Origin: an uncultured Oscillospiraceae bacterium
Lineage (GTDB): Bacteria; Bacillota; Clostridia; Oscillospirales; Oscillospiraceae
Reading direction: 5' to 3'
Assembly: GCA_947626785.1 (NCBI GenBank)
Contig: CANQTO010000009.1
Location: 1 to 64,000, forward strand
Length of the DNA stretch: 64,000 nt
This document shows, in pieces, positions 1 to 64,000 of the stretch. Each line of letters opens with the position of its first letter. Position 1 is the first letter of the stretch. Position numbers and translations under genes: made by a program. A model generated the notes under the pieces. It made no database searches and had not been told where the DNA came from. It saw only the letters and a list, made by a program, of their open reading frames with translations.

Positions 1-106
1 AGTTTTTCCTATGGAGCGGCTGCCCACCGCCGTCTGTTCTGCCTTTGATATAAATATGTGATTTTTAAGGTTCGCACTGAGCAACGGCGCGAATTTTGTC
101 GTTTAT

Positions 107-127
107 TGTGTTTCAGCGTGAAACACA
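107..127. repeat. parS-like palindrome, left copy
   Basis: A perfect 9-base inverted repeat (TGTGTTTCA / TGAAACACA) with a GCG centre. It lies just before the small ORF at 146. A near-identical palindrome with a CCG centre follows the recombinase gene at 1974-1991. The arms match the bacterial parS consensus (TGTTTCACGTGAAACA), but the centre is one base longer. Possible roles are an operator, an end or attachment site of the recombinase element, or a diverged partition site. The palindrome itself is plain to see; its role is inference. Confidence 0.6.
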
Positions 128-145
128 TTTCCATGGGAGATGCCA

Positions 146-313
146 ATGAAAAAAGGAAAGAATGAAACACTGTGTATAGGCGGCGTCCAGGTGGAAATCT
201 GCTATGCTGCCAAGGACAATCCAAGGGTGATAAGCACGATAAAAGAGTTGCTGGAAAGGCAAAGAATTTCTCCTAAAAAGGCTCTAAAATTTGACGGTTG
301 TGGGGAAAAATGA
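146..313 (+). CDS. Small hypothetical protein of mobile-element type (55 aa)
   Basis: A 55-codon frame starting ATG and ending TGA, set between the left palindrome and the serine recombinase and on the same strand. The product is basic and ends in a likely helix rich in K, E and R (ISTIKELLERQR). Its layout, with a short beta-rich IGGVQVEICY segment followed by a helix, recalls the small TnpW-like proteins carried by clostridial transposons, but the match is only general. A ribosome site before the start is weak (GGGAGATGCC). It could instead be the tail of a larger element gene cut off by the window edge. Confidence 0.45.
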   Translation: MKKGKNETLCIGGVQVEICYAAKDNPRVISTIKELLERQRISPKKALKFDGCGEK

Positions 314-392
314 GATAATATTATTGTAAACGTGTACCTTGAAAAAGAAATATAGAGATCAAGGACATACACGCTCCTAAAGGGTGTATGTT

Positions 393-1970
393 ATGGATAA
401 AAGAGTAAATTGCTTGTACCGTGTATCTACGATCGGACAGGTGGAAAAGAACGATATTCCCATGCAAAAGCAGTATTGCCGCGAGTTCGTTGCTGCTCAC
501 GGTGATTGGAAAATCAATAAGGAACTTTATGAAAAGGGCATTTCCGGCTTTAAGAAATCTGCCAAGGATCGGGACGCGATCCAAGAATTGCAGGCGGATG
601 CCGTACAGGGAAAGTTCGATATACTTCTTGTGTATATGTTTGACCGTTTAGGCCGTAAGGACGATGAGACGCCGTTTGTTGTGGAATGGTTTGTAAAAAA
701 CGGGATCGAAGTCTGGAGCGCCGTAGAGGGGCAGCAGCGGTTTGACAATCATGTGGACAAACTGCTCAACTACATCCGCTATTGGCAAGCCTCCGGGGAA
801 AGCATTAAAACTTCAGTCCGTGTCAAGACCCGTTTGGAACAGTTGACCGAGGAAGGAATTTTCACCGGCGGTACGATACCCTATGGGTACAAACTGGAAA
901 AACGTGGGCGCGTGAACAAGCGCAACAGAGAAGTGGGCGATCTGGTAATAGACGAGGACGCGGCAGAGATCATAAAGCTGATTTTCTATAAATATGCCTA
1001 TGAGGGATTCGGCGCACAGCGCCTGTGCAAGTATCTGGCCTCTATGAGCATTTATAAGGCCGATGGCAGGAACTTCCCGAATACCACGATCAACAGAATT
1101 TTGAAAAATGAACTTTATACCGGCATTATTCATAATGGGGAAGTGAAATCTGAAAGAATCCCGGAGCTGCAAATCATAGATCAAAAGACCTTTGACCGCG
1201 CCCAGGAAATCATGCAAAGCAGAACGATGCCCCGCTCGGACGTGCCCTTAAATCTTAAAGGCTCTGCGCTTGTATCAGGGAAAATATATTGCGGCCATTG
1301 TGGAAGTAAGCTGGCATTGACGACCAGCGGACGGCGCAGAAAGAAAAAAGACGGCACGGAAGTATCCGACATCCGGCCCCGCTATGCCTGCTTTTATAAG
1401 CCCAGGCATCCGGGAGAATGTGACGGGCAATCCGGGTATGGGGTGAAAAAGGTTGACGAGATCGTTGACGAGGTCGTGCGGATGCAGCTCCAGCGCATAA
1501 AGTCATCGCCGGACAGCAGCATTATAGCAAACTGTCACCGGCAGGCGGTTGAGCTGGCCCAGGCCAAATGCAATATCACCCAACTGCAACTAAAAGAAAA
1601 GCAGAGGGAGCTTGCCGACTACCGTGCGGAAACGATCCGGGTCATAAGGGGAGAAAGCAGCTTTAGCGCGTCTTTGCTGAACGACCTCATAGAGCAGGCT
1701 ACAGAAGAATGTGCCCAGTACCAGGAGGCAGCGGAACAAGCGCAGAGGGAATATGAGGAAGTCACGGCAAGTTCATCGGCGGAAAGCGATGAATATGACA
1801 CGCTGGTAAGCTGGGCCGACATTTACGACACCTGCTCTTTTGAGACAAAAAAGATGTTTGTTTCACAGTTTATCAAATCAATACATATATTCAGAGACTA
1901 CCGGATGGAGATCGAATTTAATGTATCTTTTGAGGAATTTAGAAACATGGTCTCAGAGGCGGAACGCTAA
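393..1970 (+). CDS. Large serine recombinase (525 aa)
   Basis: A site-specific recombinase of the large serine (resolvase/invertase) family, which inserts or excises mobile elements through a serine-DNA intermediate. The resolvase domain fills about residues 1-140 with the nucleophile Ser12 in LYRVSTIGQ. A recombinase domain follows (about 155-265), then a C4 zinc ribbon starting at CGHCG near residue 300, and a coiled coil near 390-465. The length fits the TndX class. ATG 393 is preferred over GTG 384 because AAAGGG lies eight bases upstream of the ATG. Codon use is less GC-rich than in the housekeeping genes to the right, which suggests transfer. No cargo or relaxase gene is visible in the window. 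Confidence 0.93.
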   Translation: MDKRVNCLYRVSTIGQVEKNDIPMQKQYCREFVAAHGDWKINKELYEKGISGFKKSAKDRDAIQELQADAVQGKFDILLVYMFDRLGRKDDETPFVVEWFVKNGIEVWSAVEGQQRFDNHVDKLLNYIRYWQASGESIKTSVRVKTRLEQLTEEGIFTGGTIPYGYKLEKRGRVNKRNREVGDLVIDEDAAEIIKLIFYKYAYEGFGAQRLCKYLASMSIYKADGRNFPNTTINRILKNELYTGIIHNGEVKSERIPELQIIDQKTFDRAQEIMQSRTMPRSDVPLNLKGSALVSGKIYCGHCGSKLALTTSGRRRKKKDGTEVSDIRPRYACFYKPRHPGECDGQSGYGVKKVDEIVDEVVRMQLQRIKSSPDSSIIANCHRQAVELAQAKCNITQLQLKEKQRELADYRAETIRVIRGESSFSASLLNDLIEQATEECAQYQEAAEQAQREYEEVTASSSAESDEYDTLVSWADIYDTCSFETKKMFVSQFIKSIHIFRDYRMEIEFNVSFEEFRNMVSEAER

Positions 1971-1973
1971 ATT

Positions 1974-1991
1974 TGTTTCACCGTGAAACAC
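1974..1991. repeat. parS-like palindrome, right copy
   Basis: TGTTTCA-CCG-TGAAACA lies four bases after the recombinase stop and repeats the left palindrome with one central change. It is followed by AAAGGAG and an ATG at 2008 that opens only eight codons. This could be the start of a lost downstream gene, so the palindrome may be an operator placed before each gene. It could also mark the right end of the element. Confidence 0.55.
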
Positions 1992-2057
1992 AAAAGGAGA
2001 CCCGAAAATGGATCTCGTTGAAAAAGTCCGATGAAACTTCCAAGATAGACAAAAGGT

Positions 2058-2088
2058 CCCCATGAAAGGGCGAAGCCCTTTCATGGGG
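2058..2088 (-). terminator. Hairpin terminator after tRNA-Ala
   Basis: A perfect 14-base-pair hairpin with a GAA (TTC on the minus strand) loop. Read on the minus strand it is followed by ACCTTTTGTCT, so it fits a rho-independent terminator downstream of tRNA-Ala. Confidence 0.6.
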
Positions 2089-2095
2089 AAAAGGA

Positions 2096-2158
2096 AGAAG
2101 TTTCCTGACCGATGGAGAAGCCTCGTTTACGAGGATTCGACATCTTCAGGAAACTTCT
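2096..2158. repeat. Long imperfect hairpin
   Basis: Outer arms AGAAGTTTCCTGA and TCAGGAAACTTCT pair over 13 bases. Inside, GATG pairs with CATC and CCTCG with CGAGG around a TTTA loop. The whole 63-base stretch can fold into one long stem. It sits five bases from the 3' end of the tRNA gene. It may be a processing or termination structure, or a very small mobile repeat. Confidence 0.5.
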
Positions 2159-2162
2159 GACG

Positions 2163-2238
2163 TGGTGGACTTGAAGGGACTCGAACCCTCGACCTCTCGG
2201 ATGCGAACCGAACGCTCTCCCAGCTGAGCTACAAGCCC
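2163..2238 (-). tRNA. tRNA-Ala (anticodon CGC)
   Basis: A complete cloverleaf on the minus strand. The acceptor stem GGGCTTG pairs with CAAGTCC (one G-U pair), the D arm is GCTC/GAGC, the anticodon loop is TTCGCAT, and the T arm is GAGGG/CCCTT around TTCGAGT. The CCA end is encoded. The anticodon CGC reads the alanine codon GCG, which suits a GC-rich genome. Confidence 0.93.
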
Positions 2239-2288
2239 GTATAATACGATGATATTTGATATAACGCTTTATCTTTTGCCTTGATTTT

Positions 2289-2397
2289 AGTGGCCTGGGG
2301 GATAGATGTGAACCGGATGGCTGACGAATGAGTTACAGGCCCGAAAAGTGGGGTAGTAAAACTGTCACGCACGCACTCCCAGCTGAGCTACAGGCCC
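2289..2397 (-). pseudogene. Degenerate tRNA remnant
   Basis: On the minus strand, 2397-2371 reads as a clean tRNA 5' half (GGGCCTGTAGCTCAGCTGGG) with a D arm. The sequence then loses cloverleaf form. A second partial start (GGGCCTGTAACTC) appears at about 2339-2327, and the block ends in CCAGGCC, which could pair with the first acceptor arm. I could not fold an intact anticodon or T arm. It is best read as a decayed or rearranged tRNA locus. Confidence 0.5.
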
Positions 2398-2466
2398 ATA
2401 TGGACTGCCGTTTTCCCCGGCAGCTTTAACATTATAACACATTTTTCCGGTTTGTAAAGAAAAATA

Positions 2467-2495
2467 TTGATTCTAAGGCGAAGATGGTGTAAAAT
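2467..2495 (+). promoter_or_regulatory. SRP RNA promoter
   Basis: TTGATT at 2467-2472 and TAAAAT at 2490-2495 are 17 bases apart, a near-consensus housekeeping promoter. The predicted transcript start falls just before the SRP RNA 5' strand. Confidence 0.8.
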
Positions 2496-2510
2496 AAACC
2501 CGTGGCTTTT

Positions 2511-2789
2511 GACAAGGCTGCACTAATCGGGGAGCCAGCGGTGCCCTGTGACCTGCAATCCGCTACAGCAGGGATGAATTCCCGGCCGAGGGCCAGCCCT
2601 GTGCTGTCCGTCTCTGGTGAGCAGCGTTGATGATCCGGTCCTGCGCAACGGAAACCCGTGAACCATGTCAGGCGGGGAACCGAGCAGCATTAAGCGGTGC
2701 TTTTCGTGTGCCGCAGGTTTGCCGGATCTGAGCCAGCTGCCAGGGCAACGGGCATAGAGCTCGTTCGGAGCCGGGTGTGCAGTCTTGTC
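2511..2789 (+). ncRNA. ffs: Signal recognition particle RNA, large bacterial type
   Basis: This RNA scaffolds the signal recognition particle, binding Ffh to send nascent membrane proteins to the membrane. The ends pair (GACAAGGCTGCAC with GTGCAGTCTTGTC), enclosing the Alu-type 5' domain seen in Bacillus scRNA (segments such as CCTGCAATCCGCT and GGTCCTGCGCAACGG). The domain IV Ffh-binding loop is also present (GTCAGG...GGAA...GAGCAGC, about 2667-2690). Location directly upstream of dnaX is the usual Firmicute order. A weak GC stem followed by TTTTT ends it near 2800. Confidence 0.93.
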
Positions 2790-2828
2790 AAGAGCCGCGT
2801 TTTTATCCATCGAGAGGAGGCGGCAGGG

Positions 2829-4472
2829 ATGTATCAGGCGCTGTACCGCAAGTGGCGGCCCCAGACCTTCGACCAGGTGATCGGCCAGGAGCATATCACC
2901 CAGACCCTGAAAAACCAGGTGAAGACCGGCCGGCTGTCCCACGCTTATATCTTCATCGGCACCCGGGGCACCGGCAAGACCACCTGCGCCCGCATCCTGG
3001 CCCGGGCCGTCAACTGCGAGCACCCGGTGGACGGGAATCCCTGCGGCGTCTGCCCCGCCTGCCGGGGCATCAGCGAGGGGACTGTCCTGGACGTGGTGGA
3101 GCTGGACGCGGCCTCCAACAACGGCGTGGACAATGTGCGGGCCCTGCGGGAGGAGGCTCTGTTCTCTCCCGTCTCGGTGAAAAAGCGGGTGTACATCATC
3201 GACGAGGTGCACATGCTCTCCACCCCCGCCTTCAACGCGCTGTTGAAGATCCTGGAGGAGCCGCCGGAGCATTTGATGTTCATCCTGGCCACCACGGAGC
3301 TCCAGAAGGTGCCGGCCACCATCCTCTCCCGCTGCCAGCGGCACAGCTTCCGCCGCATAGACGCCCAGCGCATCGCCGCCTATCTGTTGGAGATCGCCGG
3401 GAAGGAGGGCCTGGACCTGCGCCCTGAGGCGGCGGAGCTGATCGCCCGCCTGGCCGAGGGCGGCGTGCGGGACGCGCTGAGCCTGCTGGATCAGTGCTCC
3501 GGTGCCCCGGTCATCGACTTGGAGGCGGTGTACTCCGCTATGGGCCTGGCGGGGAACCAGCGCATCGCGGAAATTTTGGACAAGCTGCTCCGGCACGACG
3601 CGGCCGGAGTGCTGAAGGGCTTTTCCGCCCTGTGGATGGACGGGAAGGACCCGGCCAGCTTCCTGGGGGAGCTCAGCGGCCTGCTGCGGGACGTGCTGAT
3701 GATGCACGTGGCCCCCAAGGGCGGGCGGGAGCTGCTCTCGGGCGCTTACGATATGAAGACCCTTGATTCCTTCGCCCGGCGCATGACCACCGAGGAGCTG
3801 CTCTGCGCCATGGGTACGCTCCAGGAGACGATGGCCGGCATGAGAGAGGCCAAGAACCCCAAGACGGCGGCCGAGCTCTGCCTGATCTCTCTGTGTGACA
3901 GCGCGGCGGGGGAGAGCCTTTCCCAGTTGCGCGCTCGGGTGTCCCGGCTGGAGGAGCAGCTGCGCTCCGGGCATTTCCCCGCAGCCCCTGCCGAAGAGGA
4001 GCCGGAGGACTGGGAGGAGCCGGAGCCGCCCAGGGACGACCGTGAGCCAGAGCCGGAGGATGAGCTGGACCCGATGGACTTCTACGAGGAGCAGCCGGAG
4101 GACGCTTTCCTCCAGCGGAGCCGGGAGCTGCCGGAAGAGCCGCCCCCCGCACCGGAGGCGCCGCCGGTGGATCTGTGGGCGGAGATCCGGGCCGCTGTGA
4201 AGAACCAACTGCCCATGGACCTGCGGATCAGCCTGGAGGACGAGAGCCGCGTCCGGGGCCGGCTGGAAGGGAACGTGCTGCGCCTGGAGGCGGCGGCGGG
4301 CTTCCTCTACGGCCGCTTTAACCGGCAGGATGTGCTCTCCCGCATTGCCCAGGCCGCTAAGGAGCGGACGGGCCGGGAGATCAACGTGCAGCTCAGCGAG
4401 CTCCGCCAGGCGGAGCGGCCCCTGCGGAGCCTGGACGAGCTGAAAAAGTTTGACGAAGTACACTTCGTGTAG
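2829..4472 (+). CDS. dnaX: DNA polymerase III subunit gamma/tau (547 aa)
   Basis: The AAA+ clamp-loader subunit, which opens the sliding clamp and couples polymerases at the replication fork. The N terminus MYQALYRKWRPQTFDQVIGQ is diagnostic. Walker A (GTRGTGKTT) is near residue 43, the zinc cysteines lie between about 62 and 77, IIDEVHML is near 122, the sensor 1 ATTEL is near 155, and GGVRDALSLLDQ is near 212. An acidic, proline-rich linker (about 380-450) leads to a C-terminal tau-like domain. The ATG at 2829 has GAGAGGAGG upstream; a longer frame would start inside the SRP RNA and is rejected. Confidence 0.96.
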   Translation: MYQALYRKWRPQTFDQVIGQEHITQTLKNQVKTGRLSHAYIFIGTRGTGKTTCARILARAVNCEHPVDGNPCGVCPACRGISEGTVLDVVELDAASNNGVDNVRALREEALFSPVSVKKRVYIIDEVHMLSTPAFNALLKILEEPPEHLMFILATTELQKVPATILSRCQRHSFRRIDAQRIAAYLLEIAGKEGLDLRPEAAELIARLAEGGVRDALSLLDQCSGAPVIDLEAVYSAMGLAGNQRIAEILDKLLRHDAAGVLKGFSALWMDGKDPASFLGELSGLLRDVLMMHVAPKGGRELLSGAYDMKTLDSFARRMTTEELLCAMGTLQETMAGMREAKNPKTAAELCLISLCDSAAGESLSQLRARVSRLEEQLRSGHFPAAPAEEEPEDWEEPEPPRDDREPEPEDELDPMDFYEEQPEDAFLQRSRELPEEPPPAPEAPPVDLWAEIRAAVKNQLPMDLRISLEDESRVRGRLEGNVLRLEAAAGFLYGRFNRQDVLSRIAQAAKERTGREINVQLSELRQAERPLRSLDELKKFDEVHFV

Positions 4473-4532
4473 TAAAATAAAACATTATCAAAAACATCAT
4501 TTGTTAAAAGAAAAAATCAGGAGGAAAACATT

Positions 4533-4880
4533 ATGGCTAAGGGCGGATTTCGCGGCGGCTTCCCCGGCGGCGGGAACCAGATGAATATGATGCGCCAGGC
4601 GCAGAAGATGCAGCAGGAGTTCCTGAAAATGCAGCAGGAGCTGGAGAGCACCAAGTTCGAGTTCACAGCCGGCGGCGGCGCGGTCAAGGCTACCATCGTG
4701 GGCACCCGGGAGTTCCAGTCTATCGAGATCGACCCGGACGTGGTGGACCCGGACGACGTGGAGATGCTTCAAGACCTGATCTTGGCGGCGGTCAACGGCG
4801 CGCTGAAAAAGGCCGACGACAGCACCGGCCAGGCCATGGCCAAGCTCCAGGGCGGCATGGGCATGCCCGGCCTGTTCTGA
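4533..4880 (+). CDS. ybaB: YbaB/EbfC family nucleoid-associated protein (115 aa)
   Basis: A small DNA-binding protein that forms a tweezer-like dimer and associates with the nucleoid. The glutamine- and methionine-rich helix (MNMMRQAQKMQQEFLKMQQE) is followed by the conserved core VKATIVGTREFQSIEIDPDVVDPDD and a C-terminal helix. The N terminus has an added glycine-rich stretch (KGGFRGGFPGGGN), common in Clostridia. A strong AGGAGG precedes the ATG. It follows dnaX by 60 bases. The recR gene usually next in this operon is not here. Confidence 0.93.
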   Translation: MAKGGFRGGFPGGGNQMNMMRQAQKMQQEFLKMQQELESTKFEFTAGGGAVKATIVGTREFQSIEIDPDVVDPDDVEMLQDLILAAVNGALKKADDSTGQAMAKLQGGMGMPGLF

Positions 4881-4911
4881 GTGGGACCTGCAAGTATTTT
4901 GAGTTATCCCC

Positions 4912-4930
4912 CGGATTTCGACGGGGTTTT
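4912..4930 (+). terminator. Weak hairpin after ybaB
   Basis: CCCCG and CGGGG are separated by a short loop and followed by TTTTCG. This is a short candidate terminator for the dnaX-ybaB unit. A TATACT at 4945-4950 may then be the -10 box for the next gene, though no clear -35 box is seen. Confidence 0.4.
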
Positions 4931-5009
4931 CGCGCAAAAGCTGCTATACTGACGGAGAACGGAAGAATAACCTGTTTTATGCCGGCAGTGCGGCAGAATG
5001 GAGAGAACT

Positions 5010-6704
5010 ATGAACACACCCTGGACTGAACAAGTGGACCGGAACTGCCCCCTGCCGGAGTATCCCCGGCCCCAGATGGCCCGGAGCGGCTGGGCCTGCC
5101 TTAACGGCCCCTGGGAATACGCCATCAATCGCTCCACCCGCTTCCCCAAGGACTTTGACGGGGAGATCGTCGTGCCCTTTTCCCCAGAGACGGAGCTGTC
5201 CGGCGTGGGCCGGACTTTGCAGAGCGGGGAGTACCTGTGGTACCGGCGGACGGTGTCCCTGCCGCCGGAGTACGCCGGAAAGCGGGTGCTGCTGCACTTC
5301 GGCGCGGTGGATCAGGCGGCGGTGGTCTGGGTCAACTCCACCCAGGTGCTGAGCCATGTGGGCGGCTATCTGCCCTTCGAGGCCGACGTGACCGACGCCA
5401 TCGAGAACGGCGTCATGACCCTGACCGTCCGGGTGACGGACGACACGAAGAAGGGCGGGCACACCCGGGGCAAGCAGAAGCGCCGCCGGGGCGGCATCTG
5501 GTACACCCCCCAGAGCGGTATCTGGCAGACGGTCTGGATGGAGGCTGTGCCCCAGAGCTACATCAAGGCCCTGCGCATCACCCCCCTCTACGATGAGGCC
5601 GCCGTGGAGATCGAGGCGGAGACCGAGGGGGAGGAGACGGCGGTGGCCAGTCTGGGCGGGCAGGACTACATCCTCCCGGCCCGGATCCCCGTACCCGGTT
5701 ATGCCCCCTGGACGCCGGAGGACCCGGCGCTCCACGGCTTTACCGTCCGCTGCGGGGAGGACCAGGTGCAGAGCTATTTCGCCCTGCGCAAGTTCTCCGT
5801 GGAGAAGGACAAGAAGGGCGTGCCCCGCCTGTTTTTGAACAACCGCCCCCTCTTCCACAACGGCCTGCTGGACCAGGGCTACTGGCCCGACGGGCTCTAT
5901 ACCGCCCCCACCGACGAGGCCATGGTGTACGATATCAGCACCGCCAAGGCCATGGGCTTCAACATGCTCCGCAAGCACATCAAGGTGGAGCCCCTGCGCT
6001 GGTACTACCACTGCGACCGGCTGGGGATGCTGGTGTGGCAGGATATGCCCTGCGGCGGCGGGCGCTACGACCCGGTGATCGTCCAGGGCCCGCTGGTGAC
6101 GGGGATCCATCTGCCGGACAAGGCCTACTTCCTCTTTGGCCGGAGCGACAGCGCCGCCCGCGCGGAGTTCAGGACAGAGCTTGCCGCCATGGTGCGGCAT
6201 CTGTACAACTGCCCCTGCATCGCCCTGTGGGTGCCCTTCAACGAGGGCTGGGGCCAGTTTGACGCGGCCAAGATGTACGACTTGGTCCGCAGCCTGGACA
6301 AGACCCGCCCGGTGGACCACGCCTCCGGCTGGCACGACCAGGGCGTGGGCCAGGTGAAAAGCGACCATGTCTACTTCCGGGCCTACCGCTTCAAGCCGGA
6401 CAAAAAGGGCCGGGCCGTTCTGCTCAGCGAGTTCGGCGGCTACGCCCACCAGGTGTTGGGCCATACCTTCAACGCCAAGGCTTTCGGCTACAAGAAGTTC
6501 GAGACGCCCGCCCAGCTCCAGATCGGCCTGGAGGACCTGTACCAGCGGGAGATCGGCCCCGCCAAGGTCCGGGGCCTGGCCGCCGCCGTGTACACGCAGC
6601 TGAGCGATGTGGAGGATGAAATCAACGGATTGCTGACTTATGACCGCCGGGTGGTCAAGATCGCGCCGGAGATCATGCAAGAAATAGTAAATGTGGGGAA
6701 ATGA
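5010..6704 (+). CDS. Glycoside hydrolase family 2 protein (564 aa)
   Basis: A retaining glycosidase of the beta-galactosidase/beta-glucuronidase/beta-mannosidase superfamily. It has an N-terminal jelly-roll sugar-binding domain (about 30-170), an Ig-like beta domain, and a TIM barrel. The expected acid/base Glu is in NEGWG near 411 and the nucleophile Glu in SEFGG near 473. At about 565 residues it is short for the family and lacks the large C-terminal LacZ domains. There is no signal peptide, so it is probably cytoplasmic. The ATG at 5010 is preferred because GGAGAG lies just before it; an in-frame ATG at 4998 is possible. The substrate cannot be told from sequence. Confidence 0.88.
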   Translation: MNTPWTEQVDRNCPLPEYPRPQMARSGWACLNGPWEYAINRSTRFPKDFDGEIVVPFSPETELSGVGRTLQSGEYLWYRRTVSLPPEYAGKRVLLHFGAVDQAAVVWVNSTQVLSHVGGYLPFEADVTDAIENGVMTLTVRVTDDTKKGGHTRGKQKRRRGGIWYTPQSGIWQTVWMEAVPQSYIKALRITPLYDEAAVEIEAETEGEETAVASLGGQDYILPARIPVPGYAPWTPEDPALHGFTVRCGEDQVQSYFALRKFSVEKDKKGVPRLFLNNRPLFHNGLLDQGYWPDGLYTAPTDEAMVYDISTAKAMGFNMLRKHIKVEPLRWYYHCDRLGMLVWQDMPCGGGRYDPVIVQGPLVTGIHLPDKAYFLFGRSDSAARAEFRTELAAMVRHLYNCPCIALWVPFNEGWGQFDAAKMYDLVRSLDKTRPVDHASGWHDQGVGQVKSDHVYFRAYRFKPDKKGRAVLLSEFGGYAHQVLGHTFNAKAFGYKKFETPAQLQIGLEDLYQREIGPAKVRGLAAAVYTQLSDVEDEINGLLTYDRRVVKIAPEIMQEIVNVGK

Positions 6705-6714
6705 AAATACAGCC

Positions 6715-6740
6715 AACGGCAAGGCAGACGCCTTGCCGTT
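6715..6740. terminator. Hairpin between GH2 and radical SAM genes
   Basis: AACGGCAAGGC and GCCTTGCCGTT form an 11-base-pair stem with a four-base loop. The U-tract on the plus strand is poor. A TATAAT at 6744-6749 follows at once, only 12 bases before the next start codon. Confidence 0.5.
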
Positions 6741-6760
6741 GTGTATAATAGAGGGACTGT

Positions 6761-7591
6761 ATGCTGAGAAAAGCCTATCTGGAGATCACCAATGTCTGCA
6801 ACCTCTCCTGTTCCTTCTGCCCCGGCACACGGCGGGAGAAGAAATTTATGTCAACCAATGACTTCCGCTTTCTGGCCGCCCGGCTCCGGGGGCACACGGA
6901 GTATCTTTACTTCCACCTGATGGGGGAGCCCCTGCTGCACCCGGAGCTGGAGCAGCTGTTGGAGACCGCCGGGGAGCTGGGTTTCAGGGTGATGCTCACC
7001 ACCAACGGCACCCTCCTTTCGCAACGGGAGGAGCTGCTGCTGAGGGCCGGGGCCCTGCACAAGCTGAACATCTCCCTCCAATCCTTTGAGGCCAACGGCC
7101 GCGGAGAGCTGGGGGACTACATCCGCGGCTGCGCCGCCTTTGCCCGGCGGGCCGCCCAGGCGGGGAAGCTCTGCGAGTTCCGGCTGTGGAACCGGGGCGG
7201 GCAGGATGAGCTGAACGGGCAGATCCAGGCCCTGCTGGAGGAGTTTTTCCCGCAGCCCTGGGAGCCGAGCCGCAACGGCCTGCGCCTGGCCCCGAAGGTC
7301 TGGCTGGAGCCGGGGGACCGCTTCGACTGGCCGGACCTGGAGGCCGGGGACCGGGGCGAGCGCCGCTTCTGCTACGGCCTGCGGGACCAGGTGGGCGTCC
7401 TCTGCGACGGGACGGTGGTGCCCTGCTGCCTGGACCGGGAGGGGGACATCCCGTTAGGGAACCTGTTCGAGAGCAGCCTGGAGGAGATCCTGGATACTCC
7501 CCGGGCCCGGGCCATCTATGAGGGCTTTTCCCGCCGCCAGGCGGTGGAGCCCCTATGCCGGAGCTGTGGGTATTCGCTGAGATTTACGTAA
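6761..7591 (+). CDS. Radical SAM/SPASM domain protein (276 aa)
   Basis: The CxxxCxxC motif (Cys13, 17, 20 in CNLSCSFC) binds the SAM-cleaving 4Fe-4S cluster. HLMGEPLLHPEL and the LTTNGTLL and NISLQS strands follow the radical SAM barrel pattern. The C terminus has SPASM-type cysteines (GTVVPCCLD and CRSCGY), expected to hold a further Fe-S cluster. Members of this group modify peptides or mature enzymes, but no precursor peptide is visible nearby, so the substrate is unknown. GAGGGA precedes the ATG. The gene stands alone between a hairpin and a strong terminator. Confidence 0.88.
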   Translation: MLRKAYLEITNVCNLSCSFCPGTRREKKFMSTNDFRFLAARLRGHTEYLYFHLMGEPLLHPELEQLLETAGELGFRVMLTTNGTLLSQREELLLRAGALHKLNISLQSFEANGRGELGDYIRGCAAFARRAAQAGKLCEFRLWNRGGQDELNGQIQALLEEFFPQPWEPSRNGLRLAPKVWLEPGDRFDWPDLEAGDRGERRFCYGLRDQVGVLCDGTVVPCCLDREGDIPLGNLFESSLEEILDTPRARAIYEGFSRRQAVEPLCRSCGYSLRFT

Positions 7592-7624
7592 TTTAGTTGA
7601 CATAACTATATTTACATAATTATA

Positions 7625-7662
7625 CCCGGTATCCGATACTGATCGGATACCGGGCGGTTTTT
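7625..7662 (+). terminator. Strong terminator after radical SAM gene
   Basis: A 13-base-pair perfect stem (CCCGGTATCCGAT with its complement) and an ACTG loop, followed by CGGTTTTT. It can also serve the minus-strand gene that ends at 7668. Confidence 0.85.
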
Positions 7663-7667
7663 GCGGA

Positions 7668-7862
7668 TCATTTCTTTCGGGCGGGGAAGGACAGAGCCAG
7701 CAGGGCGAAGGTCACCAGCATATAGAGCCCGTAGATCAGGCGGGTGAGCGTAATGCTTATGGGAAAGCTCCCCTCCGGGTGGCCCAGGGCGTAGCCGATA
7801 AAGACCGCGGCCCCCAGCAGCATCAGACAGCCCAGCAGGCGGCACAGTTTCTTGACGTTCAC
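7668..7862 (-). CDS. Small membrane protein (64 aa)
   Basis: An unrecognised small protein with two predicted membrane helices (about residues 8-24 and 38-57) and a basic tail (FPARKK). A GTG start at 7862 follows GGGGGGAT, a usable ribosome site. A longer upstream frame runs through the repeat at 7882-7965 and is unlikely. It ends just before the terminator at 7625-7662. It could be a toxin-like or accessory peptide, but nothing shows a function. Confidence 0.5.
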   Translation of the reverse strand: MNVKKLCRLLGCLMLLGAAVFIGYALGHPEGSFPISITLTRLIYGLYMLVTFALLALSFPARKK

Positions 7863-7881
7863 GGCGATCCCCCCCGGTTTG

Positions 7882-7965
7882 AGTGAAGAGTGAAGAAGTG
7901 AGAGGCAGTTTCCACTTATTCCAATCGTCCGCGCAGCGGACACCACACCTTTTCACTCTTCACTA
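7882..7965. repeat. MITE-like repeat, full copy
   Basis: The ends AGTGAAGAGTGAAGAAGTG and CACCTTTTCACTCTTCACT are imperfect inverted repeats around a core with a second palindrome (TCCGCGCAGCGGA). A half copy of the same core and one end lies at 37404-37442. No ORF is inside. The form fits a short non-autonomous element or a dispersed intergenic repeat. Confidence 0.65.
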
Positions 7966-8003
7966 TACCTTATTACTTCCAAAAAACAGCTCACGATTTT
8001 TGG

Positions 8004-8034
8004 GTGAAGAGTGAATAGTGAAGAGTGAAGAAGT
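8004..8034. repeat. Heptamer-type tandem repeat GTGAAGA
   Basis: Tandem units of GTGAAGA/GTGAATA, the same motif that forms the ends of the repeat at 7882-7965. It is probably part of the same repeat family or a remnant of a neighbouring copy. Confidence 0.5.
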
Positions 8035-8068
8035 AAAAATCGGCAAAGCGCAGGCTTTGCCGATTTTT
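8035..8068 (-). terminator. Terminator of tRNA-Gly
   Basis: AAAAATCGGCAAAGC pairs with GCTTTGCCGATTTTT around GCAG. On the minus strand the stem ends in TTTTT directly after the tRNA. Confidence 0.85.
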
Positions 8069-8141
8069 GGAGCGGATGATGGGAGTCGAACCCACCTTAT
8101 CGGCTTGGGAAGCCGGAGTTCTACCGATGAACTACATCCGC
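8068..8141 (-). tRNA. tRNA-Gly (anticodon CCC)
   Basis: The acceptor stem GCGGATG pairs with CATCCGC. The D arm is GTTC/GAAC, the anticodon loop TTCCCAA, and the T arm GTGGG/CCCAT. The CCA end is encoded. The anticodon CCC reads GGG glycine codons. The first anticodon-stem pair is a C-A mismatch. Confidence 0.92.
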
Positions 8142-8312
8142 ATGTGGAAGAAGTGTAAATACTATAACACGGGGCCGGGGAAATTTCAAGTAAAAAATTT
8201 GCGCGGTGATGGTCTCTTTTCGCTTTTTTGCGCGCAGCGCCAGGTCTATGCTAAATAGGCCATGGTATGCGGGACGATGGGGAGCCAGCGCGCGGCTCGC
8301 CGGAGACCTGCT

Positions 8313-8356
8313 TGACCCGTTAAGAAAGGGCATTTTCGCCCTTTCTTAACGGGTCA
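8313..8356. terminator. Very long hairpin downstream of MATE gene
   Basis: Arms of 19 perfectly paired bases (TGACCCGTTAAGAAAGGGC and its complement) flank ATTTTC. The T-run (CATTTTTT) is on the plus strand. It ends only six bases from the minus-strand MATE stop codon, so it may also stop that transcript or protect its 3' end. Confidence 0.65.
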
Positions 8357-8362
8357 CATTTT

Positions 8363-9754
8363 TTATGCCTGCTGGTCCAGAGCACTCAGCTCCAGGCGGC
8401 GCTCCATGTCCCGCAGGGCTTTGCGCAGGAAGAAGACGCTGGCGGCCAGGCTCATGAGCTCTGCGATGGGGAAGCTCCACCAGACGTTGTCCACGTTCCC
8501 GGTCAGGCTGAGGAGCCAGGCCGCGGGGATCAGGGCCACTACCTGCCGCAGGACGGACACAAAGAAGGAGAAGATGCTCTTGTCCAGGGCCTGGCAGGCG
8601 GAGCCGGCCACGATGCAGAAGCCTGCCAGCAAAAAGCTCAGGCTGATGCGCCGCAGGGCGGGCACGCCGATGGCCAGCATGGCCTCCGAGGGGCTGAAGA
8701 TGCCCAGCAGCACCTGAGGAAACACCTGGAAGCAGAACACCCCCAGCAGCATGGAGCAGGTGGCAAAGATCACGCCGTAGCGGATGGTCCGGTAGATGCG
8801 CTCCTTTTTCCGGGCCCCGTAGTTATAGCCGATGACGGGGATGAGGCCGTTGTTCAGGCCGAAGACCGGCATGAAGAAGAAGCTCTGGATCTTGAAGTAG
8901 GCCCCGTACACGGCCACGGCGGTGGAGGTGAAGGCCCCCAGGATGATGTTCATCAGATAGTTGGTGACAGAGCCGATGGCCACCATCAGGATGGAGGGGA
9001 AGCCGATCCGGTAGATGTCCCGGACGATGGGCCAGGGCAGGCGGATACCGGCCAAGTGGATGGGCAGCTCCCGGTTCTTCTTGAAATGGAAGACATAGCC
9101 CACCGCCGTACCGGCGGCCTGGCCGATGACGGTGGCGATGGCCGCGCCGGCGGTGCCCATGGCGGGCAGGCCGCACCAGCCATAGATGAAGAAGGGGTCC
9201 AGGATAATATTGGTCACCGCGCCGATCATCTGGGTCCACATGGACAGCTTGGTCTGGCCCGTGGACTGCAAGAGCCGCTCCACGCAGATCTCCTGGTAGA
9301 CGAACAGGGAGCCGATGGTGACGATGCGCAGATAGGAATCGGTATAGGCGCGGATGCTCTCCACCTGGGTCTGGGAGCGGATGAACGCGCCGGCGCCGAA
9401 CAGGCCGAACAGGGCCATCAGCACCCAGCAGACGAGCCCCAGGGCCACCGCCGTGCCGGCGACGCGGCTGGCCTGCTGTTGATCCCGTCTGCCCAGAGCG
9501 CGGGACACAAGCGTGCTCACGCCCACGCCCGTGCCGGTGCCCAGGCCGATCATGATGTTCTGGGCGGGGAAGGCCAGGCTCAGGGCGGACAGGCAGTCCT
9601 CCGAGACCCGGGAGACGTACACGCTGTCGACGATGTTGTACAGGGCCTGGACCAGCATGGACAGCATCATGGGCACCGCCAGGCTCAGCAGCAGCCGGCC
9701 CTCCGGCATTTCGCCCATGCGGCTGGAGTCAAGACGGTTGGAAGCTTGGGACAT
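8363..9754 (-). CDS. MATE family efflux transporter (463 aa)
   Basis: An inner-membrane antiporter of the multidrug and toxic compound extrusion family, driven by Na+ or H+. The protein is hydrophobic throughout with about 12 membrane helices in two related halves. Family sequence is clear at the N terminus (GRLLLSLAVPMMLSMLVQALYNIVDSVYVSR) and in the second half (GFPSILMVAIGSVTNYLMNIIL). AAGGAG lies nine bases before the ATG. It is a single-gene unit with its own promoter at 9792-9820. The nearest family names would be MepA or NorM types; the exported compound is unknown. Confidence 0.93.
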   Translation of the reverse strand: MSQASNRLDSSRMGEMPEGRLLLSLAVPMMLSMLVQALYNIVDSVYVSRVSEDCLSALSLAFPAQNIMIGLGTGTGVGVSTLVSRALGRRDQQQASRVAGTAVALGLVCWVLMALFGLFGAGAFIRSQTQVESIRAYTDSYLRIVTIGSLFVYQEICVERLLQSTGQTKLSMWTQMIGAVTNIILDPFFIYGWCGLPAMGTAGAAIATVIGQAAGTAVGYVFHFKKNRELPIHLAGIRLPWPIVRDIYRIGFPSILMVAIGSVTNYLMNIILGAFTSTAVAVYGAYFKIQSFFFMPVFGLNNGLIPVIGYNYGARKKERIYRTIRYGVIFATCSMLLGVFCFQVFPQVLLGIFSPSEAMLAIGVPALRRISLSFLLAGFCIVAGSACQALDKSIFSFFVSVLRQVVALIPAAWLLSLTGNVDNVWWSFPIAELMSLAASVFFLRKALRDMERRLELSALDQQA

Positions 9755-9791
9755 TTGGCATTACTCCTTGGGAAATCGATTATCAAAGCGG

Positions 9792-9820
9792 ATTATATAG
9801 CATATAAAATTCCCTTACAA
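9792..9820 (-). promoter_or_regulatory. Promoter of MATE gene
   Basis: On the minus strand, TTGTAA (9820-9815) and TATAAT (9797-9792) are 17 bases apart, about 40 bases before the start codon. Confidence 0.75.
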
Positions 9821-9921
9821 GACCGAAATCGCGTTTTTCGGAGAAAGTAACGAAAAAATTGTGCAGAGCATGGAAAAACCGGACAAATTGCCTGTTTAAG
9901 GTGAAGAAGGAAAAATAGGGT

Positions 9922-9950
9922 GTGACAAAGCGGGCGGAAGCTGATATAAT
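9922..9950 (+). promoter_or_regulatory. Promoter of rmlD-rmlC
   Basis: GTGACA at 9922-9927 and a consensus TATAAT at 9945-9950 are 17 bases apart. This rules out GTG 9922 as the start of rmlD and supports the TTG at 9976. Confidence 0.8.
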
Positions 9951-9975
9951 ATGCAGCGAAGGGAGGCGGGCGGAC

Positions 9976-10911
9976 TTGCGTGTTTTTGTGACGGGCGTCA
10001 ACGGGCAGCTGGGGCACGATGTGCTTCTGGAGCTGCTGGCCCGGGGCCATGAGGCCACCGGCAGCGGCAGCGCGCCCGCCTATCACGGCGTCAGGATCGA
10101 CGCGCCCTTCTCCTATGTGCCCCTGGAGCTGACGGACCGGGAGCAGGTGGAGCGGACCCTGAGGGCGCTGAGGCCCCAGGCCGTGATCCACTGCGCCTCC
10201 TGGACGGCGGTGGACGCGGCAGAGCTGCCGGAGAACAGGGAGCGGGTCTGGGCGGTGAACGCCGGGGCCGTGGAGAGCCTGGCCGGGATCTGCGCGGAGC
10301 TGGACGCCAAACTGCTGACGGTCAGCACGGACTATGTGTTCAACGGCCGGGGCACGGAGCCCTGGAGCCCGGAGAGCTCCCGGCCGGAGCCCCTGAACGA
10401 ATACGGGGCCAGCAAGCTGGCGGGGGAGCGGGCGGCGCAAGAGCGGCTGGAGCGGCTGTTCATCGTGCGCATCAGCTGGCTCTTCGGCCTGAACGGAAAG
10501 AACTTTGTCCGGACCATGCTGGAGCTGGGGCGGAAGTGCGCCGAGGTGAGGGTGGTGGACGACCAGACCGGCCGGCCCACCTACACCCGGGATCTGGCGC
10601 GGCTGTTGGCGGACATGATCGAAACAGAGGCCTACGGCGTCTACCACGCCTGCAATGAGGGGCCGTTCCTGTCCTGGGCGGACTTTGCCGGGGAGATCTT
10701 CCGGCAGGCGGGGCTCGGGACGCGGGTGATCCCGGTGAGCACCGGGGAATACGGGCAGAACCTGGCCCGGCGGCCCCTGAACAGCCGCTTGGATACGAGC
10801 CTTCTCCGGAGGCGGGGCTTCGCGCCCCTGCCGGACTGGCGGGACGCCCTGGGGCGCTATCTGGAGGAACTGAAGGAACAGGAGGGGAGCGGATGGGACA
10901 GATCAAAGTGA
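9976..10911 (+). CDS. rmlD: dTDP-4-dehydrorhamnose reductase (311 aa)
   Basis: The last step of dTDP-L-rhamnose synthesis, reducing dTDP-4-dehydro-L-rhamnose with NAD(P)H. It is an extended short-chain dehydrogenase with a Rossmann GVNGQLG (residues 7-13), STDYVFNG, and the YGASK catalytic Tyr-Lys near 142. DDQTGRPTYTRDLA is typical of RmlD. The TTG start follows GGGAGGCGGG and lies downstream of a strong promoter. It overlaps rmlC by 19 bases, so the two are translated together. The rmlA and rmlB genes are not in this window. Confidence 0.93.
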   Translation: MRVFVTGVNGQLGHDVLLELLARGHEATGSGSAPAYHGVRIDAPFSYVPLELTDREQVERTLRALRPQAVIHCASWTAVDAAELPENRERVWAVNAGAVESLAGICAELDAKLLTVSTDYVFNGRGTEPWSPESSRPEPLNEYGASKLAGERAAQERLERLFIVRISWLFGLNGKNFVRTMLELGRKCAEVRVVDDQTGRPTYTRDLARLLADMIETEAYGVYHACNEGPFLSWADFAGEIFRQAGLGTRVIPVSTGEYGQNLARRPLNSRLDTSLLRRRGFAPLPDWRDALGRYLEELKEQEGSGWDRSK

Positions 10912-11453
10912 CCCGGCTGGAGCCGGAGGGGCTGCTGCTCATCGAGCCCACCGTCCACGGGGACGCCCGGGGCGCGTTCATGGAGACCTATAACGCCCGG
11001 GAGCTGGCCGAGGCGGGGCTGGAGCGGAGCTTCGTGCAGGACAACCAGTCCCTGTCCGTCCGGGGCGTGCTGCGGGGCCTGCATTTTCAGAAGGAACACC
11101 CCCAGGCCAAGCTGGTGCGGGTGCTCTCCGGCCAGGTGTTTGACGCGGCGGTGGATCTGCGCCCCGGCTCGCCCAGCTTCGGCCGGTGGAACGGGCTGCT
11201 GCTCAGCGCCGAAAACCGGCGGCAGCTGTATATCCCCGAGGGTTTTGCTCACGGCTTCTTGGTGCTCAGTGAGAAGGCTGAGTTCTTCTACAAATGCACG
11301 GACTTCTACTACCCCGGCGACGAGGGCTGCATCCGCTGGGACGACCCGGACTTAGGGATCGACTGGCCGCTGCCGGAGGGGACGCCGCCCCTGTTGTCCG
11401 AAAAGGACCGGGCGGGGCAGAGCTTCCGGGATTATTGCCAGGGAAAAAGGTAA
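10893..11453 (+). CDS. rmlC: dTDP-4-dehydrorhamnose 3,5-epimerase (186 aa)
   Basis: This enzyme epimerises C3 and C5 of dTDP-4-dehydro-6-deoxyglucose before RmlD acts. It is a cupin-fold protein; RGLHFQ carries the catalytic His (about 64), and YIPEGFAHGFLVLSE and the conserved FYYPGDEGCIRWDDPDLGI block are family signatures. GGAGGGGAGC precedes the ATG inside the end of rmlD. Rhamnose would feed cell-wall or surface polysaccharide. It is the last gene of a two-gene operon. Confidence 0.95.
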   Translation: MGQIKVTRLEPEGLLLIEPTVHGDARGAFMETYNARELAEAGLERSFVQDNQSLSVRGVLRGLHFQKEHPQAKLVRVLSGQVFDAAVDLRPGSPSFGRWNGLLLSAENRRQLYIPEGFAHGFLVLSEKAEFFYKCTDFYYPGDEGCIRWDDPDLGIDWPLPEGTPPLLSEKDRAGQSFRDYCQGKR

Positions 11454-11456
11454 AAC

Positions 11457-11496
11457 GGCCGCGGGAAAACCTGCGTCCGCATCGGTTTTCGCGGCC
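11457..11496. terminator. Hairpin after rmlC
   Basis: GGCCGCGGGAAAACC pairs with GGTTTTCGCGGCC, with one bulge. There is no T-run, so termination is uncertain. A TAAAAT at 11595-11600 may be the -10 box for the downstream housekeeping operon. Confidence 0.4.
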
Positions 11497-11629
11497 CGTT
11501 CCCGCCCGGCGCGCCTGCGCTGAAACGGTATAAAAATTCAAAAACTTAATGGGATATTTTCCATCTTGGGCTTTCTTTTTTGCCCATGGCGTGGTAAAAT
11601 ATTCTGAATTCACTTAGGAGGAACTGAGC

Positions 11630-11992
11630 ATGGGCGAAAATTACATCACCTGCAAAGAGGAAAATGGCAGCATCAACATCTCCGAGGACGTCATTTCCGG
11701 CATGGTGAAAACTGCGCTGACGGAGGTGGACGGCGTGGCCGGCCTCTCCAACACCTACGGCGCCGAGATCGCCGAGCTGATCGGCATCAAGTCCCTGTCC
11801 AAGGGCGTGAAGGTCCAGTTCGACGAGGGGAAGATCGCGGTGGACGTGATCATCACCGTCCGCTACGGCTGCAACGTGGTGAACGTGGCCAAGGCGGTGC
11901 AGGAGAAGGTACTGTACGCGGTGCAGGCCGCCACGGGCATAGAGAATGCCGAGGTCAATGTGCACGTGTCCGGCATCGCGTTTGAGAAATAA
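11630..11992 (+). CDS. Asp23/Gls24 family protein, YqhY type (120 aa)
   Basis: A small alkaline-shock/Gls24-fold protein. In Firmicutes this family member sits beside nusB, and in Bacillus YqhY has been linked to control of acetyl-CoA carboxylase. The core GNxxISEDVISGMVKTALTEVDGVAGLSNTYG and the repeating V-V-I-I-T-V-R strand pattern are clear. AGGAGG lies ten bases before the ATG. It is the first gene of the run that continues with nusB 18 bases downstream. The accB and accC genes often found upstream are absent here; rmlCD lie there instead. Confidence 0.9.
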   Translation: MGENYITCKEENGSINISEDVISGMVKTALTEVDGVAGLSNTYGAEIAELIGIKSLSKGVKVQFDEGKIAVDVIITVRYGCNVVNVAKAVQEKVLYAVQAATGIENAEVNVHVSGIAFEK

Positions 11993-12010
11993 GGCCGGGG
12001 GTCGAGGAGC

Positions 12011-12469
12011 ATGACGAGGACTGCGGCAAGAGAAATAGCCGTGCAGCTCTGCTTTGCCGCCCGGGCCGCGGATGCGGACGTGGACGGCCTGCTGGAGGAT
12101 TTCTTCTCCCCGGAGCACTATGAGAGCCTGGGGCGGGAGGACGCCCTCTACGCCGAGCGGCCCGACGAGAAGCAGCTGAGCTATATCCGGAGCCTGCTGA
12201 GCCTGACCCTGGAGCACCGGGAGGAGATCGACGGGCTCATCGGAAAGTACGCCAAGGGCTGGCGGCCGGAGCGCCTCTCTCGGACGGCCTTGGCCGTGCT
12301 GCGCTGCGCCGTGTGCGAGATCCTGTATATGGACGAGGTGCCCGACGCCGCCGCCATCAACGAGGCGGTGGAGCTGGCCAAGGGCTATGACGACGCCGAC
12401 ACCGTGGCCTTTATCAACGGCGTGCTGGGCGGCCTGATGCGGGGCGAGTTCGGCGGACAGAAGGAGTAG
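12011..12469 (+). CDS. nusB: Transcription antitermination factor NusB (152 aa)
   Basis: NusB binds boxA RNA with NusE (ribosomal protein S10) to stop early termination in rRNA operons. The all-helical C-terminal core is well kept: LRCAVCEILYMDEVPDAAAINEAVELAKGYDDADTVAFINGVLGGL. The N terminus TRTAAREIAVQLCFAA is also typical. A GAGGAG site precedes the ATG. The spacing of four bases to xseA suggests one transcript. Confidence 0.94.
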   Translation: MTRTAAREIAVQLCFAARAADADVDGLLEDFFSPEHYESLGREDALYAERPDEKQLSYIRSLLSLTLEHREEIDGLIGKYAKGWRPERLSRTALAVLRCAVCEILYMDEVPDAAAINEAVELAKGYDDADTVAFINGVLGGLMRGEFGGQKE

Positions 12470-12472
12470 GCC

Positions 12473-13690
12473 ATGGAGAGGCTGACGCTGACCGTCACCG
12501 AGCTGAATGAGCGCATCAAGGGCCTGCTGGAGCTGGACCCCCTGCTGGGGGACGTCTGCGTCCGGGGCGAGCTGTCCAACTATAAAATTTACCCCTCCGG
12601 GCATCACTATTTCACCCTGAAGGACAGCGAGAGCAGCCTGAGCTGCGTGATGTTCCGCAGCAACGCCTCCAAGCTCCGCTTCCGCCCGGAGAGCGGCATG
12701 GGCGTGACGGCCTTCGGCCGGGTCACGGTCTATCCCCGGGACGGAAAATACCAGCTCTACTGCTCGGCCCTGATCCCGGAGGGCACCGGGGACCTGCAGA
12801 TCGCCTTTGAGCAGCTGAAGGAAAAGCTCTCCAAGGAGGGCCTGTTTGACGAGGGGCACAAAAAGCCCCTGCCCAGATTCCCCCGGCGTATCGCCATCAT
12901 CACCTCCTCCGCGGGCGCCGCGGTGCACGACATGATCCGCATCCTGGGCCACCGCTGGCCCATGGCGGAGGTGGCGCTGCTGCCGGTGCGGGTGCAGGGG
13001 GCGGAGGCGCCGCCGGAGATCGTGGGCGCGATCCGCTACGCCAACGAATTTCATGTGGGCGACGTGATCATCACCGGCCGGGGCGGCGGCTCCATCGAGG
13101 ACCTGTGGGCCTTCAACGACGAGCGGGTGGCCCGGGCGATCTATGAGTCCGAGATCCCGGTCATCTCCGCCGTGGGCCATGAGCCGGACGTGACCATCGC
13201 CGACTATGTGGCCGACCGGCGGGCCTCCACCCCCTCCAACGCGGCGGAGATCGCCGTGCCGGACTGGCGGGAGATGGAGGCGCTGCTGCAAAACCTGGAC
13301 GCCCGGGCCTCCCAGGCCGTGGTGGGCCGCTTAAAGCGCCTGTCCGAGCGGCTGGAGGCTCTGCGGGCCAAGCGGGTGCTGACGGACCCGGCGGCTCATC
13401 TGGACAACCGGCGCATCGAGCTGGACCGGATGCGGGACCGGCTCCTGGCCGCCCAGGAGGGCGTGCTGGCGAAGGGAAAGCAGCGCTATGTGGGCCTGGC
13501 CGCCTCTCTGGACGCCATGAGCCCTCTGCGGGTACTGGCCCGGGGCTACGCCATCGCGGAGAAGGCGGACGGCCGGGCCGTGCGCAGCGTGCGGGACTTG
13601 GCAGCCGGGGACCGGCTGCGGCTGCGCCTGGCGGACGGCCGGGCGCAGGTCCTGGTGGAGACAACGGCGGAAGGAGAGAACAATGGCTAA
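12473..13690 (+). CDS. xseA: Exodeoxyribonuclease VII large subunit (405 aa)
   Basis: The catalytic subunit of exonuclease VII, which cuts single-stranded DNA from both ends. It has an N-terminal OB fold (VTELNERIKGLLELDPLLGDVCVRGELSNYK), the central domain with IITSSAGAAVHDMIRILGHRWP and GRGGGSIEDLWAFNDE, then a coiled-coil region (about 265-340) and a C-terminal beta domain (LARGYAIAEKADGRAVRSV). It is near full family length and overlaps xseB by eight bases. Confidence 0.96.
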   Translation: MERLTLTVTELNERIKGLLELDPLLGDVCVRGELSNYKIYPSGHHYFTLKDSESSLSCVMFRSNASKLRFRPESGMGVTAFGRVTVYPRDGKYQLYCSALIPEGTGDLQIAFEQLKEKLSKEGLFDEGHKKPLPRFPRRIAIITSSAGAAVHDMIRILGHRWPMAEVALLPVRVQGAEAPPEIVGAIRYANEFHVGDVIITGRGGGSIEDLWAFNDERVARAIYESEIPVISAVGHEPDVTIADYVADRRASTPSNAAEIAVPDWREMEALLQNLDARASQAVVGRLKRLSERLEALRAKRVLTDPAAHLDNRRIELDRMRDRLLAAQEGVLAKGKQRYVGLAASLDAMSPLRVLARGYAIAEKADGRAVRSVRDLAAGDRLRLRLADGRAQVLVETTAEGENNG

Positions 13691-13916
13691 AAATAAATTG
13701 ACTTTTGAACAGTCCCTGGCCCGGCTGGACGAGATCGTCCGGCACTTGGAAAAGGGCGATCTGCCCTTGAGCGAGTCTATGGCCCTCTTCGAGGAGGGGA
13801 CCGGGCTGCTGAGCGCCTGCGGCAAAATGTTGGACGAGGCGGAGCAGAAGGTGGTCAAGCTCCGGAAGGGGCCGGACCGGGCCCCGGTAGAGCTGCCCTT
13901 TGAGGACGAGACATGA
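13683..13916 (+). CDS. xseB: Exodeoxyribonuclease VII small subunit (77 aa)
   Basis: The helical small subunit that binds several-fold to XseA. FEQSLARLDEIVRHLEKGDLPLSESMALFEEGTGLL is the family signature. It overlaps xseA upstream and ispA downstream (ATGA-type overlap), so the three genes are translationally coupled. Confidence 0.95.
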   Translation: MAKNKLTFEQSLARLDEIVRHLEKGDLPLSESMALFEEGTGLLSACGKMLDEAEQKVVKLRKGPDRAPVELPFEDET

Positions 13917-14779
13917 CGGAAAAGGACTATAAAGAGAAGATCGACGCTGCCCTGGCGGACTGCTTCACGGGCGCGGCCGGCCTGCCCCTGGCGGGTCTGG
14001 CGGAGGCCATGAGATACAGCCTGCTGGCCGGGGGCAAGCGCATCCGGCCTATGCTGGTGCTGGAGTTTTGCCGCGTCTGCGGCGGGGACGTGGAGGCGGC
14101 CCTGCCGGTGGCCTGCGCCATCGAGATGCTGCACACCTACAGCCTCATCCATGACGACCTGCCCTGCATGGACGACGACGAGCTGCGCCGGGGCCGGCCC
14201 ACCAATCATGTGGTCTACGGGGAGTGTACCGCCGTTTTGGCGGGAGACGCCCTTCAGGCGGAGGCCTTCGGGACCATTTTGCGCAGCAAGCTCCCGGCGG
14301 AGCGCCGGGCCAGATGCGCGGAGGCTCTGGCGGACGCGGTGGGCCTCGACGGTATGTGCGGCGGCCAGTACCTGGACATGCTCTGGGAGGGCAAACCCCT
14401 CAGCGAGGAGGAGCTGACCGAGATCAACAGCCGCAAGACCGGCGCACTGCTGACGGCCGCCTGCCGCATGGGCGTGGCCGCCGCCGGCGGCGGGGAGGAC
14501 CTGGACCGGGCGGCGATGCGCTACGGCGCCGCCCTGGGCATGGCCTTCCAGATCAGGGACGACATGCTGGACGTGCTCAGCACCGATGAGGAGCTGGGCA
14601 AGCCCGTTGGCTCCGACGCCCAGGAGGGCAAGTCCACCTATATGGCCATGTTCGGCCTGGCCAAGTGCCAGCAGATGGTGGAGAAGCTCACCTGCGCCGC
14701 CAAGGAGGCGCTGGAGGGCTTCGAGGATACGGGCTTTCTCTGCGCGCTGGCAGATTCTCTGGCAAACAGAAAGAAATAA
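13913..14779 (+). CDS. ispA: Polyprenyl (farnesyl/geranylgeranyl) diphosphate synthase (288 aa)
   Basis: This enzyme condenses isopentenyl diphosphate with allylic diphosphates to C15 or C20 chains. The first aspartate-rich motif is DDLPCMDDDELRRGRPTNH and the second is QIRDDMLD; both bind magnesium and diphosphate. GGKRIRPMLVLEFC near the N terminus is the IPP-binding region. Dxs, which makes isoprenoid precursor, is the next gene, which fits a shared pathway. The chain length made cannot be fixed from sequence alone. Confidence 0.94.
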   Translation: MTEKDYKEKIDAALADCFTGAAGLPLAGLAEAMRYSLLAGGKRIRPMLVLEFCRVCGGDVEAALPVACAIEMLHTYSLIHDDLPCMDDDELRRGRPTNHVVYGECTAVLAGDALQAEAFGTILRSKLPAERRARCAEALADAVGLDGMCGGQYLDMLWEGKPLSEEELTEINSRKTGALLTAACRMGVAAAGGGEDLDRAAMRYGAALGMAFQIRDDMLDVLSTDEELGKPVGSDAQEGKSTYMAMFGLAKCQQMVEKLTCAAKEALEGFEDTGFLCALADSLANRKK

Positions 14780-14807
14780 GCGCCAAAGAGGCGGATAGAG
14801 GGATATT

Positions 14808-16652
14808 TTGGCACTTTTAGAGAAGATCGATTCCTCCGCGGATATCAAAAAACTGAGCGATGAGGAGCTGGAGCCCCTGTGCGGGGAGATCCGGCAGTTT
14901 CTCATTGAAAAGGTCTCCCGCACGGGCGGGCACCTGGCCTCCAATCTGGGAGCGGTAGAGCTGACCGTGGCCCTGCACCGGGTCTACGATACCTCCCGGG
15001 ACCGGGTCCTCTTCGATGTGGGGCACCAGAGTTATACCCATAAGATCATTACCGGCCGGCGGGACCGCTTCGACAGCCTGCGGCAGTACGGGGGCCTCTC
15101 CGGCTTCCCCAAACCCTACGAGAGCGTGGACGACCCCTTTGTGGCCGGTCACGCCTCGGACTCCGTGTCCGTGGCCCTGGGCATGGCCAAGGCCCGGAGC
15201 CTGGCGGGGGAGGACTACAAGGTGGCCGCTGTCATTGGCGACGGGGCCTTGACCGGGGGCCTGGCCTATGAGGGCCTGGCCGCGGCGGCCGCCAGCGGCG
15301 AGCCTATGGTCATCATCCTCAACGACAACGAGATGTCCATCGACCCCAACGTGGGCGGCACGGCCCGGCTGCTCCAGAAGCTCCGGGTGCGCCCGGGCTA
15401 CATCAGCTTCAAGCGCTGGTACCGGGAGCTGCTGGCCGATCTCCCGGGGGTGTACCATTTCACCCACACGGTGAAGGAGTGGCTGAAGGGGCAGCTGCTC
15501 CAGGAGAATATGTTCACGGCCATGGGCTTTGAATACATGGGCCCTGTGAACGGGCACGACCCGGTGGCGCTGGAGACGGTGATCCGCTGGGCCCAGGAGA
15601 TGGAAAAGCCCGTGATCGTCCATGTGCTCACCCGGAAGGGCAAGGGCTGCCCCTACGCGGAAGCCCACCCGGAGCTCTACCACGGCGTGGGGCCCTTCGA
15701 CCCGGTGACCGGGGAGATCAAGCCCGTGGGGGAGAGCTTTTCCGACGTGTTCGGCCAGACCCTGTGCGAGTTTGCCCGGCAGGATAAGCGGATCACCGCC
15801 TTTACCGCCGCTATGGCCGGCGGGACCGGGCTGGACGGCTTTGCCAAGGAGTTCCCCCAGCGCTTTATCGACGCGGGCATCGCCGAGGGCCACGCGGCGG
15901 CTATGGCCGCCGGGATGGCCAAACAGGGGGCCCTGCCCGTCTTCGCGGTGTATTCCAGCTTCCTTCAGCGGAGCTTTGACATGCTCATCCACGACGTGTC
16001 CCTCCAGGGCCTGCACGTGGTCTTCTGTGTGGACCGGGCGGGCATCGTGGGCAGCGACGGGGAGACTCACCACGGCATTTTCGATGTGTCCTACTTTTAC
16101 ACGGTGCCGGGCATGACGGTCTACTGTCCCGCCAGTTTTCAGGAGCTGCGGGATATGATGGCGCTGGCCCTGTTTCACACCCAGGGGCCGGTGGCCGTCC
16201 GCTATCCCCGAGGCGGGGAGGGAGCCTACAGAGACTCCTGCGTCCTGCCTGAGCTGAAGCTCACCGAGGGCGGAGATGTGACCGTCGTCTGTTACGGCAC
16301 GATGGTGAACACGGTGCTGGAGGCGGCCGCGGAGCTGGAACAGGCAGGGATCAAGGCGGAGGTCATTAAGCTGGGGAGGATCCAGCCAAACGGCTTTGAG
16401 CAGTGCCTCGCCTCCCTGCAAAAGACCGGGAAGCTGATCGCGGCGGAGGAGGTCTGCGCCGCCGGCTGCGTGGGCAGCCGGGTGCTGGCCGAGGCCGCCG
16501 GGGCGGGGATCCCTGTCAACGGGGCCTGCCTGCTGGATCTGGACGGGGGGATCGTCCCCCATGGGGACCGAGACTCGCTGATGCGGGACTTTGGGATCGA
16601 CGCGGCGGCCATCGTCAGGGCTGCCAAGAGGCTGTGCCGCCGGGAAAAATGA
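14808..16652 (+). CDS. dxs: 1-deoxy-D-xylulose-5-phosphate synthase (614 aa)
   Basis: The first step of the MEP isoprenoid pathway, joining pyruvate and glyceraldehyde 3-phosphate with thiamine diphosphate. The thiamine site GDGALTGGLAYEGL lies near residue 144, DVGHQSYTHKIITGR near 66, and the pyrimidine domain and C-terminal transketolase domain follow (DRAGIVGSDGETHHGIFDVSY). A TTG start at 14808 has GATAGAGGGA just upstream. It is full length. It shares an ATGA overlap with tlyA. Confidence 0.96.
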   Translation: MALLEKIDSSADIKKLSDEELEPLCGEIRQFLIEKVSRTGGHLASNLGAVELTVALHRVYDTSRDRVLFDVGHQSYTHKIITGRRDRFDSLRQYGGLSGFPKPYESVDDPFVAGHASDSVSVALGMAKARSLAGEDYKVAAVIGDGALTGGLAYEGLAAAAASGEPMVIILNDNEMSIDPNVGGTARLLQKLRVRPGYISFKRWYRELLADLPGVYHFTHTVKEWLKGQLLQENMFTAMGFEYMGPVNGHDPVALETVIRWAQEMEKPVIVHVLTRKGKGCPYAEAHPELYHGVGPFDPVTGEIKPVGESFSDVFGQTLCEFARQDKRITAFTAAMAGGTGLDGFAKEFPQRFIDAGIAEGHAAAMAAGMAKQGALPVFAVYSSFLQRSFDMLIHDVSLQGLHVVFCVDRAGIVGSDGETHHGIFDVSYFYTVPGMTVYCPASFQELRDMMALALFHTQGPVAVRYPRGGEGAYRDSCVLPELKLTEGGDVTVVCYGTMVNTVLEAAAELEQAGIKAEVIKLGRIQPNGFEQCLASLQKTGKLIAAEEVCAAGCVGSRVLAEAAGAGIPVNGACLLDLDGGIVPHGDRDSLMRDFGIDAAAIVRAAKRLCRREK

Positions 16653-17446
16653 AGAAAGTCAGACTGGATCAACTGGTATATGAGCGGGGCTTCGCCGAGA
16701 GCCGGGAGCGGGCCAAGACCACGGTCATGAGCGGCCTGGTCTTCGTCAACGGCCAGCGGGCCGATAAGCCCGGCACGGCGGTGGACCCGGAGGCAAAGCT
16801 GGAGGTGCGGGGGGCGGCTCTGCCCTTCGTCAGCCGGGGCGGCTTTAAGCTGGACAAGGCTTTGAAGGTCTTCCCCGTGGACCCGGCGGGCAAGCTCTGC
16901 ATCGACTGCGGGGCCTCCACCGGGGGCTTTACCGACGTGCTTTTGCAGCACGGGGCGGCCAAGGTCTACGCCGTGGACGTGGGCTATGGGCAGCTGGCCT
17001 GGAAGCTGCGCACGGACGAGCGGGTGGTCAACTTAGAGCGGACCAACCTGCGCTGCATCAGCCCGGAGCTGGTCCCGGAACAGCCGGAGCTTGCGGTGAT
17101 GGACCTGTCCTTCATCTCTTTAAAGCTGGTGCTGCCGCCGGTGAAGGCGCTGCTCCGACCGGAGGCGGATCTCATCTGCCTCATCAAGCCCCAGTTCGAG
17201 GCCGGCCGGGAGGACGTGGGCAAAAAAGGCGTCGTCCGGGACCCGGCGGTCCACGAGCGGGTCATCCGGGACATCCTGGCCTTCGCCCCCACGGCGGGCC
17301 TGAGCGTGATGGGCCTGGACTATTCCCCCATCAAGGGCCCGGAGGGGAACATCGAATATCTCTGCTATTTGAAAAACGGTCGTTTTGAGGCGCCGGAGCC
17401 GGACGTGTCCGGTGTCGTGGCCGCCTCTCATGAGGCGCTGAGGTGA
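16649..17446 (+). CDS. tlyA: TlyA family rRNA methyltransferase/hemolysin-like protein (265 aa)
   Basis: An S4 RNA-binding domain (RLDQLVYERGFAESRERAKTTVMSGLVFVNG) is fused to an FtsJ-like SAM methyltransferase (IDCGASTGGFTDVLLQHG, then VMDLSFISL). Known TlyA proteins 2'-O-methylate cytidines in 16S and 23S rRNA. The family is also called YqxC in Bacillus, where it has this same neighbourhood. The ATG at 16649 overlaps the dxs stop; longer frames would run deep into dxs and are rejected. Confidence 0.94.
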   Translation: MKKVRLDQLVYERGFAESRERAKTTVMSGLVFVNGQRADKPGTAVDPEAKLEVRGAALPFVSRGGFKLDKALKVFPVDPAGKLCIDCGASTGGFTDVLLQHGAAKVYAVDVGYGQLAWKLRTDERVVNLERTNLRCISPELVPEQPELAVMDLSFISLKLVLPPVKALLRPEADLICLIKPQFEAGREDVGKKGVVRDPAVHERVIRDILAFAPTAGLSVMGLDYSPIKGPEGNIEYLCYLKNGRFEAPEPDVSGVVAASHEALR

Positions 17447-17451
17447 GAACT

Positions 17452-18297
17452 ATGATCGCTGTCTGTCCGAACCCGTTTCGGGATCTGGAGCTGCATGTGA
17501 CACGCCAGGTGCTGGACATCCTGCACCGGGAGGGAAAGGAGGCCGCCGTCTGCCCCGTCTTTGCCGAGGACGCGCCGGAGGCCGTGCCCGCCGGGATCAG
17601 GACCCGGAGACTGGAGGAGGTTGCCGGCCGCTGCGAGCTGGCCGTCGTTATCGGCGGGGACGGGACCCTGCTGAAGGTAGCCCGGGAGCTGCACCATCTG
17701 CCGGTACCCATCCTGGGGATCAACCTGGGCACCAAGGGCTTCATGTGCGCCCTGGAGCCGGCGGACATCGCCCTGACCGCCCAGGCCGCCCGGGGCGAGT
17801 ACAAGCTCAGCCGCCGGATGATGCTGGACGTGAAGCTCATCCGGGACGGGGAGACGGTGTATACCGACTGCGCCCTGAACGACGCGGTGCTCCGGGGCTA
17901 TGTGGACTGTATCCAGCTCACCGCCTGGTACGGCCAGGCCCGGGTCATCCGCTACAGCGGGGACGGCATGGTCCTGGCCACGCCCACCGGCTCCACCGGC
18001 TACTCCATGTCCGCCGGCGGGCCCATCGTGGAGCCCACGGCCGGCAGCATCATCCTCAGCCCCATCTGCGCCCATATGATCGGCGCCCGCTCCTTCGTGC
18101 TGGACCCCTCCCGGACGGTCACCGTGAAGGCCGAGCGGCTCCACGGCCGCCGGGCCTACCTGTCGGTGGACGGCAGCCCGGGGGTGGAGTTGGTCAACGG
18201 GGACCTGCTAAAGGTCAGCCGTTCGGAGCACTGCACCCTGATGGTGGACCTGGGGCTCCGCAGCTTTTTTGACATGGCATATGAAAAACTGAAATAG
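17452..18297 (+). CDS. nadK: NAD kinase (281 aa)
   Basis: This enzyme phosphorylates NAD to NADP. The diagnostic GGDGT motif is near residue 68 (VVIGGDGTLLKVAREL), followed by ILGINLGTKGFMCALEP, the NDAVL loop, and the GDGMVLATPTGSTGYSMSAGGPIV block. The ATG at 17452 has GAGGTGAG upstream and lies six bases after the tlyA stop. An in-frame GTG at 17443 is possible but less favourable. Confidence 0.95.
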   Translation: MIAVCPNPFRDLELHVTRQVLDILHREGKEAAVCPVFAEDAPEAVPAGIRTRRLEEVAGRCELAVVIGGDGTLLKVARELHHLPVPILGINLGTKGFMCALEPADIALTAQAARGEYKLSRRMMLDVKLIRDGETVYTDCALNDAVLRGYVDCIQLTAWYGQARVIRYSGDGMVLATPTGSTGYSMSAGGPIVEPTAGSIILSPICAHMIGARSFVLDPSRTVTVKAERLHGRRAYLSVDGSPGVELVNGDLLKVSRSEHCTLMVDLGLRSFFDMAYEKLK

Positions 18298-18307
18298 GAG
18301 TGCAAAT

Positions 18308-18760
18308 ATGAAACCTGGAAGACAGAGCGTGATCTTAGAGATCATTTCCCAGCAGGACATAGAGACCCAGAACCAGCTCCTCCAGGCCCTGGCGGCCAGA
18401 GGGGTCAAGAGCACGCAGGCCACCCTCTCCCGGGACATCAAGGATATGCGCCTCATCAAGGAGCTGGGCCCCAAGGGCACCTACCGCTATACGGTGGGCA
18501 GCTCCCGTGCGGAGACCGACGACTATGAGCAGCGCCTGCGGAAGATCTTCAAGGAGAGCGTGGTCTCCTACGATGTGGCCCAGAACCTGTTCATCATCAA
18601 GACCCTGCCGGGCCTGGCCCCGGCGGCCTGCTCCGCCATCGACAGCATGGAGGTCAAGGGCCTGGTGGGCACCCTGGCCGGGGACGACACGGCCTTCCTG
18701 GCCATGCGGGACAGCGAGGCCGCCCAGGCGCTGTATCACGAGATCGAGATGCTGTTTTGA
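18308..18760 (+). CDS. argR: Arginine repressor ArgR/AhrC (150 aa)
   Basis: A hexameric arginine-sensing regulator that represses arginine synthesis and can activate its breakdown. The N-terminal winged helix holds QNQLLQALAARGVKSTQATLSRDIKDMRLIK, and the C-terminal arginine-binding domain holds GTLAGDDTAFLAMRD. It is full length. Location between nadK and recN matches Bacillus. No arginine genes lie in this window. Confidence 0.95.
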   Translation: MKPGRQSVILEIISQQDIETQNQLLQALAARGVKSTQATLSRDIKDMRLIKELGPKGTYRYTVGSSRAETDDYEQRLRKIFKESVVSYDVAQNLFIIKTLPGLAPAACSAIDSMEVKGLVGTLAGDDTAFLAMRDSEAAQALYHEIEMLF

Positions 18761-18793
18761 GCAAAAACGCACGGTTTGTGCGAAGGATAGGCT

Positions 18794-20497
18794 ATGCTGA
18801 ACGAACTGCACATTGAGAATATCGCGGTCATCGAGCGGGCCGATATCCGCTTCACCGGCGGGCTCAACGCCCTCACCGGCGAGACCGGCGCGGGCAAATC
18901 CATCGTCATCGATTCCATCGGGGCCGTGCTGGGCGAGCGGGTGAGCCGGGAGCTGGTGCGCCGTGGGGAGGAGAAGGGCCTGGTCACCGCCGTGTTCGAC
19001 ACGGAGGGAGCCGCAGCCTGGCTGGAGGCCAACGAGATCGAGGACGAGGGGGAGCTGATCCTCCAGCGGCGTATCGGCGCCGACGGGAAGAGCTCCTGCC
19101 GGGTCTGCGGCGTGCCGGTCACGGCTGCCCAGCTCAAGGAGCTGGCCGCCCTGCTGGTGGACATCCACGGGCAGAACGACGGGCGGCAGCTGATGGATGA
19201 GCGGCTGCACATGGGCTATCTGGACCGCTTCGGCGCCTATGAGGGCTGCCTGGAGGGATTCCGGGCCGAGTACCGCCGATACCGGGAGCTCCGAAAGGAG
19301 CTGGACCGGCTGAGCATGGACCAGGTGGAGAAGGAGCGGCTGACGGACAGCCTGGAGTACCAGATCCGGGAGCTGGAGCGGGCGGAGCTGAAGGCCGGGG
19401 AGAAGGACGCCCTGACGGCCCGGCGGGACCTGCTGCGCAACGCCGAGAAACTGACGGAGGCTCTGGACGAGGCCTTTGCCGCCCTCTACGGCGGGGAGGA
19501 GAACGCCCTGTCCCTGGCCCAGAACGCGGAGGTCTATGCCGGCCGGGCAGCCGCCATCGCCCCGGAGCTGGAGGGTGCGGTCAAGAGCGTCAACGACGCG
19601 GTCTTCGCCTTGGAGGACGCGGCGGAGACCCTGCGGGACTTCCGGGAGAGTCTGGATTTCTCCCCGGAGGAGTACGACCAGCTGGAGAGCCGCCTCTCTG
19701 CCCTGAGCCGCTTAGAGCGGAAGTACGGCCGGGACGAGGCCGGGCTGATCGCCTATTTGACCGAGTGCCGGGAGCGGCTGGAGGAGCTCCAGTATGCCGA
19801 CGACCGGCAGGAGAAGCTGAAAAAGGAGCTCTCCGCCCAAATCGGGCGCTGCCGGAAGGCGGCGACGGAGCTGAGTAAAGAGCGGCGGGAGGCCGCCGCC
19901 CGGCTGGAAAAGCGGATCGTCCGGGAGCTGCGGGACCTGAGCATGCCCTCGGTGCGCTTTGCGGTGGAGTTCGAGCCTGTGGCGGAGGAGCCTGGCTTTG
20001 ACGCCACCGGGGCGGAGAAGCTGCGCTTCATCATGTCCGCCAACGCCGGGGAGGAGCTGGGACGCATCAGCCGCATCGCCTCCGGCGGCGAGCTGAGCCG
20101 CATCATGCTGGCCATGAAAAACGTCTTTGCCGCCAACGACCCGGTCTCCACCCTGATCTTCGACGAGATCGACACCGGCGTCTCCGGCGTGGCGGCCCAG
20201 CGGGTGGGGGAGAAGCTGTACACGGTCTCCACCGGAAAGCAGGTCCTCTGCGTGACCCACCTGCCCCAGATCGCCGCTATGGCCGACAGCCACTACCGCA
20301 TCTCCAAGGAGGAGCGGGACGGCCGGACCTATACCCGGGTGGACGCTCTGGACCGGCAGGGGCGGCGGATGGAGCTGGCAAGGCTCCACGGCGGAGAGCA
20401 TATCACCGAACTGAGCCTGGCCGGAGCGGAGGAACAGCTCCGGGCGGCAGATGAATTCAAGGGAAAGATCCAAGAAGACAGGGGGAGAGCGGAATGA
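18794..20497 (+). CDS. recN: DNA repair protein RecN (567 aa)
   Basis: An SMC-like ATPase that gathers broken DNA ends in recombinational repair. Walker A is GETGAGKS at residues 29-36 after LNELHIENIAVIERADI. Long coiled-coil stretches fill the middle (about 145-370). The signature ASGGELSRIMLAMK and Walker B LIFDEIDTGVSG are at about 430-460. It overlaps the next gene by an ATGA. Confidence 0.96.
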   Translation: MLNELHIENIAVIERADIRFTGGLNALTGETGAGKSIVIDSIGAVLGERVSRELVRRGEEKGLVTAVFDTEGAAAWLEANEIEDEGELILQRRIGADGKSSCRVCGVPVTAAQLKELAALLVDIHGQNDGRQLMDERLHMGYLDRFGAYEGCLEGFRAEYRRYRELRKELDRLSMDQVEKERLTDSLEYQIRELERAELKAGEKDALTARRDLLRNAEKLTEALDEAFAALYGGEENALSLAQNAEVYAGRAAAIAPELEGAVKSVNDAVFALEDAAETLRDFRESLDFSPEEYDQLESRLSALSRLERKYGRDEAGLIAYLTECRERLEELQYADDRQEKLKKELSAQIGRCRKAATELSKERREAAARLEKRIVRELRDLSMPSVRFAVEFEPVAEEPGFDATGAEKLRFIMSANAGEELGRISRIASGGELSRIMLAMKNVFAANDPVSTLIFDEIDTGVSGVAAQRVGEKLYTVSTGKQVLCVTHLPQIAAMADSHYRISKEERDGRTYTRVDALDRQGRRMELARLHGGEHITELSLAGAEEQLRAADEFKGKIQEDRGRAE

Positions 20498-20886
20498 ATG
20501 TGAAGGAAGAAGCGGCCCGGCTGCACAGCTGCGGCTTCAACTGCGCCCAGAGCGTGCTGGGCGCGCTGAGAGACTATACGGGCCTGCCGGATGAGACGGC
20601 CCTGGCCCTGGCGGCCCCCTTCGGGGGCGGCGTCCGCTGCGGGGAGATCTGCGGCGCGGTCAGCGGGGCGGCTATGGCCATCGGCCTTGCCTTCCCCTTC
20701 AACGAAGGGATCGACGGCGAGGCCAAGAGGCGGATCGCCGCTCTTACCAGCCGCTGCACCGGCGCGTTCAAGGAGCAGTTCGGCTGCCTGCGCTGTCAGG
20801 ACCTGAAACAGGCCGGGCAGCCCTGCCCGCGGCTCATCGAATACGCGGTGGGCCTGGCGGAGGACATCATCACGGAGAACAAGTAA
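20494..20886 (+). CDS. C_GCAxxG_C_C family protein (130 aa)
   Basis: A small cysteine-rich protein of the C_GCAxxG_C_C family, thought to bind metal or act in redox. Conserved cysteines appear in FNCAQSVL, RCGEICGAVSGAAMAIG, and the C-terminal CTGAFKEQFGCLRCQDLK and GQPCPRL. Start overlaps the recN stop, so it is coupled to recN. Its exact role is not known. Confidence 0.85.
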   Translation: MNVKEEAARLHSCGFNCAQSVLGALRDYTGLPDETALALAAPFGGGVRCGEICGAVSGAAMAIGLAFPFNEGIDGEAKRRIAALTSRCTGAFKEQFGCLRCQDLKQAGQPCPRLIEYAVGLAEDIITENK

Positions 20887-20909
20887 ACTTTATCATAGGG
20901 AGAAAAGAC

Positions 20910-22130
20910 ATGGGTATTTACGAGGAACTGGTGGCCCGGGGGCTCATCGCCCAGGTGACCAACGAAAACGAGATCCGGGACATGCTCAACAACGGCAAGG
21001 CCACCTTCTACATCGGCTTTGACTGCACCGCCGACAGCCTGACCGCCGGGCATTTCATGGCCCTGACGCTGATGAAGCGGCTCCAGATGGCCGGGAACCG
21101 GCCCATCGCCCTCATCGGCGGCGGCACCACCATGATCGGCGACCCCTCCGGCCGGACGGACATGCGCAAGATGCTGACCAAGGAGGACATCGACCACAAC
21201 GCCGAGTGCTTCAAGCGGCAGATGGAGCGCTTTATCGACTTCGGCGAGGGCAAGGCCATGATGATCAACAACGCCGACTGGCTGTTGAATCTGAACTATG
21301 TGGAACTGCTGCGGGAGGTGGGCGCCTGCTTCTCGGTGAACAACATGCTCCGGGCCGAGTGCTACAAGCAGCGGATGGAGAAGGGCCTGAGCTTCCTGGA
21401 GTTCAATTACATGATCATGCAGAGCTATGACTTCTACTATCTGTTCCAGCACTACGGCTGCAACATGCAGTTCGGCGGGGACGACCAGTGGAGCAATATG
21501 CTGGGTGGAACGGAGCTCATCCGCCGCAAACTGGGCAAGGACGCCCACGCCATGACCATCACCCTGCTCACCGACTCCCAGGGCCATAAGATGGGCAAGA
21601 CCGCCGGCAACGCCGTGTGGCTGGACCCCAACAAGACCAGCCCCTATGACTTCTACCAGTACTGGCGGAACGTGGGCGACGCGGACGTGATGAAGTGCAT
21701 CCGGATGCTGACCTTCCTGCCTCTGGAGCAGATCGAGGAGATGAGCGGCTGGAAGGATCAGAAGCTCAACCGGGCCAAGGAGATCCTGGCCTACGAGCTG
21801 ACCAGCCTGGTCCACGGCGAGGAGGAGGCCAAGAAGGCCGAGGCCGCCGCCAAGGCCCTCTTTGCCGGGGCCGGCAGCGGCGAGACCCCCACCACTGAGC
21901 TCAGCGAGGCGGAGCTCATGGACGGCGGGCTGGATATCCTGAGCCTGCTGGTCAAGGCGGGGCTCTGCGCCTCCAAGTCCGAGGCCCGGCGCAACGTCCA
22001 GCAGGGCGGCGTCACGGTGGACGGAGAAAAGGTGACGGATATCGCCAAGAGCTACGGCGCGGAGGAACTGAAGGCCGGGCTCCTGCTCCGCCGGGGCAAG
22101 AAGAGCTACCAGAAGGTCATTTTGAAGTAA
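20910..22130 (+). CDS. tyrS: Tyrosyl-tRNA synthetase (406 aa)
   Basis: A class I synthetase that charges tRNA-Tyr. The catalytic domain holds FDCTADSLTAGHFMAL (the HIGH-equivalent is HFMA), the tyrosine-binding GGDDQWSN, and the KMSKS-type loop KMGKT near residue 227. A C-terminal S4 RNA-binding domain follows (about 340-400). AGGGAGAAAAG precedes the ATG. There is no T-box leader in the 23-base gap before it. A perfect palindromic terminator follows. Confidence 0.96.
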   Translation: MGIYEELVARGLIAQVTNENEIRDMLNNGKATFYIGFDCTADSLTAGHFMALTLMKRLQMAGNRPIALIGGGTTMIGDPSGRTDMRKMLTKEDIDHNAECFKRQMERFIDFGEGKAMMINNADWLLNLNYVELLREVGACFSVNNMLRAECYKQRMEKGLSFLEFNYMIMQSYDFYYLFQHYGCNMQFGGDDQWSNMLGGTELIRRKLGKDAHAMTITLLTDSQGHKMGKTAGNAVWLDPNKTSPYDFYQYWRNVGDADVMKCIRMLTFLPLEQIEEMSGWKDQKLNRAKEILAYELTSLVHGEEEAKKAEAAAKALFAGAGSGETPTTELSEAELMDGGLDILSLLVKAGLCASKSEARRNVQQGGVTVDGEKVTDIAKSYGAEELKAGLLLRRGKKSYQKVILK

Positions 22131-22140
22131 ATACACGCAA

Positions 22141-22426
22141 AAAACTGCTGTGCCCGGGCACAGCAGTTTTCAATCTGTAGACAAACCGCTACAGGAGCTT
22201 ATACAAAGATGTAAAGAAGATTTAAATCTGTTTTTGAGGCAGCTTTGCCGCCTCAAAAACACCCTAAGGCGAACATCGTGAGCCCTCGCGCCGACCAAAC
22301 GGGGCGTAGCCCCTGCGATAAGCGCGAGTACCTCAAATGCGAGCCAAACGAAGTGGGTCGCATTTGAAGCGTGTCGACTTTGTCGACGCGCTCAAAACTG
22401 CTGTGCCCGGCACAGCAGTTTTTTCG
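22141..22426 (+). terminator. Terminator and array of five hairpins after tyrS
   Basis: This 377-base stretch between genes has no credible ORF. It starts with a perfect palindrome (AAAACTGCTGTGCCC and its complement, 22141-22170). Then follow stems at 22230-22260 (GTTTTTGAGGC), 22334-22366 (CAAATGCGA), and 22369-22391 (GTCGAC core). It ends with a near copy of the first hairpin plus TTTTTT (22394-22426). The last is a strong rho-independent terminator. The repeated structure could be stacked terminators or a structured RNA. Confidence 0.7.
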
Positions 22427-22507
22427 TAACCTTTTTCTGCCAACGGCGACTATATGGATAGTAGGCCGCACTCATGGCGGCAAAAACCGCAGGAAAGGGA
22501 AAAACAT

Positions 22508-24679
22508 ATGAAAAACAAGAGATTCACAGCGGCGCTTTTGGCGCTGGCGCTCTGCCTGCCCGGTATGGGCGGCTGCTCATCAAAAGCGCCCGCGCCCGCC
22601 GAGGCGGGGGACAGCGCCCCGGTCCGGCCCGCCGCGTACACAGTCGGCGGTGAGCCGGTCCGCTGCAACGGGGAGAGCCTGCCCATGCCCGAGGCCGGCA
22701 TCAGCCTGCAAAGGGCGGTGAAAGCCGGGGACGGGGCCTTCCTGTACGGCACGGACGAGCAGGGAAACGGGCGCTTCTTCCTGCTGGACGGGGACAGCCT
22801 GGAGATAGCCGAAATTGACGTCTTTGGCCGGGAGAAGGCCGAAGACATCGCCGCCTCTCCGGACGGCGGGCTGGCTGTGCTGCGGATCGATGAAAAGGGG
22901 AACTATACCATCTCCGCCTGGACGGGCGAGGGGACTCCGGCCACGACAGCTCTGGATCTGAGCGCCTATGACAACGGCATGATCCACCGCTTCCACGCGG
23001 CGGACAAGGGCTTCTTCCTGGAGCTGCCCCTGCGTGTGCTTGCGGTGGACAAAAACGGCGGCGTCCTGCAAGATTACGGCGAATTCCAGGGGGCCCAGAC
23101 CGTGGTGGTGACGGATGAAAAAACCCTGCTCATTCAAAACGAAACAAACGCGGCCGCTTTGGGGCCCGGCCAGACTCCGGGGACGGCCGTCATCGAGCTG
23201 GGCGGGGACTTTGCCCCCGGCCGGAGCTATCATGTGGAGCCGCTCTTCACCCAATTCTATGCCGGGGCTGGGGATCAGCTGCTGGCCTATATGGACCATG
23301 TGCTGTACCAATATGACTACGCCTCCGGCAGCAGTACGGCGCTGATCAATGTGCTCACCAGCAGCATGGAGCCAAGCAGCCTGGTCCCTCTCCGGGACGG
23401 CCAGTACTTTTCCCTGAACCGGGGGTCGCCCACCTTATGGCGTCCGGCCGATGGAGAGGAGACGGCCGTCCTCACCCTGGCGACCTATAAGCTCTCCTTT
23501 GCCATGGAAAACGCGATCCAGATGTTCAACGCCAGCCACTCGTCTTATGTCATTGAGCCGATCGATTACGCCCAGTATGACACCTATGAGACGGTCGACG
23601 CGGGTCTGACCCGGCTGACCGGCGATATCATCTCCGGGAAAGCCCCGGACATCTACGATCTGCGTTATTTCACGCCCGGCAATTTGGCGGCCAAGGGCCT
23701 GCTGGAGGACCTGAAGCCCTGGTTCGAGACGGACGGCGGGAGCTCTTATGAGGAGCTGCTCCCCTGCGTCCGGGAGAACGCGGAGTTCAACGGCGGCCTG
23801 TATGAGCTGATCCCGGCCTTCCGGCTGGTCACCCTATGCGGAGACCGGTCCACCGTGGGAGAGGACTGGGGCGTGGAGCGCTTCCTTCAACTGGCCCAGG
23901 AGCAGCCGCCTCAGGCCCTGTTCGGCCCGGAGATGACCCGAAGGGACTTCCTCAGCTATGTGCTCTGCTTTATGAAGGACGAGCTGTATTCGGAGGAGAC
24001 GCTGAGCTGTGATTTCAGCTCCGAGGCTTTTCTCGCCCTGCTGCGCTACGCGAAAGAGCTGCCCGAAGATTTTCAGGGAGACGGAAACCAGGGCGAAACG
24101 ATGGGCCGGGCCTATGCCGGGGAGCAGCTTCTCGTCCTGAGAGACTTCCGAGACTCGATCGTGGATGAGATCTCCCTTCTCAACAGCTGCTTCAGCGGGG
24201 AGGCGCAGTTCGTGGGCTTTCCCACCGGCAGCGGGAGCGGCTTTGGCATCGCGCCCTGTGACTGGCTGGGGATGTCCGCCTCCGGCCTCCACAAGGAGGG
24301 CGTGTGGGAATTCTTCCGCTTTCTCCTGAGCGAAGACGCGGCCAGGTGGTTTATGGGCCTGCCGTCCGCCGGGCCGGTCTATACAAAAGTGCTGGACAAG
24401 GTGACAGCCAAGGCTGTGGAGAATTTGCCGTCCGCATGGGGGGCCTCCTCCGGCGGCCCGGTCAACTTTACCGGCACGCCCGTGGAGGCGGAAGCGATGC
24501 GCGCCCAGGTGAACGCCATGCTGGAAAAGGCCGGCTGCATCACAGTCTGCGACAGCACGGTCCTGGACATCGTGACCGACTGCGCCCAGGCCTATTTCCA
24601 GGGCGGCAAGCCCGTGGAGGAGGTGGCGCGGGAGATCCAGTCCAAGGTGGGGATCTATCTGTCGGAGCAATATGGATAA
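22508..24679 (+). CDS. Extracellular solute-binding lipoprotein with large N-terminal domain (723 aa)
   Basis: A lipoprotein signal ends in the lipobox GMGGC (Cys23). Residues about 40-330 form a beta-strand-rich region with repeated strands such as LYGTDEQGNGRFFLLDGDSLEI and GGLAVLRIDEKGNYTI, which suggests a propeller-like fold. Residues about 340-720 match family 1 sugar-binding proteins (AIQMFNASHSSYVIEPIDY, KAPDIYDLRYF, GSGFGIAPCDWLGMS, EGVWEFFRFLLSEDAARWFMG). No permease or ATPase genes are adjacent, so it is an orphan. It may sense a ligand for the regulator downstream or serve a distant importer. The ATG at 22508 follows AGGAAAGGG. Confidence 0.85.
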   Translation: MKNKRFTAALLALALCLPGMGGCSSKAPAPAEAGDSAPVRPAAYTVGGEPVRCNGESLPMPEAGISLQRAVKAGDGAFLYGTDEQGNGRFFLLDGDSLEIAEIDVFGREKAEDIAASPDGGLAVLRIDEKGNYTISAWTGEGTPATTALDLSAYDNGMIHRFHAADKGFFLELPLRVLAVDKNGGVLQDYGEFQGAQTVVVTDEKTLLIQNETNAAALGPGQTPGTAVIELGGDFAPGRSYHVEPLFTQFYAGAGDQLLAYMDHVLYQYDYASGSSTALINVLTSSMEPSSLVPLRDGQYFSLNRGSPTLWRPADGEETAVLTLATYKLSFAMENAIQMFNASHSSYVIEPIDYAQYDTYETVDAGLTRLTGDIISGKAPDIYDLRYFTPGNLAAKGLLEDLKPWFETDGGSSYEELLPCVRENAEFNGGLYELIPAFRLVTLCGDRSTVGEDWGVERFLQLAQEQPPQALFGPEMTRRDFLSYVLCFMKDELYSEETLSCDFSSEAFLALLRYAKELPEDFQGDGNQGETMGRAYAGEQLLVLRDFRDSIVDEISLLNSCFSGEAQFVGFPTGSGSGFGIAPCDWLGMSASGLHKEGVWEFFRFLLSEDAARWFMGLPSAGPVYTKVLDKVTAKAVENLPSAWGASSGGPVNFTGTPVEAEAMRAQVNAMLEKAGCITVCDSTVLDIVTDCAQAYFQGGKPVEEVAREIQSKVGIYLSEQYG

Positions 24680-24689
24680 AAGAAATAGC

Positions 24690-24716
24690 AAAAACGGACC
24701 GTCAAGGTCCGTTTTT
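24690..24716 (+). terminator. Terminator after solute-binding protein
   Basis: AAAACGGACC and GGTCCGTTTTT form a stem with a GTCAA loop and a terminal T-run. Confidence 0.88.
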
Positions 24717-24834
24717 GTAACTGCCAGGAAAAAATCATTCTTATTATTTGATCGACGTTCAATAGACTCCTGCGCTCCCATCCGCTATACTATACCCAGA
24801 AGCGCTTCAGAGATCGTGAAGGAGATGCTTGAAC

Positions 24835-25869
24835 ATGACGATGGGAAATGTGATCAAAAAATACCGAAAGATCAAAGGCCTGACCCAGGAGGAGATGGCT
24901 GTCCGCCTCGGTGTGACCGCTCCCGCTGTGAACAAGTGGGAAAAGGGCAGCACGCTGCCGGATGTGGCCCTGCTCGCTCCGCTTGCGCGGCTGCTGGGCA
25001 TCACCACAGACGAGCTTCTGTCCTTCAAGGATGAGCTGACGGACGAAGAGATCGACCGATTCTTGTCCGAGCTCCAGAAGGACTTGGAGAGCAAGGATCT
25101 CCATGAGGTCTTTCTTGCCGTAAAGAGAATGATCGAGGAATACCCCAATTGCGAAAGGCTGATCTGGCAGGCGGCCGTCATGCTGGACGCAAAGCGCATG
25201 ACGGCAGAGCTTCCGGGCAAGGACAGCTATGACAGCGCGATCTTCGGCTGGTACGAGCGGTGCCTGTGCTCAGAGGATGAACGGATGCGTGATCAGGCGG
25301 CGGATTCCCTGTTCCATGCCTTTGTCCGGCAGGAGAACTACGAAAAAGCGGCCCAGTATTTGGACTATTTCTCTCTGGAAAATCCGGAACGCAAGCGCAA
25401 GGAGGCCCTTGTGAACAGCAAAACCGGAAAACGGGCGGAGGCCTACCGGGCCTATGAGGAACTGATCTTCACCGGATATCAGCACATACAGATGACGCTC
25501 AATGATCTGCGTATCCTCTATATGGAAGACGGCGACCGTGAAATGACACGAAGACTGGTCGAAGTCTCTTCCTCTGCCGCGTCTGCCTTTGAAATGGGCA
25601 GATACAACGAGGTCTGCTGGGGGCTGGACGTGGCCGTTTGGGAAAAGGATGCCCCCTGGACGGCCCGGCTGATGCGGGAGATCCTGGACAGCCTGGAAAC
25701 CATAGGAGAGTTCACAAAATCGAAGCTTTATCAGCATATGACACTGAAAACCGTCGATCCTGATTTTTCCACCGGCTTAAAGCGGGAGCTTTTGAAGTCG
25801 CTTGAGGATGAGACCTTTGCGTATATGCAGGGAAATGAGGACTGGGAGAAACTGAAAAGCGAAAATTGA
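24835..25869 (+). CDS. XRE-type transcriptional regulator with helical C-terminal domain (344 aa)
   Basis: The N-terminal helix-turn-helix is clear (IKKYRKIKGLTQEEMAVRLGVTAPAVNKWEKGSTLPD, about 6-45). The remaining 270 residues are helical and look like a tetratricopeptide-type array, without a sensor I recognise. AAGGAG lies about ten bases before the ATG. It follows a terminator, so it is its own unit; TATACT at 24786-24791 may be the -10 box. The target genes are unknown. Confidence 0.85.
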   Translation: MTMGNVIKKYRKIKGLTQEEMAVRLGVTAPAVNKWEKGSTLPDVALLAPLARLLGITTDELLSFKDELTDEEIDRFLSELQKDLESKDLHEVFLAVKRMIEEYPNCERLIWQAAVMLDAKRMTAELPGKDSYDSAIFGWYERCLCSEDERMRDQAADSLFHAFVRQENYEKAAQYLDYFSLENPERKRKEALVNSKTGKRAEAYRAYEELIFTGYQHIQMTLNDLRILYMEDGDREMTRRLVEVSSSAASAFEMGRYNEVCWGLDVAVWEKDAPWTARLMREILDSLETIGEFTKSKLYQHMTLKTVDPDFSTGLKRELLKSLEDETFAYMQGNEDWEKLKSEN

Positions 25870-25885
25870 AGAGAAAAAAATCGAA

Positions 25886-25912
25886 CCGGCAAGCCCTTGC
25901 GAGGCTTGCCGG
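25886..25912 (+). terminator. Terminator after XRE gene
   Basis: CCGGCAAGCC and GGCTTGCCGG form a ten-base-pair stem around CTTGCGA, followed by ATTTGATTT. Confidence 0.65.
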
Positions 25913-25997
25913 ATTTGATTTGGAAAGGACAGACGAGAGCTGGACCTGCATGGAAGAACGTTTATCGGACGGGATAAAACCGCCGGTTCACTGGCGG

Positions 25998-26603
25998 TTA
26001 TGATCGCGGCCGTATGCCCCGGTGCTCCGGGGCGATATCGTAGAAGTTCTCCATCGCTTCAAAGGCCCGCTCCCGCAGGGGAAAGGCCCCCTTGGCGGCG
26101 CACCACTCGAAGACGATGAAAAAGGTCAGCTTCACGCCGGCGGGGATCAGGTCCTTCGGGGCCCCGTGGTTGCGGATGATGCCGGAGCGCTGGCAGTCTG
26201 CCACGAAGCGGACGAACCACTCCATGTAGCGGGACATGTATTCCTCCACGGCCTTCGTCATGCTGAGCTTCCCGCCCAGCTCCAGAGAGAACAGGGCCCC
26301 CGTCAGCGCCGGGCCGAACTCCTCCGCCAGGGAGAGGTATTTCACATACAGGACCCAGAGCTTTTCCAGGTCGCTCTCCGTGTGGAGGAGCCGCCGCATG
26401 GTGCCCTCAAAATCGTCCTTATAGCCCCGGAGGATGTGGAGAAGGATGTCGTCCTTGCCGGTGAAGACGCTGTAGAAGGAGGAGCGGGACACCCCCGCCC
26501 TTTGGCAGATGTCGTTGACCTGGATGGAGTTGTATTCCTCCTGCCGGAAAAGGGCCAGGGCGGCCTGGACGATCCGCTCGGAATTTTTCGAGTTGGCGAC
26601 CAT
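25998..26603 (-). CDS. TetR family transcriptional regulator (201 aa)
   Basis: The N-terminal helix-turn-helix is typical: SERIVQAALALFRQEEYNSIQVNDICQRAGVSRSSFYSVFTGKDDILLHIL. The C-terminal ligand-binding domain is helical and of usual length. AAGGAGG precedes the ATG at 26603; a longer frame lacks a ribosome site. It diverges from the redox operon starting at 26824, and the shared gap holds two palindromes, so it probably represses that operon and itself. A stem with TTTTAT on the minus strand (25979-25999) ends the gene. Confidence 0.9.
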   Translation of the reverse strand: MVANSKNSERIVQAALALFRQEEYNSIQVNDICQRAGVSRSSFYSVFTGKDDILLHILRGYKDDFEGTMRRLLHTESDLEKLWVLYVKYLSLAEEFGPALTGALFSLELGGKLSMTKAVEEYMSRYMEWFVRFVADCQRSGIIRNHGAPKDLIPAGVKLTFFIVFEWCAAKGAFPLRERAFEAMENFYDIAPEHRGIRPRS

Positions 26604-26622
26604 GGGGCACCTCCTTGTACAC

Positions 26623-26643
26623 ATGTCCAAGTTCTATGGACAT
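26623..26643. promoter_or_regulatory. Putative TetR operator 1
   Basis: ATGTCCA-AGTTCTA-TGGACAT, a perfect seven-base dyad, lies 20 bases upstream of the TetR start codon. The location fits self-repression. The half-site GTCCA recurs at 26787-26800. Confidence 0.6.
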
Positions 26644-26741
26644 CTTACCACAAACGTCTGAAAAACGCAATCACTTCGGCCTTTTTATTGCGCAAAAAGG
26701 GGCGGGAAAATCGTGCAAAACAGAGATTTTACTTCCGCAAA

Positions 26742-26770
26742 TTGACAAGCAAATAACGATATTTTATGAT
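26742..26770 (+). promoter_or_regulatory. Promoter of the redox operon
   Basis: A consensus TTGACA (26742-26747) and TATGAT (26765-26770) are 17 bases apart, 54 bases before the first start codon. Confidence 0.85.
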
Positions 26771-26786
26771 GGAAACACGGTTGAAG

Positions 26787-26800
26787 TGTTCACGTGGACA
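26787..26800. promoter_or_regulatory. Putative TetR operator 2
   Basis: TGTTCAC-GTGGACA is a 14-base palindrome with one mismatch pair, placed about 16 bases downstream of the -10 box. Its right half shares GGACA with operator 1. Binding here would block transcription of the redox operon. Confidence 0.5.
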
Positions 26801-26823
26801 GAGACAGAAAGGGGCTCGTTTCT

Positions 26824-27777
26824 ATGAATTTTTTGAATTACCAAGGAAAAAACAGCGGCACCTACCAGGGGCCCAACGACAAGCCCATGCCCGTGTCGCT
26901 GTTGCAGTACATCGTCCATTATGCTTACGGCGTCAACGAACCGACGATCCTGCGCATGAGCGCGGCCATGCTGGATGAGTACGAGGGCACGCCGGAGGGC
27001 CTGCGGAGAAAGGTGCTGGAAAAGGTCATCCGCACGGCCCAGAACACCTCGGAGACCGGCAATAAGCTGATCCCCCACGGGATCGTCCTGGGGCGGAAGG
27101 CCACGGCCAACCTGATCGACTTCGTCTACCATGTGGAGGGCTACCGGGGCGCCCGGATGGCCGTGGGCCCCTGTATCTGCCAGGTGGCCTCCCACAAGCT
27201 GCCGGAGGGCGTGGAGGAGATGGAGTGGAAGGATCTGACCCTGTTTTACGGGGCGGATATCTATAAGGACCTGCCCCTGGGGCACAAGGAGGTCAACGCC
27301 GAGGAGGCCAAGGAGATCTTCGAGAAGATGCACGAAAAGGGCTATGTCCACAACGCCTTTTATCTGTTCGGCAAGCGCTCGGGGCTGTTCGTGCTCTGCA
27401 ACTGCGACAAGGACCTGTGCCAGACTGTGCGGGGCACGCGGCTGCTGGGGCCCGGGCTCACCTCGGAGAAGGGCCCGGAGATCACCAAGCGGGACGCCTC
27501 CAAGTGCCTGGGGCCGGAGGAGTGCGGCATGTGCGTCAAGCGCTGCCCCTACGGAGCCAATAAGATCGTGGACGGGCAGATCGTCTTTAACCGGGACAAG
27601 TGCATGGGCTGCGAGGTCTGCGTGACCACCTGCAAGGGCCACGCCCGGGAGCTGGAGGAGCGGAAGGACTACGGCTTTGACCACATCCTCAACCGCAGTC
27701 TGGTGCTGGCCGGAAAGTACGGGCGGCCGGAGATGGAGATCGAGGAACTGATCGAGGAGGCGGCCAATGAGCAGTAA
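26824..27777 (+). CDS. 4Fe-4S cluster protein, first gene of the redox operon (317 aa)
   Basis: The C-terminal third holds two ferredoxin-type cysteine sets: CLGPEECGMCVKRCPYGANKI near 229 and CMGCEVCVTTC near 258. The first set carries a longer spacing after its first Cys (CxxxxxCxxC). The N-terminal two thirds have further cysteines in GPCICQVA and FVLCNCDKDLC, which could hold another cluster or metal. There is no signal peptide. AGAAAGGGG precedes the ATG. It overlaps the next gene by 11 bases. It is probably an electron carrier or a reductase subunit for the flavoenzyme downstream; no exact family name is offered. Confidence 0.85.
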   Translation: MNFLNYQGKNSGTYQGPNDKPMPVSLLQYIVHYAYGVNEPTILRMSAAMLDEYEGTPEGLRRKVLEKVIRTAQNTSETGNKLIPHGIVLGRKATANLIDFVYHVEGYRGARMAVGPCICQVASHKLPEGVEEMEWKDLTLFYGADIYKDLPLGHKEVNAEEAKEIFEKMHEKGYVHNAFYLFGKRSGLFVLCNCDKDLCQTVRGTRLLGPGLTSEKGPEITKRDASKCLGPEECGMCVKRCPYGANKIVDGQIVFNRDKCMGCEVCVTTCKGHARELEERKDYGFDHILNRSLVLAGKYGRPEMEIEELIEEAANEQ

Positions 27778-28084
27778 CTGGAAAAAGGCGCAGGCCCTCT
27801 GCGCCCTGTTGGATCTGGGCTGTCTGGCTGTGCTCTGCCGAAAAAAGTGGAAACCGGCGGCGGCCCTGTTCGGCCTGCACGGGTTGGAGTGGCTGCTGTT
27901 CGGGCACCGGGTGGGCAGGCTGAGCGGCGTGAGCGGCCGGGAGAGCTTCCTGCGCACCTTAGCGCTGGGCTGCACCTGGTGGCTGCCGCAGAACGAGCGT
28001 GCCCATGAGGAAATGGAGGCCCAGGTGGACCAAAAACGCTTTCAGACGAAGGCCAGCGGCGTAAAGCTGGCAAAAGGAGAATAG
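27767..28084 (+). CDS. Small hydrophobic-basic hypothetical protein (105 aa)
   Basis: An unrecognised protein coupled to the gene before it (start lies inside its end). Two short hydrophobic stretches (ALCALLDLGCLAVLC and AALFGLHGLEWLLFG) may lie in or on the membrane, and the C-terminal third is polar and charged (ERAHEEMEAQVDQKRFQTKASGVK). The conserved location within the operon suggests a helper role, perhaps membrane docking. Confidence 0.7.
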   Translation: MSSNWKKAQALCALLDLGCLAVLCRKKWKPAAALFGLHGLEWLLFGHRVGRLSGVSGRESFLRTLALGCTWWLPQNERAHEEMEAQVDQKRFQTKASGVKLAKGE

Positions 28085-28094
28085 GAGAATAACA

Positions 28095-30167
28095 ATGGCT
28101 TACGAAATGCTCTTATCCCCGATGCAGATCGGGACCATGACTGTAAAGAACCGCGTCGTCATGACCGCCGCCGAGATGGGCATGGGCGATATGGATGGGC
28201 GCGCCACGGAAAAGCTCATCACCTACTATGAGGAGCGGGCCAAGGGCGGCGTGGGGCTCATTATCACCGCCACTACCCGCGTCAACGACTGGGACTCCGC
28301 TTCCACCTTCACCCAACTGGCTGCCAGTCACGACTATCACATCGAATCCCTCCGCCGCTTTGCCGACCGTATCCACCGGCACGGCGGCAAGCTGGCCGTA
28401 CAGCTGCACCACGCGGGGCGGCAGGGCTACGCCATTTCCACCAACGACCTGCCCATGCTCCTCCCCGCCGTCAAGCTGGTCCCGCCTTTGCGCAAGGCGG
28501 TCTTTAACAGCACCGGCATGCTGTACAGCCTGGAGCAGAAGGGCCTGTTCTACCCGGTGCTGGCCCCCTCCGTCTGCGAGCCCAGCTACCATGTGCCCAG
28601 CAAGATGGCGGCTATGTCCAAACGGCATATCAAGAAGCTCATCCAGGACTTCGTGGATGCGGCGGAGCGCTGCCAGAAGGCCGGGGTGGACGCGGTGGAG
28701 ATCCACAGCGCCCACGGCTATCTGATCGAGCAGTTTTTGAGCCCGAACACCAACCGCCGGACAGACGAATACGGCGGCAGCCTGGAAAACCGGATGCGCT
28801 TTCTGCTGGAGATCATCGCCGGCATCCGCCAGCGCTGCGGGAATTATCCCATTATCGTCCGCCTGACCGTGGACGAGATGTACGAGCGCATCGGCAAGCC
28901 CGGCAAGGGCTACACCCTGGAGGAAGGCAAACGGATCGCCAAGCGTTTGGAGGAGGCCGGGATCGACGCTATCAACGTGACCTCCGCCTGCTACGATACT
29001 TACAACTACTGGCTGGAGCCCACCTCTTTTGTACCGGGCTGGCGGGCCTATCTGGCCAAGGAGATCAAGAACGTGGTGTCCATCCCGGTCATCGCCGCCA
29101 ACCTGATCCGCTCCCCCGACCAGGCGGAGCGGCAGCTGGAGGAGGGCGTGCAGGACTTTATCGGCTCCGCCCGCTCCTTTATCGCCGACCCCTATTGGGT
29201 GAAGAAGGTGGAGGAGGGGCACCCGGAGCGGATCAAGCGCTGCATCGGCTGCCTCAACTGCATGGAGAGCATGACCAACAACGCCTTTAAGGGCACCAAC
29301 GGCGAGTGCGCCCTGAATCCCCGGGTGGGCAAAGAGACCCTGCCCCAGCCTGCACAGAACGGAGACGGCCGCCTGGCCCTGGTGGTGGGCGCCGGCGTCG
29401 CCGGACTGATGGCGGCGGAGACCCTGGCCCGGCGGGGCTTTGCCGTCCGGGTGCTGGAGAAGGGCGAGAAGCCCGGCGGCCAGGTCAACACCGCCTCCAG
29501 CTGCATCAAAAAGGACAAGCTCTACTGGGCGGTGACCGACCTGATGGAGAATGTCAAGGAACTGGGTGTGGAGGTGGAGTACGGCATCGAGGCCACGGCC
29601 CAGATGATCGAAGAGATCGACCCCGCTGCGGTGGTGATCGCCACCGGTGCGGTGCCCGTGGTGCCCAAGTCCATCAAGGGCTGGGATCTGCCCCATGTCT
29701 GCACTGCCCCGGAGATCATCCTGGGCAAAAAGACCATTCAAAATAAAAACGTCGTGGTGGTGGGCAGCGGCATGACCGGCCTGGAGACCACCGAGATCCT
29801 CAACGAGGGCGGCAACCGTGTGACGGTGATCGAAATGGCCAATGAGGTTGCCCCTGGGACCTGGTTCCAGCTTTTGGACGACGAGATGAGCCGCATCAAT
29901 GGCCACGGCACGATATTCAAGACCTGCAAGCGCCTGATGGCGATCCGGGAAAGAAGCGTGGTCGTGGAGGACACCGGAACGGCCCGGCTGGAGGAGATCC
30001 CGGCGGATGCGGTGGTGCTGTCCCTGGGCGTCCGGCCGGAGAAGGGCCTGTACGAACAGCTGAAGGAGAAGAGAAACAACGTCTTCCTGGCGGGGGACGC
30101 CAATACCGGCGGCCGGATCGCCACCGCGGTCCACGACGGCTACAAGGCCGCGCTGGCCGTGCGCTGA
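28095..30167 (+). CDS. NADH:flavin oxidoreductase/enoate reductase family protein (690 aa)
   Basis: An Old Yellow Enzyme-type flavoprotein of the 2,4-dienoyl-CoA reductase/BaiCD/BaiH group, which reduces C=C bonds next to a carbonyl. The FMN barrel covers about 1-370 (EIHSAHGYLIEQFLSPNTNRRTDEYGG is diagnostic). A 4Fe-4S site follows (CIGCLNCMES, with a later GECALNP; cysteines from about 385). The C terminus binds FAD and NAD(P)H (LVVGAGVAGLMAAE near 431, VVVGSGMTGLETTE near 552). Candidate substrates are steroids, bile acids, cinnamates or flavonoids; none is proven. It is followed 18 bases later by an alcohol dehydrogenase. Confidence 0.93.
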   Translation: MAYEMLLSPMQIGTMTVKNRVVMTAAEMGMGDMDGRATEKLITYYEERAKGGVGLIITATTRVNDWDSASTFTQLAASHDYHIESLRRFADRIHRHGGKLAVQLHHAGRQGYAISTNDLPMLLPAVKLVPPLRKAVFNSTGMLYSLEQKGLFYPVLAPSVCEPSYHVPSKMAAMSKRHIKKLIQDFVDAAERCQKAGVDAVEIHSAHGYLIEQFLSPNTNRRTDEYGGSLENRMRFLLEIIAGIRQRCGNYPIIVRLTVDEMYERIGKPGKGYTLEEGKRIAKRLEEAGIDAINVTSACYDTYNYWLEPTSFVPGWRAYLAKEIKNVVSIPVIAANLIRSPDQAERQLEEGVQDFIGSARSFIADPYWVKKVEEGHPERIKRCIGCLNCMESMTNNAFKGTNGECALNPRVGKETLPQPAQNGDGRLALVVGAGVAGLMAAETLARRGFAVRVLEKGEKPGGQVNTASSCIKKDKLYWAVTDLMENVKELGVEVEYGIEATAQMIEEIDPAAVVIATGAVPVVPKSIKGWDLPHVCTAPEIILGKKTIQNKNVVVVGSGMTGLETTEILNEGGNRVTVIEMANEVAPGTWFQLLDDEMSRINGHGTIFKTCKRLMAIRERSVVVEDTGTARLEEIPADAVVLSLGVRPEKGLYEQLKEKRNNVFLAGDANTGGRIATAVHDGYKAALAVR

Positions 30168-30185
30168 CAAAAGGAGGTTTCGATT

Positions 30186-31418
30186 ATGGACAGAAAAAAG
30201 CTGATGGATTTCGCAAAAGAAGCCGCTTACAAGACCAATTTCTTTATGATGGATAAGGGCAAATATGTGCCCTTCCTCTGGCCCCAGCCCAAGCTGATCT
30301 CCGGCGCGGGCTCCTCCCTGAAAGCGCCCCAGGTGCTCCGGGAGCAGGGCATCAGCCGGGTTTTGGTGGTCACCGGCCCCAGGAGCGGCCGGATCCTGGC
30401 TGAACCTATTCTGGCAGAGCTGGACAAGTACGGCCTGCCCTATGAGCATTTTTATGAGGTAGAGGCAAACCCCTCCCTGGAGACGGCGGAGAAGATCGCC
30501 CGGCTCTACCGGGCCGCCGGCTGCGACGGCTTTCTGGCCATCGGCGGCGGCTCTCCCATGGACGCGGCCAAAGGCGCGGCGGCCCGGATCGCCCGGCCCA
30601 ACACGCCCTTTGCCAAGCTTGCCGGAGTCATGAAGCTCTTAGTGCCCGCGCCGCCCGTCGTGGCGATCCCCACCACTGCCGGTACGGGCAGCGAGTGCTC
30701 CTTTGTGGCGGTGCTCACAGACCACCAGCGGGAGATCAAGATCGCCATTACCGACCAGCATCTGATCCCCAAGGCGGCCATCCTGGACCCGGAGCTGACC
30801 CTGGGCCTGCCCCAGAGCCTGACTGCCTCCACCGGCGTGGACGCCCTGACCCACGCGGTGGAATCCTACACCAACGCCGCCTACGGCACGGACTTCACCG
30901 TCCGCTGCGCGGAGGAGGCCGTGGTGAAGATCTTCCGCAATCTGGAGAAGGCCTATCACGACGGCGGGGACCTGGAGGCCCGGCGGGAGATGCTGGAGGC
31001 CTCCTACAAGGCGGGGCTGGCCTTTACCCGCACGGGCGTGGGCAACGTCCACGCCATCGCCCATGCCTTAGGCGGCAAGTACGGCATACCCCACGGGCTG
31101 GCAAACTCCGTCATCCTGCCCATCGTGCTGGAGGATTACGGCAGCGTGGTGTACACGAAGCTTGCCCATCTGGCGGAGCTGACCGGCGTGAAGACGGAGG
31201 GCACGGAGGAGCAGAAGGCCCGGGCCTTTATCGGGGCCATCCGGGCGCTGAACGCCCGCCTGGGCCTCCCCACCGGCCTGGCGGACATCCGCCCCGAGGA
31301 CTTTGACCATGTCGCCCGGACCGCTGTCCGGGAGGCGACGCACACCTATCCCACCCCGGTGATCTACACCGTGGAGCGCTGCCGCCACGTGCTGAACCGG
31401 ATCTATCTGGAGGCCTGA
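30186..31418 (+). CDS. Iron-containing alcohol dehydrogenase (410 aa)
   Basis: A group III (Fe-dependent) NAD(P) alcohol dehydrogenase. GGGSPMDAAKGAAARIA binds the cofactor, and the iron ligands lie in GVDALTHAVESYTNAAYG (Asp, His) and VHAIAHALGGKYGIPHGLANS (His, His). AAAGGAGG precedes the ATG. In the operon it could oxidise or form a hydroxyl group on the same substrate that the OYE-type enzyme reduces. The N terminus is slightly longer than usual (about 30 residues). Confidence 0.94.
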   Translation: MDRKKLMDFAKEAAYKTNFFMMDKGKYVPFLWPQPKLISGAGSSLKAPQVLREQGISRVLVVTGPRSGRILAEPILAELDKYGLPYEHFYEVEANPSLETAEKIARLYRAAGCDGFLAIGGGSPMDAAKGAAARIARPNTPFAKLAGVMKLLVPAPPVVAIPTTAGTGSECSFVAVLTDHQREIKIAITDQHLIPKAAILDPELTLGLPQSLTASTGVDALTHAVESYTNAAYGTDFTVRCAEEAVVKIFRNLEKAYHDGGDLEARREMLEASYKAGLAFTRTGVGNVHAIAHALGGKYGIPHGLANSVILPIVLEDYGSVVYTKLAHLAELTGVKTEGTEEQKARAFIGAIRALNARLGLPTGLADIRPEDFDHVARTAVREATHTYPTPVIYTVERCRHVLNRIYLEA

Positions 31419-31420
31419 CT

Positions 31421-31516
31421 GTGGAAAAGAGACGGGAACTACGGGCCCTGAGCGCCGTCGCCCCCTATGCCGCGAAGCGGGCCGCCCGGTTCGCACTGAA
31501 AAAGCGGAAGGGCTGA
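31421..31516 (+). CDS. Small basic peptide ORF (31 aa)
   Basis: A GTG-started frame fills the whole gap between the alcohol dehydrogenase stop and the hypA-like start, leaving two and three bases on either side. The product is strongly basic and helical in appearance (VEKRRELRALSAVAPYAAKR, then a K/R-rich tail). It may be a real small protein or the leftover end of a deleted gene. Confidence 0.4.
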   Translation: MEKRRELRALSAVAPYAAKRAARFALKKRKG

Positions 31517-31519
31517 CAG

Positions 31520-31867
31520 ATGCACGAACTGGGACTGATCGTGGATGTGGTGGAGCTGACGGAGAGATTCGCTGTGGAGAACCGGATCGACCGGGTGAAA
31601 AAGGTGGTCCTGGACGTGGGGGAGCTGTACTACATCATCCCCACGCTCATGTACAGCGTCTACCGCAGCGCCGTCAAGGGGACCCGGCTGGAGGGATCCG
31701 AGCTGGAGCTCCGGGTGGTGGACGCGGCGGCGGACTGCGCCGTCTGCGGCGGGGAGTTCGACCCCCTGAAGACGGACGGCGTGTGCCCCTGCTGCGGCCA
31801 GAGCGACTACACCGTCAAGGCCGGAAAGGAATTTGAGATACGGCAGATCGAAGCGGGCGGAGCATAA
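31520..31867 (+). CDS. HypA/HybF-like nickel metallochaperone (115 aa)
   Basis: The start MHELGL matches the nickel-binding MHE motif of HypA. A zinc site is present as two CxxC pairs (CAVCGGEF and CPCCGQ). HypA normally helps load nickel into [NiFe] hydrogenase or urease, but neither enzyme is encoded here. The neighbours are a molybdopterin enzyme and a HydABC-like triad. It may have been recruited to mature one of these enzymes. Length is normal for the family. Confidence 0.85.
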   Translation: MHELGLIVDVVELTERFAVENRIDRVKKVVLDVGELYYIIPTLMYSVYRSAVKGTRLEGSELELRVVDAAADCAVCGGEFDPLKTDGVCPCCGQSDYTVKAGKEFEIRQIEAGGA

Positions 31868-31941
31868 AGGCGACTTCCGCCGCCTAAACAAAACTTGCAG
31901 TCCGTTTAAATTCGCAGTATAAATAAAAGGAGGGAGAAAAC

Positions 31942-34254
31942 TTGGGCGAATGGAAAAAGACCCAGTGCAACATGTGTGTGCTCAGCTGCGGGCTGGAGAT
32001 GGAGGTGGAGGACAACAAGATCCTCCGGGTCCGTCCCGACCCCAGCAGCCCCCGCTCTCACGGCTATTGCTGCCGGAAGGGGCGGACGGCGAAATACTAC
32101 CAGGAGGACCCCAACCGGCTTGACTACCCGCTGAAAAAGGTGGGGGACCACTTTGAACGGGTCACCTGGGAGCAGGCCCTGCAGGAGATCGGACAGCGGG
32201 CCAGGCGGATCGTGGACATCCACGGGCCCCGGTCCGTGGGCCTGATCGGCGGGACCCTGTCGGCGGGCCAGTCCGACCTGGTCTTTGGCCGGGGGCTCAT
32301 GTCCCTGATGGGCTCCCAGTACTATTTCAACCCCATCGGCATCGAGTTCATGGGCTCCTGGTGGAGCCACGGCAAGATCTTCGGGGACCAGATGCACTTC
32401 TTGGAGCCGGACGACGACAACTGTGAAATGCTCATCTTCTGGGGCAGCAACTCCTATGTCTCCGGCCAGATCCTGAACGCCCGGGAGAAGATCCGGGAGA
32501 CCTCCCGGGGCACGGAGCGCATGGTCGTCAGCGTGGACCCCCGGCTGTCGGAGACAGCCCGGATGGCCGATCTGCACATCATGCCCCGGATGGGGGCGGA
32601 CTCCCTGATGCTGCGGGGCATGATCGCCCTGATCCTGCAAAAGGGCTGGGAGGACAGGGCCTATATCGCCAAATACGTCAAGGACCTGGACGCGGTCCGG
32701 CCTTGGTTCGAGGGCGTGGACATCGGAGAGTGCTTCCGGGTCAGCGGCGTGCGCTATGAGACCATGGAGCGCTTCTGCCGCCTGCTGACCACGAAGAAGT
32801 GGGGCGTCCATATGGACCTGGGCCTGTTTATGGGGCGGCACAACACCCTCAACTGCTATCTGCTGCTGATCCTGGCGGTCCTCTGCGGCGTGGCGCTGAT
32901 GCCTGGGGGCTGCATCGTGCCCGAGTGCACCATCCTCCGGGGCTACACCACGGATGAAAACGACCCCAAGGTCTGGCGCACGGTGAAGACTGACCGTTTC
33001 CCTGTGCTGGGGACCTACCCGGAGAGCGTGGTGCCCGACGAGATCCTGAACGACGATCCCCGGCGCATCCGCATGATGTTTGTGGACGCCTCCAACCCGG
33101 CCCGCTCCTATCCGGACACCAAGGCCATGGTCAAGGCCCTGAGCAGCCTGGAGCTGCTGGTCTGTATCGACACCTGCATGACGGAGACGGCCCGGCTGGC
33201 GGACTATGTGCTGCCTGCAAAGAACGGCTACGAGGCCTACGAGCTGAACGCCTTTCAGTACAATTTCCCAGAGATCGTGGGCCATATGCGGCACCCGGTG
33301 ATCGAGTGGCAGATCGGCGAGCGCAAGGAGGGCGGGCAGATCTGGATCGAGCTTGCCAAGGCCACGGGCTTTCTCCCCAAGCTGCCGGACTTCCTCTATA
33401 AGGCGGGGGAGAAGGCGGCCAGGACCGGCGACCGCATCCCCTACTTCATGAAGCTGCTGGCCTACGCCGGGACCCACATGAAATACTTTGACGCCCTGCC
33501 CATGATCGTGGGCGAGACCCTGGGACAGTATATGGGCTCCGCGGTCCGCGCGGTGGTCTGGGCCGCCTATATGACCTCGCCTATCGCCAACAAGGGAATG
33601 CTCGGCAAGGCCGGGGTCCCGCCTCTGGGCAAGCACCCGGCGCTGGAGAAGCTGCCCGGCTTCGCGGAGTTCTGCCGCCTGGACGCGGCCTTCCAGCTGG
33701 TGGACGACACGCCCTAGGGGGCGGTCATCGCCCTGTCCGACCCCAGCACCATGATCGACCGGCATATCCGGCACAAGGATAAGAAGATCCACCTGTACTG
33801 CGACGAGATCGACCAATATATCCGCAAGGTCACGCCGGAAAACGAGGAGAAGGAGCTGCTGCACAACGAGGACTATCCCATGGTGCTCTCCTCCGGCCGT
33901 CATTCGGACGACGGCGTCAACTGGGTCATGCGCAACCCCAAAATGAACGAGCACCGGAACTTCTTCCGGCTGGCCATCCACCCGGAAGACGCGGCCCGGC
34001 TGGGCATCGAGAACGGGGAGACAGTCTCCCTGACCACGGACACCGGGACTATTGAGGTGGAGGCGGAATATACCTGGCAGACGGCCCCGGGCTACGTGCT
34101 GCTGCCCCACCACTACGGCATAGAGGTCCAGGGCAAGGTCTACGGTATCTCCTCCAATGAGCTGGTGGGCCGGGACCACCTGGATGAACTGACCGGCAAT
34201 CCTCTCCTGCGGTACATTCCCTGCCGCGTGGAAAAACTGAAAAAGGAGGCCTGA
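31942..34254 (+). pseudogene. Molybdopterin-dependent oxidoreductase interrupted by in-frame TAG
   Basis: A bis-MGD enzyme of the formate dehydrogenase/DMSO reductase family. A 4Fe-4S site lies at the N terminus (Cys9, 12, 16 and 43/44), then the MopB core (WEQALQEIGQRARRI, LIFWGSNSYVSGQILNA, DYVLPAKNGYEAYELNAFQ). The frame stops at TAG 33715-33717 (codon 592). It resumes without shift through 34254 with the molybdopterin dinucleotide-binding C-terminal domain (LSSGRHSDDGVNWVMRNP, HPEDAARLGIENGETVSLTT). The expected full length is about 770 aa. No Cys or Sec codon aligns with the formate dehydrogenase metal-ligand site (IEFMGSWWSHG lies there), so formate is doubtful. TTG start after AAAGGAGGGAG. 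The TAG could be a mutation, a read error or read-through. Confidence 0.85.
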
Positions 34255-34255
34255 G

Positions 34256-34696
34256 ATGAAAAGCACGAAGAAACTCATTTCCGCCGCGCTGGAGGAGGGC
34301 GGGCTGCTGGACGCCCTGCTGGCCCTGCAGAAGCGGGACGGCTATGTGACCGAGGAGGGCCTGAGCGCCCTGGCCGCCGCCGTGGGCAAGAGTCCGGCGG
34401 AGCTGTACGACACCGCCAGCTTCTACTCCATGCTCCGCTTCGCGCCCCCGGCCGCCGCGGAGATCCGCCTCTGCCGGGGCACCGCCTGCCACTCCGGCGG
34501 CAACGCCGCCCTGGCCGCGGCTCTGGAGGCGGCCACAGGCCTGCAAATGGGCCAGAGCAATGAGAAGTTCAGCCTGGGCTGGGTGGAGTGCCTGGGCCAG
34601 TGCCAGGCAGCGCCCAATCTGCTCATAAACGGCAAGCTGTACACCCATGTGGATGCTGAGAGCATCCCCGAACTGCTGGGAGGTGAGAAGGGATGA
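34256..34696 (+). CDS. NuoE/HydC-like 2Fe-2S subunit (146 aa)
   Basis: A thioredoxin-fold 2Fe-2S protein like the 24-kDa subunit of NADH dehydrogenase and HydC/HylC of bifurcating enzymes. The four ligands are Cys73, Cys78, Cys112 and Cys116 (LCRGTAC and ECLGQC). The N-terminal helical domain ([20 protein letters not shown]) is usual. It begins two bases after the molybdopterin gene stop and overlaps the NuoF-like gene. It should pass electrons between the flavin subunit and the iron-sulfur chain. Confidence 0.93.
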
Positions 34697-35924
34697 AAGA
34701 AGTCCGTATCGCGCTGCGGAACGTGAGGAAGATCGACCCCCGTTCCATCGACGAGTACATCGCCGCCGGGGGCTATACGGCTCTCGCAAAGGCCCGGACT
34801 ATGGACCGGGGCGAGCTCATCCGCACCGTGGAGGAGACCTCCCGCCTGCGTGGGCGCGGCGGCGCGGCGTTCTCCACCGGCAAAAAGTGGAGCAGCGCCT
34901 TTGCCAGCGACAGCCAGGTCAAATACATCGTCTGCAACGCCGACGAGGGCGAGCCGGGCACCTATAAGGACCGGACCATCAGGAGGGAGACCCCCACACG
35001 GTGATCGAGGGCCTGCTCATCGGGGCCTACGCGGTGGGCTCCAAGGAGTGTTTCATCTACGTCCGGGGCGAGTATGAGACGTCCATTTCCCTGCTCCGCA
35101 ACGCCGTGAAGCAGGCGGAGGAGCGGGGCCTCTGTGGGGACGTGAAGATCAAGGTGGTCTCCGGCGCGGGGGCCTATGTCTGCGGCGAGGGCACCGCCAT
35201 CGTAAACTCCCTGGAGGGGGTCCGGGGCGAGCCCCGGCTGAAGCCGCCCTCCATGGCCGTGGCCGGCCTGCACCAAAAGCCCACGGTGGTCAACAATGTG
35301 GAGACCTTCGCGGTGATCCCGGAGATCATCAACAAGGGTGCGGACTGGTTCGGGTCCATCGGCGCGGAGAAGTTCCCCGGCACCAAGCTCATGTGCCTGA
35401 GCGGAGATATCTGCAACAAGGTCTGCGTGGAGGTCCCCACCGACGCCACCTTGCGGGACGTGGTGGAGGGCTTCGGAGACGGTGTCCCCGGCGGGAAAAA
35501 GCTGAAAGCCCTCCAGCTGGGTGGCTCCTCCTGCGGCTTCGTGAAGCCGGAGCAGCTGGATACCCCCGTGGACTTCGACTCCATCCGCTCCATCGGCGCG
35601 TCCCTGGGCTCCGGCGCGGTGTACGCGCTGGACGAGACGAGGAATGTGGTGGACATCCTGCTGGAGATCGCGAAGTTTTATAAGCACGAGTCCTGCGGCA
35701 AGTGCACTCCCTGCCGGGAGGGCACCATGCGCATCGTGGAATTGATGGAGAAGCTGGCCGCCGGACAGGGGACGAAAGGAGACATAGAGCTTTTGAAGTC
35801 CTTAGCCGGGTATATGCAGAAGAGCTGCTTCTGTCCCCTGGGTCAGAGCGCACTGACAGCCTTTATGAGCGCTCTAAAGCTGTTCCCGGAGGACTTTGAG
35901 GCGAAGCTCAGGAAGGAGGCGTGA
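34693..35924 (+). pseudogene. NuoF/HydB-like NADH-binding flavoprotein, frameshifted
   Basis: The NADH- and FMN-binding subunit of a Nuo/Hyd-type complex. The first part holds [14 protein letters not shown] and [15 protein letters not shown] and then reads into a stop at 35002-35004. The second part, in another frame, continues with [26 protein letters not shown]. Comparison with the family ([16 protein letters not shown]) shows one missing T after base 34981. The C-terminal 4Fe-4S motif is present (SCGKCTPCREGT, then CFCPLGQSAL). Restored, it would be about 410 aa and lack the extra N- and C-terminal ferredoxin domains of HydB. It is either a real lesion or a sequencing error. Confidence 0.85.
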
Positions 35925-35926
35925 AC

Positions 35927-37342
35927 ATGGCGAATGTAGATCTGACCATCGACGGCAAGACCCTGTCCGTGCCTGCCGGGACGACGATTTTAGAGGCTGC
36001 GCGGGCAAACGGCATCCGCATCCCCACCCTGTGCTTTCTGAAGGGGCTGGCCCCCCGGGCCTCCTGCCGCATGTGCGTGGTGGAGGTAGAGGGGGCGCGG
36101 ACCTTCCAGCACGCCTGCGCCACCAAGGCGCGGGAGGGGATGGTGGTCCATACGGACACCGAGGCCGTCCGGGCCTCCCGGAAGCTGACGCTGCAGCTGC
36201 TGCTGTCGGACCACGCGGTGGACTGCCACCACTGCCTGCGCCTGGGCAACTCCAAGTGCGACGATCTGGACCCCCGCTTCTGCGAGATGTGCTTCTTCTG
36301 TGACTGCGTGAAGGACGGCTTCTGCGAACTCCAGGCCCTGGCGAGAGAGTACAAGGTGGACGTGCTGCCCTTTAGCCAGAAGCACAACACCCGGCCGGTG
36401 GACGCCTCCACCGTCATCGTCCGCAACCCCAACAAGTGCGTCAAGTGCAAGCGCTGCATCGACGTGTGCGGCCAGGTGCAGACGGTGCACAATCTGGCGG
36501 CCTCCGGCCGGGGCTTCGCCGTGACCATCGGCACGGCCTTCGGGAAGAGCATGGCGGAGAGCGGCTGCGTGGGCTGCGGGCGCTGTGTGGAGGTCTGCCC
36601 CACGGGGGCCATCGCGGCGCTGGAGCACAAGGACGAGCTGGTGTACTACGCCCACCGGGACGGGGTCAGGACTGCCGCCACGGTCTCGGCGGAGCTGCTG
36701 CCGGAGCTGGAGCGGGTGCTGAAGCTCCAGCCGGGGAGCGTGAAGCTTGCGGAGATCGCGGGGGCGCTGAAGAAGATCGGCGTGGACGCGGTGTACGACA
36801 CGGCCCAGGCGGAGGACGCCGCCCGGGCGCAGGCGGAGGAGCAGCTGGCGGAAAAGCTGGCCCAGGGCGGGCCGGTGATCCTGACGGACAGCTTCGCGGC
36901 CAAGGCCTTTTTGGAGAAAAACTTCCCGGAGAAGCAGGAGCAGTTTTTATTCTGCGCCTCGCCTCTGGCTGCCTTTGACCAGGCCACCGAGGTAAAATAT
37001 GACAAGCGCTTTGCTTTCGGCCCCGTGGGCGGGGACGCGGTGGAGTGCGAGAAGACCGGCTGTGTGGACATCGCAGTCAACGCCCGGGAGCTGGCTCGGA
37101 TCATGATCCGGACCGGCGCGGAGCCGAACCCCAAGCGTGTCTCCGGCTTTGAGGAGCTGGGCGCCGCCCGCTCCACCGGCCGCTACGGGCGGCTGCTGGA
37201 GAAAGCTGCCTGGAACATGGAGAAAGAGCCGGAGGTATTCCAGATGGAAGGCCTGCGCTGCGCCGTCTGTCACAATCTGGGCCAGGCCCGGCGCCTGCTG
37301 GAGAGCGGCGAGGGCTACGATGTGCTCCGGGTGATCGCCTGA
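35927..37342 (+). CDS. HydA-like iron-sulfur protein lacking the H-cluster (471 aa)
   Basis: The N-terminal half matches the [FeFe] hydrogenase HydA/NuoG electron-transfer region: a 2Fe-2S domain (Cys36, 47, 50, 64), a His-Cys3 cluster (HAVDCHHC and later Cys), and two 4Fe-4S sets (CVKCKRCIDVCGQ, CVGCGRCVEVCP). The C-terminal half aligns by order and motifs with the hydrogenase domain (VDIAVNARELARIM for DVDAVLTTRELARMI; GLRCAVCHNLGQARRLLES for GLKVAVAHGLGNARKLL). The H-cluster cysteines are missing: TSCCPGW is replaced by LTDSFAAK and the final GCPGGC is absent. This is like the HylA type of the NADH/ferredoxin formate dehydrogenase of Clostridium acidurici. ATG 35927 follows AAGGAGGC. Confidence 0.85.
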   Translation: MANVDLTIDGKTLSVPAGTTILEAARANGIRIPTLCFLKGLAPRASCRMCVVEVEGARTFQHACATKAREGMVVHTDTEAVRASRKLTLQLLLSDHAVDCHHCLRLGNSKCDDLDPRFCEMCFFCDCVKDGFCELQALAREYKVDVLPFSQKHNTRPVDASTVIVRNPNKCVKCKRCIDVCGQVQTVHNLAASGRGFAVTIGTAFGKSMAESGCVGCGRCVEVCPTGAIAALEHKDELVYYAHRDGVRTAATVSAELLPELERVLKLQPGSVKLAEIAGALKKIGVDAVYDTAQAEDAARAQAEEQLAEKLAQGGPVILTDSFAAKAFLEKNFPEKQEQFLFCASPLAAFDQATEVKYDKRFAFGPVGGDAVECEKTGCVDIAVNARELARIMIRTGAEPNPKRVSGFEELGAARSTGRYGRLLEKAAWNMEKEPEVFQMEGLRCAVCHNLGQARRLLESGEGYDVLRVIA

Positions 37343-37347
37343 TTTAC

Positions 37348-37387
37348 AAAAACCGGCGAGCTTCGCAAGAAGCCCGCCGGTTTTTTT
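37348..37387 (+). terminator. Terminator of the redox operon
   Basis: AAACCGGCG...CGCCGGTTTTTTT stem with an inner AGCTT/AAGC pairing and a seven-T tail, seven bases after the last stop codon. Confidence 0.88.
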
Positions 37388-37403
37388 AGGTAATATGTAA
37401 GAG

Positions 37404-37442
37404 GGAAGAGTGAAGAAGTGCGGTGTCCGCTGCGCGGACGAT
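37404..37442. repeat. MITE-like repeat, half copy
   Basis: This matches the reverse complement of the repeat at 7882-7965 over about 38 bases (GAAGAGTGAA..., then GGTGTCCGCTGCGCGGACGA), then diverges. It sits right after a terminator, as does the other copy. Confidence 0.65.
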
Positions 37443-37514
37443 CAAAAGCAAGGAAAGAAATATACAAAAGCCTGTTCTCTGTGTTATACTGATATCATAA
37501 CAGAAGGGGAGGCA

Positions 37515-37556
37515 ATGAAAACGGAAGATCGTAATTTGCGGAGAAGAGTGAAATGA
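37515..37556 (+). CDS. 13-codon leader ORF upstream of the ACT-domain gene
   Basis: A strong ribosome site (AAGGGGAGG) precedes an ATG that opens 13 codons (MKTEDRNLRRRVK). Its stop overlaps the next start as ATGA. The ACT-domain gene has no strong ribosome site of its own besides GGAGAAGAG within this leader. Translational coupling or control by the arginine-rich peptide is likely. Confidence 0.5.
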   Translation: MKTEDRNLRRRVK

Positions 37557-37918
37557 AATTAAAAAAGCTGCTGTATGATTTCACGGTATGTCAAGTAGCG
37601 AGTGCAGAGGATATCGATTTGGAGCATGAGTTCTCTTTCATCGCTAAGACAGACGAAGAACTGTCCCTCGTCTGTAAAACGGAGGATACGCCAGAGAAAA
37701 CGATTGCCCGTGACGACGGTTGGAAAGGATTCCGCATCCAGGGAGTTCTTGACTTCTCTCTTATCGGAGTATTAGCGAAAATCGCAGGCATCCTTGCTGA
37801 AAATGGGATCAGCATATTTGCGGTTTCAAGCTTCAATACAGATTATATTCTTGTAAAAGCGAGTGATTTTGACAAAGCCATGGAAACGCTTGCGGACGCG
37901 GGCTATACAGTGGAATAG
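37553..37918 (+). CDS. ACT domain protein (121 aa)
   Basis: The C-terminal half is an ACT-type ligand-binding domain (IGVLAKIAGILAENGISIFAVSSFNTDYILVKASDFDKAMETL). ACT domains usually sense amino acids. The N-terminal half (FSFIAKTDEELSLVCKT...GWKGFRIQGVLDF) matches the paired domain found in small stand-alone proteins of this type. Base use is more AT-rich than around it, suggesting transfer. The -10 box may be TATACT at 37485-37490. Confidence 0.85.
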   Translation: MKLKKLLYDFTVCQVASAEDIDLEHEFSFIAKTDEELSLVCKTEDTPEKTIARDDGWKGFRIQGVLDFSLIGVLAKIAGILAENGISIFAVSSFNTDYILVKASDFDKAMETLADAGYTVE

Positions 37919-37966
37919 CTTCCAGTTTTTTAAGACGAAAAATCGTGGAGTTACGGAGAAAAATAA

Positions 37967-38302
37967 ATGAAGATCAGCATAGATTTCGAACACCCGTATT
38001 TTGACGAAAATGCCATCTTTGCATTGACCCCTGCCAATCTTAACAACTTTTATGCGGAGGAAAATGAGGTAAGCCGGCTTGACCTGTTCTTTGTATTAGA
38101 GGCGTCGTTACACAGGCTTCAGAGAGATAACCGTTTGAAAGCCGCCGCCCGCTGCGCGTTTTTAATGGCGTATTATCTTTTCGTTCCCTTGACACCACCA
38201 GCCTCTTGCGAGTTGGCCGGGTTTTATATCGACAGGGCCTTGGAATGGGACGAAACGCCGGAATATCGCCAGTGGAAGAAGCTCATAGATCAGGGAAATT
38301 GA
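37967..38302 (+). CDS. Hypothetical helical protein (111 aa)
   Basis: Not recognised. It has a predicted helical middle (RLDLFFVLEASLHRLQRDNRLKAAARCAFLMAYYLFVPL) and no signal or metal motif. It lies 48 bases after the ACT gene on the same strand, with similar AT-rich codon use, and may be co-transcribed. GGAGAAAAATAA precedes the ATG. Confidence 0.65.
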   Translation: MKISIDFEHPYFDENAIFALTPANLNNFYAEENEVSRLDLFFVLEASLHRLQRDNRLKAAARCAFLMAYYLFVPLTPPASCELAGFYIDRALEWDETPEYRQWKKLIDQGN

Positions 38303-38453
38303 CAGCTTCCCGTTTGCCGGGCTGACTTTTTCCCGGCGGCACGCGGACATATACGCTCCGCGCTATGGCGAGTTGCGCAATAGTTGCGCGATAGTTGGTG
38401 GCGCAGCGGAGGTTTCATTGCTATACTGTTCCTCGAAAGGAGACGATGAAACG

Positions 38454-38792
38454 ATGGTTGGAACACTGATCTCTTATGTTTTGACGATTCCGGTCTATGC
38501 GGTTTTCATCTATTTAGTCTATTTGTTGATAAAGGCGTTGAGAAAATATACGAAGTCTGGACCTGTTAGAAAGGAAAAGGCAGAAAAAGCGAAAACATTG
38601 GGTGAGGTCCTGAAAAAGCACAGAATGGCGTGTAACATGACGCAGGAGTTCGTCGCGGAAGCCTTGGGGGTAAGCCGCCAAGCCATATCCAAGTGGGAAA
38701 GCGGCCGGTCCGATCCCAGTACGACAAATCTTATCGCTTTGGCAAAGCTGTTTGGCATAGCGCCGGAAGATTTGTTGAAGGAAGCTCGGTAG
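38454..38792 (+). CDS. Membrane-anchored XRE regulator (112 aa)
   Basis: One membrane helix (about 5-28, SYVLTIPVYAVFIYLVYLLIKAL) leads into a cytoplasmic helix-turn-helix (EVLKKHRMACNMTQEFVAEALGVSRQAISKWESGRSDPSTTNLIALAKLF). The ATG at 38454 is in frame after GAAAGGAG; the longer frame is less likely. A TATACT at 38422-38427 may be the -10 box. Anchored XRE regulators of this kind are common near small membrane genes; the target is unknown. Confidence 0.75.
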   Translation: MVGTLISYVLTIPVYAVFIYLVYLLIKALRKYTKSGPVRKEKAEKAKTLGEVLKKHRMACNMTQEFVAEALGVSRQAISKWESGRSDPSTTNLIALAKLFGIAPEDLLKEAR

Positions 38793-38873
38793 ATCGGTGC
38801 TTGAAGGAGAAAAAACACCCTGCTTTTTATCAAAATTTACAAGTGGACAATTAAAAGAGATCGTATTACCGGT

Positions 38874-38904
38874 AAAAGAGCGGCAAGACGTTTGCCGCTC
38901 TTTT
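38874..38904. terminator. Bidirectional terminator between convergent genes
   Basis: AAAAGAGCGGCAA and TTTGCCGCTCTTTT pair around GACG. The T-run on the plus strand ends exactly at the LysR stop; the A-run gives a U-tract on the minus strand. Confidence 0.85.
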
Positions 38905-39761
38905 CAGCGATACGGTAAATACTCCATCAGCCGCTTTACCGCGAGGGAAGCGGTCTTTTTGCTCCTGAGCGCAAGGCCGATGTCCCGGTAGGCGGGCACG
39001 TCCAGCTCCTTCGCGAGGATACGGTAGGGCACCCGCTTTAAAATGAGCTGGGGCAGGATGCTGATGCCAAGGCCGCTCTCCACCATGGACATGATGGCAT
39101 AGTCGTCCCAGGTGGTGAAATGGATCTGGGGCGTCAGGCGGTTCCGCTCAAAGATCTCCGATATCTCCGCTCTCGCGCCTTTCTCCAGCAGCAGGAAGGG
39201 TTCCTCGCAGAGGGCCTGCACGGGGAATTTTTCGCGATCGGCGAGGGGATGGTTTTCAGGGATGACCGCCAGGAGCTCGTCCCGCTCCAAAAAGACCGTC
39301 TCCAGCTCCGGGCGCGTGGGCAGGCGCAAAAAGCCGCAGTCCACCAGCCCCTCCAGGATCCAATCCTCTATTTCGGTGTAGTCCCCCAGCAGCAGCTCAT
39401 AGTCGATATGGGGATAATCCTTCTGAAATTCCTTGATGATCCTGGGCAGCCAGTGGGTGGCCACGCTGGAAAAGGTGCCGATCCGGATGAGGCCTGACTG
39501 TAAGCCGTTCAGGCCGTCTATCTCAGCTTGCAGCTTTTCAAATTCCGCGGCCAGGCTTCTTGCCCGCGGCAGCAGCTTCATCCCGTCCGAGGTCAGCCTC
39601 ACGCCGCCTGCCCCGCGTTCCAGAAGGGATACCTTCCAGTCCTTTTCCAGGTCACTGATCATTCTGCTGACGCTGGACTGGGAATAGCTCAGCAGCTCCG
39701 CCGCCCTTGTAAAGCTCCCGCACTCCGCCGTCATGTACGCCGTCATGGTGATCTTCAACAA
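38904..39761 (-). CDS. LysR family transcriptional regulator (285 aa)
   Basis: A winged helix-turn-helix (GSFTRAAELLSYSQSSVSRMISDLEKDWKVSLLERGAGGVRLT) and a C-terminal effector domain of type 2 periplasmic fold (LIRIGTFSSVATHWLPRIIKEFQKDYPHIDYELLLGDYTEIEDWIL). The first helix is unusual (MLKITMTAYMTAE lacks the normal Leu/Phe spacing). Its 5' end overlaps the truncated EamA reading frame on the other strand, and a repeated CGTCATG lies at the junction. The start may have been rebuilt by a deletion. Confidence 0.87.
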   Translation of the reverse strand: MLKITMTAYMTAECGSFTRAAELLSYSQSSVSRMISDLEKDWKVSLLERGAGGVRLTSDGMKLLPRARSLAAEFEKLQAEIDGLNGLQSGLIRIGTFSSVATHWLPRIIKEFQKDYPHIDYELLLGDYTEIEDWILEGLVDCGFLRLPTRPELETVFLERDELLAVIPENHPLADREKFPVQALCEEPFLLLEKGARAEISEIFERNRLTPQIHFTTWDDYAIMSMVESGLGISILPQLILKRVPYRILAKELDVPAYRDIGLALRSKKTASLAVKRLMEYLPYR

Positions 39762-40152
39762 AAAGGCGAAGGAGATCGCCGGGCTGGAAAACGCCGCCCT
39801 TCAGCTGCTGGTCAGCTTCCTGACGGTGGCTGTTTTCGTGGGCGTGAAACAGGGCTTTGCAGTCCACATCCCGCGAACGAGCCTTTTCCCGCTCCTGGTC
39901 CTGGGGCTGCTCAACACGGGGATAGGCTGTTACTTCTATTTCTCCTCGATCGATTACCTGCCTGTGCAGACGGTTGCGATCTGCGGGTACATCGAACCCC
40001 TTTCGGCGGTGCTGCTTTCGGTCGTGCTGCTCCAGGAGACGCTCCTGCCTATCCAGTGCGCCGGCGCTGTGCTGATCCTGTTGGGAGCGGTATTCGGAGA
40101 GTGCGGGGATCTGTTGCGGAGAGGAAGAAAGGACGGGGAAGGATCATTATAG
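39733..40152 (+). pseudogene. EamA/DMT transporter, C-terminal half only
   Basis: The 139-residue frame matches the second five-helix half of an EamA drug/metabolite transporter (LLNTGIGCYFYFSSIDYLPVQTVAICGYIEPLSAVLLSVVLLQETLLPIQCAGAVLILLGAVFGE). The family normally has ten helices and about 290 residues. The first half is missing and the frame begins inside the 5' end of the LysR gene. No ribosome site is present. It is probably a decayed gene whose product used to be under control of the neighbouring LysR. Confidence 0.8.
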
Positions 40153-40218
40153 GGAAACAGGGCTTTCATTCCCGGGAAAAATGTGTTATGATTTCCGAAA
40201 CGACAGGAGGACGCGGAT

Positions 40219-41211
40219 ATGAAGGCTCTTATCATAGGCAACAGGGACAGATTTGAGAAATACATGCCGGAGGACATCGGTATAACGAGGGAACTGGAGC
40301 TGGTGTTCTGCAAAAGGGGCTCGTCTGACGGAGAGCTTCTGGCCGCCGGGCGGGACGCGGTCTTTATTGCGGCGGACCCGATGACCACCGTGAGCGGGGA
40401 CGTGATCCGGCAGATGCCAAACCTGAAGCTCATCCACTCCGAGGGCGTGGGCTTCAACGGCTTTGATCTCGACGCCGCCCGGGAACGGGGCGTGTATGTG
40501 TGCAACTGCCGGGGTGTGAACGCCGGGGCGGTGGCGGAGCAGGCGGTGCTGCTCATGCTCGCGCTGCTGCGCGGCCTCGTGACCGGGGACAGGGCCGAGC
40601 GCCAGGGCCGGCAGATCGCCGTAAAGGAGCAGACGATGGTGCAGGGGATGCGGGAACTGTCCGACTGCCGGGTGGGCCTTGTGGGCTTTGGAGACATAGC
40701 CCGGGCCACGGCCCAACGGCTGCGCCCCTTCGGCTGCCAGGTGGTCTACTACGCGCCCCACCGGCGGGACCCGGAGACAGAGGCGAAATACGGCGTCAGC
40801 TACAGCGCACTGGAGGAGCTGGTAAGGACCTGCGACATCGTGAGCCTCCACCTTCCGGTGACGGAGGAGACAAGGGGCATGGTGGACGAACACTTCCTCT
40901 CGCTCATGCGGCCGGACGCGTACCTGGTCAACACCGCCAGAGGGGACCTGGTGGACAACGGGGCGCTGCGCCGGGCGCTGATCGAGGGCAGGATCGCCGG
41001 GGCCGGGCTGGACACGGTGTACCCGGAGCCCACGGAGGCGGACAACCCGTTGGTCGACCTTCCGGAAAGCGCCGCCGACAGGGTGATCTTCTCTCCCCAC
41101 ATAGGCGGGATCACGACCAGCTCCTTTAAGAGGGCCCACAGGCTGATCTGGCAGAGCTTTGACGACGTGAGCAAGGGAAAACGACCGGAAAACATCGTGA
41201 ACGGCCTGTGA
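40219..41211 (+). CDS. D-isomer specific 2-hydroxyacid dehydrogenase (330 aa)
   Basis: An NAD-dependent enzyme that interconverts 2-hydroxy and 2-oxo acids. The Rossmann domain holds VGLVGFGDIARATAQRLRPFGCQVVYY. The catalytic Arg is in VNTARGDLVD, the Glu near YPEPTEADNP, and the His in SPHIGGITT. AGGAGG precedes the ATG. The converging kor operon acts on 2-oxo acids, so the two may share a substrate. The exact substrate is not shown. Confidence 0.93.
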   Translation: MKALIIGNRDRFEKYMPEDIGITRELELVFCKRGSSDGELLAAGRDAVFIAADPMTTVSGDVIRQMPNLKLIHSEGVGFNGFDLDAARERGVYVCNCRGVNAGAVAEQAVLLMLALLRGLVTGDRAERQGRQIAVKEQTMVQGMRELSDCRVGLVGFGDIARATAQRLRPFGCQVVYYAPHRRDPETEAKYGVSYSALEELVRTCDIVSLHLPVTEETRGMVDEHFLSLMRPDAYLVNTARGDLVDNGALRRALIEGRIAGAGLDTVYPEPTEADNPLVDLPESAADRVIFSPHIGGITTSSFKRAHRLIWQSFDDVSKGKRPENIVNGL

Positions 41212-41315
41212 TTTAGTTTACATAATTCATATAATGCCGCCTCTGAAGGGGCGTCGATCGGACTGCGGGCAAAGGCTGTGGCCCTGGGGTCCGTCTGCCG
41301 CCGCCAAATATAGCC

Positions 41316-41353
41316 AAAACCGGCAAGCTTCGCAAAAAAGCTTGCCGGTTTTT
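41316..41353. terminator. Bidirectional terminator
   Basis: AAAACCGGCAAGCTT and AAGCTTGCCGGTTTTT form a 15-base-pair stem with T- and A-tails, between the dehydrogenase and the convergent PQ-loop gene. Confidence 0.88.
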
Positions 41354-41371
41354 CCTTTGCCGCTGTTCTCG

Positions 41372-41701
41372 CTAACGATCCCCGGAGCGGGGGGCGCTTT
41401 TCTCCAGGCGGCGGTTCCGAAAATAAATGCCGATGCCGGCCGCCACCATGAGGGTGTTCAGCACGTAAAAGAACAGCACGTACCAGTGGACCGTCTCGTA
41501 CCAGGGCGCGGGGGCATAGTAGGCGATCAGGACCAGCTTGCCCGTCAGCGCGAAGAGATAGCCGAGCAGGATGAAGGAGTAGAACAGCAGGCTGATCCCC
41601 TTGGTGCTGCGGGCCTTCCAGGCCTTGGAGATGTTGACCGGCCAGGAGAGGCCGAAAAAGATGACCATCAGCATCTCCATATAGCTTGCAAAATTCAGCA
41701 T
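41372..41701 (-). CDS. PQ-loop/SemiSWEET-like membrane protein (109 aa)
   Basis: Three membrane helices of PQ-loop type. SWPVNISKAWKARSTKGISLLF matches the pattern of SemiSWEET and related proteins around the first helix loop, with P in the expected place. The third helix is WYVLFFYVLNTLMVAAGIGIYF. It overlaps the CoA transferase gene by seven bases and is the last gene of the kor operon. It may move an organic acid or sugar; this is inference. Confidence 0.75.
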   Translation of the reverse strand: MLNFASYMEMLMVIFFGLSWPVNISKAWKARSTKGISLLFYSFILLGYLFALTGKLVLIAYYAPAPWYETVHWYVLFFYVLNTLMVAAGIGIYFRNRRLEKSAPRSGDR

Positions 41702-43239
41702 GGTTTTTCCCTCTCTTTCTCGTCTGTTATCAGCATGCTCCCCGTCTCACGGAGCCGGGTGTGGAAGCTGAAGCACTCCTCCAGCAGCTGGGGCGTCTGG
41801 GCACCACCGGTGGCGGCGCAGGCCCGCTCAAAATAGGCCCGGAGCTGGGGCCGGTAGGCGGGGTGGGCGCAGTTTTCGATGATCTGCCTGGCCCGCTCCT
41901 TGGGGGACAGGCCCCGCAGGTCGGCATAGCCCTGCTCCGTCACCAGCACGTCCACATCGTGCTCCGTGTGGTCCACATGGGGCACCATGGGTACGATGCA
42001 GGAGACCGCGCCGTTCTTGGCGACCGAACCTGTCATAAAGATGGAGATGGCGGAGCTGCGGGCGTAATCGCCGGAGCCGCCGATGCCGTTGTAGATATTC
42101 GTGCCGCCCATCTGGGAGGAATTGACGTTCCCGTAGATGTCGGCCTCCACCGCCGTGTTCATGGCGATGACGCCCAGACGGCGGATGAGCTCGGCGCTGT
42201 TGGAGATCTCCGAATCCCGCAGGACGATCTTGCTCCGGTAGCGCTCCAGATTTTCCAGCAGGCGGCGCATGCCGTCCTCCGACAGGGACAGAGACGTGGC
42301 GGAGGCCAGGTCTGCCTTCCCCGCGTCGATCAGGTCCAGGATGCCGTCCTGCATGACCTCGGAATAGAAGCGCAGATGGGAGAACTCCCCGTCCTTCAGG
42401 CCCAGCAGGACGGCGTTTGCCACGGAACCCACGCCGGACTGGAGGGGCAGCCGGTCCGCCGAGGGCCGCCCTGCGGCTTTTTCCTTCTGGAGAAAGGCCA
42501 GGATATTGGCGGCGATCCGGCGGCTGACCTCATCCTCCGGCGCCAGGGGCCGGGGCTTTTCCGGCGCCTCGCTGAGGACCACCGCGGCGATCTTCTCCGC
42601 CGGGCAGCGGAGCCAGGGCGTTCCGATACGCTGCCCCACCTGGGTGAGGGGGACCGGCCCCCGGCAGGGCGGGTCGGGCAGCCGGACGATGTCATGAAAG
42701 CCCTCCAGCTCCGCCGACTGCTTCAGGTTCAGCTCCACGATCACCCGCTCGGCCGCGTCGATAAAGGCTTGGGAGCAGCCCACCGCTGTGGTGGGGATCA
42801 GGTTCCCCTCTTCTGTGACGGCGGCCGCCTCGATGATGGCCACATGGACCGGCCCGTAAAAGCCCAAGCGGGTGTTCTGGGCCAGCTGCCCCAGATGGAT
42901 GTCCGTAAAAGCGACCGGCTCTCCGGCCTTTCCGTTCACGGCGGCCCGAAGGGCTCCGCTGGTCATGTACGGCAGCCGCCGGGCGATGATGCCCAGAGAA
43001 GCCCAGGCGGAGTCCAGCTCCTCGCCGGTGGAGGCCCCGGAGAGCAGATTCAGCCGGAGCTTCCGTTTCCCGCTGCGGACCTGTTCCGCCAGCGCCAAGG
43101 GCACCGCCTTGGGGCAGCCGGAGGGGGTAAAACCACTGACGGCCACCGTCATGCCGTCTTCAAGCAGCAGGGCGGCCTCCTCCGCCGTCATGAGCTTTTC
43201 TTTCAGCGCCTCACAGCGCAGTCTCTTTTCCCAGTCCAT
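41695..43239 (-). CDS. cat1: Acetyl-CoA hydrolase/transferase family CoA transferase (514 aa)
   Basis: A class I CoA transferase of the Cat1/SucC-like group, which moves CoA between acyl-CoA and acetate or succinate. The catalytic Glu lies in FYSEVMQDGILDL. GGSGDYARSSAISIFMTGS and VPMVPHVDHTEHDVDVLVTEQGYADLRGL are strong family signatures. It lies four bases after the ferredoxin oxidoreductase gamma gene. With that enzyme it would turn 2-oxo acids into acyl-CoA and then free acid plus new acyl-CoA. Confidence 0.93.
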   Translation of the reverse strand: MDWEKRLRCEALKEKLMTAEEAALLLEDGMTVAVSGFTPSGCPKAVPLALAEQVRSGKRKLRLNLLSGASTGEELDSAWASLGIIARRLPYMTSGALRAAVNGKAGEPVAFTDIHLGQLAQNTRLGFYGPVHVAIIEAAAVTEEGNLIPTTAVGCSQAFIDAAERVIVELNLKQSAELEGFHDIVRLPDPPCRGPVPLTQVGQRIGTPWLRCPAEKIAAVVLSEAPEKPRPLAPEDEVSRRIAANILAFLQKEKAAGRPSADRLPLQSGVGSVANAVLLGLKDGEFSHLRFYSEVMQDGILDLIDAGKADLASATSLSLSEDGMRRLLENLERYRSKIVLRDSEISNSAELIRRLGVIAMNTAVEADIYGNVNSSQMGGTNIYNGIGGSGDYARSSAISIFMTGSVAKNGAVSCIVPMVPHVDHTEHDVDVLVTEQGYADLRGLSPKERARQIIENCAHPAYRPQLRAYFERACAATGGAQTPQLLEECFSFHTRLRETGSMLITDEKEREKPC

Positions 43240-43243
43240 CGTT

Positions 43244-43813
43244 TCAGCCCCATTTCCGCGCGAAGGCCGCCGCCTGCTCCGGCGAGATCAGCTCCGCGCC
43301 GGCGTCCAGCGCTCTCCGGTTGATGTCCTCCGTGCCGGCGGGGATGTGGCGCTTGACCGCCTCCAGCAGCGTCTCCCCGTCAAAGAGGCCCAGGGCCTTA
43401 TTGATAGCGCCCACCGCCACGATGTTCGCGGTGAAGGCCTTGCCGACCACCTCCCGGGCGGTTTGCAGCACAGGCACGGAGAGGACCTGCGCCGGGTCCA
43501 GCCCCTCCGGGAGGCGCAGGCTGCTGTCCATCATGATAAGGCCCCCGGCAGCCAGAGTCTTTGAGTAGCTGTCCAGAGACTCCTGGGTCAGAGCCAGGAG
43601 AAAGTCCGGCGCGGTCACCTTGGAATACCAGATCGGCTCCCGGCTCAAAATGGTCTCCGCCTTGCTGACGCCGCCCCTCGCCTCCGGCCCGTAGGCCTGA
43701 GACTGGACAGTCTTCATGCCGCTGATCACGGCGGCCTCGGCAAAAATCACGCTGGCCAGAATGACGCCCTGCCCGCCGGAACCGGCAAAGCGCAGCTCAT
43801 AACGGCCTTTCAT
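43244..43813 (-). CDS. korC: 2-oxoacid:ferredoxin oxidoreductase gamma subunit (189 aa)
   Basis: The gamma subunit/domain of a pyruvate/2-oxoglutarate ferredoxin oxidoreductase. RFAGSGGQGVILASVIFAEAA and the SQAYGPEARGGVSKAETILS block are typical. The ATG at 43813 overlaps the beta gene stop. The longer open frame through the beta gene is a shadow. It acts in the cytoplasm as part of the alpha-beta-gamma-delta complex. Confidence 0.94.
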   Translation of the reverse strand: MKGRYELRFAGSGGQGVILASVIFAEAAVISGMKTVQSQAYGPEARGGVSKAETILSREPIWYSKVTAPDFLLALTQESLDSYSKTLAAGGLIMMDSSLRLPEGLDPAQVLSVPVLQTAREVVGKAFTANIVAVGAINKALGLFDGETLLEAVKRHIPAGTEDINRRALDAGAELISPEQAAAFARKWG

Positions 43814-44673
43814 TCGCGCGCCTCCTCCCCTTCGCCGCCGGTTTTCCGGCAGGCCTCGATCACCTTGGCGTACTCCTCCGTATACTCGGGGTAGTCGTTG
43901 TAGGCCAGGATCCCGATCCGCTTTTTGCCCTTCCGCTCTCCCTCGGGCATGCTGTAGTACCGGGCGGTGGGGATCAGATTGTCCCGCTGCCACTTGAGCA
44001 TATCCACCGCGTCGCCCTTCTTGTTCTTCCGGCCATAGTAGGTAGGGCAGACGGAGTACACGTCCACAAAGGAGAAGCCCTTGTGCAAAATGGCCTGCTT
44101 GATGATGTCGATGGTCTCCCGGACGTGATAGACGTCCCCTCTCGCAGAGAAGGAGGCCCCGGCGCCCCAGGCCAGGTTGGCGATATCGAAAGGCCGGTCC
44201 ACGTTGCCGTAGGGCGCGGTGGTGGCCCGGTCGCCGTTGGGCGTGGTGGGGGAGTACTGCCCGCCGGTCATGCCGTAGATGTTGTTGTTGAAGGCGATGA
44301 CCGTCAGGCCCATGTTCCGCCGGGCCGCGTGGATCAGATGGTTGCCGCCGATGGCGGAGCAGTCCCCGTCCCCGGTGAGGACGATCACGTGCAGCTTGGG
44401 GTTGGCGAATTTGATGCCGGTGGCAAAAGCGATGGCCCGGCCGTGGGTGGTGTGGATGGAATTGAAGTCCAGGTATCCGGCGGCCCGGGAGGAGCAGCCG
44501 ATCCCGGAGACGACCACGAAGTCCTCCCGGTTGAAGTTCAGGGCGGGGTCCTCGATCAACTCGTGGATCGCCACGGCCACGTCCCGCATGATGACGCCGT
44601 TGCCGCAGCCGGGACACCAGATCTGGGGAAGGTGGTCGATCCTCATATACAGATGGACAAGATCACTGGGCAT
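43810..44673 (-). CDS. korB: 2-oxoacid:ferredoxin oxidoreductase beta subunit (287 aa)
   Basis: The thiamine diphosphate-binding subunit. WCPGCGNGVIM and GIGCSSR carry conserved cysteines for a 4Fe-4S cluster, and GDGDCSAIGGNHLIHAARRN...NNNIYGMTGGQ binds thiamine diphosphate and magnesium. It overlaps both neighbours by a few bases. The group with separate alpha, beta, gamma and delta genes is commonest for 2-oxoglutarate, but branched-chain oxo acids are possible. Confidence 0.95.
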   Translation of the reverse strand: MPSDLVHLYMRIDHLPQIWCPGCGNGVIMRDVAVAIHELIEDPALNFNREDFVVVSGIGCSSRAAGYLDFNSIHTTHGRAIAFATGIKFANPKLHVIVLTGDGDCSAIGGNHLIHAARRNMGLTVIAFNNNIYGMTGGQYSPTTPNGDRATTAPYGNVDRPFDIANLAWGAGASFSARGDVYHVRETIDIIKQAILHKGFSFVDVYSVCPTYYGRKNKKGDAVDMLKWQRDNLIPTARYYSMPEGERKGKKRIGILAYNDYPEYTEEYAKVIEACRKTGGEGEEARE

Positions 44674-45814
44674 ATCCGTTTTCCTCCATTTCGTTCAGCT
44701 TATCCAGAATGTCCCGGGGCGAGATGACCGTCCCGTCCACCCGGCCGAGAAAGTCCACGGGCTTTTCGCGGCCTACGGCCCGCTGGACCTCCAGCAGCAT
44801 CTGCCCGTGGTTGTGCTCCACCATGAGCAGGCGCTTGAGCTGGGGGAGCCGGGCGCGGAGCTGCCCGGCCGGGAAGGGCCAGACGGTCACGGGCCGGAAC
44901 ATACCGACCCTTTTCCCCGCTGCCCGGGCCTCCAGCACGGCGTCCATCACGGCCCGGGCCGTGCCGCCGAAGCAGACGATGGCGGTCTCGGCGTCGTCCA
45001 TGGCGTATTCCTCCACGCGCACGATGTCGCCGGTGTTCTTTTCCACCTTATCCAGCAGCCGGGTCACCAGCTTGCCGGCGATCTCGCTGCTGTTGGTGGG
45101 AAAGCCGGACTCGTCGTGGGCGTTGCCGGTGATGTTGTAGCGCTCCCCGTGGCCGAAGGGCTTCATGGCGGGCACGTACTGGCCCTCGGGCACATAGTAG
45201 CACTGCTTGTTGGCCCCGTCGTGGAAGGACATTTTGCGCTGGTTGATGATCAGATCGGAGGGCCTGGGCAGCTCCACGCCCTCCCGCATATGCCCCACGA
45301 TCTCATCCATCAGAAAGAGCACCGGCGTACGGTATTTTTCCGCCAGATTGAAGGCCCGGATGATCAGCGTATAGGTCTCCAGGACGGAGGACGGGGAGAG
45401 GGCGATCACCGGATGGTCCCCATGGGTGCCCCAGCGGGCCTGCATATAGTCCCCCTGAGCGGGGCTGGTGGCCAGGCCCGTGGAGGGTCCCGCCCGCTGC
45501 ACGTCCACCACCACGCAGGGGATCTCCGCCATCATGCCGTAGCCCAGGTTCTCCTGCATCAGGGAAAAGCCCGGCCCGGAGGTGGCGGTCATGGCCTTTA
45601 AGCCTGCGGCGGAGGCGCCGAGGACCGCGGCGATGGAGGCCAGCTCATCCTCCATCTGGATGAACTTCCCGCCCACCTGGGGGAGCCGGACGGCGCTCTG
45701 CTCCGCGATCTCCGTGGAGGGCGTGATGGGGTAACCGGCAAAGAAGCGCATCCCGGCGGCGATAGCCCCCTCTACGGCGGCTTCATTGCCCTGCATCAAA
45801 ACGGCTTTCGACAT
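44663..45814 (-). CDS. korA: 2-oxoacid:ferredoxin oxidoreductase alpha subunit (383 aa)
   Basis: The pyrimidine-binding alpha subunit: GNEAAVEGAIAAGMRFFAGYPITPSTEIAE and the SGPGFSLMQENLGYGMMAEIPCVVVDVQRAGPSTGLATSPAQGD block are strongly conserved. It ends inside the beta gene and begins 13 bases after the ferredoxin gene. Length is normal. Confidence 0.95.
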   Translation of the reverse strand: MSKAVLMQGNEAAVEGAIAAGMRFFAGYPITPSTEIAEQSAVRLPQVGGKFIQMEDELASIAAVLGASAAGLKAMTATSGPGFSLMQENLGYGMMAEIPCVVVDVQRAGPSTGLATSPAQGDYMQARWGTHGDHPVIALSPSSVLETYTLIIRAFNLAEKYRTPVLFLMDEIVGHMREGVELPRPSDLIINQRKMSFHDGANKQCYYVPEGQYVPAMKPFGHGERYNITGNAHDESGFPTNSSEIAGKLVTRLLDKVEKNTGDIVRVEEYAMDDAETAIVCFGGTARAVMDAVLEARAAGKRVGMFRPVTVWPFPAGQLRARLPQLKRLLMVEHNHGQMLLEVQRAVGREKPVDFLGRVDGTVISPRDILDKLNEMEENGYAQ

Positions 45815-45826
45815 ACTGTTTCCTCC

Positions 45827-46027
45827 TCATTCTTCCTCATTGACCAGATAGATCGCGTAATCCGGGCAGCGCAGCTCGCACATTCCACAGGCAACGCACT
45901 GTTCCGCCTGCTTGATGGACACTTTCCCGCCCTTGAGCTCCAATACCTGCCGGGGACAGAAGGCCGCGCAAATCCCGCAGCCCTTGCACCAGGCACTCTC
46001 CAAGATCAGCTTTTTCCGACCGGGCAT
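45827..46027 (-). CDS. korD: 2-oxoacid:ferredoxin oxidoreductase delta subunit, 2x4Fe-4S (66 aa)
   Basis: A small ferredoxin-like protein with two CxxCxxCxxxC sets (CKGCGICAAFCP and CVACGMCELRCP), which carry electrons from the thiamine site to free ferredoxin. The ATG at 46027 is favoured; GGAG lies 12 bases upstream. First gene of the kor operon. A TATAAT (46081-46076 on the minus strand) gives a likely start of transcription, and the leader can form a small CAGAGC/GCTCTG hairpin. Confidence 0.93.
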   Translation of the reverse strand: MPGRKKLILESAWCKGCGICAAFCPRQVLELKGGKVSIKQAEQCVACGMCELRCPDYAIYLVNEEE

Positions 46028-46075
46028 GACTGTTTCAACTCCTTTTTTCAGAGCCTCTCGCTCTGGAATGGCCTT

Positions 46076-46081
46076 ATTATA
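46076..46081 (-). promoter_or_regulatory. -10 box of the kor operon
   Basis: Consensus TATAAT on the minus strand 49 bases before korD. The -35 region (TTTTCT around 46104-46099) is poor, which fits a gene needing an activator such as the divergent LysR protein. Confidence 0.55.
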
Positions 46082-46122
46082 TATCGGGACCTGAAAAAAG
46101 AAAAACACTTTTTCACTTGCTG

Positions 46123-46151
46123 TTGCCACAGGCGTTTGCCTGTGATAGAAT
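46123..46151 (+). promoter_or_regulatory. LysR promoter with internal operator dyad
   Basis: TTGCCA (46123-46128) and TAGAAT (46146-46151) are 17 bases apart. A perfect dyad CACAGGC-GTTT-GCCTGTG (46127-46144) fills the spacer. This fits a LysR binding site used for self-repression and activation of the divergent kor operon. Confidence 0.7.
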
Positions 46152-46176
46152 CGAGGAGACGGGAGGGGAGAACGGT

Positions 46177-47109
46177 ATGAATTTTTTGAATCTCCAGTAT
46201 TTTCTGAAAGCCGCCGAGGAGAGAAACATCACCCGCGCGGCCAGGAAGCTGTACATATCCCAGCAGTCCCTCAGCGGGCATATCGCCAAGCTGGAGGAGG
46301 AGCTGGGCGTCCCGCTCTTTGAGCGGGGCACGGAGCTGAAGCTGACCTATGCCGGGGAGCGGGTGGAGCTGCTGGCGAGAAAGATCTGCTCGCTGGAGCA
46401 GGAGATCCTCCAGGAGACGGACGAGATCCGGGACCGGCGCCGGGGCCGGCTGCGCCTGGGCATCTCGTACACCTGTGGCCGGGCGATCCTCCCCGCCGTC
46501 CTGCCGGAATTTCACCGGAACCACCCTCTGGTGGAATTCAGCCTGGTGGAGGGGAACCATTTGCAGCTGAACAACCGGCTCCGGAACGGAGAGATCGACG
46601 TGCTGATCGGCTATATGCCCATTGACGTCTTGGGGGCGGAGGTGGAGCCGCTTTTGAGGGAACGGCTGTTCCTGGTATGCCCCAAGGCCATGCTCCGGCA
46701 GGCCCCGGGAGAGAGCGGGGAGCAGCTGGATATGGCCGCGCTCCAGGGGCGGCCTTTTATCCTGCTGAAGGAGGGGAACCGGATCCGCGCCATGCTGGAC
46801 GCGTATCTGGCGAAGCTGGACCTGACGCCTCCGCCGCTGCTGCTGGAGACGGAGAATATCGAGACGGCCTTTTCCCTGGCGGAGCAGGGTATGGGGATCA
46901 CGGTCTATCCCGAGCTTTTCCTTACGGCGCTCCATCCCGACGCGCTTCTGGAGAACGCCCCGGTGGCCCTGCTTCCTCTCCCGGGAGAGGAGACCCTGGG
47001 CTGTCTGGCTATCGCTTTTTTGGAGAGCAGCTACCGGTCCCCAGCGGTCCTGGACTTTATCGCCCTGTGCCGGAGAAAGGCTGCCCAGTGGGAGCGGATA
47101 TCCCGCTGA
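46177..47109 (+). CDS. LysR family regulator of the kor operon (310 aa)
   Basis: The helix-turn-helix is clear (LNLQYFLKAAEERNITRAARKLYISQQSLSGHIAKLEEELGVPLFERG), followed by the effector-binding domain (LRLGISYTCGRAILPAVLPEFHRNHPLVEFSLVEGNH). GGGAGGGGAG precedes ATG 46177. The longer frame from 46117 would start inside the promoter and is rejected. Divergent location and the shared dyad suggest it controls korDABC-cat1. Confidence 0.93.
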   Translation: MNFLNLQYFLKAAEERNITRAARKLYISQQSLSGHIAKLEEELGVPLFERGTELKLTYAGERVELLARKICSLEQEILQETDEIRDRRRGRLRLGISYTCGRAILPAVLPEFHRNHPLVEFSLVEGNHLQLNNRLRNGEIDVLIGYMPIDVLGAEVEPLLRERLFLVCPKAMLRQAPGESGEQLDMAALQGRPFILLKEGNRIRAMLDAYLAKLDLTPPPLLLETENIETAFSLAEQGMGITVYPELFLTALHPDALLENAPVALLPLPGEETLGCLAIAFLESSYRSPAVLDFIALCRRKAAQWERISR

Positions 47110-47112
47110 AAA

Positions 47113-47209
47113 AAAGAAGGAGGGGCTGTGAAATTCTGAGCCGCTTGCGGCTCTTTTTTTCACAGCCCCTTTTTTTTCAGGGACTTTTTTCACAGCCCCT
47201 CCTTCTTTA
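47113..47209. terminator. Nested long inverted repeat and terminators
   Basis: AAGAAGGAGGGGCTGTGAAA and its complement (about 47189-47208) frame a region with an inner GAGCCGC/GCGGCTC hairpin and a second TTTCACAGCCCC (47158-47169). Either right arm can pair with the left arm. Both give T-runs, so it can end LysR from the left and the lipoprotein genes from the right. Confidence 0.65.
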
Positions 47210-47230
47210 TTCCTATGATCAGTCGTATTA

Positions 47231-47881
47231 TCAGGCGTAGAAATCGAACAACGGCCCCACATAGGTATCGTCCTCTATCATCATGGCCGTAAAGCCGGAG
47301 GACAGCATGTCCCAGATGTGATAATACAGGTCGTAGCTGATACTCTGCTCTTCCGTCCAGGCGTTTACCGCGTGGGCCAGAACGAGGGTCCGCTCTTTCC
47401 ACAGAGACGAGAGGCCCGAGAGGTGATCGGCGCTGAATTCCTCTTCGATCCCGCTGTTGATATAGCTCTCCATCGCCTCGTCCTTTCGCATATCCTGGGA
47501 TTCATCTGTGCCGTACCGCTTTTCGACTTCATCCCGGATGAGCGTGCAGGTTTTCCACAGATCGGGAACGCTGCCGTTATCCAGGCTGAGATAGGCTTCC
47601 TCCGCGCCCCATTCGCCGGCTATGTGCTCCTGGATGGAGGCTTTCAGGGCCGCAAACTCTTCCGCGGTGAGTCCGTAGCTGTTCAGGACTTCCTCCGGGA
47701 CCGCTTCTTCCGCCGGGGCCTCCTCGCCGCCGCTCTCCTCCGCGTCTGCGGGCGCTTCCGTGTTCTCCGCTGGGGACGGCTCTTGGGCCTGCGGCTGCTC
47801 GCTGCTCCCGCCGGAGGAGCAGGCGGCCAGGGAGAGGGCCAGGCATAGGGTGAGTAGAAGAGCTGTCAGTCTCTTTTTCAT
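47231..47881 (-). CDS. Lipoprotein 4 of the array (216 aa)
   Basis: The leader MKKRLTALLLTLCLALSLAAC ends in a lipobox with acylated Cys21, followed by SSGGSS. A low-complexity acidic linker (about 25-65, rich in E, A, P) leads to a mature domain with no family I know (SYGLTAEEFAALKASIQEHIAGEWGAEEAYLSLDN). LTxxxxxxLxxxIxEHIxxEW recurs in lipoproteins 1 and 3 in weaker form, so these may be distant relatives. It is the last gene of the four-gene array. Confidence 0.82.
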   Translation of the reverse strand: MKKRLTALLLTLCLALSLAACSSGGSSEQPQAQEPSPAENTEAPADAEESGGEEAPAEEAVPEEVLNSYGLTAEEFAALKASIQEHIAGEWGAEEAYLSLDNGSVPDLWKTCTLIRDEVEKRYGTDESQDMRKDEAMESYINSGIEEEFSADHLSGLSSLWKERTLVLAHAVNAWTEEQSISYDLYYHIWDMLSSGFTAMMIEDDTYVGPLFDFYA

Positions 47882-47923
47882 CGTGTCGTTTTTCCTTTCT
47901 CTGCTTCATGATTTATTGCGCTC

Positions 47924-48835
47924 TTATTTGCCCAGGTCCAGAGCGGCCTCCGGCGTGAATATCCGGTCGTCCCCGCCGGGCAGCTCGATGGAGAAGTATT
48001 CCACGCTGACCGTCTCCACCTCGTCCAGCGTGGCGGAGAAGAATTCAACGTCGAGAAGCGCGGCGGTATGCGGGTAAAGATCGATCCCCTCAAACGCGGC
48101 GCCTTCTTCCCCGTTGACGGTCAGGGAGGTAAAGAACGAGCGGGTCTCATCGGTGTTGTTTTCCAGATAGAAGGTCAGGCCGTCATATACCGGGCCCTGA
48201 TAGGGTCCCTGATAGACCACCTTGTACCGCTCATCCTCATAGACCGTCTGGCCGGAGCTGTCGCAGAGGCGCTCATAGCTGCCGGCGGCGCTGGTGCGGA
48301 CGGTCAGGATACCGGGGTCCCCCACGCCGGTGTACATATCAAAGGACAGCTCGCCGATCTCCTCGATGCCATAGCGCTCCAGCTGGGACGGGAAAAAGAC
48401 GAATTGCGCCTCCGCCGTCTCACCGGCGGGCACCGTCTCCCAGATCCCGCCCATCGCGTCCGAGATCATATATCCGTTGACGCAGACTTCAGCGCCAACT
48501 CCCGATATGAAGTCCACTTCCTCCGAGGTGTCGTTTTCCAGGGCCAGGGTGATGATCTCATACGGTCCCGTCTCGTCCAGGGAGATGCCTGTCGCCCGGA
48601 TGGCGATGCCGTTGTCCTCGTATAAGACCTGCTCCTCCAGCGTAGTGGAAAGGGTAGGAGTAGGCTCAGGAGTAGGAGTGGGCTCTAGGGTCTCCGCTTC
48701 TTCTACGGGCGGCGCGCTCTCGGCGGGGCTCTCCGCCGCCTGGGACGGCTGGGCGCTGCTCCCGCCGGAGGAGCAGGCCGCCAGGGAGAGGGCGAGGCAA
48801 AGGGTAAGTAAAAGGGCTAAAATTCTCTTTTTCAT
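47924..48835 (-). CDS. Lipoprotein 3 of the array, beta-rich domains (303 aa)
   Basis: The leader is nearly identical to the others (MKKRILALLLTLCLALSLAAC). A proline-threonine linker (TLEPTPTPEPTPTLSTT) follows. The mature part is beta-rich and contains two similar Ig-like units (IRATGISLDETGPYEIITLALENDTSEEVDF and KVVYQGPYQGPVYDGLTFYLENNTDETRSFF). Its form differs from the helical products of the other three genes. Extracellular and membrane-bound; role unknown. Confidence 0.82.
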   Translation of the reverse strand: MKKRILALLLTLCLALSLAACSSGGSSAQPSQAAESPAESAPPVEEAETLEPTPTPEPTPTLSTTLEEQVLYEDNGIAIRATGISLDETGPYEIITLALENDTSEEVDFISGVGAEVCVNGYMISDAMGGIWETVPAGETAEAQFVFFPSQLERYGIEEIGELSFDMYTGVGDPGILTVRTSAAGSYERLCDSSGQTVYEDERYKVVYQGPYQGPVYDGLTFYLENNTDETRSFFTSLTVNGEEGAAFEGIDLYPHTAALLDVEFFSATLDEVETVSVEYFSIELPGGDDRIFTPEAALDLGK

Positions 48836-48870
48836 CGTGATATAGTTCCTTTCTCTGATAGGTCTATTAT

Positions 48871-49491
48871 TTAATCAAAGGTGAAGTAATCCTGAATATA
48901 TTCGGAGTTCTTAAGCAACACATATAAGTGATCGAGATATACAGATTCCACGCTCTCAAATTCATTGAGCCAGTTAGCGACGCCTTTTGAAGCCGCGTCC
49001 ATAATTTCCTTATCAGGCGACGCAGGAATGAGCGTTTCATCAATGGGTCGATCTGCATCTAATGTTATTTTAAAATAGATAGCATCGAGCAAGCTGTTAT
49101 AATAATCCCAGGCGGCCTGCTCGGTCGGCCAGGCAAAATCATCCTGGCTGATCCCGTTCGGAATGAGGTATTCTTCAGAGATCGACTTAGCCATGTACGA
49201 CAAGAGCTCCTGCGTATCTTCATCAAAAATCGGATCTTCCGCCGTTTTTGCGGGCCGGAGCCCGGACTCGTTACCTTCCGGCATCTCCGCATCCTCCTCG
49301 CTGCTCTCGGCCTGTTCCTCCGTCGGTTCGCTGCTTTCCTCTGCCGTGGACGGCTCCGAGGTCTGGGACGGCTCCTGCGTCTGCGAAGGCTCCTGCGTCT
49401 GCGGAGACGCGCTGCTCCCGCCGGAGGAGCAGGCCGCCAGGGAGAGGGCGAGGCAAAGGGTAAACACAAGGGCTAAAATTCTGTTTTTCAT
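48871..49491 (-). CDS. Lipoprotein 2 of the array (206 aa)
   Basis: Leader MKNRILALVFTLCLALSLAAC with lipobox, then SSGGSS and a linker of QTQEPSQT repeats rich in S, T and E (about 25-70). The mature domain is helical (YLIPNGISQDDFAWPTEQAAWDYYNSLLDAIYFKIT). The phrase DFAWPTEQAAWDYY resembles GFVWPDANAYFWGE in lipoprotein 1, so the two domains are related. Upstream spacer TCGTGATATAGTTCCTTTC (minus strand complement of the ribosome site) matches that of its neighbour. Confidence 0.82.
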   Translation of the reverse strand: MKNRILALVFTLCLALSLAACSSGGSSASPQTQEPSQTQEPSQTSEPSTAEESSEPTEEQAESSEEDAEMPEGNESGLRPAKTAEDPIFDEDTQELLSYMAKSISEEYLIPNGISQDDFAWPTEQAAWDYYNSLLDAIYFKITLDADRPIDETLIPASPDKEIMDAASKGVANWLNEFESVESVYLDHLYVLLKNSEYIQDYFTFD

Positions 49492-49515
49492 CGTGATATA
49501 GTTCCTTTCTCTGAT

Positions 49516-50124
49516 TTATTCGAAGGTCACGTTGTCCGCGAGGAACTGCGCGGCCTTTTCAGCGCTCACGTCATTTCCGTCAGAAAGCGCATTTTCATAA
49601 AGAGCATCAAAGTCGCCGCCTGCCTGCACCCATTCATAAATGCCGTACATCATGGCTCTTGCTAAAGCGTTATCCTCCTCGGATAAATTGTTGATGGTTT
49701 CAGGCGGCTCAGAAGTAAACTCAAAATTGCTCAGTTGCTGCATAACGAACCGGGTCTCGCCCCAAAAATAGGCGTTGGCATCCGGCCACACAAAGCCGGC
49801 TGGGCTGATGTCATAGACATTCAAATAATCCTCGGTCACATTTTCCCTGATCGTGTCGGCCAGCTCCTGCAGGGCCTGATTGGTGAGCCCGTATTCGTTT
49901 AATTCGCCTGGTTCCGGCGCGGCGTTTCTGGCCTCGGATCCCGCCAGGGCGGCCTCGGCTTCCGCCAAAGCCTTTTGGGCGTCTGACAACTCGTTATTGC
50001 CGGGCGCTTCCTCCGCTGCGGCGGGCTCTTGGGCGGCACTGCCGCTCCCGCCGGAGGAGCAGGCAGCCAGGGAGAGAACAAGGCAGAAGGTAAGTACAAG
50101 GGCTAAAATTCTGTTTTTCATCAT
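49516..50124 (-). CDS. Lipoprotein 1 of the array (202 aa)
   Basis: First gene of the array. Leader MMKNRILALVLTFCLVLSLAAC with lipobox (Cys22), then SSGGSGS and an alanine-glutamate helix (DAQKALAEAEAALAGSEARN). The mature helical domain has LTNQALQELADTIRENVTEDYLNVYDISPAGFVWPDANAYFW. AAGGAG lies seven bases before the first of two ATG codons. A likely -10 box (TATTAT on the minus strand, 50162-50157) lies upstream. It ends 24 bases before lipoprotein 2. Confidence 0.82.
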   Translation of the reverse strand: MMKNRILALVLTFCLVLSLAACSSGGSGSAAQEPAAAEEAPGNNELSDAQKALAEAEAALAGSEARNAAPEPGELNEYGLTNQALQELADTIRENVTEDYLNVYDISPAGFVWPDANAYFWGETRFVMQQLSNFEFTSEPPETINNLSEEDNALARAMMYGIYEWVQAGGDFDALYENALSDGNDVSAEKAAQFLADNVTFE

Positions 50125-50307
50125 GTTGGATCTCCTTATTAAATTGATTTACTCATAATATATTCGACGGAAAAGCCCCCCAGGGGGACAGAGAGAAGAA
50201 AATTTTTTTGAAAATTAACAAGTAAGTGCCATGAAGGTGCGGAGCTTATTTTCCTGCATAGTAGCTTTTGTTTGCTTCGAAAAGAATTTTCCCTTCTTTA
50301 ACACACC

Positions 50308-50351
50308 AAGGGGCTGTAGCTTAACATTTTCGTTTTGCTACAGCCCCTTGT
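50308..50351 (-). terminator. Terminator after sigma factor fusion gene
   Basis: CAAGGGGCTGTAGC and GCTACAGCCCCTTG form a 14-base-pair perfect stem around a T-rich loop. It lies 12 bases past the stop on the minus strand; no long U-tract follows. The stretch 50125-50307 holds the lipoprotein promoter and no ORF. Confidence 0.65.
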
Positions 50352-50363
50352 ATCTATAAAGTG

Positions 50364-52136
50364 CTATTCGACCGTCACCGGGATCTCGAACGTGTGCTCC
50401 CAGAGATAGCTCAGCCGGTGCGTGCCCGGAAACAGGACCGCCTGGCTGAAGTCCCAGTCCACGGCCCTGTCCACCGCGTAGAAGATCCGGAACGTCCCGT
50501 CCTCCTCTATGGGACCCAGAGAGAAACTTTCAGTTACAGGTCCGGCGAGCCCCAGAGTTGAGCCTTCATACGGAATATTGACATTCAGCGAGAAGGCGTC
50601 CGCCGTGAATTTCAGATCGCTGTCCTCCGGCGGCTCCCAGCGCAGGGTGAAGAGCCAGCCGCTGTCAAACATGCTCTGCTCCGGCACCGCGTCCCCCTCC
50701 ACGGCTTCGCAGGAGACGATGGAGATGCTCCCGTAGGGCAGCGGGATCGTCACGTCCTCCCAGGTGCCCTTATCCAGATCCACCGGGATGCCTTCCGGCA
50801 CTTCATTGAGGTCCGCCATCAGGTATACGTAGGGGACGCGAAGGGTGTACTCTCCCGGCTCCACATCCCCGAAATTCCACGTGGAGAGGGTCTCCGTGAC
50901 CATGATCGCGGGCCTGAACCAGTATGACCCGGTATAGACTGTCCCGCCGGCGCCGGTGAGGGTGATGTCGTCCGTTTTGCCCTGCATATAGGCATCGTAG
51001 ATCAGGTACTGGGCCATGGTCAGCTCTCCGCTGTTCAGAGCGTAGAGCTCCATGATAAGTCCGTCCTCCTGCCGGTCAGGTATAGCCAGCAGGCCGCCCT
51101 GCTCGGCTAAGGCGTAGGGATATTCCTCCGGTTCGCCGGGGTCCCGCCGCTCCATCGGGACGTCAAACTCCATCCCCATAAGGGTGAAATGGAACGTCCC
51201 GTCCTCCGGCGGGGGCACCTGCGCCGTTATAATGAACCGGCCAACGCCGTCTGTTATTTCAAAACCGACCCCACTGCTGACTGTCTCCCCGCCGCAGACC
51301 ACGGTCACGAAGCGCGGGTCCTGGCCGTTAAATTTGGAGTCCGGCGACTCTATGGCCTCCTTCAGGCGGGCGAGTTCATCAGGCGGAAGCTCCGCCCGCA
51401 CCTCCATATACAGCGTGCCGTCCAGGTACATCGCGACCGTGACGGTGTAAGTGCCTTCCTCGGCCTCCACAGTCACAGTCTGAGCCGCGGTGTACGCCTG
51501 AGGCTCCGCCCCGTCGGTGATCCCCAGCCCGGGCACCACGCCGAAATGGCGCAGGACCAGATAGGCGCAGGCCGTCAGCGCCGCCGCCAGCAGGAGGATG
51601 AGGCCCGCGATCAGCAGCTTCCGCAGCTTTTTCAGGCTGCGCTGGTGCCGCTTCTTTACCGTCTCATAGGGCAGATCCAGAGCCGCGGCGATCTCCTGTA
51701 CGGTCATGCCGCCGTAATATTTCATGCGGATGATCTCCGCGTCCTGGGGGTCCAGCTTCTCTAAGGCGCTCTCCAGCTCCAGGCGCGCCGCGGCGGCCTC
51801 CTCCATAGAGTCCGCCTCCGGGACATCGGTCAGGGGGACGGACTCCGGCTGCCGGAGGTTCTTCCGGTGGCGGTCAATGGCGGCGGAGCGGGCCGTCATG
51901 GTCAGGTACAGCGCCAGAGAGCCCTTGGCCAGGTCGATCTGGTCCCGGCGAGTGTAAAAGGTATAAAAAACGTCGTTGACGCACTCCTTGATATCCTCCG
52001 GGTCGCTGAGATGGCGGCCCACGACCGCCCAGACCAGGGGCGTGTACCGCTCGATGAGCTCCTCCATCCCCTCCTGGGGCGACTGCTCCAGCAGCTCCAA
52101 GAGCCGGGCCTCGGTCCGTTTTTCGTCTATGTCCAT
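50364..52136 (-). CDS. Sigma-70 family factor fused to membrane anchor and outer domain (590 aa)
   Basis: Residues 23-93 match sigma region 2 (LIERYTPLVWAVVGRHLSDPEDIKECVNDVFYTFYT), and 119-172 match region 4 (LEKLDPQDAEIIRMKYYGGMTVQEIAAALDLPYETVKKRHQRSLKKLRK). A membrane helix follows (about 175-197, LLIAGLILLLAAALTACAYLVL) and then some 390 outer residues rich in beta strands. The layout joins an ECF-type sigma factor with what is usually a separate anti-sigma-like membrane protein (DUF4179-type proteins are a possible match). Start ATG 52136 has GGAGG upstream. The four lipoprotein genes lie directly downstream on the same strand. Confidence 0.87.
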   Translation of the reverse strand: MDIDEKRTEARLLELLEQSPQEGMEELIERYTPLVWAVVGRHLSDPEDIKECVNDVFYTFYTRRDQIDLAKGSLALYLTMTARSAAIDRHRKNLRQPESVPLTDVPEADSMEEAAAARLELESALEKLDPQDAEIIRMKYYGGMTVQEIAAALDLPYETVKKRHQRSLKKLRKLLIAGLILLLAAALTACAYLVLRHFGVVPGLGITDGAEPQAYTAAQTVTVEAEEGTYTVTVAMYLDGTLYMEVRAELPPDELARLKEAIESPDSKFNGQDPRFVTVVCGGETVSSGVGFEITDGVGRFIITAQVPPPEDGTFHFTLMGMEFDVPMERRDPGEPEEYPYALAEQGGLLAIPDRQEDGLIMELYALNSGELTMAQYLIYDAYMQGKTDDITLTGAGGTVYTGSYWFRPAIMVTETLSTWNFGDVEPGEYTLRVPYVYLMADLNEVPEGIPVDLDKGTWEDVTIPLPYGSISIVSCEAVEGDAVPEQSMFDSGWLFTLRWEPPEDSDLKFTADAFSLNVNIPYEGSTLGLAGPVTESFSLGPIEEDGTFRIFYAVDRAVDWDFSQAVLFPGTHRLSYLWEHTFEIPVTVE

Positions 52137-52210
52137 AAATGTTGTTCCTCCGCGTGAAGCATGAAGAGAGTATAGCACAGGGGAAAAGAGGTTTTCAAGC
52201 TCCCGCCCGG

Positions 52211-52933
52211 TCAGGACTGTTTCCGGTATTCCTTGGGCAGAATGTGGAAGAAGGCTTTGAAGGCGGCAGTGAATTTGCTGGGGCTGTCATAGCCCACCGC
52301 CTGGGCGATCTCCGCCACGCTCAAGTCGCTGCTTCGCAGGAGCGAAGCCGCCTGCTCCATCCGGTGCTCCCGGATGTGCGCCGCCAGGGAATTGCCATAG
52401 ACCGACTTGAAGGCCTCCTTTAGGGTGGTGGGGTTGATGAGATACTTTTTGGCCAGCTCCTCGATGGTGATCTTCCGGTCCAGGTGCTGCAAAAGCTCCT
52501 CATGGACCCGCCGGGCGATCTCCAGCGGATCCGATGGGTGCTCCTCCGGGGGCGTTGCCGGTCCGTCCTGCTCCGGGCAGGCGATCTCCATCACCTGCTC
52601 GATCATCTGGTGGAGGAGCCGGCTCTGGGGCGTGTCGGCGGCCCGGTAATAGACCTCCTTCCCGTCCCGGCGGCTGACGATGAGCCCGCTGTTGCGGAGC
52701 GGGCGCAGATGGTGGGACACGGCCGGGCTGGACATCTCCAGCAGGGCGGAGAGGTTGACCACGCACTCCTCGCAGTGGCACAAAAGCCAGAAAATGCGGA
52801 GCCTGGTGGGGTCGTCCAGCTGCCGGAACACCTCGGTCACGGTCTGAAAGCGGTCCACCCGGCCCAGCTGCTCTTTGATCCGGGCGGTCCCTTCTCCCTC
52901 TCCGTGCCGGTGGGGCAAATGGAGCTCGTTCAT
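52211..52933 (-). CDS. ArsR-AraC fusion metalloregulator (240 aa)
   Basis: Residues 33-110 form an ArsR/SmtB winged helix (VFRQLDDPTRLRIFWLLCHCEECVVNLSALLEMSSPAVSHHLRPLRNSGLI). Cys52, Cys54 and Cys57 fit a metal site in the recognition-helix region like that of CadC. Residues about 150-238 form an AraC-type double helix-turn-helix (ITIEELAKKYLINPTTLKEAFKSVYGNSLAAHIREHRMEQAASLLRSSDLSVAEIAQAVGYDSPSKFTAAFK). AAAGGAG precedes ATG 52933. It diverges from the metal export genes and presumably controls them. Confidence 0.9.
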   Translation of the reverse strand: MNELHLPHRHGEGEGTARIKEQLGRVDRFQTVTEVFRQLDDPTRLRIFWLLCHCEECVVNLSALLEMSSPAVSHHLRPLRNSGLIVSRRDGKEVYYRAADTPQSRLLHQMIEQVMEIACPEQDGPATPPEEHPSDPLEIARRVHEELLQHLDRKITIEELAKKYLINPTTLKEAFKSVYGNSLAAHIREHRMEQAASLLRSSDLSVAEIAQAVGYDSPSKFTAAFKAFFHILPKEYRKQS

Positions 52934-53012
52934 ATGGAGATCTCCTTTCGGAGGGCTTTTCGCCCAAACAGACATTCTTTTCGCCCGTTTGGCAGAGAAT
53001 CCCCGGCCGCCC

Positions 53013-53074
53013 TTGACCTGGGGTCCTGCCGGTATTATACTGCAAGCGTAATGATTAAACAAGTGCTTAATCAT
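53013..53074 (+). promoter_or_regulatory. Promoter and ArsR-type operator of metal export genes
   Basis: TTGACC (53013-53018) and TATACT (53036-53041) are 17 bases apart. Ten bases downstream is a perfect dyad ATGATTAA-ACAAGTGC-TTAATCAT (53051-53074), which fits the AT-rich dyads bound by ArsR/CadC repressors. Binding there would block elongation or initiation until metal releases the protein. Confidence 0.8.
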
Positions 53075-53112
53075 AAAATCAAAATAGATTTTTGGAATGG
53101 AGGAAGCGCCCG

Positions 53113-53331
53113 ATGAAAAAGACCTACAAGATCGAAGTGGACTGCGCCAACTGCGCCAACAAGATGGAGGACACCGCCCGGAAGACCGCCGGTGTGCAGG
53201 CCGCCGTCGTCAACTTTATGACCCAGAAAATGACCGTGGAGTTCGGAGAGGGCCAGGAGCCCAAGGCCGTCATGCAGAACGTTTTGAAGGCCTGCCGGAA
53301 GGTGGAGCCGGACTGCGAGATTTTCCTTTAA
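53113..53331 (+). CDS. Heavy-metal-associated domain protein (72 aa)
   Basis: A ferredoxin-fold HMA domain with the metal-binding CxxC at Cys11 and Cys14 (VDCANCANKMED). It would pass a soft metal ion to the ATPase. The conserved Met before the first Cys in copper chaperones (MxCxxC) is here Val-Asp, which is commoner in Zn/Cd-type domains. The ATPase lacks its own HMA domain, so this protein may supply it. Start ATG 53113 follows GGAGGAAG. Confidence 0.9.
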   Translation: MKKTYKIEVDCANCANKMEDTARKTAGVQAAVVNFMTQKMTVEFGEGQEPKAVMQNVLKACRKVEPDCEIFL

Positions 53332-53340
53332 TAACAAGGC

Positions 53341-53366
53341 AAGAGGGCTCCCAAGGAGCCCTCTTT
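53341..53366 (+). terminator. Hairpin between chaperone and ATPase genes
   Basis: AAGAGGGCTCC and GGAGCCCTCTT pair around CAA, followed by TT. It may lower expression of the ATPase relative to the chaperone or stabilise the chaperone transcript. Confidence 0.6.
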
Positions 53367-53390
53367 TCAGAATAAAAGGAGTGGTTCATA

Positions 53391-55409
53391 ATGCAAGAGC
53401 TCGTGATCGATATCCTGCTGGCGGCGGTGATTTTAACGGCGGCGGTGTTTCGCTTCGTCATAGGCGCAAAGGCGGACAGTGGCATGACCCGCAGGCAAAA
53501 GCGCATGCTGGAGCGGATCCTGGCAGCCTCCGGGGTCCTGCTGGTCCTCCAGCTGCTTCCAGCGGAGCTGTTTGCCCGGTTGGACGAGACTCTGTTCCCA
53601 AGCGCCGGGCGCTGGCTGCGCTTTGCCTTTTATCTGGCGGACTATTTCCTCATCGGCTATGACATCCTGCGCAAGGCGGTCCGGGGTATCCTGAACCGGC
53701 AGGTCTTCGACGAGAACTTCCTGATGGCGGTGGCCACGGTGGGGGCTATGGCTCTGGCCATCTATGAAAACGGCGACTATCTGGAGGCCATTGCCGTCAT
53801 GCTGTTCTATCAGATCGGCGAGTGGTTCCAGAGCTACGCCGTGGGCAAGAGCCGCCGCAACATCAGCGACCTGATGGACATCCGGCCCGACTATGCCAAC
53901 ATCGAGCGGGACGGCGCTCTGGAGCAGGTGGACCCGGACGAGGTGGAGATCGGGACGGTGATCGTGGTGCAGCCCGGGGAGAAGGTGCCCATCGACGGCA
54001 TCATCCTGGAGGGCAGCTCCAGCCTGAACACCAGCGCCCTCACCGGCGAGAGCCTGCCCCGGGAGGCCGCGGCGGGGGACGAGATCATCAGCGGCTGCAT
54101 CAACATGACCGGCCTGCTGAAGATCCGGACCACCAAGGAGTTCGGGGAGTCCACCGTGTCCAAGATCCTGGACCTGGTGGAGAACGCCAGCTCCCGCAAG
54201 TCCCGGTCCGAGGACTTCATCTCCAAATTCGCCAAGATCTACACCCCCGCGGTGTGCTGCAGCGCCCTGGCGCTGGCGGTCCTGCCGCCCCTGGCGCGGC
54301 TGCTGGCTCTGGGCCTGGCGGCGGATTGGGGCACCTGGATCTACCGGGCCCTGACCTTCCTGGTCATCAGCTGCCCCTGCGCCCTGGTCATCAGCATCCC
54401 ACTCAGCTTCTTTGCCGGGATCGGCGGGGCCAGCCAGGAGGGCGTTCTGGTGAAGGGCTCCAACTTCCTGGAGAGCCTCGCCCAGACCAAGGTGGTGGTG
54501 TTCGACAAGACCGGCACGCTGACCCAGGGCGTCTTTGAGGTGAGCGGCATCCACCACAGTGAGCTTGAGGACGAGGAGCTCATCGAGTACGCCGCCCTGG
54601 CGGAGAGCGCGTCCTCCCACCCCATCAGCAAGAGCCTCCAGCGGGCCTACGGGAAAACGCCGGACCGCAGCCGGGTCAGCGACATTCGGGAGATCAGCGG
54701 CCGGGGCATCCTGGCAACGGTGGATGGCAGGCCGGTAGCCGCCGGGAACGACAAGCTGATGGAGCAGCTGAACATTTCCTATATTCCCTGCCACCAGGCC
54801 GGAACCATCATCCATATGGCCATAGACGGCTCCTATGTGGGGCACATCGTCATCTCGGACGTGGTAAAGCCCAACGCGCAAAAGGCTATCGCCGCCCTGC
54901 GGGAGGCGGGGGTGGAGCGGACCGTCATGTTGACCGGTGACGGGGAAAAGGTGGCCCGGCAGGTGGCGGAGGAGCTTCAGATCGACACCGTGTACAGCGA
55001 GCTGCTGCCCGGGGACAAGGTGACAAAGGTGGAGGAGCTGCTGGCCCAGAAGAGCGGGAAGGCCAAATTGGCCTTTGTGGGCGACGGCATCAACGACGCC
55101 CCGGTCCTGTCCCGGGCCGATATCGGCATCGCCATGGGCGCCATGGGCTCGGACGCCGCCATTGAGGCGGCGGACATCGTCCTGATGGACGACGACCCCA
55201 TGAAGATCGCCAAGGCCATCAAGATCTCCCGGAAGTGCCTGGGCATCGTGTATCAGAATATCGTGATGGCTTTGGGTGTGAAGGGGGCCTGCCTGGTCCT
55301 GGGCGCCGTGGGCATCGCCAATATGTACCTGGCCATTTTCGCCGATGTGGGCGTGATGGTCCTGGCAGTGCTCAACGCCATCCGCTGCCTCTTCGTGAAG
55401 AAGCTGTGA
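53391..55409 (+). CDS. cadA: P1B-type heavy metal-exporting ATPase (672 aa)
   Basis: A membrane pump for Zn/Cd/Pb-type ions. The membrane metal site CPC is near residue 329 (ISCPCALVIS), the phosphorylated Asp in DKTGTLTQG near 372, the actuator TGES at ALTGESLPREA, the HP motif in SSHPISKSL, and GDGINDAPVLSRADIGIAMG in the P domain. There is no N-terminal HMA domain. Absence of the copper-type N-terminal CxxC and the CadA-like membrane segments favour divalent ions; the exact ion is not proven. AAAGGAG precedes the ATG. Confidence 0.94.
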   Translation: MQELVIDILLAAVILTAAVFRFVIGAKADSGMTRRQKRMLERILAASGVLLVLQLLPAELFARLDETLFPSAGRWLRFAFYLADYFLIGYDILRKAVRGILNRQVFDENFLMAVATVGAMALAIYENGDYLEAIAVMLFYQIGEWFQSYAVGKSRRNISDLMDIRPDYANIERDGALEQVDPDEVEIGTVIVVQPGEKVPIDGIILEGSSSLNTSALTGESLPREAAAGDEIISGCINMTGLLKIRTTKEFGESTVSKILDLVENASSRKSRSEDFISKFAKIYTPAVCCSALALAVLPPLARLLALGLAADWGTWIYRALTFLVISCPCALVISIPLSFFAGIGGASQEGVLVKGSNFLESLAQTKVVVFDKTGTLTQGVFEVSGIHHSELEDEELIEYAALAESASSHPISKSLQRAYGKTPDRSRVSDIREISGRGILATVDGRPVAAGNDKLMEQLNISYIPCHQAGTIIHMAIDGSYVGHIVISDVVKPNAQKAIAALREAGVERTVMLTGDGEKVARQVAEELQIDTVYSELLPGDKVTKVEELLAQKSGKAKLAFVGDGINDAPVLSRADIGIAMGAMGSDAAIEAADIVLMDDDPMKIAKAIKISRKCLGIVYQNIVMALGVKGACLVLGAVGIANMYLAIFADVGVMVLAVLNAIRCLFVKKL

Positions 55410-55556
55410 GGGTAAAAGGGGCAGTTAAAAGCCTATGCAACCCCCGGTTGACAGATTTCCAGCCCGCGTTTGGTGGACGGCAACCGCAAAAAACGCTATG
55501 ATCTTCTCGGCGGCGGAGGAAAAGGCCGCCGGAAAATCACTGCGGAGGGACAAAAC

Positions 55557-56531
55557 ATGATCTTAGCGGACAAAATAACGAACCTGAGAAAAAAGAACGG
55601 CTGGTCCCAGGAGGAGCTTGCGGAGAAAATGGGGGTGTCCCGGCAGGCAGTCTCCAAATGGGAGGGCGCGCAGACCGTGCCGGATCTGGAGAAGATCTTG
55701 GCGCTGAGCAGGCTCTTCGGCGTCACGACGGATTATCTGCTCAAGGACGAGATCGAGGACGAGGAATCGACCGACGAGACGGACCGCGTACCCGTAAAGC
55801 GGGTCTCCCTCGCCCTGGCGAACGAATTTTTAGACTGGAGAGAGCAGGCGGCCAAACGCATCGCCGGGGCCACTTTTCTGTGTGTCGCCGCCGTGATCCC
55901 GCTGCTTCTCCTGGCCGCCGCGACGGAAACGCTCCCCGAAAACCTGGCCGCGGGGGCGGGCCTTGTCATTCTGCTGGTCCTGGTCGCTGCCGCCGTGGCG
56001 GTCTTCGTCTCCTGCGGCTTCAAAAACGCTCCGTTCGAGTTCATCGACAAGGAGCCCTTTGAAACGGAGTACGGCGTGGACGGCATGGTGAAGGAACGGC
56101 AGAAGGCGTACCGGCCCGCCTATGCGAAAACCAATATCCTCGCGACCTGCCTGTGCGTCCTCTCCCCGGTCCCGCTTTTCGCAGGCCTGGTCACGGAAAA
56201 GGAGACTTTCATCGTGGTCATGCTGGCGGTCACGATCCTGCTGGCGGGGGTCGGCGCGAGCCTCTTCACCCTGGCCGGCGTCCGCTGGGCCAGTATGCAG
56301 AAGCTCCTTAAAGAGGGGGACTATGCCCGGCGGGATCGGAGGAAGAACCGCATCAAGGAGACGGTCTCCACAGTCTACTGGTTGACCGCTGCCGCCGTGT
56401 ATCTGGGCTGGAGCTTTTGGACCAGAGACTGGGAGACCACCTGGGTCCTCTGGCCGGTGGCGGGGATCCTGTTCGCCGTCGTCATGTGCCTGTGCAACCT
56501 GCTCATCAAGGAAAAGCAGGACAAGACTTGA
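55557..56531 (+). CDS. XRE regulator with C-terminal membrane domain (324 aa)
   Basis: N-terminal helix-turn-helix ([59 protein letters not shown], about 5-66). After a short linker come about five hydrophobic helices, starting [20 protein letters not shown] and ending [22 protein letters not shown]. This is a common clostridial layout of uncertain signal. GGAGGGACAAAAC precedes ATG 55557. It is a single gene; the 148-base gap upstream holds a TTGACA at 55448 without a good -10 partner. Confidence 0.88.
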
Positions 56532-56653
56532 AATCTCAAACCGCTGCGCAGAGCCCGTCAAAGCCGCTTGTTCATAAGCTTTCCTGCCCTTGACGCCGGA
56601 AAGCCGGCACATTATAATACGATTATATCTGTGTTCATACGGGGGAGAAAGAC

Positions 56654-57265
56654 ATGGGACACTGTGACTGGGCCAACAGCAGCGAGGCTGACCGGCTTTA
56701 CCACGACCGGGAGTGGGGCGTCCCCGTCCATGACGACCGGCAGATGTTCGAGCATCTGACGCTGGAGTGCCTCCAATGTGGATTGAGTTGGAGCTTGATG
56801 CTGAAAAAGCGGGAGATCTTTCGCCGCTGCTTTGAAAACTTCGATTATGACAGGATCGCCGCCTATGGCGAGGAGGACGTGCAGCGCATTTTGAACACAG
56901 AGGGGATGCTGAGAGCCGAGCGGAAGGTCCGGGCCATCATCAACAACGCCCGCCGCTATCAGCAGGTCCGGGCGGAGTTCGGCAGCTTCTGCGCCTACCT
57001 CTGGGCCTATACGGGCGGGAAGACCGTCCTCTACGAGGGCCACGCGGAGGGCCGTATCCCCGTCAGCAACGGTCTGTCGGATGAGATCGGCCGGGACCTG
57101 AAAAAGAGGGGCTTTCAGTTCGTCGGCCCGGTGACGGTCTATTCCCATCTCCAGGCCTGCGGCGTCATCAACGACCACGCGGCGGACTGCCCCTGCTACC
57201 GGAGGATCAACGAGAACTGGCCCACGGTGAGGCTGGAGCCGGACAGGGAAGTGGGCCAGGCGTGA
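56654..57265 (+). CDS. tag: DNA-3-methyladenine glycosylase I (203 aa)
   Basis: This enzyme removes 3-methyladenine from alkylated DNA. The N terminus CDWANSSEADRLYHDREWGVPVHDDRQMFEHLTLECLQCGLSW is diagnostic, and the zinc ligands Cys and His include CDW near the start and HAADCPC near the end. It is full length. Followed 34 bases later by an AraC-type regulator gene on the same strand. Confidence 0.95.
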   Translation: MGHCDWANSSEADRLYHDREWGVPVHDDRQMFEHLTLECLQCGLSWSLMLKKREIFRRCFENFDYDRIAAYGEEDVQRILNTEGMLRAERKVRAIINNARRYQQVRAEFGSFCAYLWAYTGGKTVLYEGHAEGRIPVSNGLSDEIGRDLKKRGFQFVGPVTVYSHLQACGVINDHAADCPCYRRINENWPTVRLEPDREVGQA

Positions 57266-57299
57266 GAGAGCTCACTTGGCGTTAGAAAGAGGTGCTTTT

Positions 57300-58169
57300 A
57301 TGTCGGACTTCTCGTTTTCCATCTTCCCCAATGAGAATTTTATCGACCTGCGCCTTTACCAGTACGGCTGGGAGCAGTGCGAACCGCTGCACTCCTTCGG
57401 CCCCTTCATCCGGAACCACTACCTGTTCCACTACATCATCTCCGGAAAGGGGACCCTGGACTCCACGGCGGAGGACGGCGTCACCCACCGCTATGCCCTG
57501 GAGGCCGGGCAGGGCTTTTTGATCTGCCCCGGCCAGATCAATACCTACAGCGCGGACGCGGAGGAGCCTTGGAAATACGTCTGGCTGGAGTTTGACGGGC
57601 TGCGGGCGGCGGAGTATCTGAGCAGCGCGGGTCTGGGCGTGGCCCAGCCCATCTATAGGCCGGGGGACCCGGCTCTGGCCGGGACCATGCGGGACCTGAT
57701 GCTCTATATCACCGATCACTCCGACGCCTCCGCCCTGCACCTCATAGGCTACCTCTGCCTGTTTTTAGACGCGCTGATCCGCTCCTCGGCCTCCCACCGG
57801 AGCGCCACGGGGACCCGCCTGCGGGACTTCTATGTGCAGGAGGCGGTCACCTATATGGAGCAGAACTATCAGCGGGAGCTGACGGTGGAGGAGATCGCCG
57901 ACGTGTGCAAGCTCAACCGGAACTACTTCAGCAAGATCTTCAAGGAGAGCATGGGCTGCACGCCCCAGGAATTCCTCATCCGGATGCGCCTGGCGAAGGC
58001 CACCGAGCTGATGCGCACCGGGGATCTGCCCATCAAAGAGATCTCGGCGGTCTGCGGCTACCCCAATCAGCTCCACTTCTCCCGGGCCTTTAAAAAGCGC
58101 TACGGCAGCTCCCCCCGGGAGTGGAGGAACCAGAACAAGATACACCATATCAATAACAAAAAACGCTGA
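57300..58169 (+). CDS. AraC family regulator of the alpha-galactoside genes (289 aa)
   Basis: A cupin-type sensor domain (about 15-110, HSFGPFIRNHYLFHYIISGKGTLDS and GQGFLICPGQINTYSAD) and a C-terminal AraC helix-turn-helix pair (YMEQNYQRELTVEEIADVCKLNRNYFSKIFKESMGCTPQEFLIRMRLAKATELM). This fits MsmR/RafR-type activators of raffinose or melibiose use. GAGGTG precedes ATG 57300. It converges with the alpha-galactosidase gene. A dyad upstream of the importer operon (63708-63762) may be its binding site. Confidence 0.92.
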   Translation: MSDFSFSIFPNENFIDLRLYQYGWEQCEPLHSFGPFIRNHYLFHYIISGKGTLDSTAEDGVTHRYALEAGQGFLICPGQINTYSADAEEPWKYVWLEFDGLRAAEYLSSAGLGVAQPIYRPGDPALAGTMRDLMLYITDHSDASALHLIGYLCLFLDALIRSSASHRSATGTRLRDFYVQEAVTYMEQNYQRELTVEEIADVCKLNRNYFSKIFKESMGCTPQEFLIRMRLAKATELMRTGDLPIKEISAVCGYPNQLHFSRAFKKRYGSSPREWRNQNKIHHINNKKR

Positions 58170-58190
58170 CCTTCGTGGTCAGCGCTTTTT
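58158..58190. terminator. Bidirectional terminator between araC-type and galactosidase genes
   Basis: AAAAACGCTGACC and GGTCAGCGCTTTTT pair around TTCGT, with U-tracts possible on both strands. Confidence 0.9.
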
Positions 58191-58192
58191 GC

Positions 58193-60379
58193 TTATTCTG
58201 CCTGTAAGTACAGCTGAAGAGATCGGTAGTCGCCTTTCAGAAGGGGGAGGGGGTAGCCCGCGTTCATCAGCAGGTCCCCGGGCCAGCTGCCCTCACCGTT
58301 GACCCTATAGCGCAGAGCCGGGTCCAGGCCCTTGATGCACAGGGCCAGGAGCGGGGGCGCGCCCCGGAAGGGGCCGGTCACCAGGCTGACCAAGGCCTCC
58401 CGCTTATTCGGCGACACCTGCTCCCAGGCGGTGTAGGGGCCGTTCTGGAAGGGGTCCGTGAGGCGGTAGTAGTCCCCGTTCTGGATCAGCTCGTAGTGCT
58501 CTTTGAACCATTCCGTCTGCCGGCGGACGGTCTCCTTTTCCTCAGGCGTACACTTGTTCAGGTCCATCTCGTAGCCGAAGGTCCCGGACATGGCCACAAC
58601 GCCCCGGGTCTCCATTGGCGTGACGCGGCCCGTGGTCCCGTTGGGCACGGCGGAGACGTGGGCCCCCATGCTGGACACCGGATAGCAGAAGGAGGTCCCG
58701 TACTGGATGCGCAGCCGGTCAATGGCGTCCGTGTTGTCGCTGCACCAGATCTGGGGCGCGTAGTAGAGCATGCCCCCGTCAAAGCGCCCGCCGCCGCCGG
58801 AGCAGCCCTCCAGGAGCAGCTGGGGGAAATCCCGCCGCAGGCGCTCAGCAAAGTCGTACACGCCCAGGACATAGCGGTGGTACACCTCCCCCTGGCGCTC
58901 CGGGGGCAGGGCGGCGGACCAGACCTCGGTGAGGCTGCGGTTCATGTCCCATTTGACGTAGGCTACCTCCGTGCTGGAGAGGACGGCGTGGATCTGCCCG
59001 TAGACATGGTCCCGCACCTCTTCCCGGGAGAAGTCCAGCACCAGCTGCTGGCGGCCCCGGGAGGGCCCGCGCCCGGGCACGCTCAGGACCCAGTCCGGGT
59101 GCGCCCGGTAGAGCTCGCTGTCCTCATTGACCATCTCCGGCTCGATCCAGATGCCGAAGGCCAGCCCCAGGGCCTTGAGCCGCTTGACCAGGGCGTCCAG
59201 CCCGCCGGGGAGCTTGGTCTCGTTGACGACCCAGTCCCCCAGCCCGGCGTTGTCCTCGTTTCGCGCGCCGAACCAGCCGTCGTCCATGACGAACAGCTCC
59301 ATCCCCAGCCCGGCGGCCTCTTGGGCGATCTGCACCAGCCGGCCGGCGGTGAAGCGCATCTCGGTGGCCTCCCAGTTGTTGATCAGCACCGGGCGGCGCC
59401 GGCCCCGGTAGGGGTCCCGGATCAGGTGCTCCCGGATGCTCCGGTGGAACTGCCGGCTCATCTGGCCGAAGCCGGCGGGGGAGCAGACCAGGGCCGCCTC
59501 CGGGGCGGTGAAGCTCTCGCCGGGCTTCAGGACCCAGCCGAACTGATAGGGGTGGATGCCCAGCACCAGCCGGGCGTTTTCAAACTGGGTCCTCTCCGCC
59601 GCGGCCAGGAAGTTGCCGCTGTAGAGCAGCATGGCCCCGTAGCACAGGCCGTGGTCCTCGTCCGCGTTCCGGTCGCAGAGGACGGCGAAGGGGTTATGCT
59701 GATGGCTGGAGGCACCGCGGACGCTCTCTACGCTCTGGAAGCCTGGATGGAGAGGGGAGCGGCAGGGGCAGCGCTCCATCACGTGGGCGCCGTTGAAGGT
59801 GATCATGTCCAGGTCCGCGCGGGTGAAGTCCAGGCACAGGGACATGCAGCGGCAGAGCTTGACGGACCGGTCCCCCCGGTTGGTCACCCGCACGGAGCGG
59901 GTGATCAGATCGTACTTCTCCAAAACACCGTACAGAAGCTCCACCTCCACCTGGGCGGCGGTGTCCGTCAGGCGGACCGAGAGGCTCTGCCAGTCCTCCT
60001 CACTGCCGTAAAAGGCAGGAAGGCCCTCCAGAGCGTACTTGCCGCTTCGCACCTCACAGCCCGCATACCGCAGATCGGCGCTCCGGCTCCCGCTGGGCAG
60101 CTCCAGCTCGATAGAGGGCAGGCGGAAGTCCCCCACGCCGCAGGTGGAGTACTCCTGGGGAAAGGTGTCCAGAGAGAAGCCGCGCTCGTCTCCGGCCTCG
60201 TTGGGATTGGGGGAGAAGCCCCGGTCCCAGGGGCGCAGCAAGCAGGACAGGTCCCCGTCCGCAATCCTGGGGCCGTAGTAGGTATGCAGAAGAACAGAGT
60301 AGTCCCAGATTTTCATCTGATAGCTGGTATTTTGCGTGTGCAGGGTGATGAGCTTCCGCTCTTTGTCGAGTACGATCAT
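58193..60379 (-). CDS. Alpha-galactosidase, GH36 (728 aa)
   Basis: A retaining alpha-galactosidase that splits galactose from raffinose, stachyose or melibiose. The expected nucleophile Asp lies in YVKWDMNRS near 478 and the acid/base Asp in SDNTDAIDR near 547. MDDGWFGARNEDNAGLGDW and GIWIEPEMVNEDSELYRAHPDW are family signatures. Length matches the tetrameric 730-residue GH36 group. No signal peptide, so it acts inside after import. ATG 60379 has GGGAGG six bases upstream. Confidence 0.95.
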   Translation of the reverse strand: MIVLDKERKLITLHTQNTSYQMKIWDYSVLLHTYYGPRIADGDLSCLLRPWDRGFSPNPNEAGDERGFSLDTFPQEYSTCGVGDFRLPSIELELPSGSRSADLRYAGCEVRSGKYALEGLPAFYGSEEDWQSLSVRLTDTAAQVEVELLYGVLEKYDLITRSVRVTNRGDRSVKLCRCMSLCLDFTRADLDMITFNGAHVMERCPCRSPLHPGFQSVESVRGASSHQHNPFAVLCDRNADEDHGLCYGAMLLYSGNFLAAAERTQFENARLVLGIHPYQFGWVLKPGESFTAPEAALVCSPAGFGQMSRQFHRSIREHLIRDPYRGRRRPVLINNWEATEMRFTAGRLVQIAQEAAGLGMELFVMDDGWFGARNEDNAGLGDWVVNETKLPGGLDALVKRLKALGLAFGIWIEPEMVNEDSELYRAHPDWVLSVPGRGPSRGRQQLVLDFSREEVRDHVYGQIHAVLSSTEVAYVKWDMNRSLTEVWSAALPPERQGEVYHRYVLGVYDFAERLRRDFPQLLLEGCSGGGGRFDGGMLYYAPQIWCSDNTDAIDRLRIQYGTSFCYPVSSMGAHVSAVPNGTTGRVTPMETRGVVAMSGTFGYEMDLNKCTPEEKETVRRQTEWFKEHYELIQNGDYYRLTDPFQNGPYTAWEQVSPNKREALVSLVTGPFRGAPPLLALCIKGLDPALRYRVNGEGSWPGDLLMNAGYPLPLLKGDYRSLQLYLQAE

Positions 60380-60412
60380 AGGGGACCTCCCAAATCGAAT
60401 TGTTGCATAGCG

Positions 60413-60441
60413 ATTATATAGGATTTTTGAGTGAAGCGCAA
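60413..60441 (-). promoter_or_regulatory. Promoter of alpha-galactosidase gene
   Basis: On the minus strand TTGCGC (60441-60436) and TATAAT (60418-60413) are 17 bases apart, 33 bases before the start codon. Confidence 0.7.
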
Positions 60442-60462
60442 GGAAGAGAATACGGGAAAACA

Positions 60463-60491
60463 GCCCCGGCGGAAAAGTTCCACACCGGGGC
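60463..60491 (-). terminator. Terminator of the sugar importer operon
   Basis: GCCCCGG and CCGGGGC pair; on the minus strand the stem is followed by TGTTTTCCC. It separates the importer genes from the galactosidase. Confidence 0.65.
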
Positions 60492-60516
60492 CGTTTTAAA
60501 GTGAAGAGGGACGGAA

Positions 60517-61359
60517 TTATTTCCCGCCGGTGCCGGCGATGCCCTCCACGAACTGGCGCTGGAAGATGAGGTAGAGCACGATCATGGGCAGCATGGCCAG
60601 CAGAGAGCCCGCCATCAGCATGGGGAAGTTGGTGGTGTCCAGGCCCCGCAGGGTGGCAAGGCCGGCGGACAGGGTGAACATGTTGATGTCGTTGTTGACG
60701 ATCTGGGGCCACATCAGGTCGCCGTAGGCGAACACGGCGGTGAAGATCGTCAGAGCGGCCACCGAGGTACCGGTCAGGGGGAACATGACCTTGTAGAAGG
60801 TCTGGAACTGGTTGCAGCCGTCCAGATAGGCGGCCTCGCCGATCTCATCCGGAATGCCCAGGTAGGTCTGCCGCAGGAAGAACACGCCGAAGGCGCTGAC
60901 AAGTCCGGGAAATACCAGGCCCGCGATGGTGTTGACCAGGCCCAGCTTGGCAACCATCTGGTACTGGGGGATGATGAAGATCTGGCTGGGCAGGGACATC
61001 TGCATCAGCACGATGGTGAACAGCAGGTTCTTGCCGCGGAATTTCAGCTTGGCAAAAGCGTAGCCCGCCATGGAGCTGAAGACCACGGCGCAGACGACCC
61101 GGAAGAACACCAGAAGGATGGTGTTCCAGTACAGCCTGACAAAGGGCAGGTTCTCCAGGACCTTCTTATAGCCGTCCAGCCGGAAGGCGGAGGGGAAGAA
61201 GGTGGCGGGGATGCTGACGCTCTCGGCCTGGGTCTTGAAGCTGGTCAGGAGCATCCACACGAAGGGGAAGATCATGATGACCGAGCCTACGATCAGGGCA
61301 AAATAGGTGAGGAATTTGGCGACGGCGTAGGAGCGGTGCAGAGAATTTAAGTTTTTCAT
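60517..61359 (-). CDS. Carbohydrate ABC transporter permease, MsmG type (280 aa)
   Basis: A six-helix inner-membrane subunit. The EAA loop that contacts the ATPase is EAAYLDGCNQFQTFYKVMFPL. The N terminus (LIVGSVIMIFPFVWMLLTSFKT) is typical of the second permease of CUT1 sugar importers. It follows the first permease by 12 bases. A GGAGG site precedes the ATG. Confidence 0.94.
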   Translation of the reverse strand: MKNLNSLHRSYAVAKFLTYFALIVGSVIMIFPFVWMLLTSFKTQAESVSIPATFFPSAFRLDGYKKVLENLPFVRLYWNTILLVFFRVVCAVVFSSMAGYAFAKLKFRGKNLLFTIVLMQMSLPSQIFIIPQYQMVAKLGLVNTIAGLVFPGLVSAFGVFFLRQTYLGIPDEIGEAAYLDGCNQFQTFYKVMFPLTGTSVAALTIFTAVFAYGDLMWPQIVNNDINMFTLSAGLATLRGLDTTNFPMLMAGSLLAMLPMIVLYLIFQRQFVEGIAGTGGK

Positions 61360-61371
61360 GCCGGACCCTCC

Positions 61372-62259
61372 TTAAATATCGTAGGTGACCCACTTCTTCT
61401 GACCCCAGAACTGGATCAGAGTGACGAGCAGGATCAGGCTGACCGTCCAGACGACGATGGCGGAGCCGTAGCCCCGGTCGCCGGCCACGAAGGACGAACG
61501 GTAGAACAGGTACATCAGGCTCTGCATGTCGGCCATGGCGGGGTTGGTGTCGTCGGACATCATGTAGATCAGGTCGTAGACCTTCATGGAGGACATGAGC
61601 CGCATGATGAGTACAGAGAACATGGTGGGGGAGATCATGGGCAGGGTGATGGAGAAAAACTGCCGGACCTTGCCCGCGCCGTCGATGCTGTTGGCCTCGT
61701 AGAGGGTCTTGGGGATGTTCTGCAGACCTGCCAGCAGCAGCACCGCGTCATAGCCGATGCTGCTCCAGATGGAGACGATGGCCACGGCCACGATGGCGGT
61801 CTTGGGATTTGTGATCCACTGGATATGGGTGCCGAGAAGCTGGTTGAGGATGCCGCTGTCCCCGTTGAAGATCACCTGCCAGACCATGGCGATGGCCGCG
61901 GGGGCGCACACCAGAGGCAGGAAGAAGATGGTGCGAAAGCCGCCCTTGAAGCGGACCTTGGTGTTCAGGAGCATGGCCACGAACAGGGCCAGGATCACGC
62001 CCACGGGCACGGTGAGGATACAGAACTTGACGGTGTTCCAGGTGGCCTTCCAGAACTCCGCGTTGCCGAACATGTCGATGTAGTTTTGAAGGCCGATGAA
62101 TTTGTAGTGGCCAAAGCCCAGATGCTCACAGAAGCTGGTGTAGATCGTCTGGATAAAAGGCCAGATATTCAGCACGAACAGGCCGATGATGGTGGGGGCC
62201 ACCATGAGCCAGCCCCAGTTTTCCTCCCGCCGCTCGGCGACGGTCAATTTCTTGTTCAC
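61372..62259 (-). CDS. Carbohydrate ABC transporter permease, MsmF type (295 aa)
   Basis: The first permease of the CUT1 importer, with six helices and the EAA loop YEANSIDGAGKVRQFFSITLPMISP. The N terminus (NWGWLMVAPTIIGLFVLNIWPFIQTIYTSF) is characteristic. It lies 14 bases after the binding-protein gene. The pair forms the channel for the sugar delivered by the binding protein. Confidence 0.94.
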   Translation of the reverse strand: MNKKLTVAERREENWGWLMVAPTIIGLFVLNIWPFIQTIYTSFCEHLGFGHYKFIGLQNYIDMFGNAEFWKATWNTVKFCILTVPVGVILALFVAMLLNTKVRFKGGFRTIFFLPLVCAPAAIAMVWQVIFNGDSGILNQLLGTHIQWITNPKTAIVAVAIVSIWSSIGYDAVLLLAGLQNIPKTLYEANSIDGAGKVRQFFSITLPMISPTMFSVLIMRLMSSMKVYDLIYMMSDDTNPAMADMQSLMYLFYRSSFVAGDRGYGSAIVVWTVSLILLVTLIQFWGQKKWVTYDI

Positions 62260-62273
62260 AGCGCAGCCTCCTC

Positions 62274-63590
62274 TCAGCCGTCAGCCAGTTTCTTGGCTGT
62301 CTCTGTATTGACGATCTGGGCGATCTCGTCCAGGCCCGTGTCCACGTCCCGGTTGCCGGCGTAGACCTGGGTCAGCACGTCCAGGACCTGGCTCTTCCAG
62401 CGGGGACTGGCGGAGTTGTAGGGGACCTGGATGGCATAATCGAACTGGTCGAAGATGCAGTCCAAGTTGATGGGATCGCCGAACTCCTCAAAGGCGGTCC
62501 GCCAGCTCTCCTCGGTGCCCAGGTAGGCGGGGATGGCCGCGCCGGACCGGCCCTGGATCAGCTGAGCCTCCTCGGTGCCGAAGTATTTCAGCACGTCCTT
62601 CACGATCTCAAGGTTCTTGCCGTGGGCCCCGGTGGAGTAGCACAGGCCGTTGGACATGCAGGCCCGGCCGTCCCGGTCCAGGCTCTCCGGCGTGCTCACC
62701 GGGTCGGGGGCCTTGGGCAGCATGGCGATGTCCCACTTGCCAGTCATCTCCGGGTGGTCCCGCAGAGCGCCCAGCAGGCTCCAGGAGCCCTCCATGAACA
62801 TGGCGGCCCGCTGAGACCAGAAGGTAGCGCCCGCGCCGTTCTGGGTGAAGAAGTTCTGGTCCGGGCACCAGTCCTCCTGCTGCAAACCGATATAGAACTC
62901 CATGGCCTCCTTGCCGCCGGGCTGGTCAAAGCCGCTGGTGGTCCGGTCGGCGCTGAGGATGTAGCCGCCGTTCTGGTAGACATAGGCCCAGTAGCCCAGC
63001 TGGTCGTCCAGATAGGCCAGATATCCGTAATTGCCGGTGGCGTCGTAGATTCTCTGAGAGGCCTCTGTCATGTCGTCCCAGGTCCAGTCCTCGTCGGGAT
63101 AGGCCACGCCGGCGGCGTCGAACATCTCCTTGTTATAGACCAGCACGCCGTTGTCCTTGTCCTTGGGCACGCCGTAGTAGCGCCCGTCAGAGCCGCTGAT
63201 GTTCCCCAGGGAGATCTCGGAAAAGTGCTTTTGATAGTAGTCCGGCTCCACATCCTCATACAGGTCCGTCACATCGGCCAGCATCCCGAAGTCCGCGTAG
63301 TAGAGAAGCTGGTTGGTGTGCATCCAGAAGATGTCCGGCATCGTGTTGGACTCGGCGGCGGCCTCCAGCTTGGTCCAGTACTCGTTCCAGCTGACCACCT
63401 GCACGTCGATGACCACGTCCGGGTGCTGGGCGGTGTAGGCGTCGCACATGTCCTGCATTCCCTGGCGCTGGTTGGTGTCCCAGATCTGGAAGGTCAGGTG
63501 CGTCTTGCCGTCGGAGGCTCCGCAGCCGGTCATTGACAGCAGCAGCACGATAAGCAGTACCGCCGCTGCCGCCGCTCGGATCTTTTTCAT
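62274..63590 (-). CDS. Sugar-binding lipoprotein, MsmE type (438 aa)
   Basis: A family 1 extracellular solute-binding protein with a lipoprotein signal (MKKIRAAAAAVLLIVLLLSMTGC, Cys23). The mature domain shows LTFQIWDTNQRQGMQDMCDAYTAQHPDVVIDVQVVSWNEYWTKLEAAAESNTMPDIFWMH. ATG 63590 follows AAAAAGGAG. It heads the operon with both permeases. No ATP-binding subunit is present, so a shared MsmK-type ATPase elsewhere is expected. Context with GH36 suggests alpha-galactosides. Confidence 0.94.
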   Translation of the reverse strand: MKKIRAAAAAVLLIVLLLSMTGCGASDGKTHLTFQIWDTNQRQGMQDMCDAYTAQHPDVVIDVQVVSWNEYWTKLEAAAESNTMPDIFWMHTNQLLYYADFGMLADVTDLYEDVEPDYYQKHFSEISLGNISGSDGRYYGVPKDKDNGVLVYNKEMFDAAGVAYPDEDWTWDDMTEASQRIYDATGNYGYLAYLDDQLGYWAYVYQNGGYILSADRTTSGFDQPGGKEAMEFYIGLQQEDWCPDQNFFTQNGAGATFWSQRAAMFMEGSWSLLGALRDHPEMTGKWDIAMLPKAPDPVSTPESLDRDGRACMSNGLCYSTGAHGKNLEIVKDVLKYFGTEEAQLIQGRSGAAIPAYLGTEESWRTAFEEFGDPINLDCIFDQFDYAIQVPYNSASPRWKSQVLDVLTQVYAGNRDVDTGLDEIAQIVNTETAKKLADG

Positions 63591-63657
63591 GCTCCCACTC
63601 CTTTTTGTTTTTGCGCTGTTTCTATCCGGAAACACACGCGATTTTTGAACTATTGGC

Positions 63658-63687
63658 ATGATAGCACGATTCGATTTCACATGTAAA
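63658..63687 (-). promoter_or_regulatory. Promoter of the sugar importer operon
   Basis: On the minus strand TTTACA (63687-63682) and TATCAT (63663-63658) are 18 bases apart. The weak -35 box fits a gene needing an activator. Confidence 0.65.
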
Positions 63688-63707
63688 TGAACGGGTGGAG
63701 CCAAAAT

Positions 63708-63762
63708 ATACCCAGATGCCGCACAGCACGCATTAACTGCAAGTCTGCTGACATTTGGGTAT
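63708..63762. promoter_or_regulatory. Putative AraC-type operator dyad
   Basis: ATACCCAGATG (63708-63718) and CATTTGGGTAT (63752-63762) form an inverted pair with one mismatch, 33 bases apart and just upstream of the importer -35 box. This is a fitting place for an AraC-type activator. The rest of the 393-base gap (63591-63983) holds no ORF; another small dyad TTGCCA...TGGCAA lies at about 63873-63890. Confidence 0.5.
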
Positions 63763-63931
63763 GTTTCTTCAAAAAATCGTAGAGCTGCACAATTTTAGCC
63801 TGTTTTCATTGGGAATATTGACAAAACAGAGCGGGAAAGGTTTCGTGTCACGATTCGAGAAAGTGTGATTTTGCCATATGATTTGGCAAACGCATATAGC
63901 ACAATGCGCCACCCCTGCCCGCGCCGCTTCC

Positions 63932-63960
63932 TTGACACGCCTTGGCTGCTGTGTTATAAG
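63932..63960 (+). promoter_or_regulatory. Promoter of the gene running off the right edge
   Basis: A consensus TTGACA (63932-63937) and TATAAG (63955-63960) are 17 bases apart. Confidence 0.75.
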
Positions 63961-63983
63961 GGACCCGAAAGGAGGGGATAACC

Positions 63984-64000
63984 GTGCTTTTTGGACAAAG
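63984..64000 (+). CDS. Partial gene at right edge
   Basis: AAAGGAGGGG is followed by a GTG start (63984) with only the first codons visible (VLFGQ). A strong promoter lies just upstream. The product cannot be identified. Confidence 0.45.

Follow-up and report, generated by a model that had tools for sequence, protein, structure and literature searches.

Whether a tight run of redox genes encodes one energy-conserving system or an assembly of parts with different histories is the question raised by a locus in an uncultured Oscillospiraceae bacterium (contig CANQTO010000009.1, of which positions 1-64,000 are referred to as the window). The first-pass annotation described ten genes behind a TetR-controlled promoter and proposed that an OYE-type reductase, a molybdopterin enzyme and a HydCBA-like module act together by electron bifurcation. 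Our analysis points to a composite, remodelled operon, in which the molybdopterin/NAD half is probably non-functional and the OYE-type reductase and iron-containing alcohol dehydrogenase still work, a reading to which we assign a probability of about 0.6; the ten-gene run is probably not one energy-conserving unit.

Organization of the gene run

The genes between 26824 and 37342 share the plus strand, with short or overlapping junctions in the open reading frame (ORF) list, and their families were assigned by Pfam or NCBIfam profile matches (Table 1). The one-strand redox run and its named families were thus confirmed, and the count of ten holds for gene units: with the molybdopterin gene split by a TAG and NuoF split out of frame, ten units become twelve ORFs. 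Both lesions had been overlooked. Since ORFs chosen by length included many antisense ones, codon-scored ORFs were used instead, except in three loci where the codon-score model called few genes (L021, L023 and L032), which were read from tblastn matches and length-chosen ORFs. In the open-licence literature, to the extent that its texts were available, no paper on this gene set was found, in line with the earlier statement that it lacks a description.

Table 1. Coordinates of the features discussed (window numbering)
Feature	Position	Strand	Evidence
TetR-family regulator, divergent	25998..26621	-	Pfam TetR_N 43 bits; start perhaps 26603
19-bp inverted repeat, candidate TetR operator	26624..26642	.	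19/19 identical, same place in G305/L050
Sigma-70-like promoter, common to window and G305	26742..26774	+	site 26742-26770, 11/12 matches
4Fe-4S protein, 317 aa	26824..27777	+	Fer4 matches (Pfam)
Small hydrophobic protein, 105 aa	27767..28084	+	no Pfam match
OYE-type FMN/FAD/4Fe-4S ene-reductase, 690 aa, uninterrupted	28095..30167	+	Oxidored_FMN 248 bits
Iron-containing alcohol dehydrogenase (Fe-ADH), 410 aa, uninterrupted	30186..31418	+	Fe-ADH 152.5, ADH_Fe_C 156.9 bits
31-aa ORF (ORF31), uncertain gene	31421..31516	+	weak coding signal 31445-31513; GGAGG upstream of GTG
HypA-family metallochaperone-like protein	31520..31867	+	Pfam HypA 91 bits vs cut-off 28.9
Molybdopterin subunit, N-terminal part, 591 aa, stops at in-frame TAG	31942..33717	+	Molybdopterin and Fe4S4 domains
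Same-frame remainder with molybdopterin dinucleotide-binding domain	33718..34254	+	Molydop_binding 66.9 bits
NuoE/HydC-like [2Fe-2S] subunit	34256..34696	+	2Fe-2S_thioredx 107.6 bits
NuoF fragment 1, 103 aa	34693..35004	+	nuoF_fam model positions 4-96
NuoF fragment 2, 307 aa, out of frame	35001..35924	+	nuoF_fam model positions 99-409
HydA/NuoG-like Fe-S hub with Cys-rich insert conserved in relatives	35921..37342	+	Pfam; alignment
Intrinsic terminator (strong hairpin and T-run) after last gene	37343..37395	+	MFE -26.4 kcal/mol, z -6.3

The proposed TetR-linked promoter is borne out by a divergent TetR gene and a promoter-like site ahead of the run. The regulator is 69% identical to the TetR protein adjoining the molybdopterin module of a genus relative (G305), and the operator pattern matched at just two places in the loci compared, the window and G305/L050. 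Scanning the region gave five promoter sites of this kind versus 3.0 (sd 1.6) in shuffled sequences, so the scan is weak on its own, but the site at 26742-26770 recurs in G305, and the alignment of the two sequences stops at about 26774. At the other end, none of 200 shuffles was as stable as the terminal hairpin; the pattern scan did not list this clear structure and can therefore overlook terminators. Between the two halves (31868-31941) the same scan listed no plus-strand terminator and the fold z was +1.0, leaving a transcript stop there unsupported by the sequence.

Among the promoter-proximal genes, the 4Fe-4S protein is rare: among 300 genomes of the family three had a match at E 1e-20, and among 295 genomes of the order one had a match at E 1e-25, its own genome included in both counts. 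The 260-aa Fe-S protein FeS260, which accompanies some molybdopterin genes, was rejected as its homologue, the match being confined to the ferredoxin part. In genome G369, a sequence close to an OYE locus matches the small hydrophobic protein at 42%. The HypA-like protein passes the Pfam HypA cut-off, as do three others in the genome (four in all), and falls below the TIGR00100 equivalog cut-off (78.4 vs 88.1 bits).

Interruptions in the molybdopterin and NuoF genes

The in-frame TAG lies at 33715-33717, and the same frame runs on through 33718-34254; a Sporomusa homologue match spans it and is reported with "1 TAG". The codon at this position is a sense codon in 21 of 21 relative rows, corresponding to 20 distinct genes since L022 and L054 are apparently the same contig, and a single row (L025a) has a stop elsewhere in the gene. 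NuoF carries a one-base frameshift near 34985, a site that is in frame in all ten relative rows (nine distinct). With both genes interrupted, unlike the copies in relatives, the system in this genome cannot be called intact. Pyrrolysine recoding of the TAG was considered and rejected, as the genome has no PylS above the cut-off (1 of 14 control genomes passes); a suppressor tRNA search of the 64-kb window alone found tRNA-Ala and tRNA-Gly.

Sequence decay was counted as deviations at alignment columns invariant in all remaining rows. The window has 7/135 in the N-terminal part of the molybdopterin subunit (the highest, other rows 0-5), 2/29 in its C-terminal part (0-4), 4/53 and 7/150 in the two NuoF pieces (0-4 and 0-13) and 0/74 in HydA (0-6). 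Such limited decay in broken genes implies that the lesions are very recent, or are assembly errors, or that the split proteins still work.

Sequencing or assembly errors at both sites would leave a ten-gene operon that is intact, still composite and non-bifurcating by sequence. We regard this as unlikely: the assembly is a draft of 98 contigs and the rest of the broken genes is about as conserved as in relatives, but 0 of 74 ABC-domain matches genome-wide hold a stop, a coding scan of the window (not exhaustive) gave no further clearly broken gene, and the lesions are of two different types, both in one module. Distinctly improbable is a split but functional arrangement, with the molybdopterin subunit made as two polypeptides, as in FwdB/FwdD, and NuoF as two coupled ones. 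The low level of decay and the position of the TAG ahead of the dinucleotide-binding domain are compatible with it, and translational coupling could yield NuoF fragment 2, whose GTG start overlaps the fragment 1 stop codon and is preceded, at a distance of about 14 bases, by AGGAGG. However, the next ATG of the molybdopterin remainder (33751) has no Shine-Dalgarno-like site, the NuoF break falls within the FMN/NADH domain, and the relatives are unsplit at both sites in every row.

Probable composite origin of the operon

Gene linkage points to a composite operon. In the fetched loci, which are a sample and include several short contigs, a window-type OYE (at least 45% identity over half the protein) occurs in 0 of 21 distinct molybdoenzyme loci, and a molybdoenzyme in 0 of 12 OYE loci. 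The expectation that all genes co-occur as one functional unit is not supported; the first-pass annotation had itself named separate, unlinked contexts in relatives as the outcome that would speak against it. The sole molybdopterin locus with any OYE match is a paralogue in the same genome (L024), where a 326-aa OYE is 28% identical. The 12 OYE loci, whose OYE proteins are 57-64% identical to that of the window, hold an SDR gene (12/12), a tocopherol-cyclase-like gene (11/12) and a tungsten AOR (5/12); a search of the window's own genome, run with no positive control, gave no match to the tocopherol-cyclase-like gene.

G305 also has this TetR gene, 19-bp operator and promoter; the genes for the molybdoenzyme, NuoE, NuoF and the HydA-like subunit follow them directly, and no FeS, OYE, ADH or HypA gene intervenes. 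At eight loci (L025, a partial match, L026, L030, L031, L050, L051, L053 and L062), a homologue of the window TetR is found close to a molybdopterin gene in the absence of the OYE half. An uninterrupted TetR-linked module of molybdopterin subunit, NuoE, NuoF and HydA-like hub is thus present in relatives as their sequences read, and the window differs from it in the region from promoter to NuoE, which holds the FeS, hydrophobic, OYE, Fe-ADH, ORF31 and HypA-like genes and a molybdopterin subunit of another subfamily.

Phylogenetic placement adds to this picture. The window HydA shares 74-78% identity with the HydA proteins of five relatives in the genus that carry NuoEF (L022, L050-L053) and falls with them in a nine-row tree group (support 97/97), its exact inner place being weak (84/85). 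The molybdopterin subunit lies outside the 12-row clade (100/99) of all genus copies in the tree, from which L062 and L063 were left out as too partial. Approximately unbiased (AU) tests rejected its placement with the genus copies (p 9e-55 and 1e-41), with groups picked after seeing the tree and the window sequence on a long end branch. As HydA groups with the genus and the molybdopterin subunit does not, the genes next to the promoter probably arrived by a swap. No common 8-base word, as a direct repeat at the cassette ends, was found between 26740-26840 and either 31850-31960 or 34200-34300.

Electron bifurcation

According to the available part of one source (PMC9304861), BfuB proteins have clusters B2-B5 beyond the NuoF core and a ferredoxin domain, which in HydB lies at the C terminus. 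Eight of nine relative NuoF proteins are 410-412 aa long (the ninth, in L031, was taken as 377 aa), their last Cys lies inside the core, and window fragment 2 ends likewise; five aligned HydB-type chains measure 584-630 aa and align with NuoF over their middle alone. The absence of an N-terminal domain is not diagnostic by itself, because Desulfovibrio Hnd lacks the cluster of that domain yet bifurcates, as described in the accessible text of PMC7483475. The sections available of PMC7311640 give two further features of bifurcating HydB, namely Ala/Glu plus Met at T. maritima HydB 232/234 and Phe replacing Tyr near FMN. At the former sites, placed by motif rather than via the T. maritima chain itself, all ten NuoF sequences, the window included, have Thr and Lys (EPGT[YF]KD), and all five HydB-type chains have Ala and Met. 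For the latter, read at a GAGA motif that may differ from the residue numbered in that paper, GAGAY occurs in eight of ten NuoF sequences (no GAGA match in L021 and L023) and GAGAF in five of five HydB-type chains.

The module fails sequence criteria for bifurcation, and the proposed bifurcating role is not upheld for a beta subunit that is without the C-terminal cluster domain of HydB and carries non-bifurcating residues. The description of the HydA-like subunit as free of an H-cluster was supported, no H-cluster motif being seen in the alignment. A single complex with HylCBA-type bifurcation among NADH, ferredoxin and OYE or molybdopterin substrates would suit the common operon and the HydA-like and NuoE/NuoF-like families, but with the halves unlinked in fetched relatives, hallmarks missing from the beta subunit and two genes interrupted, it is very unlikely.

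The molybdopterin subunit family

The subunit has the Fe4S4, molybdopterin and dinucleotide-binding Pfam domains of a bis-PGD (MopB) enzyme, the last one past the TAG, and the intact L022 homologue gave a whole-length Foldseek match to bis-PGD chains, judged from the top chains alone. At the metal-ligand site, where formate dehydrogenases have Cys or Sec followed by His, Glu135-Phe136 is invariant in 18 of 18 sequences and aligns with Cys-His in 7qv7 and Sec-His in 9t1s, which makes formate an unlikely substrate. Ligands named in the part of PMC10100899 at hand are Sec/Cys, Ser, Asp or none, and against that list the residue of this small molybdo/tungsto family is unusual. Tentatively, the copies in the window, other Oscillospiraceae, Sporomusa and Acetobacterium may form an uncharacterised bis-PGD class with Glu at the metal-ligand position, an NAD(H)-linked, interchangeable cartridge for organic substrates, often beside a TetR gene and served by a non-bifurcating NuoE/NuoF/HydA-like module or the hub alone; the window would then capture a cartridge exchange under way.

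Functional model and related systems

In the remodelled-operon model, the ancestral module would be non-bifurcating, with its HydA-like Fe-S hub relaying electrons between NAD(H), at NuoE/NuoF, and a substrate at the molybdenum/tungsten site. The OYE ene-reductase and Fe-ADH may have come under its promoter by a cassette swap, or equally well by stepwise gain. The molybdopterin half probably derives from such a non-bifurcating oxidoreductase and is probably inactive in the window genome, and the OYE and Fe-ADH may still use NAD(P)H to convert an unsaturated alcohol, aldehyde or ketone that acts as inducer. HydCBA-like gene names need not mean bifurcation, nor a tight operon one pathway.

Close counterparts of the module occur in Sporomusa acidovorans (L023) and an Acetobacterium MAG (L021), where the four genes are unbroken and arranged as in the window, but with no window-TetR match and no OYE half; in the latter, a GntR regulator precedes and MoeA- and MobB-type cofactor genes follow. 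Formate dehydrogenases of the Fds and MeFDH1 types are likewise NAD(H)-linked, non-bifurcating bis-PGD enzymes, whereas here a separate HydA-like subunit forms the Fe-S hub and Glu-Phe replaces Cys/Sec-His. The Bfu family (HydABC; HylCBA-FdhF2 of Gottschalkia/Clostridium acidurici) shares the A/B/C homology and a separate molybdopterin subunit, but in the window neither the ferredoxin domain at the C terminus nor the N-terminal domain is present in subunit B, which is also without the A/E-M signature. As far as the descriptions available extend, the extra Cys-rich motif of the HydA/NuoG-like subunit resembles that of StnC/NsoC in the Sporomusa Stn/Nso transhydrogenases; no GltD-like domain was seen here, and NuoF lacks the extra C-terminal clusters of StnB.

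The window OYE combines Oxidored_FMN and Pyr_redox domains with an HxxHxY motif and a Cys cluster motif, as expected of an Fe-S OYE flavoenzyme. Gut reductases of this type (BaiCD, bilirubin reductase and the steroid 5beta-reductase ci2350, the last from the available part of PMC12238238) have the same OYE, Fe-S and FAD/NAD domains, but the NCBIfam scores are about half of the cut-offs (BaiCD 428/825, bilirubin reductase 407.9/750, mycofactocin 426.8/793 bits) and the neighbours differ; ci2350, like the other steroid/sterol enzymes in the portions seen of PMC12238238 and PMC13079761, was compared by description alone. The steroid, bile acid, cinnamate and flavonoid types named in the first-pass annotation are candidate substrates. 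The comparison also brings to light an OYE-SDR-tocopherol-cyclase-like-AOR/ADH cluster that recurs within the genus and which, together with the molybdo/tungsto family, can be studied in uninterrupted relatives.

Gene Run and Its Interruptions

The run of ten genes described in the first-pass annotation (FeS protein, small hydrophobic protein, OYE-type ene-reductase, Fe-ADH, 31-aa ORF, HypA-like protein, molybdopterin oxidoreductase subunit, NuoE, NuoF and HydA-like Fe-S hub) is present; a divergent TetR gene and a promoter-like site (match 11/12) precede it, and a strong terminator closes it. The named families are each backed by Pfam or NCBIfam, except for the small hydrophobic protein, which lacks a Pfam match, and the 31-aa ORF, whose coding signal is weak. 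The run is thus real, but that account was incomplete, since two of its genes are interrupted. The molybdopterin gene meets a TAG stop after 591 codons, beyond which its frame continues for 178 codons, including a dinucleotide-binding domain; the codon at this position is sense in all 21 relative rows of the alignment (20 distinct genes). NuoF is split by a one-base shift into two ORFs of 103 and 307 aa, and is in frame at the split site in 10/10 relative rows (9 distinct). Relatives carry unbroken copies of both genes, and a second molybdopterin gene on another contig of the same genome, 56% identical to that of the window, contains no stop. The 260-aa Fe-S protein beside this paralogue also occurs in three other molybdopterin loci (L025, L026 and L051). 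An internal TAA in the first of two tandem genes in L025 indicates an interrupted copy of the family in another genome too.

The favoured reading of the locus is an operon that has been remodelled and whose molybdopterin half is probably inactive. A very recent or a harmless split would accord with the little erosion seen at conserved columns of the broken genes, although in the N-terminal molybdopterin part the window deviates at 7 of 135 such columns, the most of 18 rows (others 0-5). Sequencing error would also fit this low erosion, but stops are found in none of 74 ABC-domain matches across the genome and both lesions fall within one module. No PylS exceeded the cut-off in this genome.

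Locations of the features discussed
Feature	Sequence	Position	Remark
Ten-gene run	window	26824-37342	
Stretch best read as swapped in	window	~26775 to ~34254	
TAG in molybdopterin gene	window	33715-33717	
Acetyl-CoA hydrolase/transferase-type protein and pyruvate:ferredoxin oxidoreductase-type subunit genes	window	41698-45796 (-)	
590-aa protein	window	50367-52136	sigma-70 regions 2 and 4 in first part
Second molybdopterin gene	L024 (G000:C32)	8783-11885	260-aa Fe-S protein gene precedes
Tandem molybdopterin genes	L025 (G102:C15)	1615-6260	first with 1 TAA
Aldehyde ferredoxin oxidoreductase/iron-containing alcohol dehydrogenase fusion	L029	3937-7098	single 1054-aa ORF
SCP2 sterol-transfer-domain protein and AcrB-type RND transporter	L023	3455-9276	near Sporomusa module

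Probable Separate Histories of the Two Halves

The genus relative G305 has the molybdopterin gene straight after the promoter, preceded by the TetR gene and a 19-bp inverted repeat identical to that of the window; the alignment of G305 with the window stops just past the -10 box. The window HydA groups with genus relatives, while the molybdopterin subunit of the window shares 52-57% identity with every other copy in the tree apart from a distant one (L032, 40%). Joining this subunit with the genus copies was rejected (AU p 9e-55) for groups named after the tree was seen; given this and its long end branch, its exact place is unsure. The two halves thus appear to differ in history, and the G305 junction together with the tree discordance suggests that the stretch from just past the promoter to the end of the molybdopterin gene was swapped in, in one or more events.

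Linkage was assessed in 22 other molybdopterin loci, of which 21 are distinct and one holds the paralogue from the own genome, together with 12 OYE loci, two FeS loci and a single Fe-ADH locus. At a threshold of at least 45% identity over half the protein, the window OYE was absent from all 21 distinct molybdopterin loci and the molybdopterin gene from all 12 OYE loci, within the extent of these sampled stretches, several of which are short contigs. The paralogue locus has a distant OYE (28% identical, 326 aa). NuoE, NuoF and HydA accompany the molybdopterin gene in nine distinct loci (in L031 the molybdopterin gene is last), HydA without NuoEF in eight, and four more have neither or are cut. 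Molybdopterin matches at E 1e-60 occur in 8 of 300 family genomes, the own genome counted, and at E 1e-100 among 391 class genomes in the own genome only; a DNA-level comparison covered 101 genus genomes (among the matches listed), with three named contigs added. L022 is a contig of Oscillospiraceae MAG RGIG3778 from roe deer abomasum.

Electron Bifurcation

Losey et al. 2020 (PMC7311640) provide sequence criteria for bifurcation, as do Schut et al. 2022 (PMC9304861). By these, NuoF lacks the added cluster domains as well as the Ala/Glu-Met signature. Since Losey et al. caution against a diagnosis from the number of domains by itself, the case depends mainly on the residues, among which the Phe/Tyr position gave no clear signal either way. 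The proposed HydCBA-like bifurcation is therefore not borne out, and the NuoE/NuoF/HydA-like module is, judged by sequence, predicted not to bifurcate. With the halves also unlinked in the compared loci, an energy-conserving ten-gene unit finds no support.

OYE Neighbourhoods

The 12 OYE loci (L055-L059, L065 and L070-L075) are part of several dozen OYE matches listed. OYE is accompanied by an SDR gene in all 12 (reference from L057), by a tocopherol-cyclase-like gene in 11 (reference from L057) and by a tungsten aldehyde oxidoreductase in five (reference from L065). Fe-ADH occurs in three, directly beside OYE in G004, at a distance of ~4.6 kb and on the opposite strand in G333, and at ~8.6 kb in G349. 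This count is biased upwards because G004 and G349 (L070, L071) were chosen for having Fe-ADH and OYE matches on one contig, and G333 (L065) was listed with an Fe-ADH match too. In G252, an aldehyde oxidoreductase fused to Fe-ADH lies beside TetR-molybdopterin-HydA. These neighbours and the fusion support alcohol/aldehyde plus ene-reduction chemistry as the putative role of the OYE half. The own genome yielded no match to the tocopherol-cyclase-like protein, and its seven other OYE genes share no more than 25-30.5% identity with that of the window. The cluster OYE-SDR-tocopherol-cyclase-like-AFOR-Fer4/ThiS recurs in genus relatives (L065, L071, L072, L073 and L074).
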